From Amyelois transitella (lineage: Eukaryota > Arthropoda > Insecta > Lepidoptera > Pyralidae): a DNA stretch of 64,000 nt. A program made the translations under genes and the position numbers. The DNA is taken from NCBI RefSeq assembly GCF_032362555.1, contig NC_083520.1:8866001-8930000 (forward strand). The letters run 5' to 3'. The notes below the pieces were generated by a model that saw only the letters and a program-made list of their open reading frames with translations, had not been told where the DNA came from and ran no database searches. Positions within the stretch are counted from its first letter, which is position 1; each line of letters starts with the position of its first letter. This document shows positions 1 to 64,000 of the stretch, piece by piece.

Positions 1-3000
1 ATAATGAGGGGAAAGAACCTAAAGAGCCGGAGACAACTGGCCATGATAGATTTTATCAGGAACGACCAAGGTCGACTTATAGAAAGAAAAAACGTCGTGG
101 TGCCTGCAGAAGGGCTCAGTCCGCAGCTGAGCTGAATCCAGAATCAATAGCTGCAGCCAATAGGAGGAATGCTTTTAAAATTCGATCCGTTTCCACGGAC
201 AGAGAGGAAAGTGAAGGTAGAGATTATGATTCTGTACATATGCTTGGTTTCCAATTAGTGCTCATCATATATCTTTTACATAATCAGAAGTTAGATTTAG
301 TTTGCTTAACTGCAATAACCTGATTACAGTAAATAAAATAAAATCAAACTTCTGGCGACCCTATTAACAATTGAACGAGACCAAACAGGCCAAAATAACT
401 AAAACATTCAGACAACTGAACGATCTGATCTCATGAGGTTCTTTTTATCATCATCAAAACTATGTATCAATAGTTAAAAAAACAATAAACTTACGTGAAA
501 TACTATATTTATTTATCCTCAAAGTTGAAACTGCTTAAACAATCATATAAAACACCATGAGTGATTTTGTGTTTTTCTGTTTTCAAACTTCTGCTAACAT
601 TTGCTTCAATTCTTCTTTCTTGTTTGGCGTACGATGGTCTAACAGTTTAATGTTATCAATTTGTTTGTATAAAATGTATGATCCTTCTGTTCTTGCCTTC
701 TGAAGAAGCTGGGAAACAAGAAGAAGCGGACGGATCATCGTGCGCTTGTAGCTCAAGTAACTTATTCATTTCTTTTTCTTCTTTTCTATCCATTTCTTTA
801 GAATGAATATTTTTTTGTAGTTTTTTTTCATTTCATTTCTCTCAACATAGTGTTCATAGCTTTTGTTTTTGAACTTAAGTCCAGTAAAGACAGTTAATAA
901 ACGTGATGAAAGTAGGTACTTATTAAAAGTAAGGTTGACAATTTTTACCATCAGCTCCAAATACAGCGGATTTTTTTTTTTTTTTCATTAAGGGGAAAGC
1001 TTAAAATTGTCTCAATTATACGCAACTGAAAATAACACGATCAATTTTCATCTTATAGATTTTTCTATTCATAATTCCTTTTCTTTAGCATGTAACACTC
1101 TTTCGAATAATAATAATTGCGAGGACTACGTACGCGGGATATGACTAATCTTAAAGATTATGTTTTTAGAAGAAAACTCCGAACGCGCCCCGCTGGTGGC
1201 ACAGAAGATAGACTCCCTAGCAAAGTTGTTGTTCAACAAATCAATCATAGGAGGCGGGTCTGGAAAGTCATCACCATCAGAACCACCAGCTTCACCACGG
1301 TGAGTTATTTATCACCAGCTGTTCGCAACTTCGTACGCGCGCTTTACGTCGCTTACCGCTATGAGGCTTAATAGCTTATTCTTTGTTTAATTCATTGTCG
1401 GTGGAACGTCTTCTATTTTTTTTTATTGATAGGATGCTTAAAAGTTCAACCTGTTTGTTTTTTTTTCAAATCTCTTACTATTTCACTCCCAATTTTGGTT
1501 CTAAATATGTAGTTACTTTACAAACTGTTTTATAATATGTCTCATGTATATACATATACATATAAAATAATGATATTGACGATAATTGATATTTATGATT
1601 TCACAGGGTGGAACGTTCGATGGAAAGTTCTGCGGCTTTAGCAATCTGTACGGAATATTTAACGCAGTCATCACGGTAAATTTCTCATGGTCGATTGATT
1701 ATGTTTTTGACTATTGCACACGTAGTTTTGCCGTATGTTCAAATATCCTATTCCAATATCAATATTTTTTAAAGTAGATAGATATTAATACTTTCAGGCG
1801 AATTATATAAACGTATTAAGGAAAATAAATTATTTCAGGTACGACCTGATATCTCAACTGGGAGCCATTGGGGCACGAGCTAACAAGCATTGGTTCGCCA
1901 TTCACGACAACTCAATTAAAACTGATAGACTGCTGACTTTGGTAAGTGCCTATTCATAAAATTATATTATTACGATATTATTAGAGAATTTTATCAAAAG
2001 CTTAAATCTTTGATCCTATTTCAGATGCCATTAACTAACAAATGTCCTATAGACCCAAGCGAAAGGTCCCGAGGGCTTATAATGGAGTTGTTTCGGGCAT
2101 TACACCATCCCTACATATGTCCGGTGTTAGATCTCGAATTATGTAGTGGGCATGCCTTGGCTGTACTACCATTTAATGCCAGAGGAAGTCTGAAAGATCT
2201 CATTTATAAGGTACAAATTTTATAACATTCCGTGTTGTTGAAAAACGCAACAATCTTTTGAACAGTCTTTGTCTTTTGTATCATACAATACCTGTATTCT
2301 TTTTATCTAAAACATAACATTTTATTGTTATCTAGGAACATAATGAAGAAATTGGTTAACAATAAATCGTTGAATATTAAAAAAAAACCTTTCATAAATG
2401 TAATACTCATAATTTTAGTCCAGTCAATTGACACATTCATCCTTGCATCCAAAAATTTGTTTAAAAGTTAAGGACACCTTTGTAATGAGACTGTAAAAGT
2501 CCGTATTGATCCTATATCTGTAATTTTTTTCAATATTATAATATGTACTTTTATAAATTAGGTATACCAACTCAATTTTTCTCTCTCACAGTGCAATTGG
2601 AACGAGGAATATTCTCGAAAGTACGGTTCAGTCGGGACGGGTCTCCCGGCTCAGCAAGTTGCCAGATTCGGCCGCCAGATGCTAGAGGGCCTCATGTTCC
2701 TAAAGGAGAAGGGATTTCCGCCTTTCCGCCATTTGCACTCGGGCAATGTTGTTGTACAAAATGGCGTCGCGCGGTAAGTGATTTTGGCGCCCAACATGTA
2801 GCTGAGGTTAAAATTTATTGAATAAATCCGATATTCTTTTGGTGCTCAACCTGGTTTTTGTATAAACCCATGGCTCTACAAACCTTCCAGTTATACCAGC
2901 CGAATCCTGTTCAGAGTGCGCTTCTCTCACGTTTGCTCTTTAGCGCATGCGTTCTTGACTTCCCACAAAATCTCTGTATGGTTGAATTACGCGCATGCCT

Positions 3001-6000
3001 CTTATGCTATATTTTTAACCAAGGTTTTGTTTAACCCAGGATCTGCGGTTTAGAAAACACCCTGATAGGAGCCCTGCCGCGGTGTCCCATAGCCCTGGCG
3101 GCGCCACTCGAACATGTGGAAACACTATCTTTGGGTCACGTGCTGTATGAAATGTGCGCAGGCGCAGAATTGGACCTTACGCTATTAGAGGATTTGGTTC
3201 CGAATTATCCACATGTAAGTATTAAATAGAAGAGTTTTAAAGCTGGGCATATTTTTTTAAGCATTGGGCTTGCAACCAGACACTATGTTTGAACGTTATT
3301 ACTTACTGTTATGTGAAATTTATCAGGTAAGTTATGATATGAGGGGAAGATAATAGCTAAATTCTTTGGCCAAACTAAAAAAAATCAATATCTTAAATCA
3401 ACTAGCTTGCATGAAAAGATCGATTAATATATGTAGATGATGTAAATTTGCATGACCTAAGCATTAACATGACATAAATACACGCTTTTTTCCCGGAGGG
3501 GTAGGCATTACGGCATTACTACCTCTTTCCATTAATCGTAACAGTAGTAAATATTAACTTTCTCACTACCCCACCAGCGAAAAAGCGTGATTAAATGTAT
3601 GTATTAAAAATTATGTATACAAAAAGTCGTATGTATTTAAAAAAATTAATAAACTGTTTATTAATTAATCTTTTAAGATAATCACGAAGTCAAACATAGT
3701 CGAAGTATATTGCAAGTATTAAATGAATAAAAGCTCTCAGGTCACATTTGAATCTCATACACATATTACGTCACCGCGGTTTAGACAGAACGTGGCCTTT
3801 CAGTCTTTGCAATACTGTTGGCTATGTCTTCTCTTCAAGTATATATATGTAAATGTTCACAGGTAGCGGAGATAATCGAGCAGATCTTTGGCCACCGCAC
3901 GCCGAGCCTTCACGAGCTGCTGTTATGTGAGCTGTTCAGGAAGATTGACCTTAGGGAGATGAAGGGCCCATGCTTACCGGTAATTTTTTACTATGTACAA
4001 TTTAGGTCTTACTTAATTGATTCTGTAGGACTTTGGTTTTAAGAGTCGTGAATTTTCCTGGTTAAATTATCACATCGGAAACGATGGTATACCATTAATA
4101 GATAGATATATAGAATCATCATGATATATTGATGCCAGGAACCACACGGCCATCGTAAAAGGCGATTAAGGATAGGCTTATAAACTTGGGATTCTTCTTT
4201 TAGGCGATGGGCTAGCAACCTGTCACTATTTATATCTCACTTCTATTATTTAGACGTGATTATATTTATAAATGTATGTACAATCATAAATTCTATAATG
4301 AAACAGCAGAATAGTTGGCATAGTCTAAAAATATTTATTTGTCTTTTAAAGAACAGTACATGAAACGTCAGCAGATAGCGTTACGTATTTATAACATTCT
4401 GTTATATCCACACGCGTTTTAATGAAATAAGAAATATTATGGTTACTACGTGCTACGAACTAGAAGCTACGAGATAGCTACGAAGTTGAAGCTACGATAG
4501 AAGTTACGAACGCGGATCATCTACGAAGCTTTAGCTACGACGCCTACGACCAATAAGCTACGCAAAGAATATATTAATTTTCTTGTGCACTTTAAATTTT
4601 GGTTATGTTTTAAATAAAAAGAACTAAAGTGAAAAGTTAGGTTACACATAATATCGAGATACTACGATTATATTATATTTGAGGCGTAAAACTTACTACA
4701 AATTTTGTTTTTAATTGATTTTCCATAACTAGTACGCCCGCGTGGGTCCAATCGCGTTGTTCTAAAATTCTGTTAGTGACATTTGTCATACATTTTGGGA
4801 GCGTATGTCCCAAAGTGGATATCTTTTTAAATTATACAGACTACTACTAGGTGATATGAATTTCTTAAAGAAAAATTATCATTATGAAGATAAAGATAAT
4901 TTATTTGCCATAACACGTCATTATTCAATTACATTGGTTGTTAAAATAATGTATAGTTAAAATACGAGTAAGAACATTTTGGGAGCGTACGTCCCAAAGT
5001 GGATATCTTTTTTAATTATACAGACTACTATACCAGGTGATATGAATTTCTTAAAGAAAAATTATCATTATGAAGATAAAGATAATGTATTTTCCAAAAC
5101 ACGTCATCATTCAATTGCATCGGTTGTTAAAATAATGCATAGTTAAAATAAATTATATGTATCTCTTTTTTTGTTGTTAGAACTTCAGCCAGAGACTATC
5201 CCGGTCTTGTTTGTCGCTACTGGGGGAGGTTTCCCGTCGTCAGCCCGGCTCCCCCCGCACCCGCACTCCCCCGCGCCGGTCAGGTCCTGTCTCCCCCGCC
5301 ACACCGCCCGCCAGGAGGTAAAACTGTGAAGTGTAATAAATCAGAAATGATGATGTTTCTCATAGCTGCAGAAATTGGCAGTCCACCTCTTACCTCTTTA
5401 AGCTACGATGGACCAATATGTTCTTAAAGAAGGTAAAACACTATACGCTCATTTATTCATAAGTGATTTGGCCAGACTATCTTTGTTCGTTGTTGATTGG
5501 GGGAGGGGTCCCGTCGTCAACCCGGCTTAACCCGCACTCCCACGCCCCGGTCTGGACCAGGTTACCAGGAGTGTGTTTTACCACCCCCGCCAGGAGGTAA
5601 AGCACTTCTCATAGCCTTTTTATTCGTCAGAACTTATATATTTGCCATTGCTGAATAAGTGTTCAAAACATTCAAAAGTAGAATTAATGGGTATCTCTTG
5701 CATACGCATGCAACATCTTCGTCACTTACCATCAGGTGAGATGGAAGACAAGTCCCTAATCCTGTGTATATTGAATTAAAAAAATTACAGTTAGACAAGA
5801 CCAAGGGGACTAATGCCAGAAGCCTTTTTGTATTTTTAAGGCTGTTGGCTCTGTCTACCCCGCAAAGGATATATATGTATTCTCACAGCGTTTTACATTT
5901 TAGTGCCTTTCGATAGAAAGTAGTCTTTTATTGTCTATATATTGTTTTCAGGAGGCATTTCCCCGTAGACCAGGACTACACCGAGGAGTGGCAGTGGTGA
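1..6000 (+). CDS. Slob: Slob/PXK-family pseudokinase (slowpoke-binding protein-like), 5'-partial, ten exons
   Basis: Exons are 1-216 (partial), 1170-1299, 1607-1675, 1839-1941, 2025-2210, 2592-2773, 3040-3214, 3863-3979, 5181-5317 and 5952-6000. All junctions are GT-AG and keep one frame, giving about 453 residues ending at TGA 5998-6000. The first exon is basic and low-complexity. The fourth exon onward encodes a kinase-like fold: HHPYICPVLDLEL, AVLPFNARGSLKDLIYK, FRHLHSGNVVV at the catalytic-loop position and CGLEN where DFG would be. With no HRD and no DFG aspartate, it should be a pseudokinase. These motifs match my memory of the PXK/Slob family; in flies Slob binds the Slowpoke potassium channel. 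The C-terminus is Arg/Pro/Ser-rich (exon 5181-5317) and ends DYTEEWQW. The 5' exons lie beyond the window. The family is fairly sure; Slob rather than another PXK relative is an inference. Confidence 0.82.
4131..4285 (+). repeat. SINE family 1 copy, partial
   Basis: This is a shortened copy of the dominant dispersed repeat. It keeps the GGAACCACACGGC head, the cgtaaaaggcgattaaggat block, the ggcgatgggctagcaacctgtcac block and the gacgtgat tail. It lies in the intron between Slob-like exons 3863-3979 and 5181-5317. Confidence 0.7.
4438..4566 (+). repeat. Cluster of CTACGA motifs
   Basis: Seven exact CTACGA hexamers, plus CTACGT, CTACGC and TTACGA variants, occur within about 125 bases, mostly as AGCTACGA. 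They share one orientation and irregular spacing, unlike a simple microsatellite. Such arrays are common near the ends of DNA transposons, but no terminal inverted repeat was identified. Confidence 0.55.
4786..5150 (+). repeat. Tandem duplication, about 185 bp unit, two copies
   Basis: The stretch from cattttgggagcgtatgtcc (about 4790) is repeated from about 4973 with roughly 90 percent identity by eye. Both units contain the ggtgatatgaatttcttaa block and end in taatg(t/c)atagttaaaa. It lies inside the long Slob-like intron just before exon 5181-5317. Confidence 0.8.
5466..5602 (+). pseudogene. Degenerate tandem copy of the Slob-like penultimate exon
   Basis: This intronic stretch repeats much of exon 5181-5317: a gggggagg block, then ccgtcgtcaacccggct, an Arg/Pro/Thr-coding core, and the same 3' end ccaggag followed by gtaaa. 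Relative to the real exon it has base changes and an inserted block near 5565-5585, so the donor is in a different phase. It looks like a local duplication of the exon and its donor that has drifted. It could be a decayed alternative exon. Confidence 0.6.
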
Positions 6001-6034
6001 TAATAATATTATGCAAATTATTATATGTGATTTT

Positions 6035-6040
6035 AATAAA
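6035..6040 (+). other. Candidate polyadenylation signal of the Slob-like gene
   Basis: An AATAAA hexamer lies 35 nt after the stop codon in AT-rich sequence. It is the first hexamer after the stop and a reasonable end signal for the upstream gene. Use of the site is inferred. Confidence 0.45.
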
Positions 6041-6582
6041 TATGCTGGTATTTGCTATTTGACTTTCATTTTTGTTATAATGTGTAAAAAGCATATGCAA
6101 TAAATCCATTCTAGTCCGTCATTCTATGCTAACATACAGTCTTATTGATTCTAGTATATAGGAATTATTAGATAAGAAAGCCTCATAAAATGTTATTTGT
6201 GCTATGTACCTAACGGTCGTCATATGTGTTAGAGGGTTTTGCTTTGCAAAAAGTTGCAACTACAATATCAAATGTCTGAATTAAAGATGCTATGGATATC
6301 CTCCAGGGGATTCGAATTGAAAGTTAGTAGGGCGTTTTATCACTGACTCATAATACAATAAACTGTACAAAATGGCCGCTCCTTCTTTTTTAGACTCACA
6401 TTACGTGAAACCAAACGTCAAACTCAAACTCAAAACTTCGTGATGTCTCAAAAACTTCAAAGAATTCAATTGCGTAAATAATAGACTATTGGTTTTTTTG
6501 ATTAAATATATTTACAATTAGGTTTAGGTTACTTTAATTTATTTAGAATGTAAGATTCGACATTATTGCATCCATAGAATCC

Positions 6583-6665
6583 ATACGTGGCCTGTCAGTC
6601 TTTTCAAGACTGATGGCTCTGTCTGCCCCGCAGGGGATATAGACGTGACAATATGTATGTATGTA
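6583..6665 (+). repeat. SINE family 1, 3' tail fragment
   Basis: Only the last part of the element is present: gtggcctgtcagtcttttc, the tctgtctgccccgcagggg block, atagacgtgac and an atgtatgtatg tail. It lies in the 930-bp gap between the Slob-like gene and the first carrier gene. The rest of that gap (6001-6931) shows nothing else that I can assign. Confidence 0.7.
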
Positions 6666-6931
6666 TAGAATTCATCTCGGACACAGCATTTAAAACCATT
6701 ACTTCTCATACCAGTCCTCCTATCTATGGTCTTTTTCATCTATGATTACTTCTCGGAGTTTCTTCTTGTAGCTCTATGATGTAGACTTTAAAAGATCTCT
6801 CGAATCTTTGGCTTTGGATCACATAAATAACGATGACAGCATCAAACCATAAAAACACATCAACACAATGTATTTATCAAATTTTTCAACTGTTAAAATG
6901 AAGGCGTGTTGCTTCGATTGTTAAGAATATA

Positions 6932-9900
6932 ATGAGCTCAGAAAACAAACCAAAGAACATTCCAGCATACGCGAACTTCTTGATAGGTGGAGGAGCAGGG
7001 TAATCTTCTTTATATGTTCTTCATTTAGGTACAACAAAAAACAATATTAAAGAGAGAAACGAAGACGAAGGAGCTTAGCTGACAAGAGCCAACTCCACCA
7101 TCGCGCTTTTACCAAATAATATGTTTCATACATACATACAAATAATCACGTATATATCCATTGCGGGGTAGACAGAGCCAGCAGTCTTTTAAAGACTGCA
7201 AGGCCTCTCACCCAGGTGATAAAACCTGGGTGATCAAAGTGGAATAAACCGTCCAATGATGGAATCGAAATCGTGACAGGTTGCTTACCCATCGTCTAAG
7301 AGATAATTCCCATGTTTATAAGCCTATCCTTTTTACGACGAGAAAGGTATGGAATGGTTCTATTCTAAAATACCGGAAACCACACGGCACCAAAACCATT
7401 GTAATTAATATGTTTATAAAATGTTTTAAACTGAAAGGCCACGTTCAGCTGTGTGTTTTAGTGATATAACTTAGATTAAAATAGTGACAGGTTGCTAATC
7501 CATCGTTTAAAAGATGAATCCCAAGTTTATAAGCCAATTTTACAATCTACAGGAAGAGATAAGCAGCTGGTACACACTATGTTTTTTCTTCGATACCACA
7601 CTGAATATTCCTTTAGTCGCTTGTGCTTTTTTACTTCACTCTATAATGTTCACTATATTATCTAGAGTATTAGCAAGATGCGTGGTCCATCCAGCGGATT
7701 TAATCAAGACTCGAATGCAATTGGGCCCAAAAAATCAGTCGTTTACGAACACGGTCAGACAAATCGTGGCAAGAGATGGCGTTGTGGGACTCTATGCAGG
7801 AATCTCGGCAGCACTGTTCCGTCAGGGGACTTATACCACTGCAAGATTCGGTTTCTTCAATATTATGTTTGATTATTATAAGGGGTGAGTGGCTTTTTAA
7901 AATAGTATCCTTTTCACAATACGTGCATGTAGTACTTGAAAAATGAAAATGAAAAATATTTTATTTGGAAACAAAAACAAGTACAATTTAAGTAACATAG
8001 GATAACGATGACATTTTGACATTGACACTTCCTTACATAAATACATACATATAATCACGTCTTTATCCCGTGCGGGGTAGACAGAGCTAACAGTCTTGAA
8101 AAGCCTGATAGGCCACGGTCAGCTATTTAGCTTTTATTGAGATTCAAATAGTGACAGGTTGTTAGCCCATGGCCTGAAAGAACAATCCCAGGTTTATAAG
8201 CCTATACTAAGCTAAGCCATACTATATGTACTATACTATATACGTATATATACTATACTATAGGTACTTCCATTTTGAATTTATAGCCAAACTAGCTTAT
8301 GTTCGGGACTTCGTATGCGCCAATTGGAACGGAAAAGTTGAACTTTCAATAAATAATCCCTTAGTGTCATTTTGCTTCTTAGAGCATGAGCATGGAATTG
8401 CCAATTTTAAACCTTACTGTATGCAGTATAAGGTGTCTTTTAGTCAGACCTGCAATTTTTTATCCACCGCGTTCCACTTTACAACGCAAAGTGGGTACCA
8501 ACGTAGGGTTCATTATATATTTTTATTTAATTTCTCCACCTAAAGACACAGATTATCACGTAATCCTAATTAACATATTTCTAATGAATCTTAATTCAAT
8601 GTGTGTTTGTATTCTATAGGATTTACAAGAAACATGTATTTTTAACGCAGTGCTTATGGCATGCCAGGGTTTGGGGCGAAGCTGGTGCTGGGTCTGATTT
8701 CTGGCGGTCTCAGCGCGATTATCGGCAACCCTGGGGAGGTGGTGCTGGTCAGGATGACCGCGGACGGCCATCTACCTCCGGGGAAGAGGAGGGATTATAA
8801 GAATGTCTTCAACGCTCTGAGCAGGTATTTCATGGAGCCTTTTAACATCATCATCTGTGCCTAATTGGATTTGAAGAAAAAATTGTTTATTGGCTCGGGT
8901 TTTTACTTTAGTTACCTGTATCTACTATACATACAAACACATACATTTGGTCACGTCTATATCTCTTGCGGAGTAGGCAGAGCCAACAGTCAATTCAGCT
9001 GAAGGCCTTATGAATTAAGATTCAAATTATGACAGGTTGCTTGCCCATCGCCTACAAGAGTCTACCTATACCTATACGAGTATATTTGTATATATCTAAT
9101 ATGTATCTTATAGTAATGCAACGTCAATTTGTAGCCCGTGCCTCTACCCACAGACCTGACTTAATCAATATATTAACACTATATTGCCCTATTAAGATTC
9201 TGTTGGTAATAGACGAAAAGATCGCATCAAATGCACTTCTACTTCTTCAATGCAACTAGTAAGTTTCTCGGAAGACAAATGAGTGTCTGACGAGTGTTCG
9301 ACTGAATTGTGGTCTAAGGCGGACACGACATTGATTGTATACCTCTCGCAATGGATTACCTGAATCGAATCAGCTCAGATTATCGAGAATCTATATCAAG
9401 GGAATCTCATTACATAATTCAGTTAGAACAGGTTTAATGGGCTTCAATCAATCGTATTAGCAAGATTTGTCGTTAGGTACAACTCTTGCGCACAGCCTTG
9501 CTCGCATGGGAAGTTAAATCGTAAGCTGTCATCCATAAATCGTGAGGAAACCTTGCACATTAAGGCAACTGAATGTGCATCTGTGATCCATTTTTTTTTT
9601 TTTTTATTCATTATTATAGGATACTATTATATTATATCGCTTAATAATTGTCGTATGGTTTAACAACTTGGTTGACGTCAAATAAATTACTTAAAAACTA
9701 AGTTTACTGCCGCTTCCAAGGCGTCAGTGCAGAAGAAGCGGTAACAAACTGCACTGCAGCATTTTCTTCAACAACGTCAACTTCACAATATTAAATTATA
9801 CTTAGAATAGAATGTGGACGGGAGAATACATTGTTCACGGGAGATTTATATATTTATGACATTTAATATTGAAAAAAGAAAAATATATATATGTATATAT

Positions 9901-12125
9901 ATTATATATTTTATGGATGGATATATGGAAAAATATATATATATATATATTTTATGGATTGCCAATTTTAAAAAGATTTATGTACAGAGTGTACTGAAAT
10001 TTTGATTTAAGTTCAAATTAAACTACATTATGCATTATGCTTAATACATTATGCATTATGCTTAATACATTATGCATTAAGTTCCACTGCGGAGGTCAGA
10101 CGGGAGTAACTTAATGTAAAAACCTGCTTACCCAATCCAGGATCACGTCACAGGAGAACCCCGAGGTCCTCTCCAGAAAGGTGAGAAATCTGAATATGAA
10201 ATTTGTTCTGTGGAACTGTCCGTTGAATCATGCTGACTCAATCTGAACAATTTCTATGAAAATAAAGCGATTTCTGATTGATTTATCACAGAATGATAAA
10301 AGAGGAGGGGCTGGCGACGCTATGGCGAGGAACGTCGTCCACTGTGGTCAGAGCTATGATCGTGAATGCTGCACAACTTGGGACTTACGCGCAGGTCAGA
10401 TAGGGTCTTTCCCATCATATGTTTTTATTATATTTTGCCGCCGTGTGGTTCTCGGCACATTCAACTAGTGCAGCTTCTACATGATCCAATATGGTTCAGG
10501 GTTCTTTGCAGAGGTTGCCGAATACTGATGGGTGTCGTTTCGTGTAAAACCCTGACTGATTCAATCCTGGATACAACCATACATAAAATCTCTTTCAGGA
10601 AGGGGTAGGCAGAGACTACCTCTTTCCACTTGCCACGATCTCTGCACACTTCCTTCGCTTCATCCGCATTCATAACTCTCTTCATACAAGCTCGGCGGTT
10701 TCGGGTACTCTTGACCTGACCCTTTACCAGGACGTCCTTAATTTAATCAAGATACGTTCGTCTAGGCCTTCCCACTCCTGGATCAAGATTAAAGTCCTCA
10801 CCACAAGCTCTCCAGAGAGGTGAGGGTATAACCGTAATGCCAGGGGGAAGAATATTCGTGAATTATATACTTTTGCAACTCACGATCACTAAGTATAGTC
10901 GTTTGGGATAAAGTAGGTCTGTGTTTAATCCCTAAATTTCGTTTGGGATGTATTGTATCATAGATGCTTATAACTTCATTTGATTTGCTATTTCCTCTTG
11001 AATGCACTAAACTGTCTTACCAGTTGACTAACTGTGACTTAGATATTGATGCAATTAACTATAAAGTTTTTTGTTTCGAACTAATTCTCTTCACCAGGCT
11101 AGGGAGATGCTCCTGCCAACTCTGGGTGAAGGTCTGCTGCTCCAGTTCTGTGCGTCCATGATATCAGGTGTCGTGACCAGCGTCGCTTCGTTACCCATTG
11201 ATATCGTCAAGACAAGGTAAACTAATTAAGGGTCCTTACCTTACTTTAACTTATTCCCAATAGACCCTTTCTCAACAGAATTTAAAAGACGGGTGACAAG
11301 TCAAACAGCTTTGAAAATCTGCACATACTGTTAATAAATATATGTGCCGTGTGGTTCCCGGCACCAATAGAAAAAATAATAGGACCACTCCATTTCTTTC
11401 CCATGGGTGTCGTAAAAGGCGACTAAGGGATAGGCTTATAAACTTGGGATTCTTCTTTTAGGCGATGGGCTAGCAACCTGTCACTATTTGAATCTCAATT
11501 CTATCATTAAGCCTTACAGCTGAACGTAGCCTCTCTGTCTTTCAAGACAGCTAGCTCTATCTACCCTGCAAGGGCTATAGACGTGATTACATGTATGTAT
11601 GTAAATACACGTCAGATTCGATAATTATTAAATATCAGAAAACCGGTCAAGGTGAAGAAAAATGTCAGAAATTCGCATATTCAAGAAACTGAACCAATTT
11701 ACAAAATACCTAAGCTAAATCAGGTCAAGGCGGTCAGGTGGCAGTCTTTCCGTGTAAATTACCTATTTTCACACTCCTGGATCGTAATAATAGACCCTGT
11801 TATCCTTCCAAGGGATACTGCAACCGGTACAAAACGTCAGGAGATGACTGTTAACTAAACTAACATTTAAAAAAAAAACATCTACCTACTCCATAAGCAA
11901 TTTCCATAACCCAGTTAAATTTCCCACAGAGTGCAGAATGCGACAGAAGGGGCGAGTCAGTTTAAAGTTTTCTTCGACATCATCAAATACGAGGGGCCAC
12001 TGGCTCTGTGGAACGGATTTCTGCCGTGCCTTATCAAGGTCGCCCCCCACACTATACTCACATTCATGTTCTTTGAACAGCTGGTCGTGCTGTATCGTAT
12101 GATAGAAGGAGGGCCCATAAAATGA
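6932..12125 (+). CDS. Mitochondrial 2-oxoglutarate/malate carrier paralogue 1 (SLC25A11 type)
   Basis: The six exons are 6932-6999, 7666-7884, 8651-8824, 10292-10394, 11098-11216 and 11930-12125, encoding 292 residues. Intron phases are 2,2,2,0,2. It is a three-repeat SLC25 carrier of the inner mitochondrial membrane. Signature motifs are HPADLIKTRMQ (repeat 1), NPGEVVLVRM (repeat 2, the OGC-type variant with Leu/Val for Lys) and LPIDIVKTR (repeat 3). The TYTTAR and MTADG stretches are typical of 2-oxoglutarate carriers. The helix-6 stretch reads CLIKVAPHT where the canonical copy at 22599-28436 has YYARLGPHT, so a proposed substrate-contact Arg is Lys. The start ATG gives a short hydrophilic leader before the first helix. 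Exon 3 begins at the cag ending at 8650, because a TAA blocks the earlier acceptor. The family is sure; the exact transported substrate is not. Confidence 0.88.
7128..7402 (-). repeat. SINE family 1, near full-length, diverged
   Basis: Read on the minus strand, the copy runs from the accacacggc head (near 7380-7400) to the (atgt)n tail at 7128. It has many substitutions and a small insertion around the cacccaggtg stretch. It occupies intron 1 of carrier paralogue 1. A second fragment with the tgacaggttgctaatccatcg block follows at 7435-7545. Confidence 0.7.
8038..8215 (-). repeat. SINE family 1, partial
   Basis: The tail (catacatataatcacgtc), the gcggggtagacagagc block, the gtgacaggttgttagccca block and the ggtttataagcctat block are present. 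The head is missing. It lies in intron 2 of carrier paralogue 1. Confidence 0.75.
8930..9070 (-). repeat. SINE family 1, partial
   Basis: The tail, the cacgtctatatctcttgcgg block and the gacaggttgcttgcccatcg block are recognisable; the remainder is missing. It lies in intron 3 of carrier paralogue 1. Confidence 0.65.
9588..9790 (-). mobile_element. Non-LTR retrotransposon 3' end, family A
   Basis: A poly-T run is followed by a block containing ggtttaacaacttggttgac, the ccgcttccaaggcgtcagtg block and gcagaagaagcggtaac. The same block recurs at 24282-24450, also after a T-rich run, as expected for 5'-truncated LINE copies inserted in reverse. The related family B ends at 14058-14556 and 18365-18530 share the ccgcttccaa and gcagcatttt motifs. 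Confidence 0.6.
10024..10082 (+). repeat. Short tandem repeat, 21-bp unit, about 2.7 copies
   Basis: The unit tacattatgcattatgcttaa is repeated head to tail. It lies in intron 3 of carrier paralogue 1, beside a (TA)n-rich stretch at about 9880-9950. Confidence 0.85.
10584..10785 (-). mobile_element. Family-2 LINE 3' fragment with reverse-transcriptase C-terminal coding remnant
   Basis: On the minus strand the sequence reads as the end of an insect LINE protein: a basic segment, then MKRVMNADEAKEV, CRDRGKWKEVVSAYP and a stop region. It is followed by the short 3' end with ctacccc and an aaagag-type block. Similar fragments occur at 23605-23868, 31828-31930, 58360-58447, 59380-59640, 59930-60030 and 60661-60870. 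It lies in intron 4 of carrier paralogue 1. Confidence 0.65.
11344..11604 (+). repeat. SINE family 1, full-length
   Basis: The copy begins gtgccgtgtggttcccggca and runs through aggaccactcc, gtcgtaaaaggcgactaagg, ggcgatgggctagcaacctg, the tctatctaccctgcaaggg block and an (atgt)n tail. It lies in intron 5 of carrier paralogue 1. Confidence 0.88.
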
Positions 12126-12370
12126 TGCTGATGAAAAGGTGTAATTGTAACGCTGTAATGTTCCAAATAGATTATACGAGCTATGCGTATCTTCTTTTTT
12201 TTGGGTTTGTTCCCATTCAGTCACACCCCGATCTGTAACACTGTAACTCAAGGGGAAAAAAATTCCCGTTGTGTAGCAGTGGTACACATTGCAACTATCG
12301 TTTTTCCAATGAGTAACACTGTTACACAGTGGCACTTTGTATTACCGATCAGTAACACTTGCGAAGGTTA

Positions 12371-12376
12371 AATAAA
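12371..12376 (+). other. Candidate polyadenylation signal of carrier paralogue 1
   Basis: AATAAA lies about 245 nt after the stop codon at 12123-12125. The stretch before it contains several gtaacac repeats in both orientations (around 12230-12360) and otherwise looks like a plain 3' untranslated region. Confidence 0.4.
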
Positions 12377-12533
12377 ACAAGCGGAAGGATTCAAAATTTA
12401 TTTATAATATATATGTGTAACAGAATAAGAGTGTAATATAATAGGAAAAAATATGTGAACAAACCTTTTTTTGTACACCCAGACCTTTCGTTCAAAGTTG
12501 ATTTTTGTCTTGCCGTCTAGATCCCGGCATTTT

Positions 12534-12695
12534 AGAATAGGACCACATATTTCCCATGGGTGTCGTAAAAGGCGACTGAGGGTAAAGTTGCTAGAAGACG
12601 ATGGGCTAGCAAGTTGTCACTATTTGAATCTCAATTCCATCATTGAGCCGTACAGCTGAATGTGAACTTTCGTTCAGTATTTTCAAGACTGTTGA
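12534..12695 (+). repeat. SINE family 1, head-truncated
   Basis: The copy starts within ataggaccac and keeps the cgtaaaaggcgactgagg and gatgggctagcaagttgtcac blocks. It then decays in the tail. It lies in the short gap between carrier paralogues 1 and 2. Confidence 0.75.
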
Positions 12696-12915
12696 TACAA
12701 CCATTTGAGTGGTAATGTATTAAAATAAAACACAATGGCATTTTATTATAAAATATTTAATAAACAGATGTTTCACGAAGCTAAATTAATAAAATACTTA
12801 AAGCTTAGTTTGTTTTCCAACAGAACAGAATAAAACCACTGCAATACGTTAAAAATCAAAAAATATCTACATATGTGTATCATGCATGCATTTGTGGCAT
12901 CCGACTCATTTGAAG

Positions 12916-15900
12916 TCAAATTCTTTCCAAAACCAAAAACTTAACTAGCGCATGTGACGTCATTCTGATAAAATATGGAGGAAAACCTCTCAATAGGCCA
13001 AAGAAGCCTCTTGTTCGCAATAAATGCTTCATTATAGATATTTGAGTGTCGTTTTTGTTCTTCGATAACTGATAACTGAAAATGAAAAGGTACTAAAGAA
13101 TACCAACTACTAAAGTTCTAATTAATAACTAGTGAACCGCTCCGGCTTCGCACGGGTAGAGACCTGTTCCAGAAAACCCTCTTTCCGATATTTCAAACAG
13201 GAAAAAACCATCCAAAACTTTCCGAGATTAGTGCATACATACAGACACAGAAAATAGGGGACTTAATGATATGTAGCAATAGAGAAATTATTTGTACCTT
13301 CTTTTGATTGCAACGTAATATGATAGACTGGTAAATTCTTATAGCATTAAGTCTGCCTATATTTCTACACACTTGTATCTTATACTATAAAAATAAGTTG
13401 ACTAAATAATTGCGAACTGATGAAATTAGTCACAGAAATAGAATAGACTTATGAGTAACATATAGGCTACTTTTTATCTGAAAATTTCCCTCAGAAGTGC
13501 CCCTGACAAAAGTCTAGCAAACAATTAAAAACAGGCAGAAAATATATCTCACAAGGATTTCAAAAGGTCCACAGGATGTGTCAGGAGTGCACTAATTAAA
13601 TGCGTCAGAACCAAAGAACATATCGCCAAAGTATGCTCATTATTTGTCACTTGGTACTGTTTTAGGCGCGCCGGTATCTATAAGGAAATTGAATGAAAAG
13701 AAAGTTAAGGTCAATAGTACCATTCCTAAAAAAGGAAAATAAGCCGTCTAACCTACTAGTCTCATTGAATTGTCCCATGGGACAAGTGACAATAACGAAA
13801 CCTTCTCAGTGGTCCCACCATGGGACGGATTAGTGGGATAGATGGGATAATAGGTAAAGAACTGTTAGTTGCTAGCTGCTAGAAAGGTCAGCTCAAAAGT
13901 ACTCAAAAGCAACAAACTGGTATGAAAATATTAATTAATGTTAAGGAATCAAAAGATTCAAGGATCATGCCAAGGAAGATGTAACTTCTATCTAACCGTA
14001 ATCCCTCTGGGAACTTAGTCCTAAGTCGCCTTTTACGACATCCATGGAAACGAGATGGAGTAGAATAGAATAGATTTATTTTCAAAATTGGATACAAGGT
14101 ATCACTTATTGACGTCACATCACATCTTAAATCTAATTATAACTACCACCGCTTCCAAAGCGCATGTGTAGAAGAAGCGGCGGAACAAACTACACTGCAG
14201 CATTTTCATCGGACGTCAATGTACAAATATAGATCTCTTAAATCTAAATCATGGACGAATACAGATTGTCTACATTAAAAAACATGAATGAATGTAGAAC
14301 TAGTTATTTCAATACGAATTCGATATTTCGTCAAATAAATAAAGATAAAATAAAATATGTACACACTGTACAAATTATGTCAACTCCATGTCAAAAATGC
14401 ACAAGCATTTAAGAGGCCATTATGTCAAGCTCGGGCCACACATGTTTATCATTAATATAATCCTCCGTGGTGTAATAGGCTTTCCTACAAAGCTCATCTT
14501 TAATGTACTTTTTGAATTTTCTATCATTCATTTCAAGAACACTTTTTGGTAATTTATTATGAGTGGTCCTATTGTTTTTTTATTGGTGCCGGGAACCACA
14601 CGGCACTGTGTTCTTACCTACACCAAAAACGGTGTTACTTCAGAGCTGATCACGTATACCTACTCTTAACCTAAGTTATTTGAAGAGATCACAGCTTTAA
14701 TTTAAGAACGACTGCCAAAATATTTGGAATACTAATACTTCGAGTATTACGTACCATCAAATACTCTTCGCATCCAATGTGAATGGTACTAACCATCACA
14801 GTTCTAAGTAGGGTCAGGTTCCACCCACGCATCAACCCGACAAACCCTTCTTCCCGAATGATTCTGTAAAATTATTATACATTGACTATATTTCCACTTC
14901 TATTGGTGCCGTGTGGTTCCTGGCACCAATAGAAAAAAGAATAGGACCACTCCATCTCTCTCCCATGGATGTCGTAAAAGGCGACTAAGGGGTAGGCTTA
15001 TAAACTTGGGATTCTTCTTTCAGGCGATGGGCTAGCGACCTGTCACTATTTGAATCTTAATTCTATTTTAAAGCCAAATAGCTGAACGTGGCCTATCAGT
15101 CTTTTTTAAAACTGTTGGCTCTGTCTAAAACGCAAGGGATATAGACGTGATTATATGTATTGATGTCCAGTTCTACTATAATATAGGTGATATACTGACC
15201 GGTTGGTTGAATGGCATACCAACACACAACTCAATCGGCTGAGGCTAGAGATTTGAAATTTAGCATGCGTAGGTTACAAATCTACATGGTGTTGAAGTGC
15301 ACCTACCTACCTATGTAAATAAATTTAATCAACCTACCTTTAATTCCCGACAATTTTATGTGTTCAAAATCCACTTGACTCTTTCAAATATTGTAGGAGA
15401 ATCTAGGTATGTGAAATCTGAACAAAATTATAATGATATCCCTGTAATGAGTTCTTTTTTCCTGCCATGTTCCACTGGGGAACACGGTTTTGGACTTTAT
15501 GGTCATGTTTCGCTGACGCTGACTATAATATATACTTACTTACGAAGAGAATCAAGCGTTCCTTTAGCCACACCATCGCATTTACAACGGCCACTGGGAG
15601 TTGAGAAGTGACAGCCCTCCGCCATGCGCCTGACCAGTACCATTTCACTAGGACATCCCACCAGCCCCCCAGCCATACTTGAAATAATTCCGATCAACAT
15701 TTTTGTGTGACTAGACGGAACCTCGTTGTAAGTTCTAAAAGAAATTATTAAATTAACATATTGAGAAAGGAAACTATTGTAAGGGAAAGTGTAACATAAT
15801 TCTTATCTTCAGCATTTTTCTTAAGAGCTCCATGCTGTACTTGTCTTATTCAAACTGTATTATCTTTTATGTACTCCTTATCCTCCTAGCGTTGGTCCCG

Positions 15901-16928
15901 ATTGGATCCCGTTTGGATTCGGATCGAGAATTACTTTCTTAATATCCCACGTGAGTTGTCAATTGCCAACAAATCCTTTACATCCCATATGAAGTGCCAT
16001 TTGCACGATGGTTATATTTGGAGACTTCAGGAATACCATAAAATAAAAGGGAAAAAATTGGGCCACATAAATTTAGGATTTAGCCAAAAACACTCCTCGC
16101 AGAGATGTCTATTTGACACTTTATAATATAACAATAATAAATAAATTGACAATTTAGAATAATAAGTATCCTTTCTTAACGCAGAAGGATTAAATGCTTT
16201 TGGTAATTCTTTATCAACCGCCAGAATTTTTAAGAAAGAAAAACAATAGGTTTCCTCACCCAGTATACCTATCGCAGAGGATTTCATACACTGCCAACCT
16301 GGTCGCAATATTGGTCGCTTGCCTCATCAGACCAGCCGTCAGACCGCAATAAAACGTCTTCAGACCCTCACTCTTGTAGATCTGCCTCGCTATCTTGAAC
16401 GTACCGCATCGTCTCGACGATATTTGACGACGAATCTTGAGCAAATCGAGTGGATGAGTTACAAGCGTCGCCACCATTCTGAAATCCACAAGGCGAATAA
16501 CGGAAAATACATTTTACGTAGGCGAAACTGCGCACATAATCTACTAATAGTAATTTTTTTTTGCAAATCATTTGTAAATTGACGTCCGGTGATGATGCTG
16601 CAGTGTACTTTTTCTACCCCTGTCTGCACTTCGGAAGCGGTAGTAGATATACTTAAGTTGACGTCAATAAGCAATACCTTGTATCCCATTTTAAAAATAA
16701 ATCTATTTCCTGTTGCACCCTCTGCTTCTGGACCCTGGATATCATACTCATGATCTGAATTCTGAGATCGAGCTCTTCCCTAGGGATGTATGTAGTTAAT
16801 TGAGACATTATTACAACTTCCAAACCGAGGCTTCTGCAGTCTGAACCCTATTAAAAAATTCACAGCATGTTTTACCCAGCAGTTACTCCTTCGGTAATGT
16901 AAACAATCTTTTTTGAATCCAGTGGCAT
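12916..16928 (-). CDS. Highly divergent mitochondrial carrier paralogue 2 of the OGC cluster
   Basis: The six exons on the minus strand are 16928-16876, 16478-16260, 15734-15540, 14863-14755, 13656-13553 and 13075-12916. They encode 279 residues with no stop and the same phases (2,2,2,0,2) as the other copies. It starts MPLDSKKIVYITEGVTAG. The carrier motifs are HPLDLLKIRRQ, CPSEMVLVRR and HPVDLLKS, and the loop segments are EGLKTFYCGLTAG, REEGFVGLMRGW and RGFFGLLRGFPPYF. Landmarks kept in the other copies are changed: TYTTTR becomes NIATR, VNAAQLGTY becomes VSTIHIGCE, and RLGPHT becomes RMTSHA. Exon 3 uses the second of three overlapping GTAAG-type donors, which restores the frame. Exon 5 is 15 nt shorter than in its siblings. 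It is either a functional, fast-evolving carrier of altered specificity or a recent pseudogene not yet broken; the open frame and splice sites favour the first. Confidence 0.78.
13129..13500 (-). mobile_element. Helitron-like fragment, decayed
   Basis: The left edge actagtgaaccgctccggct followed by tcgcacgggt matches the reversed 3' end of the Helitron copies at 23869-24056 and 39016-39198. The following sequence (agaaaaccctctttcc and so on) resembles that at 46700 and 47230. The right edge is unclear. It lies in intron 5 of carrier paralogue 2. Confidence 0.5.
13960..14607 (-). repeat. SINE family 1 copy split by a LINE insertion
   Basis: The block cgccttttacgacatccatgg plus gagatggag ends at about 14057. 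The matching continuation tggtcctatt and attggtgccgggaaccacac resumes at about 14557. The sequence between belongs to a reverse-oriented LINE 3' end, so the LINE landed in an existing SINE. Confidence 0.75.
14058..14556 (-). mobile_element. 5'-truncated non-LTR retrotransposon (family B)
   Basis: On the minus strand a reading frame from about 14549 to a TAA at 14409-14411 encodes LPKSVLEMNDRKFKKYIK, AYYTTEDYIND and a short tail. This resembles the extreme C-terminus of Jockey/CR1-type reverse transcriptases. It is followed by an untranslated tail with gcagcatttt, the ccgcttccaa block, and an AT-rich end (taaatctattctattc read in reverse). It lies in intron 4 of carrier paralogue 2. Confidence 0.65.
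14906..15163 (+). repeat. SINE family 1, full-length
   Basis: The copy runs from gtgccgtgtggttcctggca to atagacgtgattatatgta with all internal blocks. It lies in intron 3 of carrier paralogue 2, on the strand opposite to the gene. Confidence 0.85.
16555..16712 (+). mobile_element. LINE family B 3' end fragment
   Basis: The plus strand carries gacgtccggtgatgatgctg, a gcacttcggaagcggtag block and ataccttgtatcccattttaaa. This is the reverse complement of the tails at 14058 and 18365. It lies in intron 1 of carrier paralogue 2. Confidence 0.6.
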
Positions 16929-18065
16929 TATCCGATCCTATTGATCTGATGCCTTAGACTCGGACAATCACGAAACATATCCTGATCAGCATATGATACT
17001 GTTTTATGAGATATTATTTCAATTTGGTCCATGATTCATAATATTTGCCAAAAAATCGAGATGATGCCTTGTATTGACACTTACTCGTGACATTTTTTTG
17101 AAAGCAGATGATGAAAGAAGTAGACCAAGAAACTAAAGGAACCTTAGACTTAGAAGTAAGACGTTTCTGATCGAAAATCGTCACTTAAAGTTAGTTCGTC
17201 GTTTGAGTAGTTGGTAAGAATATTTTTTGCCAAATTTTTTGCATGTAATAATTATGTGGATACTCTAAGGTTTTTTAGGATCAGGTTCCTAAATATTTTC
17301 TAAAGTAACTGCCAGTACCACAATTATTATATTTGTTATGTTGCACATAAATATTAAAAATCGTACACTACCAAAATACTTTTGGAGTTTTGCCTTCTTG
17401 GTAGTGAAATTACAGTCACAATAAACATAAAGGCCACATTCAGCTGGATGTCTTAAGTAATTAAGATTCAGACGTGACATGTTGGTAGCCCATCACCTAA
17501 AAGAAGAATCCCAAAGTTAACGTTCTTTTCTGCAAGCAAAATCACACCACTGTATTCCAATTGATTACTTCCAGTAACAACATTCGGAACAAGCGGTCGG
17601 TCTAACAAGGCATAAAAAATACAAGATGGTCATTTTTATTAATTTATTTTAGCGGACTTAAAATAGGTAGCCAAGAGTTAAAACCACATTATCAAAATAC
17701 AAAGTCACTAAGAAATACTTATCATAAAAAACATATCAAATCAATAGTTAATCATAATTCCGAATGCACTATAGTAGTTACAAAATATAAAAACATGATA
17801 AATAACCATAATGTTCTAGCACTAAGCACGCCTTTTGTTTCGTAAAGGATCATTTAAAAATTGTTTGAAATAATCAGGTCATATATTCATTTTTCTATTT
17901 TACAATATAGTTAATTTCCCCTTTTATTTGCTTTTTTATTTTTCAGTTAAAGCATCTTTTAGAACAAAAGGAGTACTAGGCAGATTAATTGCTAACGTAA
18001 GAAATAATTCATTGTCATTTCATCAACCTTATTGCAGTTCCAAAGATAAATTCCCTTCAGTCTAT

Positions 18066-21000
18066 TTATTTTTTCGGTGGCGGCTCAGGATTTAAATGAC
18101 GATACAGGGCAATCAGTTGCTCCATAAATATGAAGGTGAAGACTGTGTGAGGGCCCAACTTCCCGAAGGTCGGCAGGAATCCGCTCCACAACGCCAGGGG
18201 ACCCTCGTTTCTGATGATGCTCAAGAATACTTGAATTTGACTCACCCCGTGCGTTGAGTTTTGAACTCTAGTGGAAGAAAAATAAGAGAGATATAACATA
18301 CATACTATTTATTATGGTTCTTCCCTGCATAACTGCTCAAAAACAAAGAGCGTGTACTAGAAGTGTAAAGAATAGAATATATTTATTTTCAAAATTGGAC
18401 ACAAGGTATCACTTATTACCGTCACATCACTTAAATCTAATTATAACTACAACCGCTTCCAAAGCGCATGTGTAGAAGAAGCGGCGGAACAAATTACACT
18501 GCAGCATTTTCACCGGACGTGTGACCAGAGTGTGTATAGTGTAGTGCGTGTAGTATATAAGGTGTGTTTGGTGTGTAGTGTGTAAAGTCCTCTTAAAAGA
18601 AATGGAGGATCAAGTGGAGCCTCCATATATGCCTCAGGGCTCCAAGTCCTCTTTTAATAAGATCAAAGTAGCCGTTTATAGCAGTTTTCTCACCTGGTTT
18701 TGACGATGTCCACGGGCAGCGAAGCCCAGGTGGTGACGGCGCCCGAGATCATGGACGAGCAGAAGTGGAGGAACATCCCGTCGCCCAGGGAAGGCAGTAG
18801 CATCTCTCTAGCCTGCCATCAATAAACTGTTAAGCTGAACTAGAATTAGCTCCGAAGCGAAAACCCCGAGTAGACTAGTATCTGCTCCAAATACTCATTC
18901 AATTAGCTGTTAAAAATTCATGATTCTTGGTAAACGAGAATGATATCTAACCTTTATGATATTCATTCATTCATTCATACAATCACATCCATAGCCCTTG
19001 CGGGGTAGACAAAGCCAGTAGCCTTGAAAGACTGGCAGGCCACGTTTAGCTTTATGGCTTAGTAATGGAATTAAAATTTAAATAGTGACAGGTTGCTAGC
19101 CCACCGCTTACATAAAAAACCACACAGCACACGGCACTTTATGATATCGGGATGAGATTAAACCAAAAATAAGAAATAATCGGTAGTTGGACCCTAAAAC
19201 TTAATTGGGAATTATAGGTACAATTAGTGAACTTTATGTTAAAAGCATTCTCCACCTTTAGAAAATAGTAAACATAAAAATTCATTAGGTGTCAATTCGG
19301 AAGAAATTCAATAAAATGTTACATTTATAGATAAAAATGAATAAGAATATAGATAAACTTACATAAATGTTGTTCATATAAAGTAGGAAATGTTGAATAA
19401 TTCCTCACTTTCAATTATATTTTATACCTGAGTGTAGGTGCCAAGCTGTGCTGCATTCACCACCATGGCCCTGGTGACAGTCGCAGCCACTCCTCGCCAT
19501 AAAGTGAGCACACCTTCCTCCCTCGTTATCCTGCAATAAAAAAAATATATTTTTTTTTACCTCATGGCATTTTTTTGTCAGAACACAAGTTTCGAACTTA
19601 CTTCGAGGTTAACTCAATCAGTGTTATTTGTCCTGTATTAGATTTTTATTTATTTATTATATCCCGCTAGTGCGACGCCTGTAGTCGGCGTTCTGCTATA
19701 TTTCCATCAACAGCTCCTATACCGACCATCATGCCTTAAGTCAACATACCCACAAATCAAATTTCATACTCCTCCTGCAAGTACCTGCCAAGTGCATTGA
19801 AGATGTGCTTGTAGTTTCGTCTCTGAGACGCCGGCAGTCGACCGTCTGCCGTCATTCTGATCAGGGCGACCTCTGCTGGGTTTCCCACCACAGCGCCAAT
19901 AGCCCCGGCAGTCATGCCCAGGGTCAGCTTGCCACCGAAGCTAGGTGTGCCAAATGATCTGCACAAATTTGATGTCAATTATATATGTAGTACCTTTCTA
20001 TCAAGATTATAGTCTATTGAACTTAAATCGGATTTATAATGGTCGTGTAGTTCCCAGCACATCAGAATTGGACCACTCAATCTCTTTCCCTAGGATGTCG
20101 TAAAAGGTGGAAAAGGTGACAAGTAATTTTTAATTGTTTACTATGATCTAAACTGGACTTTTGGAAATCTTTACGTGTTAATTTGATTTACCCATTCGTG
20201 GTTAAAAGTCGCAGGTGGAACCCGGATTCAGAAGAATAAATGAATCAGAATGCAATGAGTCAGAAGAAGAAGAAGAACCAGAGAACTTATCTCACCCGGT
20301 ATAATAATCTGTCAACACGTTGAAACTACCAATTCTAGCAGTAGTATACGTGGCTTGGCGAAACAGAGCTGCCGACAGACCCGTGTAGAACCCTCTCATA
20401 CCCTCGCATCTGATGATTTCCTTGGCTACGGTATAAAGAGTCTCCTCCTTCGCCTTTGGACCTAGCAGCTGCATTCTGGTTTTAACTAAGTCTGCAGGTT
20501 GAACCACACATATCGCCAACATTCTAAAATTTAAAAGAGCATAAGATTGCTTTATTGACGATGAGCTTTTGCGCGAGACTTCGCTCCGGTGGGAAATTGC
20601 AGAAAAAATCATATGTTAGTCTCGAAGGTTTATACTATCTGTGCAAAATTTGGTGTAAATCAGTCCAGTAGTTTTTGAGTTTTTTCGTTGCAAACATACA
20701 AAAATACAAATCTTTTCTCTTCTTTTCTCCTTTTGAGCTTAGAGAGTTGAAAGTCTCTTTCCAAAAATAAACACACAAGGTAAACTAAACTGCCTTAGCT
20801 ATGCTTTGTTTAATAGATGCTTGTAGCGGGTAACGATGTGTTGAGCGATAAGATCAAGCCTGATAATATTTAAATTTTAGATCTGCCTCTGGATTAAATG
20901 TAATTCCTAAGGGAACATGTATTCACTATAATAGTCAACTCGACTCTCGACTCGGCACCACGCCCTACACTGGGATATTCAATCGTATAAGTATAAGCCG

Positions 21001-21272
21001 TATATCTTCACATCTTTCCCATTGATGTCGTAAAAAGCAACTAAGGAATAGGCTTGTAGCGGGAGGCAGGCGTAACCTGGCGGAAGATCTTCCCTTTGGT
21101 GGCGATCGAGATCGAATCGGGATTGTTTTTCTATCATAGTAAGTAACTACAAAATGGGATATGAACCTTACCCGCTAGTTCCGCCTATCAGAAAATTGAT
21201 AAGAGGTGGAAGGGGCTTTGGTTTTGGTGCTCCATCCTTAGACTTCTGAGGCTGTTTTCCTTCCTTACTCAT
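18066..21272 (-). CDS. Mitochondrial 2-oxoglutarate/malate carrier paralogue 3 (SLC25A11 type)
   Basis: The six exons on the minus strand are 21272-21172, 20523-20296, 19958-19785, 19530-19428, 18812-18694 and 18267-18066, giving 308 residues with phases 2,2,2,0,2. The N-terminal leader is longer than in the siblings, with a Lys/Pro-rich stretch (MSKEGKQPQKSKDG onward) before FLIGG. Carrier motifs are QPADLVKTRMQ, NPAEVALIRMTADG and LPVDIVKTR. Helix 2 has RQATYTTAR and helix 4 has RAMVVNAAQLGTY, both canonical. Helix 6 has FGKLGPHTVFTF, with Lys where the canonical copy has Arg. The C-terminus PEPPPKK is basic and proline-rich. The AAAAAATAA end places the stop inside an AATAAA hexamer. The transporter family is sure; the substrate is inferred. 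Confidence 0.9.
18365..18530 (-). mobile_element. LINE family B 3' end fragment
   Basis: The sequence is close to the tail at 14058-14230: ttattttcaaaattggacac, the ccgcttccaaagcgcatgtg block and gcagcattttcaccggacgt. A GT-rich stretch follows to about 18590. It lies in intron 5 of carrier paralogue 3. Confidence 0.65.
18967..19139 (-). repeat. SINE family 1, diverged
   Basis: The copy keeps a catacaatcaca tail, the cttgcggggtagacaaagcc block, gtgacaggttgctagccca and a trace of the accacacggcac head. The middle is deleted. It lies in intron 4 of carrier paralogue 3. Confidence 0.7.
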
Positions 21273-21731
21273 TCTACCACTGGTATTATTATGCCTTACA
21301 AAACGATATTAATGTTTTGAACCATATTATCGTTTTTTTTTTGTTTTTCGCTTTTATTGGATGGCCATGATTTTGAGCCAACTATTGCATGATTTTGTTT
21401 GTATGATTGAGTTTATTATGTACGTTTTTGACATACATTGACTTTTGAAGACGTCTCTCATGCCAGTAGACATTAACATTTTTTGGGATACGGTAGACCG
21501 GACAATGGCAAAACGCGAAGAAGACCATAGAAATGGAATCCTAATATTTTGAATGGGAAAATAATTTTGTTTGTTTGTTTGTTATATTATTCGAGCATCC
21601 TTAACTTAAAATAATTAAGGATATAATGTAGCAAACTGTCACTTTGAAGCCGTCCAGCTTAACGTGGCCTTTGTGGGTAATAAACATTGGTTTTGTATGT
21701 AGGAGATACAGACGCGATTAAAGTCATACAC

Positions 21732-21812
21732 GCCTTGGCTTTGTGGAGCGGGTTCCTGCCCATTTACGCTATGATTGAGCCCCACGCTGAAGTCACCATA
21801 GAAATGGAAATA
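21732..21812 (+). pseudogene. Decayed fragment of a carrier exon 6, opposite strand
   Basis: The plus strand reads ALALWSGFLPIYAMIEPHAE in one frame. This aligns with PLALWSGFLPTFGKLGPHTV of carrier paralogue 3, with Glu replacing Leu-Gly and Ala replacing Thr. There is no splice acceptor in phase, and the match fades after about 27 codons. It sits between a SINE family 1 tail (21610-21725) and a tRNA-type SINE remnant (21830-21910). It is a relic of another, oppositely oriented copy. Confidence 0.65.
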
Positions 21813-22598
21813 ATAGTATATAATTTCCCAACCAGGTTCCAATCCCGGCCAGGGCAAGAGAGAAACGAAGTTCTTCTGATTAACCTGGGTCTTTTTCAAA
21901 ATTGTCTTGTAGATAAAATTAAAAAAAAAATTAAAAAAAAAAACTTTATATAATCTTGTCATTTGATTGACTTTTACAAACACTACAGTTAGATAACACA
22001 ATGTGTCTTCGCTTCCAATCCAGCTCTAAATTACCGAAAATGGACATTTATAAAGAAAACAACAGTTTTAAACATAATTTTAATTAGATACAATTAAATC
22101 ATTACAATTTCACCAAAATAAAATTACAATACAAAACTAACGACACTAGAGTAAACCTTACAAAACTTATAAAATAAAAACATCGAAAAATAAATTAAAT
22201 CTGATGAAATGAAGGAATAGCGTCAAAAACGCCTCTCAAATTAGATACCTTCATTAATCCTTACAATAAATCAATAAACACAGAAACAAAAAGACGATTC
22301 AAAAATGCATATTCTTGAAAAGTGAAATAAGTAGTAATAGCAAAAGAACCGATTTACTGTAGAATGTCGGTTAACATCTACCAGAATAAGGATGCGAAGA
22401 CGTAACAGAATACTGCTATCAATACAGAATACTACATACATAAAATCACGCCTTCTTCCCGGCGGGGTAGGCAGAGAATACTAGTAGTTGATAAAAATAC
22501 AAAACTTTACAAAAACTTTGGCAATTTAAAAAAGGAACTCCACGTATTCTCTGCGCGCGCAGCTACAAAACATCTTACACAAACTACCCGCATTTGAA

Positions 22599-25500
22599 TC
22601 ATTGCGCTGTATACTTGAAGTAGGCAGCGTTCATTTGCTCCAAAAAGATGAATGTCAACACGGTGTGTGGTCCCAGACGGGCGTAGTACGGCAGGAAGCC
22701 CTTCCAGAGAGATAGCACGCCCTCTTTGCGAAGCAGGTCTGTAACCACGGTCACCTGACTCTGGCCTTTGGCAGCATTTTGAATTCTATAATTGCGAATT
22801 ATAATTTACTGGTTCATTTTGTCATATGTTTACTGATACTTAGTTTCACATATATCCTACTACTATTATAAAGGCGAAAGTTTGTATGGATGTATGGATG
22901 TTTGTTACTCTTTCACGCAAAAACTACTGAACCGATTACCATGATATTTGGTATGTAGGTAGCTGAAGACCCAGAATAACACATAGGCTACTTTTTATCC
23001 CAGAGTTCCCGCGGGATTGATAGGGTTTCCATGCGGACGAAGTCGCGGGCGACCTCTAGTGTTTATATGTATTTTGCTCACGTTTGGGAATTGTGTTGAT
23101 ATGCCACATCCAATTTAGCTCTAAATTTTTTTAGCTCTTACTTCGAGTAAAACTTTGGATATATGTAATCCCTTACTAATTTATAAATGCGAAAGTCTAT
23201 CTCTCTGTGCATATAGTTAAAACCGGCGTTCTAAAATAGAATACTTTTTTCAAAAATCAACCCCTTATAATAAAATGGGGGGTGAAAGTTATGTGTGTAT
23301 GAAAATCAAAATGCTATCTGTACTAAGCAGGGGCAGGTTGCTAGTAAACTATATTGCGATAAATACCATTAAAATCATTAATTAAAATATTATATTTTTG
23401 AAAACAAAAAGCGATGAACTGCTTTACTCCATACGAATACCAGAGGACAATATACAAACCTACTGATTACGCAGTCAGCCTCCTAGCTGTTAGCATATCA
23501 ATAGTCACAAAGATTCTAAGGTCTCTAAGCAGACGGCATGTGATGAAATTGAGACTCAGCTAGCCCATAGACTAGAAAAAGAATCCCAAGTTTGTAAGAT
23601 ACATACATAAAATCACGCCTCTTTCCCGGAGGGGTAGGCAGAGACTACCTCTTTCCACTTGCCACGATCTCTGCATACTTCCTTATCCGGTCACTCAATT
23701 TCACACCCATCATACTACTTAACGCTCTCATTTCCACTGCATTTATTCTGCTTTCGTGCTTCTTTTGCCATACCCAACTTTCACTCCCATACATTAAGTT
23801 TGTAAAAATTTCCTCGTTTTGGACCAAATAGTATGTAGCAGTATGGTAGACCAGCATGGAACGGCATATCACTACATAGTATAAAACAAAGTCGCTATTT
23901 TAGTCTGTTTGTCTGTATGCTTAAATCTTTAAAATTACGCAACGGATTTTGATGCGGTTTTTTGTAACAGGTAGAGTGATTCAAGAGGAAGGTTTTTATG
24001 TATACTTAATACCATTTATAATTTTGCACCCGTGCGAAGCCGGGGCGGGTCGCTAGTCTATAATAATCCACCTTTACCTGGTCTTGATGATGTCCACAGG
24101 CATAGACGCGATCGTGGTGATGAGACCTGACACCATAGACGCACAGAAATGGAGTCCAATGCCGTCTGGTACTAACGCCAGGAACATCTCACGAGCCTGC
24201 AGTATAATTTATTGCGCGTGACACGACGAAGTTTATTAATAAGAATGATGCAACATATTCAAAAAATTCAATTCAAAATTCAAAATTTTTATTCATTACT
24301 ATAGGATACTATATATCGCTTAATAATTGCCAAAACGTATGGTTTAACAACATTGGTTAACGTCAAATAAATTACTTAAAAACTAAGTTTACTGCCGCTT
24401 CCAAGGCGTCAGTGCAGAAGAAGCGGTAACAAACTGCACCGCAGCATTTTCTTCTTCTTCTTCTTCTTGAATAAAACATACGTTACAGCACAAAAAGAGG
24501 CAGTACAAAGCTATATTTACAGACGGCCTCTGTGGCGCAGCGGTAGTACGCTTGTCTGTGACACCGGAGGTCCCGGGTTCGAATCCCGGCCAGGTCATGA
24601 TGGGAAAAGAACTTTTTCTGATTGGCCTGGGTCTTGGATGTTTATCTATATAAGTACCACTACATAGTATAAAACAAAGTCGCTATTTTAGTCTGTTTGT
24701 CTGTATGCTTAAATCTTTAAAATTACGCAACGGATTTTGATGCGGTTTTTTGTAAAAGGTAGAGTGATTCAAGGGGAAGGTTTTTATGTATAATTTTTTC
24801 CGAGTTTTGCACCCGTGCGAAGCCGGGGCGGGTCGCTAGTTTATTATAAAATATAGTATCGTTGAGCTAGTATCTCGTAACACAAGTCTCGAACTTACTT
24901 CGAGGCTAACTCAAGCTGTGTAATTTTTGTCCAAAAAAAAACTTATCAGGTTGAGATGGCAGTCCCTTCGTGTAGAAACCTAACTCACTCAATTTAGGAT
25001 CCATGGTCAAAAGCATACCCCAGGCTCTTCTCCAGAATGGTGAGGATGCAACTGGGACTAAAGCCGACTAACGAGTGGACTGGTTGACTTATCGCTAAAG
25101 CAATCTCTTCCAGTTAACCTTTTCGATTTCGGGTTAAAATTTGGTATGTAGGTAGCTGAAGACACAAAATAACATATGGGCTACTTTTTCACCCGGAGTA
25201 CCCGCGGGATTGATAGGGTTACCATGCGGACGAAGTCGCGGGCAGCCTCTAGTTTCTTAATAATTTCTTAATAATATATTTATAGTTATATTATAGTGCC
25301 GTGTATACTTAATGGTATATTATAGTGCCGTGTGGTTCCCGGGTGCCGTGTGGTTCCCGGCATTAATACAAAAAAGAATAGGACCACTCCATCTCTTTCC
25401 CATGGATGTCGTAAAAGGCGACTAAGGGATAGGCTTAAAAACTTGGGTTTCTTTTAGGCGATGGGCAAGCAACCTGTCACTATTTGAATCTCAATTCTAT

Positions 25501-28436
25501 CATTAAGCCAAATAGCTTAACGTGGCCATTCAGTCTTTTCAAAACTGTTGGCTCTGTCTACCATGCAAGGGATATAGACGTGACCATATGTATATATTTA
25601 TAACCTGTGAATATGTGCCAAGTTGCGCCGCGTTGACCACCATGGCGCGGGCGACGGTGGGCGTGGCGCCCCGCCATAGTTTAAGTACACCCTCTTCTCT
25701 TATTATTCTGAAGAAAAAAAAGCAATATAGCAACAAGCCACTTTATATACGTTAACAACCCTGTAAGTAACCTGAATGTATATGATTCCTCATGATGTGT
25801 TCGCTTGACTAGATTAGTAAATAACTATTGTTTTAGGCTCATTATAAAAAAGAACATACTTACATACATACATATGATCACGTCTTTATCCCTTGCGGGG
25901 TAGACAGAGCCAACTGTCTTGAAAAGACTGATAGGCCACGTTCAGCTGTTTGGCTTAATGATAGAATTGTGATTCAAGTAGTGACAGGTTGCTAGCCCTA
26001 TGATGTTTTCACTTGAATTTAGTTATTTGAAATTAGTAGGTAAATTTAAACTATTGTTTTAGGCTCATTATAAAAAAGAAGAAGTTATTAATTCTACTTT
26101 TACAACGGTTCAAAGAAAGAACTAAGGTGATTGTTGGTGTAAATCAATCCTTCTAGATCTAAATCCTCTAAAAGAAGCACGTATAGATAGACAGATAGAA
26201 TAGAATACCGTTTATTGTACATACAATTATAACAACAATTTTATCCTAAACTTATGTTTAGCTAATGTACCTACAAAAGTTACTTTAATATACTGTTGTC
26301 GCGACTGAACTCTCGACAGTTGACATACTTTCCTTCCATACGGGCACCATATTTTACAAACCTCAACAAAGCATCGGCCACGTTCTTGTAGTTCCTCCTC
26401 TGTTCCTTGGGCAGTCTCCCGTCAGCCGTCATGCGGATGAGGGCCACCTCCGCCGGGGTGCCCACGAACGCGCCTATAGAACCCGCGGCCACACCCATCA
26501 GAGTTTTTATACCAAAACCGGGCGCTGTCTTGTTTGTTCTGGAATATTCGACAAGCGGTCAAACAGCGGTCATACGAACAGAGGGGTTAGTGCGAGTATT
26601 ACTCGCTACACGTGAATTTGTATGTGATTCAATCGCCGCCATCTAGTGCCGTGTGGTTCCCGGCATCAATACAAAAAAGAATGGGACCACTCCATCTCTT
26701 TTCCGTGGATGTCGTAAAAGGCGACTAAGGGATAGGTTTATAAACTTGGGATTCCTCTTTTAGGCGATGGGCTAGCAACCTGTCACTATTTGAATCTCAA
26801 TTCTCGCTCTTCACAATTCAAATAGTGACAGGTTGCGAGCCCATCGCCTTAAAAAGAATCCCAAGTTTGTCAGCCCATCCCTTAGTCTCCTTTTACGATA
26901 TCCATGGGAAAGAGATGAAGTGGTCCTATTAAAAAGAGATTTTAGAACTTATCCGACTGCGGCAACATCTCTACGCCACAAGTCACAACAGTCAATCACG
27001 TGACGCTATCAGCCAATAACAGCGAAGAGTCTAAATCGCGCAAGCAAAGATTTCAAGGGTTGGAGCATATATACCTACAACCTCCGACACAACATCGTCG
27101 GAGCCGCGATTCCCCAGGCATAACACCTAGCTCTTCAAAGCAACATAAATAATTTATCAAAGTGCTTGATGTAATATTAAATCCATACTCACTCCTTATA
27201 CGTGTCAAAGAGATAGTTAAAAACTCCTAATCGGGTAGTTGTGTAGGTAGCTTGTCTTAGTAGACCGGCAGAGAGACCAGAGTATATTGCGAGGAGTCCC
27301 TCCTTAGCTATGATCTCCTTCCCGACCGTGAAAGAAGACTTGTTACCACCGCCTAGTTGCATTCTTGTTTTTATCAAGTCCAGTGGCTGCACCACACAAG
27401 TTGCTGCCATGCTAGGAACAAAATAATCGAAAATCGCAAATTGGGAACCTCCTCTTTTTCTCCTCCAGTTTTGATGGAGTGCCGGCGAGTCACAAGTGGA
27501 TAATACCAACATACATACATACATATGGTCACGTCCATATCCCATGCGGGGTAGACTGAGCCTAAAAAGAATAGGACTACTACATCTCATCGATGGGCTA
27601 GCAACCTGTCACTATTTGAATCTCAATTCTACCATTAAGCCAAATAGCTGAACGTGGCCATTCAGGCTCTGTCTACCCCGCAAGGGCCATATGTATGTTT
27701 GTATGTAATATTTATACTAAACCTGTCTCGGTGTAAGGGGGCCTTTTCCTTTCGCAAGGCCCTCTGAAGTGAAAACTAAGCTAGCCTAGTCCAAATGTAG
27801 TTTAGGCCTTGCGTAACCACTGAGCATTGGAACCTAATACATATTCGATCCTAGTTGTTTTATTAAAGATGCTTTCGCCTGGACATCATTTTAATTTGAT
27901 TCTCGATAGCAGTCTTTCCCAAAGTGGGCGATAACGCCCCCTTGTGGGCGCTGCAGGTCTCAAGGGGGGCGGTAAGAGACCCGGAAAGAAAATGAGGGCG
28001 TTGTGTAGAGCATTATATACATATATAGGTCACAATAATTAATTAAACTAATTTGAAGTTATTGTGGTTTTTAAATAGGTAAAAAAATGGGGGCGCTAAA
28101 AAAATATTTATTCTCAAAGTGGGCAGTAGACAAAATAAGTTTGGGACTCTCTGCTCTATAGCAAAAGCTTTTGTGGCCGGGCCAGGATGGAACATCTGAC
28201 TTTCTCACGATGTTTTCCCTCACCGTACTTAAATCAATTAGCAATCATTGGTAAAAGTTCGCTAGGATCCTCAGGTTTAAACTTGTGCTATTTTAGGGCG
28301 AGAATGTACCTTAGAAATTTAAACTGCCGACGCTCTATTTTATATAATAAAAACCGAAAACTTACCCAGAAAGTCCTCCAAATGCGAATTTCAGTGCATT
28401 TGGAATATATCTCTCCGCTGGCGGTTGTTTGGCCAT
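22599..28436 (-). CDS. Mitochondrial 2-oxoglutarate/malate carrier, canonical copy (SLC25A11 orthologue-like)
   Basis: The six exons on the minus strand are 28436-28366, 27411-27193, 26538-26362, 25707-25605, 24196-24078 and 22785-22599, giving 291 residues with phases 2,2,2,0,2. The family exchanges 2-oxoglutarate for malate across the inner mitochondrial membrane in the malate-aspartate shuttle. Motifs are QPLDLIKTRMQ, TPAEVALIRMTADGRLP and MPVDIIKTR. Helix 2 has GLLRQATYTTTR, helix 4 has RAMVVNAAQLGTYSQ and helix 6 has YYARLGPHTVLTFIFLEQM. These are nearly the remembered vertebrate sequence, so this copy is probably the conserved one and the others derived paralogues. Introns hold Helitrons, SINEs, LINE ends and a hAT MITE. 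The exon 3 donor is GTTTGT, a weak match to consensus. Confidence 0.93.
22855..23059 (+). mobile_element. Non-autonomous Helitron, type 2
   Basis: The element begins TCCTACTACTATTATAAAGG and ends gacctctag before a T, fitting TC to CTAG insertion between A and T. It includes ctttcacgcaaaaactactg and aagtcgcgggcg. Related copies are at 25137-25252 (5'-truncated) and 39776-39985. It lies in intron 5 of the canonical carrier gene. Confidence 0.75.
23605..23868 (-). mobile_element. Family-2 LINE 3' fragment with internal deletion
   Basis: On the minus strand LMYGSESWVWQKKHESRIN and AVEMRALSSMMGVKLSDRIR match the typical end region of insect LINE reverse transcriptases. The frame then jumps directly to the final untranslated block (gtgattttatgtatg tail). 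The segment seen at 10584-10785 (NADEAKEVCRDR) is missing, so this copy has a deletion of several hundred bases. Its upstream part is cut off by the Helitron at 23869. Confidence 0.75.
23869..24056 (+). mobile_element. Non-autonomous Helitron, type 1
   Basis: The element starts TCACTACATAGTATAAAAC and ends gggcgggtcgctag, with an ACCCG/CGGGT stem just before the end. The host bases are A on the left and T on the right. It is nearly identical to 24657-24839 and 39016-39198. It inserted into the LINE fragment to its left. Confidence 0.8.
24282..24450 (-). mobile_element. LINE family A 3' end fragment
   Basis: The sequence matches 9588-9790 (ggtttaacaacattggttaa, ccgcttccaaggcgtcagtg). It is followed by a short (ttc)n run at 24448-24468. 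It lies in intron 4 of the canonical carrier gene. Confidence 0.65.
24526..24655 (+). repeat. tRNA-derived SINE
   Basis: The head has a good A box (tggcgcagcggtag) and a perfect B box (gggttcgaatcccgg), followed by a unique body with cttttctgattggcctggg and a tatctatataagta end. The acceptor-stem halves do not pair well, so it is a SINE and not a tRNA gene. Related remnants are at 21830-21910, 31488-31540 and 31795-31820. Confidence 0.75.
24657..24839 (+). mobile_element. Non-autonomous Helitron, type 1
   Basis: This is a second copy of the 23869-24056 element, with the same ends and a small change at the start (ccactacatag). It directly follows the tRNA-derived SINE in intron 4 of the canonical carrier gene. 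Confidence 0.78.
25318..25597 (+). repeat. SINE family 1, full-length with duplicated head
   Basis: The head gtgccgtgtggttcccgg occurs twice in a row (25318 and 25342). The normal body and tail follow, ending just upstream of exon 25605-25707, so the tail abuts the splice donor of that minus-strand exon. Confidence 0.85.
25866..26000 (-). repeat. SINE family 1, partial
   Basis: The tail, the ccttgcggggtagacagagcc block, ggccacgttcagctgtttgg and gtgacaggttgctagccc are present; the head half is missing. It lies in intron 3 of the canonical carrier gene. Confidence 0.8.
26645..26936. repeat. Inverted pair of SINE family 1 copies
   Basis: A plus-strand copy (26645-26804) stops at gaatctcaattct. 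A minus-strand copy (about 26817-26936) starts within the same block, so two arms of about 115 bp face each other with a spacer of about 20 nt. It lies in intron 2 of the canonical carrier gene, so the pre-mRNA could fold into a long hairpin. Confidence 0.8.
27508..27705. repeat. Composite of SINE family 1 pieces
   Basis: A minus-strand tail piece (catacatacatatggtcacg to gtagactgagcc) is joined directly to a plus-strand piece (aagaataggactactac to atgtatgtttgtatg) with internal deletions. It lies in intron 1 of the canonical carrier gene. Confidence 0.7.
27910..28153. mobile_element. hAT-type MITE with 8-bp target duplication
   Basis: The left end is CAGTCTTTCCCAAAGTGGGC. The right end, reversed, is CAGAGAGTCCCAAAC. 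Flanking 8-mers are ctcgatag (27902-27909) and ctctatag (28154-28161), which differ by one base. The interior is G-rich (gggggcg blocks) and non-coding. It lies in intron 1 of the canonical carrier gene. Confidence 0.8.
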
Positions 28437-28751
28437 AACTGTATATTCTCAAAACAATGGATAATTAAAAACATAAAATTATTATCACACACTTCAGGAG
28501 ACCAAACAAAATCACCTTATGAAATATAATTCATCGTGACAATAATTCAACAATATTGTGTGTACATTTTTCAATTAATTCTATTTTATTTATTATTGTG
28601 GTCAAGGACTTTGTAAATAATTTTATTTCGCTGTCGTTTTTTCTGATTGACATAATTTTTTTTAACAATCGGGCGGGGCGGGGTCGCCATTTTTTTTTTT
28701 TTAATTTTATAATCTAAGCCCTTTGATGAGGGAAATTTAGGCAAGTCATAC

Positions 28752-29012
28752 ATGCATACATACATGTAATCACGTCTATATACCTTGCGGGGTAGACAGA
28801 GGCAACAGTCTTGAAAAGACTGATAGGCCACGTTCAGCTGTTTGGCTTTAAGATAGAATTGAGATTCAAATAGTGACAAGTTGCAAGCCCATCGCCTACA
28901 AGAAAAATCCCAACTTTATAAGCCTATACCTTAGTCGCCTTTTACGACATCCATGGAAACGAGATGGGGTAGTCCTGTTATTTATTAATTGGTGCCGCAA
29001 ACCTCACGGCAA
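28752..29012 (-). repeat. SINE family 1, full-length
   Basis: The copy runs on the minus strand from a slightly altered head (ttggtgccgcaaacctcacg, reversed) to the (atgt)n tail at 28752, with all blocks present. Confidence 0.85.
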
Positions 29013-30241
29013 GGTAAATCCTAAGCATCAGCAACTCTTTATGACTTAAGTGATAAATTTGATAAATTAAAACCTTTTTAACGAAGCGACAGCAAATTAT
29101 TCATTCACCTTTTTTAAACGTTGATGGAAATGCGCCCTAAATGCGACTTAAGTATTGCGTAGATACGCATAGATACATATGTATATATAGATACCTTTGT
29201 TTTTAAAACAAATTCGTACTTACATAGAATGTATATGGAAAAATAAATAAAAAAAAGTGCTCAAAACATATGAGGCGTCATTTTATTTCAACTTAAACAT
29301 TCTAACACACAGCCCGTAAATTAATTACTTAAGCAATTTACTTTAAAAAATAACTGGGTAATTAAACCACAAACCTAATATACCTTTACCAATGTAGAGT
29401 GCGAACAAAACGCAACTAAGTAATTATTTATTATTTACACTACTATTATTGATATTTCAAATTAATTAAAAATGCAAAAAAAAAATCGAATATTACTTTC
29501 ACTATATTTTTTATTCTGCTGTTAAATCCCTTCGTATCTAATAAAATATTTAAATATATTAAGATCGTAAATGACCGGTGTCTGTACTTAAAAAGCGGAC
29601 GAAGTCGCAGGCAACAGCTGGTCAATAGTTAGTATTCCCTATACCTGCTAATAATAAAAATGTGAAAGTAACACTGTCTGTTTGTTACACTTTTACGCAT
29701 AAACCACTGAATCGATTTTGATGAAATTTGACTATTAGAGTTGACTATTACGAAGAACGTAGATGAAGTCGCGAGCAAAAGCTAGTCTTTTATAATTCTG
29801 TGATAATAGTAAATCTACTTACAATGACTAATTAATGACATATTAATTATTACAACTTAAAATCAAAAATAATATTTAGTTTAAAAACACAATACTTACT
29901 TCAAAATTGGAATTTAATATGGATAACAATTACAATAAATTTAGGTACCTACTCGATATTAAACAATTTCATAAACATATTGGTTTTGGCAAGTTATTTT
30001 TCCGACCTAGAACTTAGTTTACAAGAAAAAAACGTTTTTGTATCTTTCCTTTCTGCAACAAAATTTTATTTTTAAGAATTTTTTTTTCGTATAACTTGTT
30101 TAGGACGATACGGTAGACACAATTAATTTTTCATGAGAAAACTGTTTTCACATTTTTTCCTTCTTTTACAGAATTATATTTGAGGTTATGTTTCTAAATT
30201 TAGCTTAGAAAATACTATATAATTTTCGATAAAATGTATGT
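29013..30241. other. AT-rich intergenic stretch with a decayed Helitron
   Basis: No gene is seen. A Helitron-like relic spans about 29640-29786: ctaataataaaaatgtgaaag at the left, gaagtcgcgagcaaaagctag at the right before T. Another end relic is at 29590-29622 (gcggacgaagtcgcaggcaa). The remainder is A/T-rich sequence without recognisable structure. Confidence 0.5.
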
Positions 30242-31429
30242 TCATCCATAGGCTACTTCCTCCACGATGGTCTCCCAAGAATCCGTGGACTCAGTCTCCC
30301 AGGAGCCGTCATCATCTTCTTGTTCCTCTTCTTCATCGTAATATGCCAGCTGTAGGAAGAATATGGAACAATTATTATGTAGATACGTCGATACGACGTG
30401 ACTATTATGTAGGTATATACATACATACATATAGTCACGTCTATATCATTTGCGGGGAAGACAGAGCCAACAGTCCTGAAAAGACCGACAGGCCACGCTC
30501 AACTGGCTTGGCTTAATGATAGAATTGAGACTCAGACAGTGACAGGTTGCTAGCCCCATCGCCTAAAAGAAGAAACCCAAGTATATATGTAAGTCTATCC
30601 CTTAGTCGCCTTTTAAGACGTTTATTTGTTTAAAACTTTATTGCACAAAACAAAAATGTACAAAAGGCGGACTTAATGCCGTTTGGCATTCTCTACCAGT
30701 CAAGCAGCTGACCAAACAGAAAAACTGAAAAATACATAAATTACGAAAAAAAAATGCATAAATACAATAAAAGATTTTAAAATAATTCATTACAAACAAA
30801 AATACAACACACAATTTTTTTCTCGTTATATTAACATAATACTAGCTCTTGCCCACGGCTCCGCCAGCGTGAACACAACCCATTTCCTTCCTAGTACTTC
30901 CACACTGTATGTATGCAAAATTTTACAGAAATCGGTTCAGTGATATTGACAGGAAAAACAGACTCACTTTTAAATCTATACTAATATTATTAAGCTGAAG
31001 AGTTTGTTTGTTTGAACGCGCTAATCACAGGAAGTACTGGTTCGAATTGAAATTTTTTTTTTTGCGTTGAACAGACCATTTATCGAGGAAGGCTTTAGGC
31101 TATACAAACATAACATCACACTGCAACCAAGAGGAGCAAAGAAATAATGGAATATGTGAAAAAATAACGTGGAAAAATATTCATCCTTAAGAGCTTTAAT
31201 GATGTCCAAAATAACTATTCCACGCGGACAAAGCCGGTTCACAATAATAATATAGATTGTACCAACTTGCCTCATTCTCGTGTAATCTCCGGACCGTGTG
31301 CACTCTAATTTGGAACATCCATGCCCTGCCCAAGATGGCGACCGTACCGCTGAGCAGCAACGGCATGCTGAACCGGCATTTCCATGCCAACCCCATCAGG
31401 AATATGAAGAGACTCTTGCGGCCCGTCAT
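30242..31429 (-). CDS. Small predicted membrane protein with acidic C-terminal tail
   Basis: Two minus-strand coding exons, 31429-31271 and 30349-30242, join in phase 0 to give 88 residues. The first has a hydrophobic segment around residues 7-40 (FIFLMGLAW, PLLLSGTVAILG), probably one or two short membrane passes, and a basic stretch (RVHTVRRLHENE). The second is very acidic (YYDEEEEQEDDDGSWETE) and ends ETIVEEVAYG. The upstream donor appears to be the rare GC type (gag then gcaagt); the acceptor is a normal cctacag. The region before the ATG may be 5' untranslated, with a donor at about 32455 (ggagaag then gtaagt) marking an upstream exon. I do not recognise the family. The joining of the two exons is an inference. 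Confidence 0.5.
30419..30621 (-). repeat. SINE family 1, head-truncated
   Basis: The copy has the tail, ggccacgctcaactggcttgg, gtgacaggttgctagccc and cccttagtcgccttttaaga. It then meets a LINE tail at 30622. It lies in the intron of the small membrane protein gene. Confidence 0.8.
30622..30740 (-). mobile_element. Non-LTR retrotransposon 3' end
   Basis: The sequence cgtttatttgtttaaaactttattgcac and aaaggcggacttaatgccg with ggcattctctaccagtcaa is typical of the reversed 3' end of Jockey-like LINEs in moths, as I remember it. It interrupts the SINE on its left. Confidence 0.55.
30966..31250 (+). mobile_element. Helitron-like element, 3'-decayed
   Basis: The left end tctatactaatattattaag leads into gtttgtttgtttgaacgcg, aagaaataatggaatatgtg and a right end ccacgcggacaaagccggtt. 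The right end resembles the cggacgaagtcgcggg ends of other Helitrons here. It stops about 20 bp from the GC-type donor of the neighbouring minus-strand exon. Confidence 0.55.
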
Positions 31430-31542
31430 GTTCGCGTCATATCTGAAAGAGATGCGTCAGTTTTTAAAAGAATTTAATGTATTCTGTTGCGCAGCGGTAG
31501 GGGCATGATGAGAAACGAACTTTTTCCCAATGGCTTAGATGT

Positions 31543-31798
31543 ACATACATACATACATATAATCACGTCTATGTCCCTTGCGGGGTAGACAAAGCCAACA
31601 GTTCTGAGCGCACTGATAGGCCACGTTCAGCTTTAAGATAAAATTGAGATTCGAATAGTGACAGGTTGCTAGCCCATCGCCTAAAAAAAGAATCTCAAGT
31701 TTGTAAGCCTATCCCTTAGTCGCCTTTTACGACATCCACGGGAAAGAGATGGAGTGGTCCTATTATTTTTTGTATTGGTGCCGGGAACCACACGGCTT
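31543..31798 (-). repeat. SINE family 1, full-length
   Basis: All blocks are present on the minus strand, from the head ggtgccgggaaccacacggc (right) to the (atgt)n tail (left). It is embedded in a tRNA-type SINE: gcgcagcggtag precedes it, and gatgtttatctatataagta follows at 31799. Confidence 0.85.
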
Positions 31799-31827
31799 AG
31801 ATGTTTATCTATATAAGTACATACATA

Positions 31828-31930
31828 CATACCATCACGCCTTTTTCCCATTGGAGTAGGCAGAGATTATGCATTTCCACTTGCTACGATTCTTACCTCT
31901 CCCGCTTCCTCCACACTCATTACCCTTTGA
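31828..31930 (-). mobile_element. Family-2 LINE 3' fragment
   Basis: The block accatcacgcctttttcccat, gtaggcagagattatg and ccacttgctacgattc matches the end of the family-2 LINE copies, with several changes. Confidence 0.6.
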
Positions 31931-31985
31931 GTGGTAACACAAATGCTATACATATAAGTATTTATTATTATTATAAAATATATAT

Positions 31986-32250
31986 GTGTTGTGTGGTTCC
32001 CGGCACAGATGAAAAAAAGAATAGGACCACTCCATCTCTTTCCCATGGATGTCGTAAAAGGCGACTAAGGGATAGGCTTCCAAACTTGGGATTATTCTTT
32101 AGGCGATGGGCTAGCAACCTGTCACTATTTGAATCTCAATTCTATCATTAAGCCAAATAGCTGAACGTGGCCATTCAGTCTTTTCAAGACTGCTACCCCT
32201 ACAGGCTCCGTATACCCCGCAAGGGATATAGACGTGACCATATGTATGTA
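31986..32250 (+). repeat. SINE family 1, full-length
   Basis: The copy runs from gttgtgtggttcccggcaca to gacgtgaccatatgtatgta. It is followed at once by a minus-strand tail and head fragment with the middle deleted (32259-32345), forming another inverted arrangement. Confidence 0.85.
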
Positions 32251-32409
32251 CATAACATACATAAATTATAATTACGTCTGTATCCTTTGCGGGGTAGACA
32301 GAACCAACAATCTTGAATAGATTGGTGCCGGGAACCACACGTCACATGTTATGTTGACGTCATTAATACCTTGTATCCTATTCACTTCAAGGGATTCTGC
32401 TACCAGTAT

Positions 32410-33540
32410 CATGAAAATTAGATGAGTCTCTTTTATTATCAGACTTACCTTCTCCAGGATGCGCGGTCACAATAGGACCTTGGGTCCTTTTTGCATTACT
32501 TTCAGTGTCTTAAAGACTATTGGCTCTGATTACCCCGCAAAGGATATAGACGTGATAATATATGTATGTATGTCTTAGAATCTGCACTGGAATAGAAGCT
32601 ACTACACACACACTATGTTTTACTTCCTTGCCAGAACAACATGGAAGCTTGCTATTCCCTTAGTCTCCTTTTACCGACATCTATGAAACTTTAAACTTCA
32701 GAGATAGAGGGAGAAGGAAGGCCATTGTAAATAACCCCTCAGGTCAAGTCCAGTTCAAAACAAAACAAGATAAATATGAATGTAACTCATATATTCACAA
32801 ACTAATGATAAGGAACAGGGCAAAACAGTGAAAATACAGTTTAATTCAAGCATTTATTGTTTAATATGAATTGCATTCATAGATATGTTAGAAGTATACA
32901 TAGTAAAGGATGTTGTGATCAACACAAAATAACAGCAAAAAATAGAAAAAAAAATTTTTTTATATATTTTAGTCAATAAAGATAACAAAAGTATATGACG
33001 TGGGTTTCAACATATTATTTGAATTTAAAAACCCGTTAGCTATTGAGATCCAAAGTTAATATATTTAACACATAACATTTGATCAGATCACCCTTTTTTG
33101 GAATGTTAAGTTACACTTTATCAAATTTCTTATCGTAAAAATAAGCATTCAGTAATAAGTAGTATAAGTAAAGGTTTCACTATGTAATATTATAACAAAA
33201 AATATTTTCTTAACACCTTCAGTCGCCTTCTAACAAAACCAGAGAGAAAACTAAAAAGTAAAAATAGAGAGCATAGACACATTATTAAATAGGTATATAC
33301 CAACTTGACAAATCTTTATATATAAATTTACTATTACTATTCTACTAGGCCCTTTAATTTAATACTTTCAATTATTGACATCTCAAATGTTTTAATTTTT
33401 TTTTTCTCTAAACCTATTAAGTATCCTGAGTACATAATGTCATTAAATCACAATACATATAGTTATCCCAAATTCACATTTGGCAATGAGAAACGTTGAG
33501 TAAGAAAGCTACAAATTTATAGAAAGGATATTTTAAGTTA
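32410..33540. other. Intergenic, AT-rich, no gene seen
   Basis: The left part holds a SINE family 1 tail fragment (32505-32575) and the possible untranslated exon end at about 32455. The right part (32820-33540) is AT-rich and is probably the 3' untranslated or downstream region of the minus-strand sepiapterin reductase gene. No coding signal was found. Confidence 0.45.
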
Positions 33541-33544
33541 ATAT

Positions 33545-34345
33545 TTATTCATCATCAAAGTAATCAACATGTTCCCCAGGGGTGAACAGGCCTGCCTGCA
33601 GAACTTTCACACACTTCTGAGCTGTCATTTCAGGCTTCAGCAGAGTACCTTGCCTTTTGAAAGAAGTGAATACATCTTTCAAGTTGTCATTCACCGCTTC
33701 GGTGAGGACAAAATCAATCATGGCCGTCTCCACGGGCCCCGGGGAATAGTTAAGTACTTTGATGTGAGCCTTCTCAGCTGCCAACACTTTGAAATACATC
33801 TCCCTAGCTGCTTTACCACTGCAATAGTAAGCCATACCCCCCATTGGCTTGATAGCGCAGAGAGATGTTATGTTCACAATCACAACTCTATCATCTATCT
33901 CCTCAAAGATCTTGAGAAACTGAGTATTCAGGGAAATAACTTTAAACACATTGAGATCATAGTAATCCCTCAATTCATCCACATCGTCCATCTTCCATGT
34001 CTCCACAGCCAGGTTACCAAGAGAACCGACATTGTGAAAAATTAAAGATGTAACAAATCCCTTCACATCCCGCCCTTCTAGGGACTTGCGTAAGAGACCA
34101 TACATCTCAGAATTAGAAGACTTTGACAAATCAACCGACTCATAACGAACCTCCACATTAGGTGATGCGCATAGTTCTGCAGTTTTTGCCAACTCAATCT
34201 TGTTTCGTGCTAAAAGTAGCATCAGAGATTTAGGGCCGAGAAGTTTTGCAACTTCAACTGCGATAGCCCTGCCGATGCCTTGTGAGGCTCCTGAGACTAC
34301 ACAGTAAGTTGTTCCAGTCAAGTCGACTTGGGATGATGTAGCCAT
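33545..34345 (-). CDS. SPR: Sepiapterin reductase
   Basis: An intact single-exon frame of 266 residues starts at ATG 34345. This NADPH-dependent short-chain dehydrogenase makes tetrahydrobiopterin in the cytosol; in insects it also feeds pteridine pigments. The Rossmann motif is SGASQGIGRAIA (residues about 18-29), followed by LLLARNK. HNVGSLG stands in place of NNAG. The catalytic Ser is in NITSLCAIKP, with Tyr and Lys in YCSGK (the YxxxK motif), then SPGPVETAM. Length is close to the vertebrate enzyme. The C-terminus HVDYFDDE overlaps an AATAAA hexamer with the stop. The ATG lies 32 nt after the stop of the CCDC32-like frame. The product call rests on fold motifs plus the remembered SPR sequence. 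Confidence 0.9.
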   Translation of the reverse strand: MATSSQVDLTGTTYCVVSGASQGIGRAIAVEVAKLLGPKSLMLLLARNKIELAKTAELCASPNVEVRYESVDLSKSSNSEMYGLLRKSLEGRDVKGFVTSLIFHNVGSLGNLAVETWKMDDVDELRDYYDLNVFKVISLNTQFLKIFEEIDDRVVIVNITSLCAIKPMGGMAYYCSGKAAREMYFKVLAAEKAHIKVLNYSPGPVETAMIDFVLTEAVNDNLKDVFTSFKRQGTLLKPEMTAQKCVKVLQAGLFTPGEHVDYFDDE

Positions 34346-34377
34346 GATTACTTACAGTAGTTCTTGTGGATTGATAG

Positions 34378-34838
34378 TTATTCTTGCAGCAGCTTCTCAG
34401 ATTCAGTATCACCGATGACAGGGTCCAAATCACAGCCTTCTCTCATCAAACGATCAATGCAGTCGGCGCGGTATGCGGACAAGTTTTCGACAACTTTGTT
34501 CTTGTTTCTAATCTGCTTGAGTTTTCGCTCTGAAATGTAGATAGTGTTCAATTAGAATGGCGATAGAAGCGGTGTGCTGTGCGAAATGTGAATGCAATCG
34601 GGGCGGTGTCGAATAACGAAATGTAACGCGAACCTTCGCTGCGGTCACATTTCGTTGTGCAATATTGACAATTATCACTCCTTAATAGCCGACAAAATGA
34701 AAAACACATTAACTTACCCAATATAGCGAGATACTCGGCGGAGTCAGATAGCTTTTCAACCTGTGGCTCCGGTTTGAAATTGTCTTCAAATTCCGATACA
34801 ACCGCAGTAGTCTGTACTTTGTCACCCCAAGGATCCAT
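34378..34838 (-). CDS. CCDC32-like protein (AP2 assembly factor family)
   Basis: Two minus-strand exons, 34838-34718 and 34529-34378, join in phase 1 to give 90 residues. The start chosen is MDPWGDK, because a good acceptor (ttattttacag) lies just upstream, which suggests a spliced 5' leader; an in-frame upstream ATG would read through intron. The stretch SDSAEYLAILGERKLKQIR and the later CIDRLMREG resemble the conserved core of vertebrate CCDC32 (DSEVYLASLEKKLRRI, then CWDRFLQE, from memory). CCDC32 helps assemble the AP2 clathrin adaptor. The protein is acidic in its first half and predicted helical in its second. The stop is followed after 32 nt by the sepiapterin reductase ATG. The family call is moderately sure. 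Confidence 0.7.
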
Positions 34839-37084
34839 CAAATCTGTAAAATAAGCAACAGCCAAGGCAAGATTAGATTAAAGTCTGTACCTACTTATCT
34901 ATGTATTTAGTTCACGGATAAATCAATTAATAATCATTTTAAAATATGTTTTCGAAATTCTAAATACATTGTGACGTATAGTTTTACACTTACGAGCAGG
35001 CTGAAAGCCGAAACACTTTATTTCGTCGTAATTTTGTAAATTGAGAATATTAGCTGAAGTCAAAACACGAAGGAAAAAGGAAATTTATTCTGACATTGAC
35101 ATCTGATCTGACAACTGTCAACAGACAACAGACGAGGTCTTTATATGACAGTTCTTTTTCTGACAGTTGATAGTTCTAAACGGACAAGGATCATAATGAT
35201 TTACGTAGATTAATTTCTGCTTTCGTCTTTATGCTTGACAATCTTTAGCTTAGCTTTACTGGCAGAACGACTACTCAGCAATTGTCCTCTTTGGTGATAA
35301 TTACGGTGTGGTGTATCCTCTTTGAGGTGACCAAGGAGATTGTACGTAAAAAATTTCCTTGGATGTGTTCACAGATTAGAAAACATGGTGGGACTTACGT
35401 TCATCTTTAGATCAAGAGAAAGGGTCATTTGACCAGCAATTAACTAGAGTGGCGATGGGCTAGCAACTTGCTACTATCTTAATCAATAATAAGAGTATTT
35501 TTTGAGATTATTGGCACTGTTTTCCCTGTCAAGATTAAAAGAAGTAAATTAAATGTTAATAAGCGCTTAAAAATATGTTGAACTTGAACCTTGAACCGTG
35601 CGTTCATCAATGCAGTTGCAAAGAGTACCGGAATCTACGTAGGTATTCCTAGGTATTTTAATTTATTTATGTTGTTGTTGTCTAAAACTAATCTTATCAC
35701 CATGGTACATAAAGAAAGAATACAAGATACAAGAAAACATTACCGATAAGATACATATTACCTATCCAATGACTAAAAAGGTGGTGCCTTTTTAAACCAC
35801 CTTCAAAATAAGGTGGTTCTTAGTTTGACCTGTATGTATGTTTGTCCGCGATTATCTCGCGTTTCCGAAACGATTTTGATGCGGTTTTCAGAAAACTGTT
35901 AAATTTAGGAGAAGGGTTTAGAAAAACGACTTCAAAAAAGGAGAATATCGATTGGTAGTTCTCTCTTTACCAAATTTATGTCTTAGGAATTTTATATTAT
36001 ATATTTAAAAGTTAAAAATTCTAACTAGAATCTAACTCAAAACCACGGGCGATGCGAAAGCAAGTCTTGTTTTGCACACCATACACGTATTTACTTACAC
36101 TCTATGAGTACTCGCAAAGAACATATACGCAGATACATTTAAAATCCATCTTAGTGCTTATGAAATAGCGTTCAAAATGTAACTACTCATATTTTGCTAA
36201 CAGCAGAACTAGTATTACTATCGTATTCAAACGACGTTATCGCAGCAACTATAAAGTTGAATTTCGAATGCAATATTTCTGATAAAAAGCAGTTTTCACG
36301 GAGTTTCGAACGGCGGCCGCAGTAGACGCAGCTGCCCCTTCCCGCGTCTCTGGCACCTTCCCCCCGCCTCATACCCGCCCCGCGCGTGTCGCACTGTCAT
36401 AGAGTAAATAAATAACAAAATGATGCATTCATTACCAAGTTCCATTTTTCCTCTAAGATGACTGTGCTTTAAATATAGCTTAATGTTTATATTCTTTAGT
36501 TTTTGATAACAATCGCTATCGCTTTGGTAGCTTTCGGTAGACGTCGCTTTGGTAGCTATGCCTTGATAAAAAAACGTACTTGCGAAAGTTTAGGTAAAGA
36601 ATACCTACCATAAAAAAATCACAAAATTTACCTATACTTACTGAAATATTTTTTTTATTATACCGCGATGATGGAAACATGCCATTAAACATTTTTTAAT
36701 AAGTAATTTGAATTTCAAGGCAAGTAAAACCCTAACATTTTAGTAAAAACTGAGCGATTCAGTAAAAAAAATGATAGAGGCAAGTTATGTTTTCATATTA
36801 ATATCAAGAATCTTAATAATATACCATACTGACCTGTTTTCTTTTTTCATCATAAGTAGGTATATCACTCTTATATTGCTTGACTAAGTTATTAGCTTTA
36901 CTGCTAAGTGTCGTATAATCTATCTTAATTGCGAATTGGATACTGGGCATGGATAATGGTATAATAAAGACTACTGACGGTTCGTATCTCGTCTTTCTTT
37001 CTTTTCTATGTGTGTTACCGATTGCACCCTCCACTGTAGCTGTAACGCTTCGGGTCCTGAGGTCCGGTTAAATTTTCTACTCGT
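34839..37084. other. Intergenic region between CCDC32-like and Ski genes
   Basis: The left end should contain the promoter and 5' leader of the minus-strand CCDC32-SPR unit. A weak SINE family 1 relic lies near 35450-35545 (ggcgatgggctagcaacttg). A Helitron-like element spans about 35770-36070 (ttgtccgcgattatctcgcg, gattttgatgcggttttc). A GC-rich patch lies at 36300-36400. The remainder is AT-rich and unassigned. Confidence 0.45.
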
Positions 37085-37642
37085 CTTTCTATACCTACCA
37101 ATTTTGTCTTTGATACGGGCGGGCCGCGGCTTGCGCCGCCATTCTGGATATTTTGACGGGAAGGTCGGTCACGTGACACGGCGACGGGCGAGGGGCGCGG
37201 GGCGCCGGCTAGACTCTCCAGTAGCCGAGCCATCCGTCTGCTGCTTTGACTGCGGCCAGTCGCCGGAATCTACGCCCCAGTCTCAGGCGCTCGCCTTTAT
37301 TACGTCCTATTTCTTTCTCATGTTGCGATCGATTTGTAATCGAAATATTACTTCACTGAATGGAATGTGTCTCTATAGTGCGTGTTATATTTATATCTTG
37401 CAAAAAACACTTTCAAAACTGTGATAAACCGACATAAATTTTCATATTTTTGCACGGGTGTGCGAGTGGCGACGGGGCGGAGACGCCGCAAACGGGCGGC
37501 ATTCGCTCGGCCCGGCCGTCGCGACGGCTCAGCGCTAGTCAGACATGTTTCGATCGCGGCCGCAGAGCGTCGCGCTTGCCGGCGCGTAGGTCGCTCGTGA
37601 CATGCGCCTCTCGAGGTCCAGCGACGGTGGGGGTGACCGAAT
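37085..37642 (+). promoter_or_regulatory. GC- and CpG-rich 5' region of the Ski gene
   Basis: Base composition changes sharply to GC-rich with many CpGs (gcggcttgcgccgccattct, ggcgacgggcgaggggcgcg, gcggccgcagagcgtcgcgc) in an AT-rich background. The region leads directly into the Ski start codon. It is probably the promoter and 5' untranslated region, although GC-rich coding leaders were considered. An in-frame TGA at 37634-37636 closes the frame upstream of the ATG. Confidence 0.6.
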
Positions 37643-38449
37643 ATGGATGTAGTGACGCCTCATATAACCTCCGTGCTGAAAACATACCAGGCCAGCGCGC
37701 CGCGCAGCCTGCAAGGACCTGGCTGCGGGCGCGCGGAGCGGGAATGTAACGACGCGCCGCCGCCGCCGCCGCCGCGCGCGCCGCCGCCCATCCTGCTGGC
37801 CGCCGACCCCGTGCTCGGCGAGCGCGGCGAGACCGTGCTCGAGGGCGAGCCCATCTCGTGCTTCAGCGTGGGCGGCGAGAGGCGGCTGTGCCTGCCCCAG
37901 ATCCTGACCTCGGTGTTGACCAACTTTACCTTGGAGCAGATCAACCGCGTGTGTGATGAACTACAGATATACTGTTCGCGGTGCACGCCCGAGCAGCTGC
38001 ACGAGTTGAAGTCGACGGGCGTGTTGCCGCGCTCGGCGCCGTCGTGCGGGCTGATCACGCAGACGGACGCGGAGCGGCTGTGCGCGGCGCTGCTGCACGC
38101 GCCCGCGGCCTCGAGCCCGCACAAGCTGCCGGGGTTCCGGGTGTACCACGAGTGCTTCGGCGGCGGACGAGGGGTGTGCGCGCCCGACCTGAACCTAGTG
38201 CAGTGTTTAGAATGCCGGTCTTTGTACACGCCGCGGCGGTTCGTGTGCCACTCGCACGAGGCGGAGCACCGGACCTGCCACTGGGGGTTCGACTCGTCGC
38301 GCTGGCGGCGGTTCCTGCTGGTGGCCGACGAGGAGCAGGAGAAGGAGAAATGCGTGGCGCTGTTGGACGACTTGGCGGCGAAGGAGGCGGCTGCGCCCGC
38401 CCACGCGCCGCCTGTCGTCAAACATCAGCTGCCCTTGAAGAGAAAACAG
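37643..38449 (+). CDS. Snoo: Ski/Sno family transcriptional corepressor, first coding exon
   Basis: The exon encodes 269 residues and ends at a donor (aaacag then gtagga) in phase 0. The protein is a nuclear corepressor that binds Smad proteins and antagonises TGF-beta/Activin/Dpp-type signalling. After a proline-rich leader (about residues 38-50), the Ski/Sno/Dach domain runs from about residue 65: [20 protein letters not shown], then [16 protein letters not shown] and [17 protein letters not shown]. The Smad4-binding SAND-like domain follows (about 165-225), with [32 protein letters not shown] and its zinc ligands. It is much shorter than vertebrate SKI between the two domains. A TGA nine bases upstream fixes the start. 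Later exons were not found here. Codon use is extremely GC-rich compared with its neighbours. Confidence 0.93.
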
Positions 38450-39015
38450 GTAGGAGTCCAATTAGTAAATATTTGGTAAAAATCGTAGGGGATTCCTAGC
38501 TGAATCTGATTGGAATTCTTCCAACGATTGCCATGATCGTTTTTCATGTTACCTCACTCACCTAATTATATTATGTATTTTGCAATTTACGATCAATGAC
38601 ATTTTTAGGTACCTACTTGATCCTCACAAAGGAATGTAAAGAGATGAGAACTAAAAGGTAAAAGCGATATCTGTTGTGCGTTACTATATCTACTACCTAC
38701 ACGAATGATCTTACGAGAATCTTATTGGATGACACGACTCATAGTAGGTGAATATGAGACCCTTTCGTTTGTAAACAAGTCGTTTGTTATTCAAGGAGAG
38801 CTGTTAGAATTAAAATAACAATAATCAGGGCCGCATTGAGAGAACTGGGAGCCTTAGGGCAACAAGCGGCGAACGAACCCATTATTATTATTTTCCGAGT
38901 AAAAGTAATATTTATTATTTCTGCCCTTGTATTTAAAAAAAATATTTTATAACAAGTGAAAATAATTTAAAAAATCTAATACACCTGTATTGGATTCTTT
39001 ATTTTTTAATTACTA

Positions 39016-39198
39016 TCACTACATAGTATAAAACGAAGTCGCTATTTTAGTCTGTTTGTCTGTATGCTTAAATCTTTAAAATTACGCAACGGATTTTGAT
39101 GCGGTTTTTTGTAACAGGTAGAGTGATTCAAGAGGAAGGTTTTTATGTATAATTTTTTCCGAATTTTGCACCCGTGCGAAGCCGAGGCGGGTCGCTAG
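39016..39198 (+). mobile_element. Non-autonomous Helitron, type 1
   Basis: TCACTACATAGTATAAAAC at the left and gaggcgggtcgctag at the right lie between A and T. It is nearly identical to the two copies in the carrier gene region, suggesting recent spread. Confidence 0.8.
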
Positions 39199-39775
39199 TA
39201 TTCTACAAATGGAACTATTTAGACTTTTCTTCTGTGTCTCCTGAGCGAGCTGAGATAGCAGCCCCGCTAGGTGTACCCTAAATCCGGCCCTGTCTATATA
39301 TAATAATACGACACAGCTACGTTATCAAGCCGGTAGTCCGCTAAATTATACAGGTAGTATTACAATACACACAGTATACGTATACATATATTCCTGCAAA
39401 ACAAATTGTACGTAATATAAGAGTCAGAAACAGCTTTTATCTAACATTTTTATCGTGTAAACTCTCAAATGGAAAGTATGGCCCTGAAATATTTTTTATT
39501 CCGCTTAATGATAATAACCTCTGAGGACCTATGGTAGAAGCGAGGATGATGATCTCAAGGATATATTTGGAGAAACAGTGATCGTCAAGAATATTTGAAG
39601 AGAAATATAATTTGTAACGTAAAGGTAGAGCTGTAATCTCTGCGTACCCCCGTGGGAAAAAGCAGTGTTATATGAGTGTTATCTGTAAAACACTAATTGT
39701 TCTGATATTTGCTTAAAATATTTGTCGCTGCGGGTGTGTTGTTACCAACCAAACAAATCAGTCTGATAAAGAAAA

Positions 39776-39985
39776 CCCTACTAATATAAAAAATGCGAAA
39801 GTTTTTGAGTATGTCAGTATGGATGTTTGTTACTCTTTCACGTAAAAACAACTGAACCGATTACGATTAAATTTGGTATGTCGGTAGCTGAATACCCAGA
39901 ATAACATGTAGGCTACTTTTTATCCCCGGAGTTCCCGCGGGATTGATAGAGTTTCCATGCGGACGAAGTCGCGGGCGGCCTCTAG
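39776..39985 (+). mobile_element. Non-autonomous Helitron, type 2
   Basis: The left end is cctactaatataaaaaatgcg and the right end is gaagtcgcgggcggcctctag. The interior matches 22855-23059, including gtatgtcggtagctgaatac and ttcccgcgggattgatag. Confidence 0.7.
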
Positions 39986-40177
39986 CAAAATTATAAAACT
40001 TTGCAGAACCTTTTGGGAACCTAACCCATATTGGATCATGGCTGATGCCTGAATGTGCAGGTTTCCTTCCGATTGTTTCTAGCCGTTTAGTAAATTGTTA
40101 TCTTTGGTTATGTATAATTTATAACAGCGAACAGTCTCTAATAAGACTGAAAGGCCAAATTTAGCTGAATAGTTTAA

Positions 40178-42581
40178 CCCATTAGAGGCCAAATAAAAAC
40201 GCACATGTTAATTTTTAATTTTTCTTTATTTATTCATGAAAGAGGAGTACAAAAACAAATAAATCTGCTCGAAAATGAAAAAAAAACATTTTTTCAGGAA
40301 ATTACAGGGGTGTACCCAAATTGGCACAGTGGCCACCTAAGAGTGAAAATCAGCGAAACACGATTTTTCTATACAGAGTGTTTTCTTGCATTTTTTGCAC
40401 CCCCAACGGCTTCTATTATGACAAACAACACACCGTACACGTTTCACAAGTTTTTCAGGGACGTGGTTCTTACCATCTAATTGTAACCCATCAATATTTG
40501 ATGACGAAGGACGAGTGTTTTGTTTCTGAATTGAATGCCTGAGGTAGTATCTGGCTATGTTTCGCCTAAACAACAATTGGTCCATGGGATCTTCTTTAGC
40601 AAGGACATGTAGACGCCATGCGTTTGCTATGGTCATGTCAATCATGTAGGTAAATAGAACCCACCACCATTTCTTGCCATGAATCCCAATCCTATAGAGT
40701 GATATCGACTGGTCTAATTCATCCACTCCACCCATGCCTTTATTGTAATTTTGAAAGAGATGTGGAATCGTCACCTCAGCCTTCTCCTTTTTTTCTGGAC
40801 ACCATCTCTTTACAAGTCCTAAAGGCTCATATGAGTCGTAATTGGTAGCCATTGTGCAAATACTGTTATCTTTCCAGCGGACCAAAAGAATTTCATTATT
40901 TTTATCAAACCTGTAGTCATATACTGCTCGTGATTTTTTCATCATTTCCTTTACAGACGATAATGGGCATTTTTTGGTACGATTTTCTCTCACAGTTCCA
41001 GTGGCCCGAAATCCTGACTGACGTAAGTCATAGAGTAGATCACAGCTGGTAAAAAAATTATCAAAAAATACTTTATGATTTGCAGCATTCGTCGTCAATT
41101 TATTGAGTAGCAATTTTACTACTCTTGTACCAAGTGGCTCAGTGGTCGGCGTGGTAGACTTTCCACAGTAAATATCAAAGCTATAACAATATCCTGAAGA
41201 ACTTGCAGCAACCCAATTCTTGTAACCAAACCGAACAGGTTTGCCTCGAATAAATTGCTTGGCTGGATGATGGCCATAGTACCGAATCATTGATTCGTCG
41301 ATTGAAATAAACTCGTGAAAAATACCCCACTGGTTATATTTTTTCATGAGTACTTCGGACAATTTTCGGACCTTGAACATTTTATCAGAAGTAGTCGAAG
41401 CATCATTATTGTCTACCAAATGCAAGTTTCGTTTGATTTCTCTAAATCTATTTCTTGACATCGCTTTTGACACGACTTCTACGCCAACATCTTCATCCAA
41501 AGACCAATACATGTGTTCTCGAGGTAACTTATGGTAACCTGAAAGAATGAGTATTCCAAAAAATATCCTTAGCTCTTCAGTTGTGACACAAAAGTTGTGT
41601 CTATTATTTTGGCTCGCATAAAGATTGCTAAAGTGTACAATCATCTCAAATACTTCATCATCAAAAAGCTTTTCAAAAATTTGAACAGGAGTCAAATCTT
41701 TTAGTTGCTCTTTCACATGGTTCTCACAGAGTAACCGTTCCTCAGTTTCTTCGTATTGAGTAGAATAGTTAGGAGCACACTTTCGCCAAATTGGAATATT
41801 CAAGGCTTGACGACGAGATGGTACAGTGTTTCTGGATTGCTCTGCATGTGATGTACTACCTGTGTCTTTACGTGCTTTTTTTGCAGCCAAAGGCTCATCA
41901 TCACTACTGTCACCAGAGTCTGAAAGACTACCAATATTGTGAACAAATACTTCAATGTTACCAGGAACGTCATTTGGTAAGCTCGACGGCATCAAATCTT
42001 CGTCGAAACCCTCTTCTTCATCAGTAACAATACTTGGATCTGGAGGAATAATGGCTAGGTCATACTCCAAACCGTCATCACTATCCTCTATTATGTCATG
42101 AATGGCATCCTCAAGTCCTCTGTAGTTATTACTGGCGCTAAAAGTCTGTTTTCGACTCATCTTGAAGTCCTGAAATGAATATTCAATTATTGCACACTTG
42201 TAGCCACTGTACCAAAATTGGCACACCAATATTTACTTGACCGTATAATTGCATACATAAGATAAAAGTTACTAAATTTACATATAAACGTTTGTCCAAT
42301 ATCTTATTTTATAATAACTAAAACCACTATCACGATATCGTACATCGACCTGTCGTATAAGTAAATAATATGCACTTACCTCGATGCTTCTATAAATAGA
42401 TATTTTTAATTTATGAAAACAATATCACTTTTGATGTTTTATGCTTTTATTTAATTTTTTACCATAAGCGCACTCTTTTGCCTTCACAACTACGCAACAG
42501 AACATACACTGGTGTCAACACTTTTTTTATCTACCCTCAAAAAATAAGTGTTCCCAAATTGGCACGGTGGTCAAGAATGGG
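40178..42581 (-). mobile_element. piggyBac-type transposon, apparently complete
   Basis: The element is flanked on both sides by TTAA. Its ends are CCCATTAGAGGCC (left) and, reversed, CCCATTCTTGACC (right), so the terminal inverted repeats are about 13 bp. Three same-direction copies of an AATTGGCAC motif lie near 40318, 42213 and 42553. It carries one transposase gene on the minus strand. It is inserted in a SINE family 1 copy. Confidence 0.88.
40337..42160 (-). CDS. piggyBac-family transposase
   Basis: The protein is 607 residues from MSRKQTF. This start is preferred because a splice acceptor (ttcatttcag) lies 10 nt upstream of the ATG. A matching donor (atcgag then gtaagt at 42380/42379) lies upstream and predicts a 5' untranslated intron of about 210 bp. 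The acidic N-terminus (DLAIIPPDPS, DEEEGFDEDL) is typical of PGBD-like proteins. The catalytic Asp residues of the DDD triad are visible in SIDESMIRYYG, KVFFDNFFTS and GGVDELDQSISLYR. The C-terminus is a cysteine-rich zinc-binding domain (CVVCHNRSRWGCKKC, then SCFADFH). No frame break was seen, so it could be active. Confidence 0.92.
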   Translation of the reverse strand: MSRKQTFSASNNYRGLEDAIHDIIEDSDDGLEYDLAIIPPDPSIVTDEEEGFDEDLMPSSLPNDVPGNIEVFVHNIGSLSDSGDSSDDEPLAAKKARKDTGSTSHAEQSRNTVPSRRQALNIPIWRKCAPNYSTQYEETEERLLCENHVKEQLKDLTPVQIFEKLFDDEVFEMIVHFSNLYASQNNRHNFCVTTEELRIFFGILILSGYHKLPREHMYWSLDEDVGVEVVSKAMSRNRFREIKRNLHLVDNNDASTTSDKMFKVRKLSEVLMKKYNQWGIFHEFISIDESMIRYYGHHPAKQFIRGKPVRFGYKNWVAASSSGYCYSFDIYCGKSTTPTTEPLGTRVVKLLLNKLTTNAANHKVFFDNFFTSCDLLYDLRQSGFRATGTVRENRTKKCPLSSVKEMMKKSRAVYDYRFDKNNEILLVRWKDNSICTMATNYDSYEPLGLVKRWCPEKKEKAEVTIPHLFQNYNKGMGGVDELDQSISLYRIGIHGKKWWWVLFTYMIDMTIANAWRLHVLAKEDPMDQLLFRRNIARYYLRHSIQKQNTRPSSSNIDGLQLDGKNHVPEKLVKRVRCVVCHNRSRWGCKKCKKTLCIEKSCFADFHS

Positions 42582-45031
42582 TTAATGGATTTGAGATTCA
42601 CATAGTGTCTGTGCTAGCCCATAAAAGATAATAAATGTATATATATTTGTCATGGCTGCCAGTTTGTTTTTTTAAGATAACGTATTGTATAGTTATGTAA
42701 GAAGACGAATGTGATTGTGCATGATAGATATCACATAATGTTATTACTTGTTGAAGATATGTAAATAATGAAAAGAAAACGTGACTTGAATGATCTTTGA
42801 ACGCACAGCTATAACTATTAATCTAAGCTAAATATAGCAGGAAGGTGGTTTTGTGGTATTCAATAAGAAATAATTTTGCTAAATTTATTATTAATTGTTT
42901 TTTTATTACTATGAGATTGATTTAAAAGGTAGACCTCTATGATAATATGACCTGTTGGTTGTTCAAAGAATTAAGCTTACAAAGTTCCACGAAGGCCTAT
43001 GTTTGTCGAAACTTGTGACATTCTTTTGTAAATCTAGTTTTACAAAATAGTCAAAAAGGTATCCGATTAGAATTAACGCACAAATCACATATAGTAATAA
43101 AATAAGTAACAAACAAACAGGTACTAGGTCAACATACAATTTAGTTGATAAAATTGGCAAAAACAAGGCTTTATCAGTCTTGTACAGCATATAGATATGA
43201 TGTTTTTGTTTTGCGTCGATAGCAGAAAAGATAAACTGAAGAGCCTCTTTTGCATAGCCATAACAATAAAGTTGTTATTTTCATGATTTTCCTATACTTG
43301 TATGCCACTTTAAAAACTAATTAAGATTGTGAAATTCAAGAAAGGAAAACAAGAAAATGCTTGTTAACTCTAAGGATTGGGATCTCCTTTAAACGGATTA
43401 GCAATCTGTCATTATTAATGAAACTCATTTTAATGATAAAGCCATTTACGACTATTGACTATGCCTACCTCATAAACGAGAGCTAAACGTTAATAGTCAC
43501 AGCAAAAATCTTATCTTTATTTATTTTAAAACAAGTACCTATTTTACTACAAGTAAAACTGACTATTTTCGTCGAATGTCAGACCGTTATCAGCGGGATC
43601 AGTCCGCGAAATGTCATACTTTGGCATTAAGTTGATAAAGGCGTTATCATCAAGAATGATTTCTGTATTATATAAAAACGTGTTTGCTTGACTGAAGGTC
43701 ATTAAGACCCCAGTCACATGGTAGAGATAATCCTACCGTACCTAGAATTCCTATACTCGTACACGGTTACATTCAACACAAACCTATGGTTCTACCCAGG
43801 ACCTTTTTTAAGTAAGCTCCTGAGGACACAAAAATGTGGGGCTTTAAAAGACAAGGAGCTGCTTTTTGTTTCTTTTTTTTGCAGGGTGCGCGATTGCGAG
43901 TGTTTATCAAGTAACATATTTGGTTAAAAAACACGTGTTTCATATTTTTTTCTTTTAATAAGTATAACTTTTTGGAATAATCAAAATTAAAACTAAAACT
44001 ACTTATAAAAAAAATGATTACGGACTAAACATTTTAATCAACGATTGTAGACAATTGACGTGCCCCACGGTTTTATTTTAGTCTAGTCTATGCATATGTT
44101 TATAATTCCCACGACTGTATCTATTTTATTATTTTTTGGTTTTTAGTACATTTATATTAAACATTGCAATGTATGTTTAACATAAAACCGTTTAACTTAA
44201 AAAGTTTTTTTACCTATTTTTATAATTTCAGAATTGAATGTCGTTCTTTTGCAATTGTGGTTGTGAGCGACATTTTAGACCCAGATCCAAATCTGAATAT
44301 CTACAAAAATTTATCGAAATTTTCCGCCCTTAATTCAGCCCTGTGTGTCTGTGTTCAATTCCAAATAAAAGTTCTCTATCATTTTTCATCTAATCTAAAT
44401 ATCTTTTCAATCAATACACGATATTTATAGTTACAGAACCCCAAAGAGTTCCATAGTTTGGCTAAGCAACATCAAAATTACCTATTATCTAGCCACGGGT
44501 ATGTTAGACTTGCAAATTTTCTGCTATCGCTGGGGCACGAGCGACACAAGAACAAGTGAAGGTTAACTAGATATTAAGCATTGTCTTATTTCTAAAACTT
44601 GTTAATTGCGCATTTAGTTTTAAATAGAAATTCGCTTAAGTTTTCAGTTAAATTGTGATACGAAATCCATCTCAAAATTTCAATTCGCCAACACTCGGAT
44701 GTAGAGTTTGTTTCGAGACTGTAGACTTTGTCTATCCCGTAAGGGATAAAGACGTGATTGTATGTATGTATTAGTACCTACACGTCAAATTCCCTGATAA
44801 CATATCAGCTATAGCGATATATGTATTACCGAAAGTGTAGCTCTCTCTTTTTCTATTCCCAGAAGAATATAAATTAAAGACGAAGACAATAAATTCTTTT
44901 CAGCCTTGCTGAACCAAATATAGTCTTCTTCAGTTCCTGACAATTTCCATATATTATTGGGAAGTTAAAACATCCTATGACAGTTTCAAACGAAACTTAT
45001 AAATACAGGTAGAATTTTCTTCGTTAGTAGT

Positions 45032-45237
45032 TGTGCCGTGTGGTTCCCAGCACTAATAGAAAAAAAATAGGACCACTCTATCTTTTTTCCATGGATGTCG
45101 TAAAAGGTGACTAAGGAATATATGTATAAACTTGGAAATCTTTTAGGCAACGGCTATCAACCTGTGAATCTCAAATCTTTTCAAGGCTGTTGGCTATGTC
45201 TATCCCGCAAGGGATATAGTCGTGATTATATGTATGT
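45032..45237 (+). repeat. SINE family 1, internally deleted
   Basis: The head gtgccgtgtggttcccagca, ggatgtcgtaaaaggtgact and the tctatcccgcaagggatata block are present. The middle (gctagcaacctgtcactattt) is shortened. Confidence 0.8.
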
Positions 45238-45651
45238 ACGTAGGATTTTCTCACTTAACTACAACGAAATAAGACATTATGTCGGCGTATGAATAATTCA
45301 CTCTAACTAGTTAGAAGAAAATATACCCTAGAAGGCATACGAAGTGTAGCCAACTACAAATCATTATTAACCCAAAGGCCTGCATAGGGTTGATACCTCT
45401 TTATCTTTCTTTCTAAGAATGGTACAAGACAAGAAACATACTATAAGAAACGGATTATTATAGTTAACAGTCGGAGAATGGACCCCAGGCCTCGAAGCAT
45501 AGTGACAGAGGGTGCAACTGGGAACATACAAAAATGACAGAGTTAGAACTAGGAACTACTAGCATTATAACTATCATTACATAGTACATTTATATTAAAG
45601 TCGTTTCCCATATATAAATATATATATATAGTTTAGATCTTTAAAAATCTC

Positions 45652-45715
45652 TTTAGGTAGTCTACCTACCCCCCTCCGGGAAAGAGGCGTGATTTTATGT
45701 ATGTGTGTATGTATC
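45652..45715 (+). mobile_element. Family-2 LINE 3' end fragment
   Basis: The sequence ctacccccctccgggaaagag then gcgtgattttatgtatgtg is the extreme 3' end of the family-2 LINE. A short piece with gggaaggcctagacgaatg, from further upstream in the same family, lies at 46085-46110. Confidence 0.65.
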
Positions 45716-46420
45716 TATAAATCTTTCAGTTGGTTCAGTTACTCCACAGGGAATACAGGCGTGACTACAACATCACGTCTTTATCTCTTACCGGATAGAT
45801 AGAGCCTACAGTCTCGAAATAACTGAAATACCACGTTTAGCTACAGTATGACTATACTGTGGCGTGTGGAATATATTTATTTTATTAATATTAACAGCCC
45901 TATATCTGCCAAGGGGCTCTGTTCCAGCAAGCTGGGTGATTCTCGGAAAACTAAATTGACACCGGAATAGTGGATGAACAGACAGACATAATAACTAGCC
46001 GGCCTCGAACATAGAACTTGCGATAATGTTCCATATTTTATTCTTATTATAACTTATCTAAGTAATAAGTGGGACTGTTGGAGTGGGAAGGCCTAGACGA
46101 ATGTACCTTGATCAAATCGGAAACATTATTTGCTCGGTTAAAAAAATATAGTCACACTATGTGTATTTACTTACTTATTATCTTATTTTTTAAAATAATA
46201 TTTGACGTAGACTATTTATGGTAATTAAGATATGATAAATCATAATCACGTATTAATAAGATTAAAATGTCTAGAAGGTGTTGATATAACTTATTTTTTT
46301 GATGATAAAAAATTTTGTTTATCACGTGATACGAGGTTTTGTACAATTACCAACATGTAGTCATTAGAAACGCATATTTACTACTAGCGACCTGCCCCGG
46401 TGTTGAACCTTTCTCAGAAA

Positions 46421-46679
46421 GTTCCGTGTGGTTCCCGGCACCAATACAAAAAAGAATAGGACCACTCCATCTCTTTCCCATGGATGTCGTAAAAGGCGAC
46501 TAAGGGATAGGCTTATAAACTTTGTATTCTTCTTTTAGGCGATGGGCTAGCAACCTGTCACTATTTGAATCTCAATTCTATCATTAAGCCAAATAGCTGA
46601 ACGTGGCCATTTAGTCTTCAAGACTGTTGGCTCTGTCTACCCCGCATGGGATATGGACGTGACCATATGTATGTATGTA
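46421..46679 (+). repeat. SINE family 1, full-length with 10-bp target duplication
   Basis: The copy is bounded by ttctcagaaa at 46411-46420 and again at 46680-46689, which fixes its ends: it starts gttccgtgtggttcccgg and ends in (atgt)n. The target is a Helitron-like sequence (ctagcgacctgccccgg upstream). The target duplication and repeat tail are what target-primed retrotransposition leaves behind. Confidence 0.88.
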
Positions 46680-46942
46680 TTCTCAGAAACCCCTCTTACA
46701 AACATTGAAACAAAATCCGTTCACAACTTTCCGAGCTTAGCGTACACATGCAAACAGAAATAGAGGGACTTTACAATATGTCGTGATTTAAGTGCTTATG
46801 AATTACAACTGCATGGATTCACTCACGTATCCTGCAGACAGTACAAAATATACGTTTCGAAGTCTTCATTTCATTTTTAAATAATATCATCTCGTTGATG
46901 TCCCCATGTGAAATAATTCGACATATTCACCTTGGAATTAGT

Positions 46943-47208
46943 TACCGTGTGGTTCCCGGCACCAATACAAAAAATAATAGGACCACTCTATCTCTTTCCC
47001 ATGGATGGCGTAAAAGGCGACTAAGGGACAGGCTTACAAACTTGGGATTGTTTTTAAGCGATGTGCTAGCAACCTGTCACTATTTGAATCTCAATTCTAT
47101 CATTAAGCCAAATAACTGAACGTGGCCATTTAGTCTTCAAGACTGTTGGCTCTGTCCACCCCGCATGGGATATGGACGTGACCATATGTATGTATGTATG
47201 TATGTTTC
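46943..47208 (+). repeat. SINE family 1, second copy of the tandem block
   Basis: This is nearly the same as 46421-46679 and is followed by a spacer nearly identical to 46680-46942. It belongs to the tandem duplication described separately. Confidence 0.88.
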
Positions 47209-47458
47209 TCAGAAACCCCTCTTACTAACATTGAAACAAAATCCGTCCACAACTTTCCGAGTTTAGCGTACACATACAGACAGAAATAGAGGGACTTTAC
47301 AATATGTCGTGATTTAAGTGCTTGTAAATTACAATTTCATGGATTAACTCAGTATCCTGCAGACAGTACAAAATATACGTTTCGAAGTCTTCATTTCATT
47401 TTTAAATAATATTATCTTATTGATGTGAAATAATTCGACATATTCACCTTGGAATTTG

Positions 47459-47724
47459 TTACCGTGTGGTTGCGGCACCAATACAAAAAATAATAGGACC
47501 ACTCCATCTCTTTCCCATAGATGGCGTAAAAGGCGACTAAGGGACAGGCTTACAAACTTGGGATTCTTTTTTAAGCGATGGGCTAGCAACCTGTCACTAT
47601 TTGAATCTCAATTCTATCATTAAGCCAAATAGCTGATCGTGGCCATTCAGTCTTTTCAAGACTGTTGGCTCTGTCTACCCCGCAAGGGATATAGACGTGA
47701 CCATATGTATGTATGTATGTACGT
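47459..47724 (+). repeat. SINE family 1, third copy of the tandem block
   Basis: The head is slightly deleted (gtgtggttgcggcacc). The rest is full-length to an (atgt)n tail. It ends the duplicated block; the sequence that follows is unrelated. Confidence 0.88.
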
Positions 47725-48324
47725 AATTAGTTCCCAAAGGTGTGAACAAATTTGAATGAAAAGATTGATGAATGTAGAGCAAAAGAAGAATGTGCAAAAA
47801 TGTGGAAGGATCTAGTGTCTACTTACAGTCGTAAGAGAGTTATCTACGTCATCATATTGTTATTGAAACCTAAAGGAAATTATGTGTCGTCGTCATGCAA
47901 CGCGCTCAGTTCTTTGTGCAGTTGTAAAACTGCCAAATAGAAGTCTGAATTGAGATGCAGTATGAAAACGTTATAGTGACCCGATAGTGGTGATAACCAA
48001 AGTTGCGAAGACACATTCACCAATACCAAACACTTCTATAGTCTAATATTGTTCCGAACTCTATGTTAATGGTATAACTGTATACCTCGCAAGGTATGCG
48101 AATGTGTACGAAAGGATTTGTTTACAAAATTAGTGCCAAAAACGTGTCAGCTTTGCTTTGTTTTGTGATCTGATACCATTTGTTAATTGACTTGTTATGA
48201 ACGGTAGCAGATATAGTTCATTATAACTGGTACTCGTACATGCACAGAATAGCGAAGGTATAGAAATGACGCTCTATGCAAAAATGCAAATCCAATCGAT
48301 CTGTTAATTGTGTTTCCTTGGCTA

Positions 48325-48399
48325 AGAAAAATTGGCTCAACGTTTCGAAATTTTGTACACAAGTAGTACAAAATTTCCAAACGTTGAGCCAATTTTTCT
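48325..48399. other. 75-nt hairpin with 34-bp nearly perfect stem
   Basis: The left arm is 48325-48358, the loop acaagta is 48359-48365 and the right arm is 48366-48399. The arms are reverse complements except at one position (C opposite C near the middle). No terminal repeats or target duplication were recognised. It could be a microRNA-like precursor or a young inverted duplication. Confidence 0.75.
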
Positions 48400-48515
48400 A
48401 CTCTATTTTACAACTCTACCCAGCTCGCCTCAATTCGGAATTATGTTTCGGATACTAGTTTCAACATCAAATTTAACAAAAATGCCTATGTTTTAACGCA
48501 CGGATCCTAGTTGTT

Positions 48516-48777
48516 TTCACGTCTATATCCCTTGCGGGGTAGACAGAGCCAACAGTCTTGAAAAGACTGACAGGCCACGTTCAGCTATTTGGCTTCAAGA
48601 TAGAATTGACATTCAAATAGTGTCCCTATTTGAATTGCTAGTTGCTAGCCCATCGCCTAAAAGAAGAATCCCAAGTTTATAAGCCTATTCCTTAGTCGCC
48701 TTTTACGACATCCATGGGGAAGGGATGGAGTGGTCCTATTCTTTTTCTATTGGTGCCGGGAACCACAAAACACGGCG
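48516..48777 (-). repeat. SINE family 1, full-length
   Basis: The copy runs on the minus strand from ggtgccgggaaccacaaaac (right) to cacgtctatatcccttgcgg (left). It has a small duplication around tagtgtccctatttgaattg. The (atgt)n tail is missing. Confidence 0.82.
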
Positions 48778-51001
48778 CGGCGAAAATAAATACATTTTAT
48801 TATTATATTATGGTCATTGGCAAATCCTGGACACCTCTACGTGGATCCGTTCTTTCCTTATTTTATGCCACGGACGTGGGTGGCCGACCAATCGGAAGTC
48901 GGATATCAAATAAAATTATGCTATTGTTCTGGTACATGGACTAATTAGCTTTTGCGCGAGAGTACAAAATTTTACCTAGAAAATTGTATATAATATTTAC
49001 CACTGCTAAGTGCTAAGTGGGTCGAAATTGTTTTTTAATATTTGGGAGCATACGGACTTCGGGTCCACTTCACGAATAGATTCACCCAGTGTTGAAACGA
49101 ATATTTTCAAGGTATGAATTCCTTTAATTTTCTTCTACGAACAGTTTTTCCCTTGAGATTCTTTCGGGATTACGTACAAACACCGTTTCCTGTCCGACTG
49201 TCGCCAATCATCGGCGTAACGTCAAAGAATCCCATATTTTATCGTGGCCATTGAAAAATATTTTGCTTTCCATCTCCGGTCGTCATGGGCCATAAATCAG
49301 AAGTTGTCCGGACCATTGGCTATATGCCCATTGAGGGATCAGGTATGACACTATGATGAATCGTGATGTTTGTGGTTGAAACTACTAAAGGAAGTGGAGA
49401 AAGTATTGATTTTGATAATGCAATAGAGTATACGAGAAGCTGCCCAAATAACATCCTGAGTGTATATAGCTGAACGTAGCCATTCAGTCTTTTTAAGACT
49501 GTTGGCTCTGTCTACCCCGCAAGGGATATAGACGTGATCATATGCATAACATCCTGAGATGTGGTTAACGAGTTTGTAGTTGTGGAAGTTCCGTTGAAGT
49601 TATTAGCATTTACTTAGATTGCATTGGGTTAAAGGAGTGATGCTTTACAAACAAAAGTAATAAAACGCAAAATAGACCTGACATAGTGTAATGGGAGAAA
49701 AATCAGGTGCTTTAGTTTGCATCGGGTTATCGTTTAAATTCTTAGAACTGGGAATGGAACAATTTGTGAGACACATAAAACATAGATCAAACAAGAATTT
49801 TTAAGATCTCAGGAATGACCACCTTAAGGATTTACAATGCTTTCATATTAACAAGTTATTTATGTGAAGTATGAACCATAAAAAATAAATAACGTGCCAA
49901 AATAAATTTCACTGAAGTAACATACATGATGAAACAATTTTATGCCGTTGCCTCAAGAATGCATAAGTCGTGTAAATTTTTGATATACCTAAATTTATTA
50001 GTGAAATTAAAATTGTTGGGTGGTTTTTTTTAATGACGATGACTAAAGCGGTTTGTTTAGAAATAGCTGTGATGCTCATCACCTAGGAATTACCCTGGCA
50101 TGCTGAAGATTTGGCTCTCAAATGGAAACACGAGTGGACAGTTCGTTAGCTGCGTGCCGCGAATTTTTCGGTCGTGATTTGCACTTCTGGGAAAACGGAA
50201 TAACTGGGAAATTTAAAATATTTCAAGAGAACAACATGACAGTAAAGCTAGGAAATACCATGTCAAATTTTGAAGAAGATATTTCAGTGGGTAGAAATCC
50301 CAAGGGAACAGAACTCGAGGAATTTCAAATCCACCTATTATGATATACGTAAAAGTGACGAATAAATGAATTACTTCAAGCATTAAGAAATCAGAGAGTT
50401 AGGTAGGAACGATCACTGTGAACTTGTAGGACCAGATCCAACAAACAAATTAATTCTAATGCCACTTGAAAACTACAAAGTAATTAAAGCATAAGAAATC
50501 AAAACAAAACTAACTCATGATCTCGGTTGTTACAAATCAAACTGCAATGCTGACCTTCATACTCACATTTATGCCTAAATATTTGGCATGGTGAAAGGTT
50601 CGTTTTGGCAATGAATCAGCTTCAAAGAGATAGCCCCTAAAAGTCACGCCTGGAATCTTAGCCATCGTGACGGAATCTGTGAATGTTGGGACTATTGCCA
50701 GCGTGACAATGAAACCCTGTGGGCATTGAAAAAGTTTTGACCCGTGAGGAGGTTATGACTATGAATTTTTGAAAACTCTTACTAAATTATACGAGTACCT
50801 ATATTACTGACAAATGACACATATTGAGATAGCCATAAAGTAAGATAAAAAGCTTTGGTCGACACTGTCTCTGATTGTTGTACCTATGAAATCCATTGAC
50901 GCCTCTAATTTTTTTACTAAGCAATTTGATTTTTCATTTAAAATTTTTTCGTGACTGAAACCGTTTTAATTCCTTTATGATAAACGGACATAAATTTTTA
51001 A
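48778..51001. other. Non-coding stretch, few repeats
   Basis: A SINE family 1 tail lies at 49467-49545. The part at 49020-49330 is less AT-rich and without recognisable repeats; it could be conserved non-coding DNA of the Ski intron. A 73-codon frame at 50122-50343 has no recognisable motif and is not called as a gene. Confidence 0.4.
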
Positions 51002-52627
51002 CCCATTAAAGGTCAAATCAAAACTACAAATATTTTTATAAAATTTTGTTTATTTTCATATTAAAGTAAGTACAATGAAAAACATAAATGAAAAAAAATA
51101 TGGAAAAATTAGATTTTCACGAAAATATAGGGGTGTACTTAATTGAGTACACTGACTGCTTAAGTATAAAAATTTTCAAAACACGCTTTTTCAACACAAA
51201 GTGTTTTCAGGCACTTCTTACATTGCCAACGCACTCTTGACCTGCAAACTACATACCGCAGCTGTTTATCGTTTGATAGTACCGAGAGGTTCAATTGTAT
51301 CGTAGTTAGTTGCCATGGCACACACACTATTATCTTTCCATCTAACTAGTAATATTTCACCTTTCTTGTCAAATCTGTAGTCATAAGTGGCACAATCCTT
51401 TGTGCTTTTCAAGGGGCATCTTTCGTCCTATTTTCTCGTACAGAACCCGTAGCACGGTAAACGGCCTTAACTTATCAGTTCTAGTAGTAAGTCGTAGCTC
51501 GTTAAAAAGTTATCAAAGGAAACTTCATGATTAGCTGCGGTATAGTTCAGTTTTTCTAACAGAGTTTTGACTACGCGGGTACCCAAAGGATCAGAAGTTG
51601 GTGATTGTGATTTTCCACAGTAAAAATCAAACGAATAACAATATCCGGTCGAACTAGCTGCCGCCCAATTTATGTATCTAAAACGAACTGGTTTCCCGCG
51701 TATAAATTGTTTATGGATATGATCATATCCATAATATCACTATCCATTATCTTTTCAAATAGTTGTACAGGATTGAGGCCCTTTAGTTCTTCACCAATAA
51801 AACTTTTCTTATCAGATACTTCTGTTGAACTGTGAAAAGTCAAAGAGTATTCAGGAGTTCATTTGCGCCAGATTGGGCTTGGATTCGAAGAAGATTGGCG
51901 GGTTGCATCAAGTCGTTTTTTTTTTTGACGCAAGTGGTTCATCATCACTGTCACTGTGCGTAGAATTATCGCTACTATTATTCTCTCGATTTCTAAATAC
52001 CTCAATAGTACCAGGTACGTCACGCGGTATGGGACAAGCCGCCATAGCCTCGTCGGCACCCTCCTTTTCATCAGTCAATGCACTTGGATTAGGTGGTATA
52101 ATAGCCAAGTCATATTCATCATGTTCGCTATCCTGTAACACAGCTTCAATAGCTTCCTGAAGCCCAAGGTAACTAGTTTGAGCTGTAAATCGCTGTTTCT
52201 TCATTGTAAAGTATCTGTAAAAAAACAATTTTTTTAGTTATGTATGTTGTCAGTGTACTCAACTGAGTACAGTTACATTTACAAGATTCTAGTTTTGTTT
52301 TAGTTATATGAAATATATTTAGCAGTTGTGAATATCTTTAATTGACATCTTATGCATCGAAATAAATCAAAACAAAATACTTAAAACCCCTATTTACTTG
52401 AAGAAATCTAAAATAATTTACTTACCTCGATGACGTTTTCGTAACACAACTTCAATTGGCACTTTTTAATAAAAAATGTCGCTCTACCCACTTGTTATTT
52501 ACGAATTTACTTAAAGGGTCTTACAATGAAGTAAAAAAATAAAGAACCCCACGCACATTTTACGATTTCTGAAATTTATGCCAAGAATTATAGCTGTACT
52601 CAAACGAGTACAGTGACTTCTAATGGG
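51002..52627 (-). mobile_element. Decayed piggyBac-type transposon
   Basis: The element is bounded by TTAA at 50998-51001 and 52628-52631. Its ends are CCCATTAAAGGTC (left) and, reversed, CCCATTAGAAGTC (right). Three palindromic motifs of the form GTACTYAANYGAGTAC lie near 51137, 52254 and 52597. The transposase inside is broken, so the element is non-autonomous. Confidence 0.82.
51180..52204 (-). pseudogene. piggyBac transposase pseudogene
   Basis: The N-terminal frame (MKKQRFTAQTSYLGLQEAI, DLAIIPPNPSALTDEKEG) parallels that of the 40337-42160 transposase. It breaks near 51905. A separate region at about 51300-51715 still resembles the middle of the protein (the PVRF and YCYSF region and the following FDNF stretch). 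A block of several hundred codons between them, including the first catalytic Asp, is missing, and stops interrupt the C-terminal part. A leader acceptor before the ATG and an atcgag/gtaagt donor near 52426 match the intact relative. Confidence 0.82.
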
Positions 52628-52631
52628 TTAA

Positions 52632-55600
52632 ACTAATAAATTTAAACAGCCAGATCTACCTCAAAATAAGACGATTCTTACAAAATTGCTACTTATAAAT
52701 GAATACTGTTATTTCTATAGAAATGGGATTATTCCGACTACTAAGGTTACTTCCTTTATTTTTGTTGAGTCCACATGATATATATAGACAATTTACTGAG
52801 AAATTTACCCGGTAGCGATTGGTGACTGGTCATTTCTCCAGATAACTACAACACGACACTTGTATTCTATCTTAGATCTTATTAATAACAAAGCTAGAGG
52901 TATGGTGATCAATCATTGGCATCCAGGCAGGCAACAGGTCGGTAGACTTTCTGGCAATGGTCCAGGGAAATCTAACTGTTATTCTTGTCACACAAGCCTT
53001 TCTTAGCGTTATAACCCTGAGTTAAGGTACCATTTTGAATGACTTCTCTCAAGAGCTTTGTCCGAGCTCATTTCATGTTTATTGTCATTGCGTTTTTATT
53101 GATAATTGCCGATTGCATGAAACTTGCCACGATTTAGTTTATTACTTACACGTACGTTTTGTGGACCGATAAAAGTATTTATAGATTTTGCATTGTGTAA
53201 TTTTATCAGTCCATTAATATAACTTTGGTACATTAAAGAAGAATCTAATTAACTAACTATTCAGATTTCTGTTGTGTTAGTTTTGTTTTGTCGTAAAATT
53301 TTTAATTATTTTTATGGACCAAAACAAGCCTTTAAAGAGTGCAAAAGTAGTTTTTGTTTTTACTCGTTTTTATACCGATTAACATTATTTATGTAATACA
53401 GTATACTTTTGACGAAAGAGAATAAATTTTTACGTGTGATGCTACTGTTGAAAGAAGTATTAATTTCTAATGAAATCAAGAACATTTTAATACAACATGT
53501 CAAAAACTTCTGAAACCTTCAGGGAAATACCTAATTAGCCCGTAGTTTAAAGCTGTATTTTTTTTTTCATGTTATTTGTCTTGGCACGAGGGAATCGTGA
53601 GTCATTCAGCCACCTGAATTATCCTCAGTTTTAATGGGAGCATTCCTATTTTACGATCGTGTTGATGGCCCATGACTAATTATTTAGTGATGGACGCTTC
53701 CACAAAGTTGGATTATGTATTTTACCCGTGACTTTTACTGTCGAGTCTGTGTTTGCTGCACAAAATTAAAGTAGATGTTAATAAGCTACAAAATTTTAAG
53801 GATCATACATGCTGTTTCCTGTAGGGCAGGGCAGAGACTGTACCTGTCTACGTGCTATGCTCGTTTATATATCCTTACATTAGCTAACAGAATTACCTTG
53901 GTTTCTTTTCACTCGTATCACTTTTTGTAATATACATACGTAAGTATCCTTTATACCTGGTCCTTTTTCTTATTTTTCAATACCAAAATGAAACACACCT
54001 TTAGATCATTCTGAAGTGTTTAAATGTACATTTTAGAATATAATGGAATCGTACATAAATACTAAATTTCAGATTTTAAATTTAAAATCGTAAACGCGCC
54101 ATGCAAATGTTCAGGTCTTTGACTGGAAACTACACTATTATTCAAGACAATCTTTTCTTATTTAGAAGTCTAGTAGAAATCGTAGGGGCTCACTATTATA
54201 TGTGAGAATATATTGATGCAACCGAAAATTGGAATAAAATGTAGAGCCTCGAATAAAATAGCCTCCTTAAATTATAAATGTGAATGTTTTTTGTAAGGAT
54301 CTGTGGGTGTGTGTTTTTGTAACTCTTTCATGAACTACTTAACGGATTTAAATAAAATTTAGTATAAATGTAGGATATAACCTGTACTAACACATAGGAT
54401 AATCCCGAAAGTCACAGGAAGCAGCTAGTATTTTTAATGCGACACGCTTTAAAATAAAGAAAATCAAATGACGTCAATGTAATTTAAAATAATGTTACTT
54501 GCAAATCGCATTGTTCACGTAGGCGATACATTCAAAAATAATAAATATTATACTAAATACAACGTGTTAAGGTTGCTTATTTGGTTTTCAAAGTAAATGC
54601 AACGCAGTCAAGATAAATATTCACTTGTATTATGCGAACAAGAAGGTAGATTTTTGGTTTTTTACATAAATATCTAATTTTCAATGGATGCGCATGTGTG
54701 CTGGGCTGTGACGTCAAATCGTGCACATCATTAACATAAGTTATGTGATTAGCGGTTGAATATACTTTATTTTATGTAGTTCTATCTAGAATTTGTGAAT
54801 CAGATAACAATATATCGTCATAAATTTTGTAGTAGCGGTCTTGACCACAAGAAAAAAAGGATTTAAATTTCTGAATAATATACAACTAACCGAGACTTGT
54901 TTAGTGTGTAATTAGGTTTTCTTTTTATAATAAATACGCTAAATCTTGCGTTGATGCGAATCTGCGCTCTCCAGTTTGTTATTATCTGTGCTTTCAACCA
55001 AGCGCACAAAACATCTATTTAAATGCATATTTATGTTAAAATCCTATTTGTATGTCTGAACTCTTTGAAGGTACATGAGCATTTGACGTGAGTAGCAACA
55101 AGTGTCAAGAATAGACTTTATTTCCTAGCCATTGTGCTTAGACAATGGCCGGCCTTGCCGTCTAGTCTATACCTAGACGACTTCGCGTTACGTGGTTACG
55201 TGCGAGTTAAAGTTTTTACTAGCCAATACCCGTGACTTCGTCCGCCATGACTACGATTCAGGATTGAAGAAGTGAGATCAAAACACGGAGCCACTCCATT
55301 TTGACGTCCAAGACCATATGTTTTCTTACTAGCGTCCTGATTACTTTCTCGCCTTTCTGGGATGGAGTCAGGGATGCGCCTTTACGATCAGGATCCTGGA
55401 TTGGGTGAGTCAGGTTTTCACACGAAGCGAGGTCTGACCTCCGCAAGTTTGCAACCTTTTGCAGGGTAACCAGGGTAACAGGTGAAGTTTTTTTTATATA
55501 ATTAAGAATATACTTAATTATAAGCATTCTATGGAGAACCCTTATGACACATTAATTATTTACTTTTGTTTAAAACCAAGCAATCGACAGATACCATTGA

Positions 55601-58600
55601 CTTTATTGTAGTAACATTCCTAGATTGGACCTTCACAAAAGCCACATCTGTCGCAGTGAATCATTGGATGTCATAATGTTTTGATAGGCGTCCGTTTCAT
55701 CACTCTAGGTACGCTAGGCACACCTAGGTTTTGTAATCGCACGTGTCGATATAAGGTGCACGTGCGAATCTAGACGGAATATCGAGTTATATGGTATTTT
55801 TTCAAATTGTACATGATTTTGTGCCGTGTGGTTCCCGGCACCATTATAAAAAAGAATAGGACCACGCCATCTCTTTTCCACGTATGTATTTCCCGAATCC
55901 GTGGTAATTTCAGGATAAACTTAGTATCGTTAGTTTTAATGATGCATTGATCATTTAACGAAAAACTTCTCAATCATCATCAATCAAGTGATTTATCAAG
56001 TGCATAACTACAATCTTGTTTACTTCTCAAACGTAATTCTTAATAAGAATGACTTATGAGAATTATTCAGTAAATGTTCCAATTAAAACATGCAAGCAAG
56101 GCTGACACTATTATGAGTAACAAACAAAGCCGCCTTGTCGGCATTATTTAATTTATAATTACTTCTTTTGCATAACATCATCCCACATCAATACGAACGT
56201 CATTCGCCGCCTCCGAGATTTCCCAGTAATGGCAGAAAAACAGGATAAAACAACCTGTCACCCTGTAGGCTTTTCGTGTGATGTCTATTTTCAGATATTA
56301 TTAATTACACTCAATAAAATTCTTCCGTTATTCAGGGACTGATAGACAACGTAAGTTCAAAACTACACGTTATTTATCGGTGATGACTGAACTCACTCTG
56401 TTTTTATTTAGCTTTTAACTATTAGTATCGATATGCATGTTTAACTGAAATTCTCGTTATTTCTATTTCTATGAGAATTTCGGGAATCGTTCTTAGTGCT
56501 ATTTTAAACTTAGCAAGGAAAATATTAGGTACCTAATCACATGCCAATTTTAGCTTCCTACGCTCAGAATTTTCAGATTAACGTTGTCTGTCACTCAATA
56601 ACGGTGAGTTTCAATAACTATAATGATTGACATTATAGAGCTTTTTAGTCCTGATTACAACCTAATAATGTTTAGGGATATTAGTTATCAAGAAGGTTAC
56701 ATATCGTAATTCCTACCGATTCGTAACACCAGCTAAATTTTAGTCAAAAAATAAATTCCGCGGGTAGTTTTAAATTTAGTCCACATTACCTACCCTTTAG
56801 AGGGTCGCTGTAACTTGTCAATTAATCCGCCATTCTATATTCAAACGCCTAGGAACCAACACAAAATAAACAAGGCAATGAAAGCAGCGACGCGGGAAAT
56901 CAGAAATAACCTGTACCGATGTCCTAATGGTTGTGTTCGGGTTGCAAATGTCAAACCGGGTACAGTCAAGAATAGATCGCAATAAGAGAACATGGGGTAA
57001 TGCCCTCGGGTTATTATAATAAATACAACACAATATCTATGTATATTATAAGGAAAAAGGCAAATTCTACTAGTGGATTCTTTTAGGCGATGGGCTAGCT
57101 ACCTGTCACTATTTGAATCTCAATTCTATCATTCAGCTCGACCGTAGCTTTGTTGGATTTGTTTACTGCGTATGGGAAAAAGTCGTGGTTGTATGAATGT
57201 ATCTAGTGCATCTTTTTATTATGATCCAATGTGGGTTAAGGTCCCATGCAAAGAATTGCGGAGAACAGACGGGAATCGCTTCGTGTAAACCTGACGTTCT
57301 CAATCCAAAATAATGGTCAAAAGACGTACCCGAAATTCCTCTCCAAAGAGGTGAGGATGTAATCGAAATTAACGTCGGCCCCCGCGGCATAGCACGCGCG
57401 ACGCCGTTTTTATCGCGCAAAAGCTATTGTTGTTTCGCTTTTTATTATGACTTGAAACGGGACAGCAATAGTTTTCCGCGCGATAGCAACGCCAATACGA
57501 AAAATACTTCAATATGTTTAATATTCCTTGCCACATTTGGCTTATAAATATTTGAGGCCGTCTTTGATCTTTCGTCATATGACATAGTGAGAAGTTGTAA
57601 TTTAGATTTTATGATAACTGCATTTTAAATAATTTAAATTGTGGAGTGTGCGGCGAGGCATTGTATCCATTTGCTATAAAAAAAAACACGGTCCAGGTGA
57701 TAAGTACCTGAATCACCTTCCATACACCAATCGAGGCGTAATCTCACTGTTATCTCCCAAGCCTACCTCCCCCTGAACCTACTGAGCCTAGTAAAATTGT
57801 CTGAAACATGGCGAACTCTTAAACATTCGCAACCTATTGCACTATATAGTTTCCCATCGCTAATATAATTCCTTATACCCTGTTTTTCTTTTTCTTTTGG
57901 TGCAAAAAAGAGTTTATCTATCTATCTATGAATCGATTCTTCGCCTGTGCCGTTTCTACAATAATGATTAATGATTCGGCGACCATATCCAATATTCTAT
58001 TACCTCTTTCTGTGATTTTGCGTCTAAAACGGTCCTTCTACAGTTTTAATTCCAAGCCCGTATTATTCCAGCCTCCTTAATGCATGTCATGCCGAAACAG
58101 TATTTTTGTAAGGTTTTGAATACTTTATATAGGAGAACCTTTGGTGCTAATAATACTTACAAGAGTGGCAGGGCTTAAAATATTCATTGTTGTTCAATGT
58201 GTGGGCTTTCGGTGATTAACTGATGTCAGTTTTTTGGAGTTTTATAATGTAGAGGTACTACTTACACATTGTCAAAGTTGAATTCTCAGTTTTTTAGCAT
58301 ATTATTAGGATAGAAGCATCCATTATTAGGCATTTTTAGCTCTGATTAGGAATGTGGATGAAGCGAAAGAAGTATGCAAGAATCGTGGCAAGTAGAAAGA
58401 TATAGTTTCTGCCTACCTTCGGGAAGAAGTCGTGATTTTATGTATGTAAGTTAAGTACATTTGGCAACCATATACAAACATACCAAGTCATATACTTTGC
58501 AGTAAACTTTATTTTTAACCAACTTCTAAAACAGAGGAGGTTCTCAATTCGACCTTATTTGTACTACTTCCTGTTGCTATGTAACAAGTTGCCTAAATAT

Positions 58601-59040
58601 TTATTATTGGAAAATAAAATACATGTATTTACATATATATTAATTTTTTGTTTCAAGAAATCGGTCATTTATATACCGGAAATACCGGAATTAATCATTG
58701 AAAATGATAGCTTTCGCGAATATAAACTTTATTTTATACGTGCTAAGTGTGCTGTTCTATTCTATTGTATTTTTTTTTTTCTATGTTTGTCATATATATG
58801 ATAATCGACCACATTTGCATTTAAATGGTAGAAATTAAACTTTATTAAATAGTTTATTTTACGATCCGGCGCCGCAGGTAACTATCAGATTTAATTTTTT
58901 GAACGTTATTTAGTATTTCGAACTTTTAACTGTCACATTTTACTGTTAATTTATTAAACAAGGTCTGACCATATCACCTCAGTCGTGCAGAAGAAGACTC
59001 AAATTTTATTTGTTTTTTACGTAAATGTGGCAGACACAGG
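52632..59040. other. Long AT-rich non-coding stretch with scattered repeat relics
   Basis: No gene was recognised. A decayed Helitron lies at about 54265-54430 (ttttgtaactctttcatgaac, ending cagctagt). SINE family 3 body relics are at about 55335-55470 and 57215-57370. SINE family 1 pieces are at 55819-55876 (head) and 57075-57200. A LINE tail is at 58360-58447. The remainder (notably 52640-54250 and 55890-57070) shows nothing that I can assign and may be intron of Ski. Confidence 0.45.
58360..58447 (+). mobile_element. Family-2 LINE 3' end fragment
   Basis: The sequence aatgtggatgaagcgaaag, caagaatcgtggcaagtag and gtcgtgattttatgtatg is a diverged version of the LINE end seen at 10584-10785 (NADEAKEV and following residues). 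Confidence 0.6.
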
Positions 59041-59042
59041 AC

Positions 59043-59385
59043 TTTATGCGTCGGTGGTCGAATAGGTAAGGTGCCGGCTAAAAGGCACAGGTTCGAATCC
59101 CACCTCGGTCATGCTTACAAATGAACAATTTCCGAAGTTATGTACATTAGTTTGAATACTAACTGACGCTCTTACGGTGAGGGAAAACATCGTGAGTAAA
59201 CCTGCACATTCGGGCACCTAGATGTGTAACCATGAACGATCCAATACGGATTAGGTTTACCTGCGAAGGTTGCGGGGGTCAGGTGGTAGTCGCTTCGTGT
59301 GAAAACCTGACTCACCCAATCCAGGATCCATGGTCAAAGGCACACCCCCGTCTCCTCACCAGAGTGGTGAGGATGCAACCGGGAC
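59043..59385 (+). repeat. tRNA-derived SINE family 3, nearly full-length
   Basis: The head has an A-box-like ggtggtcgaataggta and a perfect B box ggttcgaatcc. The body includes ggtgagggaaaacatcgtgag, cctgcacattcgggcacct, gtgtgaaaacctgactcacc and ggtgaggatgcaaccgggac. Body fragments of this family recur at 9485-9575, 10083-10180, 24945-25070, 55335-55470 and 57215-57370. Confidence 0.7.
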
Positions 59386-59645
59386 TAAAGCAAGAAGGAA
59401 GGAGAGGCAGACAGAGGAAGTCCAGACTTGCAACTAGACAAACAAATATACAAGACGAATGTAAATAGAAATAGGAAAGACCATGACCTACTTTGACCAA
59501 ATCGGGGACATTCTCAAGAAAGATTAAAAGTACCAAAAATCGGCGAGCTCGCATGCATATATTGATGAATGTCGGTGCAGCACGGGTCGTGGCAAGTGTG
59601 GAGAAGAATCTCTGCCTACCCCTCCGAGAAAGAGACTTTATAAAT
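59386..59645 (+). mobile_element. Family-2 LINE 3' fragment
   Basis: The segment contains ggaaggagaggcagacagagg (an Arg-rich coding remnant), ctttgaccaaatcggggac, gaatgtcggtgcagcacggg and ctctgcctacccctccgag. It joins the SINE on its left and is decayed. Confidence 0.55.
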
Positions 59646-59929
59646 ATACCTATACCTTAGATCATTCCCAATATTTGTATGAAGTCGATGTGGCTTATTA
59701 AATTCCATTCACGTTATTAAAGATACGAGTTCTAGATGTTTTTATTGATAAAGTTTTACAACTTAACGCTATAAGGACCACACAACAGAATGGAGTAAGG
59801 TGTATCTTTCGATCAAATTCCTGTTAATTCCGTTCACTTTTACAAAATCACTCTTCTCTCTAATGTTAATCGCATAAATTTTATTCATCAATTAATCTTG
59901 GCAATAGATCAGGTCACGAGCCGAAACCG

Positions 59930-60030
59930 CCGAGCTTGCATGAGAGATATGAATGTGGTTGAAGCGAAAAATGCTGGGACCTTGGCAAGTGGAAAGATAA
60001 AGTCTCTGGGAAGGGCGTGATTTTATGATA
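59930..60030 (+). mobile_element. Family-2 LINE 3' end fragment
   Basis: The sequence gccgagcttgcatgagagat, gaatgtggttgaagcgaaa and gggcgtgattttatgat matches the other family-2 ends with small deletions. Confidence 0.55.
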
Positions 60031-60660
60031 GGTATAGTATTTATATTTAATATGTATATAGTATTTAATAATATTTTACGTTAATATTGTATCAACATAG
60101 ACGATCGGATTGAATTTAGGACATGATAATAAATGGATGGAGAACGCAATGGTCACAGATGTGGAAAATATCATAAGTTATTCCACGTCTGAGCAAAGAC
60201 TTACGTTATGCTCAGAAGTGGGATGTTACCTATAAAAGTTATTAAAACAGACAGTTATCGTTGAAATCGGAATAATTATTGAGATTCGTTCGATTGTGAC
60301 TATGTTAACAAAGAGTAGTTCTCATTGTCTTCTTATCGGGTGTTATTGGGGTGATACGGCGGTCAAAGGCCGGGAGCAGCGCGCGCAAAGGGTCAACGAA
60401 CCCATCCGACTGTCACACTTAGCAAATGTTTGCAATCTTAGAGTTATAATTCCGAGAAATAGTGTTCCATACACGTTCCGTGTAATATACTAGACATTTA
60501 CTCTGGGATTTCCAGAAATACACGGTCGCTCCTGAACTTCACAGTATCGTCTATCTGTGTTAAATATCGTTAAAAGCGATTTAAAAATGATTTCATTATA
60601 ATCATACTTAAAATCACGCCTCTTTCGCTTCACGGTCTTTCATTTCATTAAATCAGAAAT

Positions 60661-60905
60661 ACATAAATCACGCCTCTTTCCCGGAGGAGTAGGCAGAGAC
60701 TACATCTTTCCACTTGCCACGATCCCTTCATATTTCATCGACATTCATAAATCTTCACGCAAGCTCATCGATTTCAGGTACTCTAGACCTGACCTTTGTT
60801 TAGAACGTATCCGATTTGATCAAGGTACGCTCGTCTAGGCCTTCCCACTCCAACAGTCCCATTCACACTCCCTGCTTTCCTTCATCCTCTGGACATTATC
60901 AAACC
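60661..60905 (-). mobile_element. Family-2 LINE 3' fragment
   Basis: The sequence aaatcacgcctctttcccgg, gtaggcagagactacatc, ccacttgccacgatccct, gatttgatcaaggtacgctc and ggccttcccactccaacag matches the coding and untranslated end of the LINE at 10584-10785. It is among the longer copies here. Confidence 0.7.
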
Positions 60906-60942
60906 ATCTAAGCATTCAGGAATTAAGTATTTTGGATGTGAC

Positions 60943-61001
60943 AAAAACAGGAACTGTTAAGTAGTTTGTAACTTACAAAAAACTTAACAGTTCCTGTTTT
61001 T
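60943..61001. other. 59-nt hairpin with perfect 20-bp outer stem
   Basis: Arms 60943-60962 and 60982-61001 are perfect reverse complements (aaaaacaggaactgttaagt and its reverse). The 19-nt centre itself folds as tttgtaa c ttacaaa, extending the stem. It lies just to the right of the LINE fragment at 60661-60905. Confidence 0.75.
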
Positions 61002-62930
61002 ATTTCTTTTTTATAACTTAGACTTAAAAATATTTGTGCTAACATAGTTTTTGCTTAACCTATGCCGCAAACAAAAATAATTATGTAAAGAATACAACTG
61101 AAAATGATGAAAAGATTAAGATGTAGAATTGTAGAGCCGATTCCAGATAACAGACGGGTGAGAAAAGAGAAATATAATGCAGATTAAGTTCGGTGTAAAT
61201 TATAATGACGTTAATAACAATTATGTTATATAGCGGAATGGAAAATAGGTCGCCCTTATCTAGTTTGTGATAAATATTTACACAGTCGGCAGTTTTCTAG
61301 ATGCGCTTCGTATCAAAACAACAGAAATAATGAGAAAATGTTACTATTGCTCCGGCGCAGCGATCCGAAGGCGAATTTGGCCTTTGACCAAAGTTGACGT
61401 TTTGTTTTGCGGGTTTTTTACTAGCACTTGCCAGGTTTGGGACTCATCGCTCCAACGGCGTTCAGCACCAAGTTTGTTTCCTACTAACTGTGTTTCGTTC
61501 CTACCCCAAGAATATGAAGTAAGTAATGCAAAACTGAAGAGACAAATAGTGCTTTTGTGGGATGTTAAGAAACGGTGCGCTGCTAGAGAGATCTTGAGAA
61601 ACGCGAGAGGAGTGTACTTCTCATGATTCGGCGACGATAACTAGAGGGTTGGTAGAGCCAGGGATAGTGGTGGGATATGGGCTCTGAGGCTTCAAAAAGC
61701 TTTCAGAAGCACATACCTTTAGCAGTATCTAGAACGACGAACTACTCGTGGGCACTCGGCCGGTTATTGGATTCCATTCCCTTGGCTTATTTACTAGTTG
61801 AACAAAATGTTTAAATGATATGAAATATTGCATAACTTAGAAGATACCAATAAAAAAAATAATCTAGTGTTTGTCTTGAATGTTACTAGAATTGTGTTGT
61901 TAAGAGAGCATTTGCGGCTTAGAGAGTCTGTTGACAGAAAGATCCTCTAAAATGATCTCCAATTTTTCATTGATTTACAAGATTTCTTCTGTCTGGTTAG
62001 TTTTTTTTTAGACGCAAAAACTTGCCAGGAAATTTCGCTCTGTCATAAGGTAAATTTCTTATCTGGTGAATATAGTAAAGACGCAATGACAATAATGTAA
62101 ATACGCAAAACAAGTACATAGGAAATGGATTTTAATCTACAATCAAATTAGGCCAGGTACTTTAAAGAGATATCTGATAGACACCGAAAAACATCTTTGA
62201 AGATGATAATACTGTACGGCCAATTTCTGTTGATTCTGATAATTTTGACGCAGTGAAGAAAAATTATCGTGGTTAGTAAAACATTGGTCTAAATATACTT
62301 CATCACTCGCTGACTCTGTGATAAGCTGACACCATTTTGCATTCGTTCGTATTATGATTGACTAATAAATGTTATGTTGTTTGTTTCTTATCGACTATCT
62401 CAGGGGTCAGGAGTTAATTTTTATTACTTTCTGCGAAGCGCCGGACCTCACAGATGGCTGTAAAGAATTTACATATCAGAACTCGTATCTTTGTTTGAGG
62501 GACGTGACGTCATTATAATAATCGGCGCTTATAAAGGCAGTTATGGAACAATAGGAGGATATACGCCGGTGGTTCATCTAGTAAGGCTATTATAATATTG
62601 AAAAGATAAGATTTGTTTGTAACTATGCGTTAGTTGTAAGTATCTGTACCTAATATGCAACCGTAATACCTTTATATTAACGATTCACTAGTGAGAGTCG
62701 GTATTACAATGATTAGGTACGTATTCTTAACTCTTAATTCAAATCGAGCATGCGACCAACACGGCCCTTTGATGTTGAATACAATTATGAAACAGAGTTA
62801 ATAAGTGATGCATGTATGCAGCATTGGAACGCATCCTGCCTCGACACCGATCAATATTCTTGATGAGCACCCGGCCATGGTGCGATCGCGTCTACACTTC
62901 AATAGAAACGCTATCTAGCAACCGCCGGCG
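61002..62930. other. Non-coding, repeat-poor stretch
   Basis: No family repeat was recognised. A 119-codon frame at 61267-61626 (plus strand) has no recognisable motif and is not called. The stretch may contain regulatory DNA of the Ski locus. Confidence 0.35.
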
Positions 62931-63330
62931 TATCGAATATAAATTACACAAAATTATAGCAGACGCATAAAATCCGCGCTACGTGCCGCCATAGAGCGTC
63001 GCCATTTTGAAATTCGAACGCTCAGGCGTGCGTTCTGAAACCCGCGAGTCGGCGACCCCGTGACCGAACGCACATATTAATGCGTTGACCGCCCACGGTC
63101 ATGCGTTACCCGACCAAGTTTATTTACAACTCAATATCATAAATGGAGTAGCCATAAAAGAGCTTCGCGACGTGGTGGCGTTGTTATTATGATGTAGTCA
63201 GACTCGCCGCGGGACGGGTCCCGCCGTCACAGACGCGTTTATTGCTTTCGATTTACACTTTTTCGGGTGTTTACGATCGGACGCGAGGTCGCATCGCGTC
63301 CGTTTTGGATTTGGTTTCTTTTTATTGCTT
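62931..63330. promoter_or_regulatory. CpG-rich island-like stretch
   Basis: The composition changes to CpG-rich over about 400 bases (gcgtcgccattttgaaattcg, cgcgagtcggcgaccccgtg, cgccgcgggacgggtcccgc, cgaggtcgcatcgcgtccg) in an AT-rich background. It includes the palindrome gacgggtcccgccgtc and repeated atgcgtt. It could be an alternative promoter, an enhancer or an untranslated exon; no coding signal was seen. Confidence 0.35.
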
Positions 63331-63794
63331 CGTACGAGTGTTATCTGAGAGATCAAACTGATAGAAATTATAATTTCGAAAGCTAGAATGTTGGTTGACT
63401 AGTCACCGCCTACGAACACCTACAAATCGTAGACGTAAGAATATGCAAATTATGCAAAATGGCTATCTTGATCTTTTTGATATGGTTGTACGATACTTGA
63501 ACCTAGAACCAGATATATAATATAATTTTATTATACTAGGCAACGCTCTACCTTTCCTGAATTCGAAACTTTCTTTTTTATGAATATGACTGGCTCCTGA
63601 GGGCTTTCTGGTGTTTGTGGCCAGTTGTGGGACGGCATTCGACAAGAGCGGACCGAGCAAGGTCAACTTTACAACTGGGGCGGCTGTGGCGCGGCGGCCG
63701 CTTGCCATCATTGATTTCACTATGACGCAACCGGCGACGCGGCGCCGGTTCCACTGTTCTCCAATACTAGTCCAGAATAACATGATCTGAGAGC

Positions 63795-63965
63795 AAGATT
63801 TTTTAATTCAATTCACATTTATTGTATACAAGATAGTTAACAAAAAGAATATTAAAAATTACAGTAAGTACACATGAAATAGAAAACTGTAAAAAAATTG
63901 TTTGTCAATCCACAGGAAAAAAAAGGATCTTTGTATTTCGAGAACCTGAAACGAAAACAATAAAA
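63795..63965 (-). mobile_element. Possible LINE 3' end fragment
   Basis: The sequence ttcaattcacatttattgtat and acaagatagttaacaaaaag resembles the T-rich reversed 3' ends of non-LTR elements elsewhere in the window (compare 26195-26260, ccgtttattgtacatac). Evidence is weak. Confidence 0.35.
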
Positions 63966-64000
63966 ATATGTATAGAGACTATAGACGGATATCTGACAAC

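Follow-up and report, generated by a model that had tools for sequence, protein, structure and literature searches.

Does a gene copy that has diverged far from its relatives, with its reading frame still open, encode a maintained protein? This question is raised by a predicted gene on the minus strand of a 64,000-nucleotide stretch of the Amyelois transitella genome, referred to here as the window (positions 8866001-8930000 of contig NC_083520.1, C16 in our numbering). The initial annotation described six short exons, traced through intact frames and splice sites, of a fast-evolving carrier gene that is still open. Rebuilt from these coordinates, the exons give 840 nt in frame for a protein of 279 amino acids, running from an ATG at 16928 to a TGA at 12916-12918 with no internal stop and with GT-AG borders at all five introns. 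The gene, called copy E below, is thus both divergent from its relatives and free of stops, as described. Its protein contains three stretches matching the Pfam domain Mito_carr (PF00153; E = 5.9e-43), and the three PX[DE] signatures that had been read from the DNA (PLD, PSE and PVD) are present in the motifs PLDLLK, PSEMVL and PVDLLK. The second motif lacks the basic residue K/R, as it does in the other copies of the array described below. Copy E has the tandem arrangement of three Mito_carr repeats with PX[DE]XX[KR]-type motifs by which the SLC25 mitochondrial carrier family is recognized.

Table 1 Exons of copy E and related features. Positions are those of the window unless preceded by C16; the ends of copies D, F and G were computed from their models.
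Feature	Position	Strand	Description
Copy A	C16:8843764-8854062 (outside window)	+	Conserved OGC, nearest to copy G
Copy B	C16:8858023-8864004 (outside window)	+	Sister of copy E, 47% identical
Copy D	6932..12125	+	Six-exon OGC-type paralogue, 292 aa
Copy E exon 6	12916..13075	-	160 nt including stop; helix 6; protein ends a few residues earlier than copy B
Copy E exon 5	13553..13677	-	125 nt; acceptor corrected from 13656 to 13677; PVDLLK motif
Copy E exon 4	14755..14863	-	109 nt; helix 4 including contact arginine
Copy E exon 3	15540..15734	-	195 nt; PSEMVL motif; matrix loop with cysteines
Copy E exon 2	16260..16478	-	219 nt; first PX[DE] motif PLDLLK; helix 2 RQATNIATR
Copy E exon 1	16876..16928	-	ATG at 16928; in-frame TAG 12 nt upstream of ATG
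Loop-bearing exon 3 of E and B	E: 15540-15734; B: L011 5131-5328 = C16:8861131-8861328		Cysteine-rich loop
Copy F	18066..21272	-	Six-exon OGC-type paralogue, 308 aa, sister of D
Exon-6-like relic	21708..21797	+	30 aa, 47% identical to G; between copies F and G
Copy G	22599..28436	-	Conserved OGC, 291 aa, nearest to A

The splice sites were scored with a matrix built from the 25 introns of the other five array genes, whose left-out scores serve as reference. Four of the five junctions proposed in the initial annotation stand as the best found. The fifth, the acceptor of exon 5 at 13656, is probably wrong: its score of -4.0 lies below all 25 left-out values. The acceptor at 13677 scores 3.1 (above 6 of 25), keeps the frame, and gives an exon of 125 nt with the same first residue as in copy B. 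On site score and exon length 13656 is set aside and 13677 is the more likely acceptor, which yields a corrected model of 286 residues, again without stop or frameshift. The strongest acceptor of the three, at 13725 in intron 4 (10.8, above 24 of 25), would bring in a stop four codons further on. Exon 3 ends in a set of three overlapping donors, namely 15544 (GTAAGT, -0.2), 15540 (GTAAGT, 6.8) and 15536 (GTATAT, 1.4). The earlier choice of 15540 is upheld, since this site has the top score and is the only one of the three that keeps the frame. The donors of introns 4 and 5 are weak (14755, 3.3, above 1 of 25; 13553, 3.6, above 2 of 25), and that of intron 5 is homologous to an even weaker donor in copy B.

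Short exons in a tandem cluster with many repeats raise the possibility that copy E is an artefact of assembly or modelling, in which pieces of several copies have been joined by chance, the more so as aligning to relatives, which is how the models were made, biases them towards agreement. The spliced alignments speak strongly against this. With the copy B protein as query, the copy E locus scores 516.5, compared with -54.5 to -118 for 24 decoys (12 overlapping stretches on both strands, from about 29501 to 60700 of the window). The aligner lacks an acceptor model, and in this run it placed exons 4 and 5 of copy E and the last part of its exon 6 wrongly. By tblastn, five of the six exons match copy B, and the short, divergent exon 1 agrees in 3 of 17 residues. 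As the intron positions also fit the family, we regard a chance assembly as extremely improbable. A further suggestion of the initial annotation was that automated gene finding might miss this gene. A Pfam scan of the genome, with 150 of 170 candidates scored, matched two of the six copy E exons singly at E <= 0.001, and tblastn with the conserved copy G recovered three of six at E <= 0.05.

Copy E belongs to an array that we mapped by tblastn of 114 kb and by spliced models. Six intact genes of the oxoglutarate carrier (OGC) type, A, B, D, E, F and G, lie within about 51 kb. The model of copy B was assembled from runs with two queries, because either query alone misplaced at least one exon. 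All six gene models carry five introns at the same columns and in the same phases. A further carrier of this genome (L019), which we take from reading its sequence to be of the dicarboxylate type, shares none of these intron positions, although its first two exons are poorly modelled. Searches of the 327 Mb assembly (33 contigs) returned 32 matches with copy E, the best 10 of which lie in the array, and 63 with copy G, the best 14 of which lie there; the remainder is a mix of further array exons, other carriers and weak matches. The exon-6-like relic between copies F and G is apparently what remains of a lost seventh OGC-type copy; no further exon of it was found among tblastn matches at E <= 0.05.

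The array genes form three pairs, A/G, B/E and D/F; in each, the member in the left half lies on the plus strand and that in the right half on the minus strand. This arrangement suggests an inverted block duplication as the origin of the array, but the gene order is not a mirror image. A blastn comparison of the two halves gave 275 rows, of which 20 fall in low-copy stretches; these 20 correspond to coding exons or to short pieces resembling repeats, and no long flank is shared. Differences at four-fold sites amount to 0.59 for B/E, 0.60 for D/F and 0.43 for A/G, the first two being near saturation.

Elsewhere in the window, the minus strand at 40337-42232 holds an open frame of 631 aa with a full-length DDE_Tnp_1_7 match (2e-85), piggyBac-like by reading; as the frame is uninterrupted, the element has perhaps been active recently. 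A shorter minus-strand frame at 51908-52237 appears by eye to be the start of a related copy and has no Pfam match. On the plus strand, 37637-38479 encodes Ski/Sno Dachshund-homology (5.7e-45) and Smad4-binding (3.9e-25) domains; further long open frames, in other reading frames and on either strand, overlap it. A minus-strand short-chain dehydrogenase of 268 aa at 33545-34351 (open frame; 1.4e-19) is sepiapterin-reductase-like by reading.

Protein identities within the array are 85% for A/G, 60% for D/F, 47% for B/E and 34% for E/G. The tree, for which L019 served as the sole outgroup locus (carrier loci L020-L023 were left out owing to poor spliced models or because they are other carriers), groups B with E (100/100), D with F (99.6/99) and A with G against the rest (98.2/97). 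The B/E pair sits on a long branch, and five of the six topologies tested are acceptable for its root. Copies A, D, F and G agree in 126 columns. In 50 of these, both B and E depart from the common residue, in 26 of them to the same residue; B alone is changed in a further 9 columns, and E alone in 15. Copy E as a lone drifting copy is therefore ruled out, since copy B has 26 of the same changes. The shared changes most simply predate copy E, placing much of the divergence before the B/E split.

Most of these 26 changes, though not all, are likely to be new. In the outgroup alignment, which covers 25 of the shared columns, human OGC agrees with A, D, F and G at 18 columns and with B and E at 1. 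The dicarboxylate-type carrier agrees with A, D, F and G at 10 columns, with B and E at 6 and with neither group at 9, so not all of the shared changes need be new. Our preferred reading, to which we assign a probability of about 0.65, is that copy E codes for protein, is a tandem paralogue of the mitochondrial 2-oxoglutarate carrier (SLC25A11 type) and forms with its sister B an old, fast-evolving pair in a six-gene cluster. The sequence itself shows its gene structure, its kinship within the array and the constraint on the B/E pair; the shared introns and the common cluster speak for descent from the OGC lineage, which the long B/E branch makes less certain.

That constraint bears on a further claim of the initial annotation, in which the intact frame suggested selection. 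For the B/E pair the claim is supported: dN/dS is 0.22 and w = 1 is rejected (2dlnL 62). With B and E tied on the tree, w is 0.23-0.24, which again rejects w = 1, here by a margin of about 31 log units. The other pairs give pairwise dN/dS values of 0.15 (D/F) and 0.09 (A/G). For copy E alone the support is moderate, as three tests favour constraint and a codon model of its terminal branch gives w = 0.56 with a likelihood no better than at w = 1. Other models place w on this branch at 0.26 (B and stem free) or 0.36 (all branches free). Stem dS estimates in the branch models exceed 20, and the free-ratio fit returns w = 19 for copy G at a dS of 0.001. The log likelihood of one nested model, in which E is fixed at 1, exceeds that of its parent by 0.09 units, which means that the optimiser had converged incompletely; single-branch w values are therefore not relied on.

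The three tests, which are not fully independent of one another, address the copy E branch directly. Copy E keeps 52 of 67 columns that are invariant in the other five genes, compared with 40.6 expected under w = 1 (p = 0.0023), the ancestor being represented by the copy B sequence. Where the other five genes share the same nucleotide, copy E has changed at first codon positions in 22 of 93 cases, at second positions in 24 of 144 and at third positions in 9 of 17. Third positions show an excess over first and second together (9/17 vs 46/237, p = 0.0033), though they are few, and B, F and A give no significant result in this test. Among 1500 neutral simulations with 0.276 changes per site, again starting from copy B in place of the ancestor, 0.13% remained free of stops. 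Together, the tests favour past constraint on copy E, a result also compatible with recent loss.

Copy E could thus have been constrained for most of its history and have lost its function recently, the frame being unbroken so far. The weak donors of introns 4 and 5, the stronger intron 4 acceptor that leads to a stop, and the codon model on the E branch, which is compatible with w = 1, would all fit such a loss, as would the number of otherwise invariant residues that copy E has lost (15 of 67, compared with 9 of 61 in copy B). Set against this are the 286 codons without stop or frameshift, the three tests just described, and the even weaker homologue of the intron 5 donor in copy B. Moreover, clear decay was noticed in one array copy, of which a single exon fragment is left. 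We consider recent loss fairly unlikely and continue with copy E as a coding paralogue.

What such a paralogue might transport can be judged from its residues, numbered here after the human OGC sequence; this numbering fits published residue numbers. A docking study places the contact arginines of OGC at R90, R190 and R288 (PMC8393474). All three are kept in E and B; copies D and F carry K at 288. Copy E further resembles OGC (SLC25A11) in its three Mito_carr repeats and in its matrix-gate pattern (PLDLLK/PSEMVL/PVDLLK), and its gene structure is that of the conserved OGC copies A and G. It differs in its low identity to copy G and in several OGC landmarks, whose replacement had been noted at the outset and is evident in the protein: NAAQL of helix 4 reads STIHI, GPHT of helix 6 reads TSHA, and TYTTTR reads TNIATR. 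Near the contact arginine of helix 4, NAAQL is SIVHI in copy B, A191 is S or T, and the N, Q and L of this motif are among the 26 changes common to B and E. Residues kept in B and lost in E include Y94 and T95, near the helix-2 arginine, the R-E pair closing helix 4, T293 and a few positions at the C-terminus. The cytosolic gate of copy E appears degenerate by reading. Both B and E have a longer, cysteine-rich matrix loop (GCLPCPAKCGRGCC in B, GCHFSTPSGRCKC in E) that is absent from the other four copies. Several of their cysteines, 10 in B and 9 in E compared with 2-3 in A, D, F and G, lie in this loop.

These features could mean, in line with the new role proposed in the initial annotation, that B and E are neofunctionalised carriers that have given up oxoglutarate exchange for a different substrate or a regulated leak. 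Some of the 26 common changes fall in helix 4 near the contact arginine; contact point II, on helix 4, is said to discriminate substrate classes (PMC7611774). The longer, cysteine-rich matrix loop points the same way. However, neither the three contact arginines nor the matrix-gate pattern departs from OGC, and carboxylate binding therefore need not have changed. Neofunctionalisation of this kind is in our view distinctly unlikely. From the residues retained and replaced, we infer that copy E would be a carboxylate carrier with altered selectivity or rate. As an OGC-type paralogue, its protein would lie in the mitochondrial inner membrane as a six-helix carrier, bind a small carboxylate through the three retained arginines and move it by alternating opening of the matrix and cytosolic gates; the changed residues near the arginines and the cytosolic gate may alter its selectivity or rate.

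Dicarboxylate carriers (SLC25A10) and uncoupling proteins belong to the same superfamily as copy E, and the dicarboxylate-type L019 differs from it in intron positions. Among solved structures, UCP1 and UCP2 match the copy E protein best by sequence, partly reflecting which structures have been solved. Copy E also matches a ciliate oxoglutarate carrier of solved structure.

For the role of such a copy in the organism, the closest published descriptions concern duplicated mitochondrial genes of flies, among them CG7514, which we take to be OGC-like, and CG18418. CG18418 carries an annotation as oxoglutarate:malate antiporter (PMC2912381). A second paper names it as a gene under positive selection within a set of relocated duplicates with a tendency towards testis specificity (PMC3167187), and both genes appear in a list of 15 mitochondrial retrogenes of which 87% are testis-expressed (PMC1839131). 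The likeness to the array lies in the duplication of mitochondrial genes as published; in contrast to the fly genes, listed there as retrogenes, the array copies are tandem and have kept all introns. By this analogy copy E might have a tissue-restricted job, perhaps in the male germ line, a guess prompted by the fly duplicates and by nothing in this genome. Highly unlikely is the further idea that B and E make up a hitherto undescribed subfamily of carriers in this insect lineage, with a redox- or metal-sensing cysteine-rich matrix loop, a less tight cytosolic gate and an altered carboxylate selectivity, and that they have been retained for the unusual mitochondria of developing sperm. Our literature search found no report of an oxoglutarate carrier expansion or testis copy in Lepidoptera, and the main texts of the lepidopteran sperm and testis studies checked mention no oxoglutarate or carrier.

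In a survey of arthropod transporters, SLC25 is the least size-variable SLC family (PMC7487162). Against this background, six OGC-type genes in three pairs with very unequal rates form a useful natural series, in which one may ask which carrier residues can change while the frame is kept. The array would also offer, in another insect group, a concrete case for the idea of germ-line duplicates that comes from flies.
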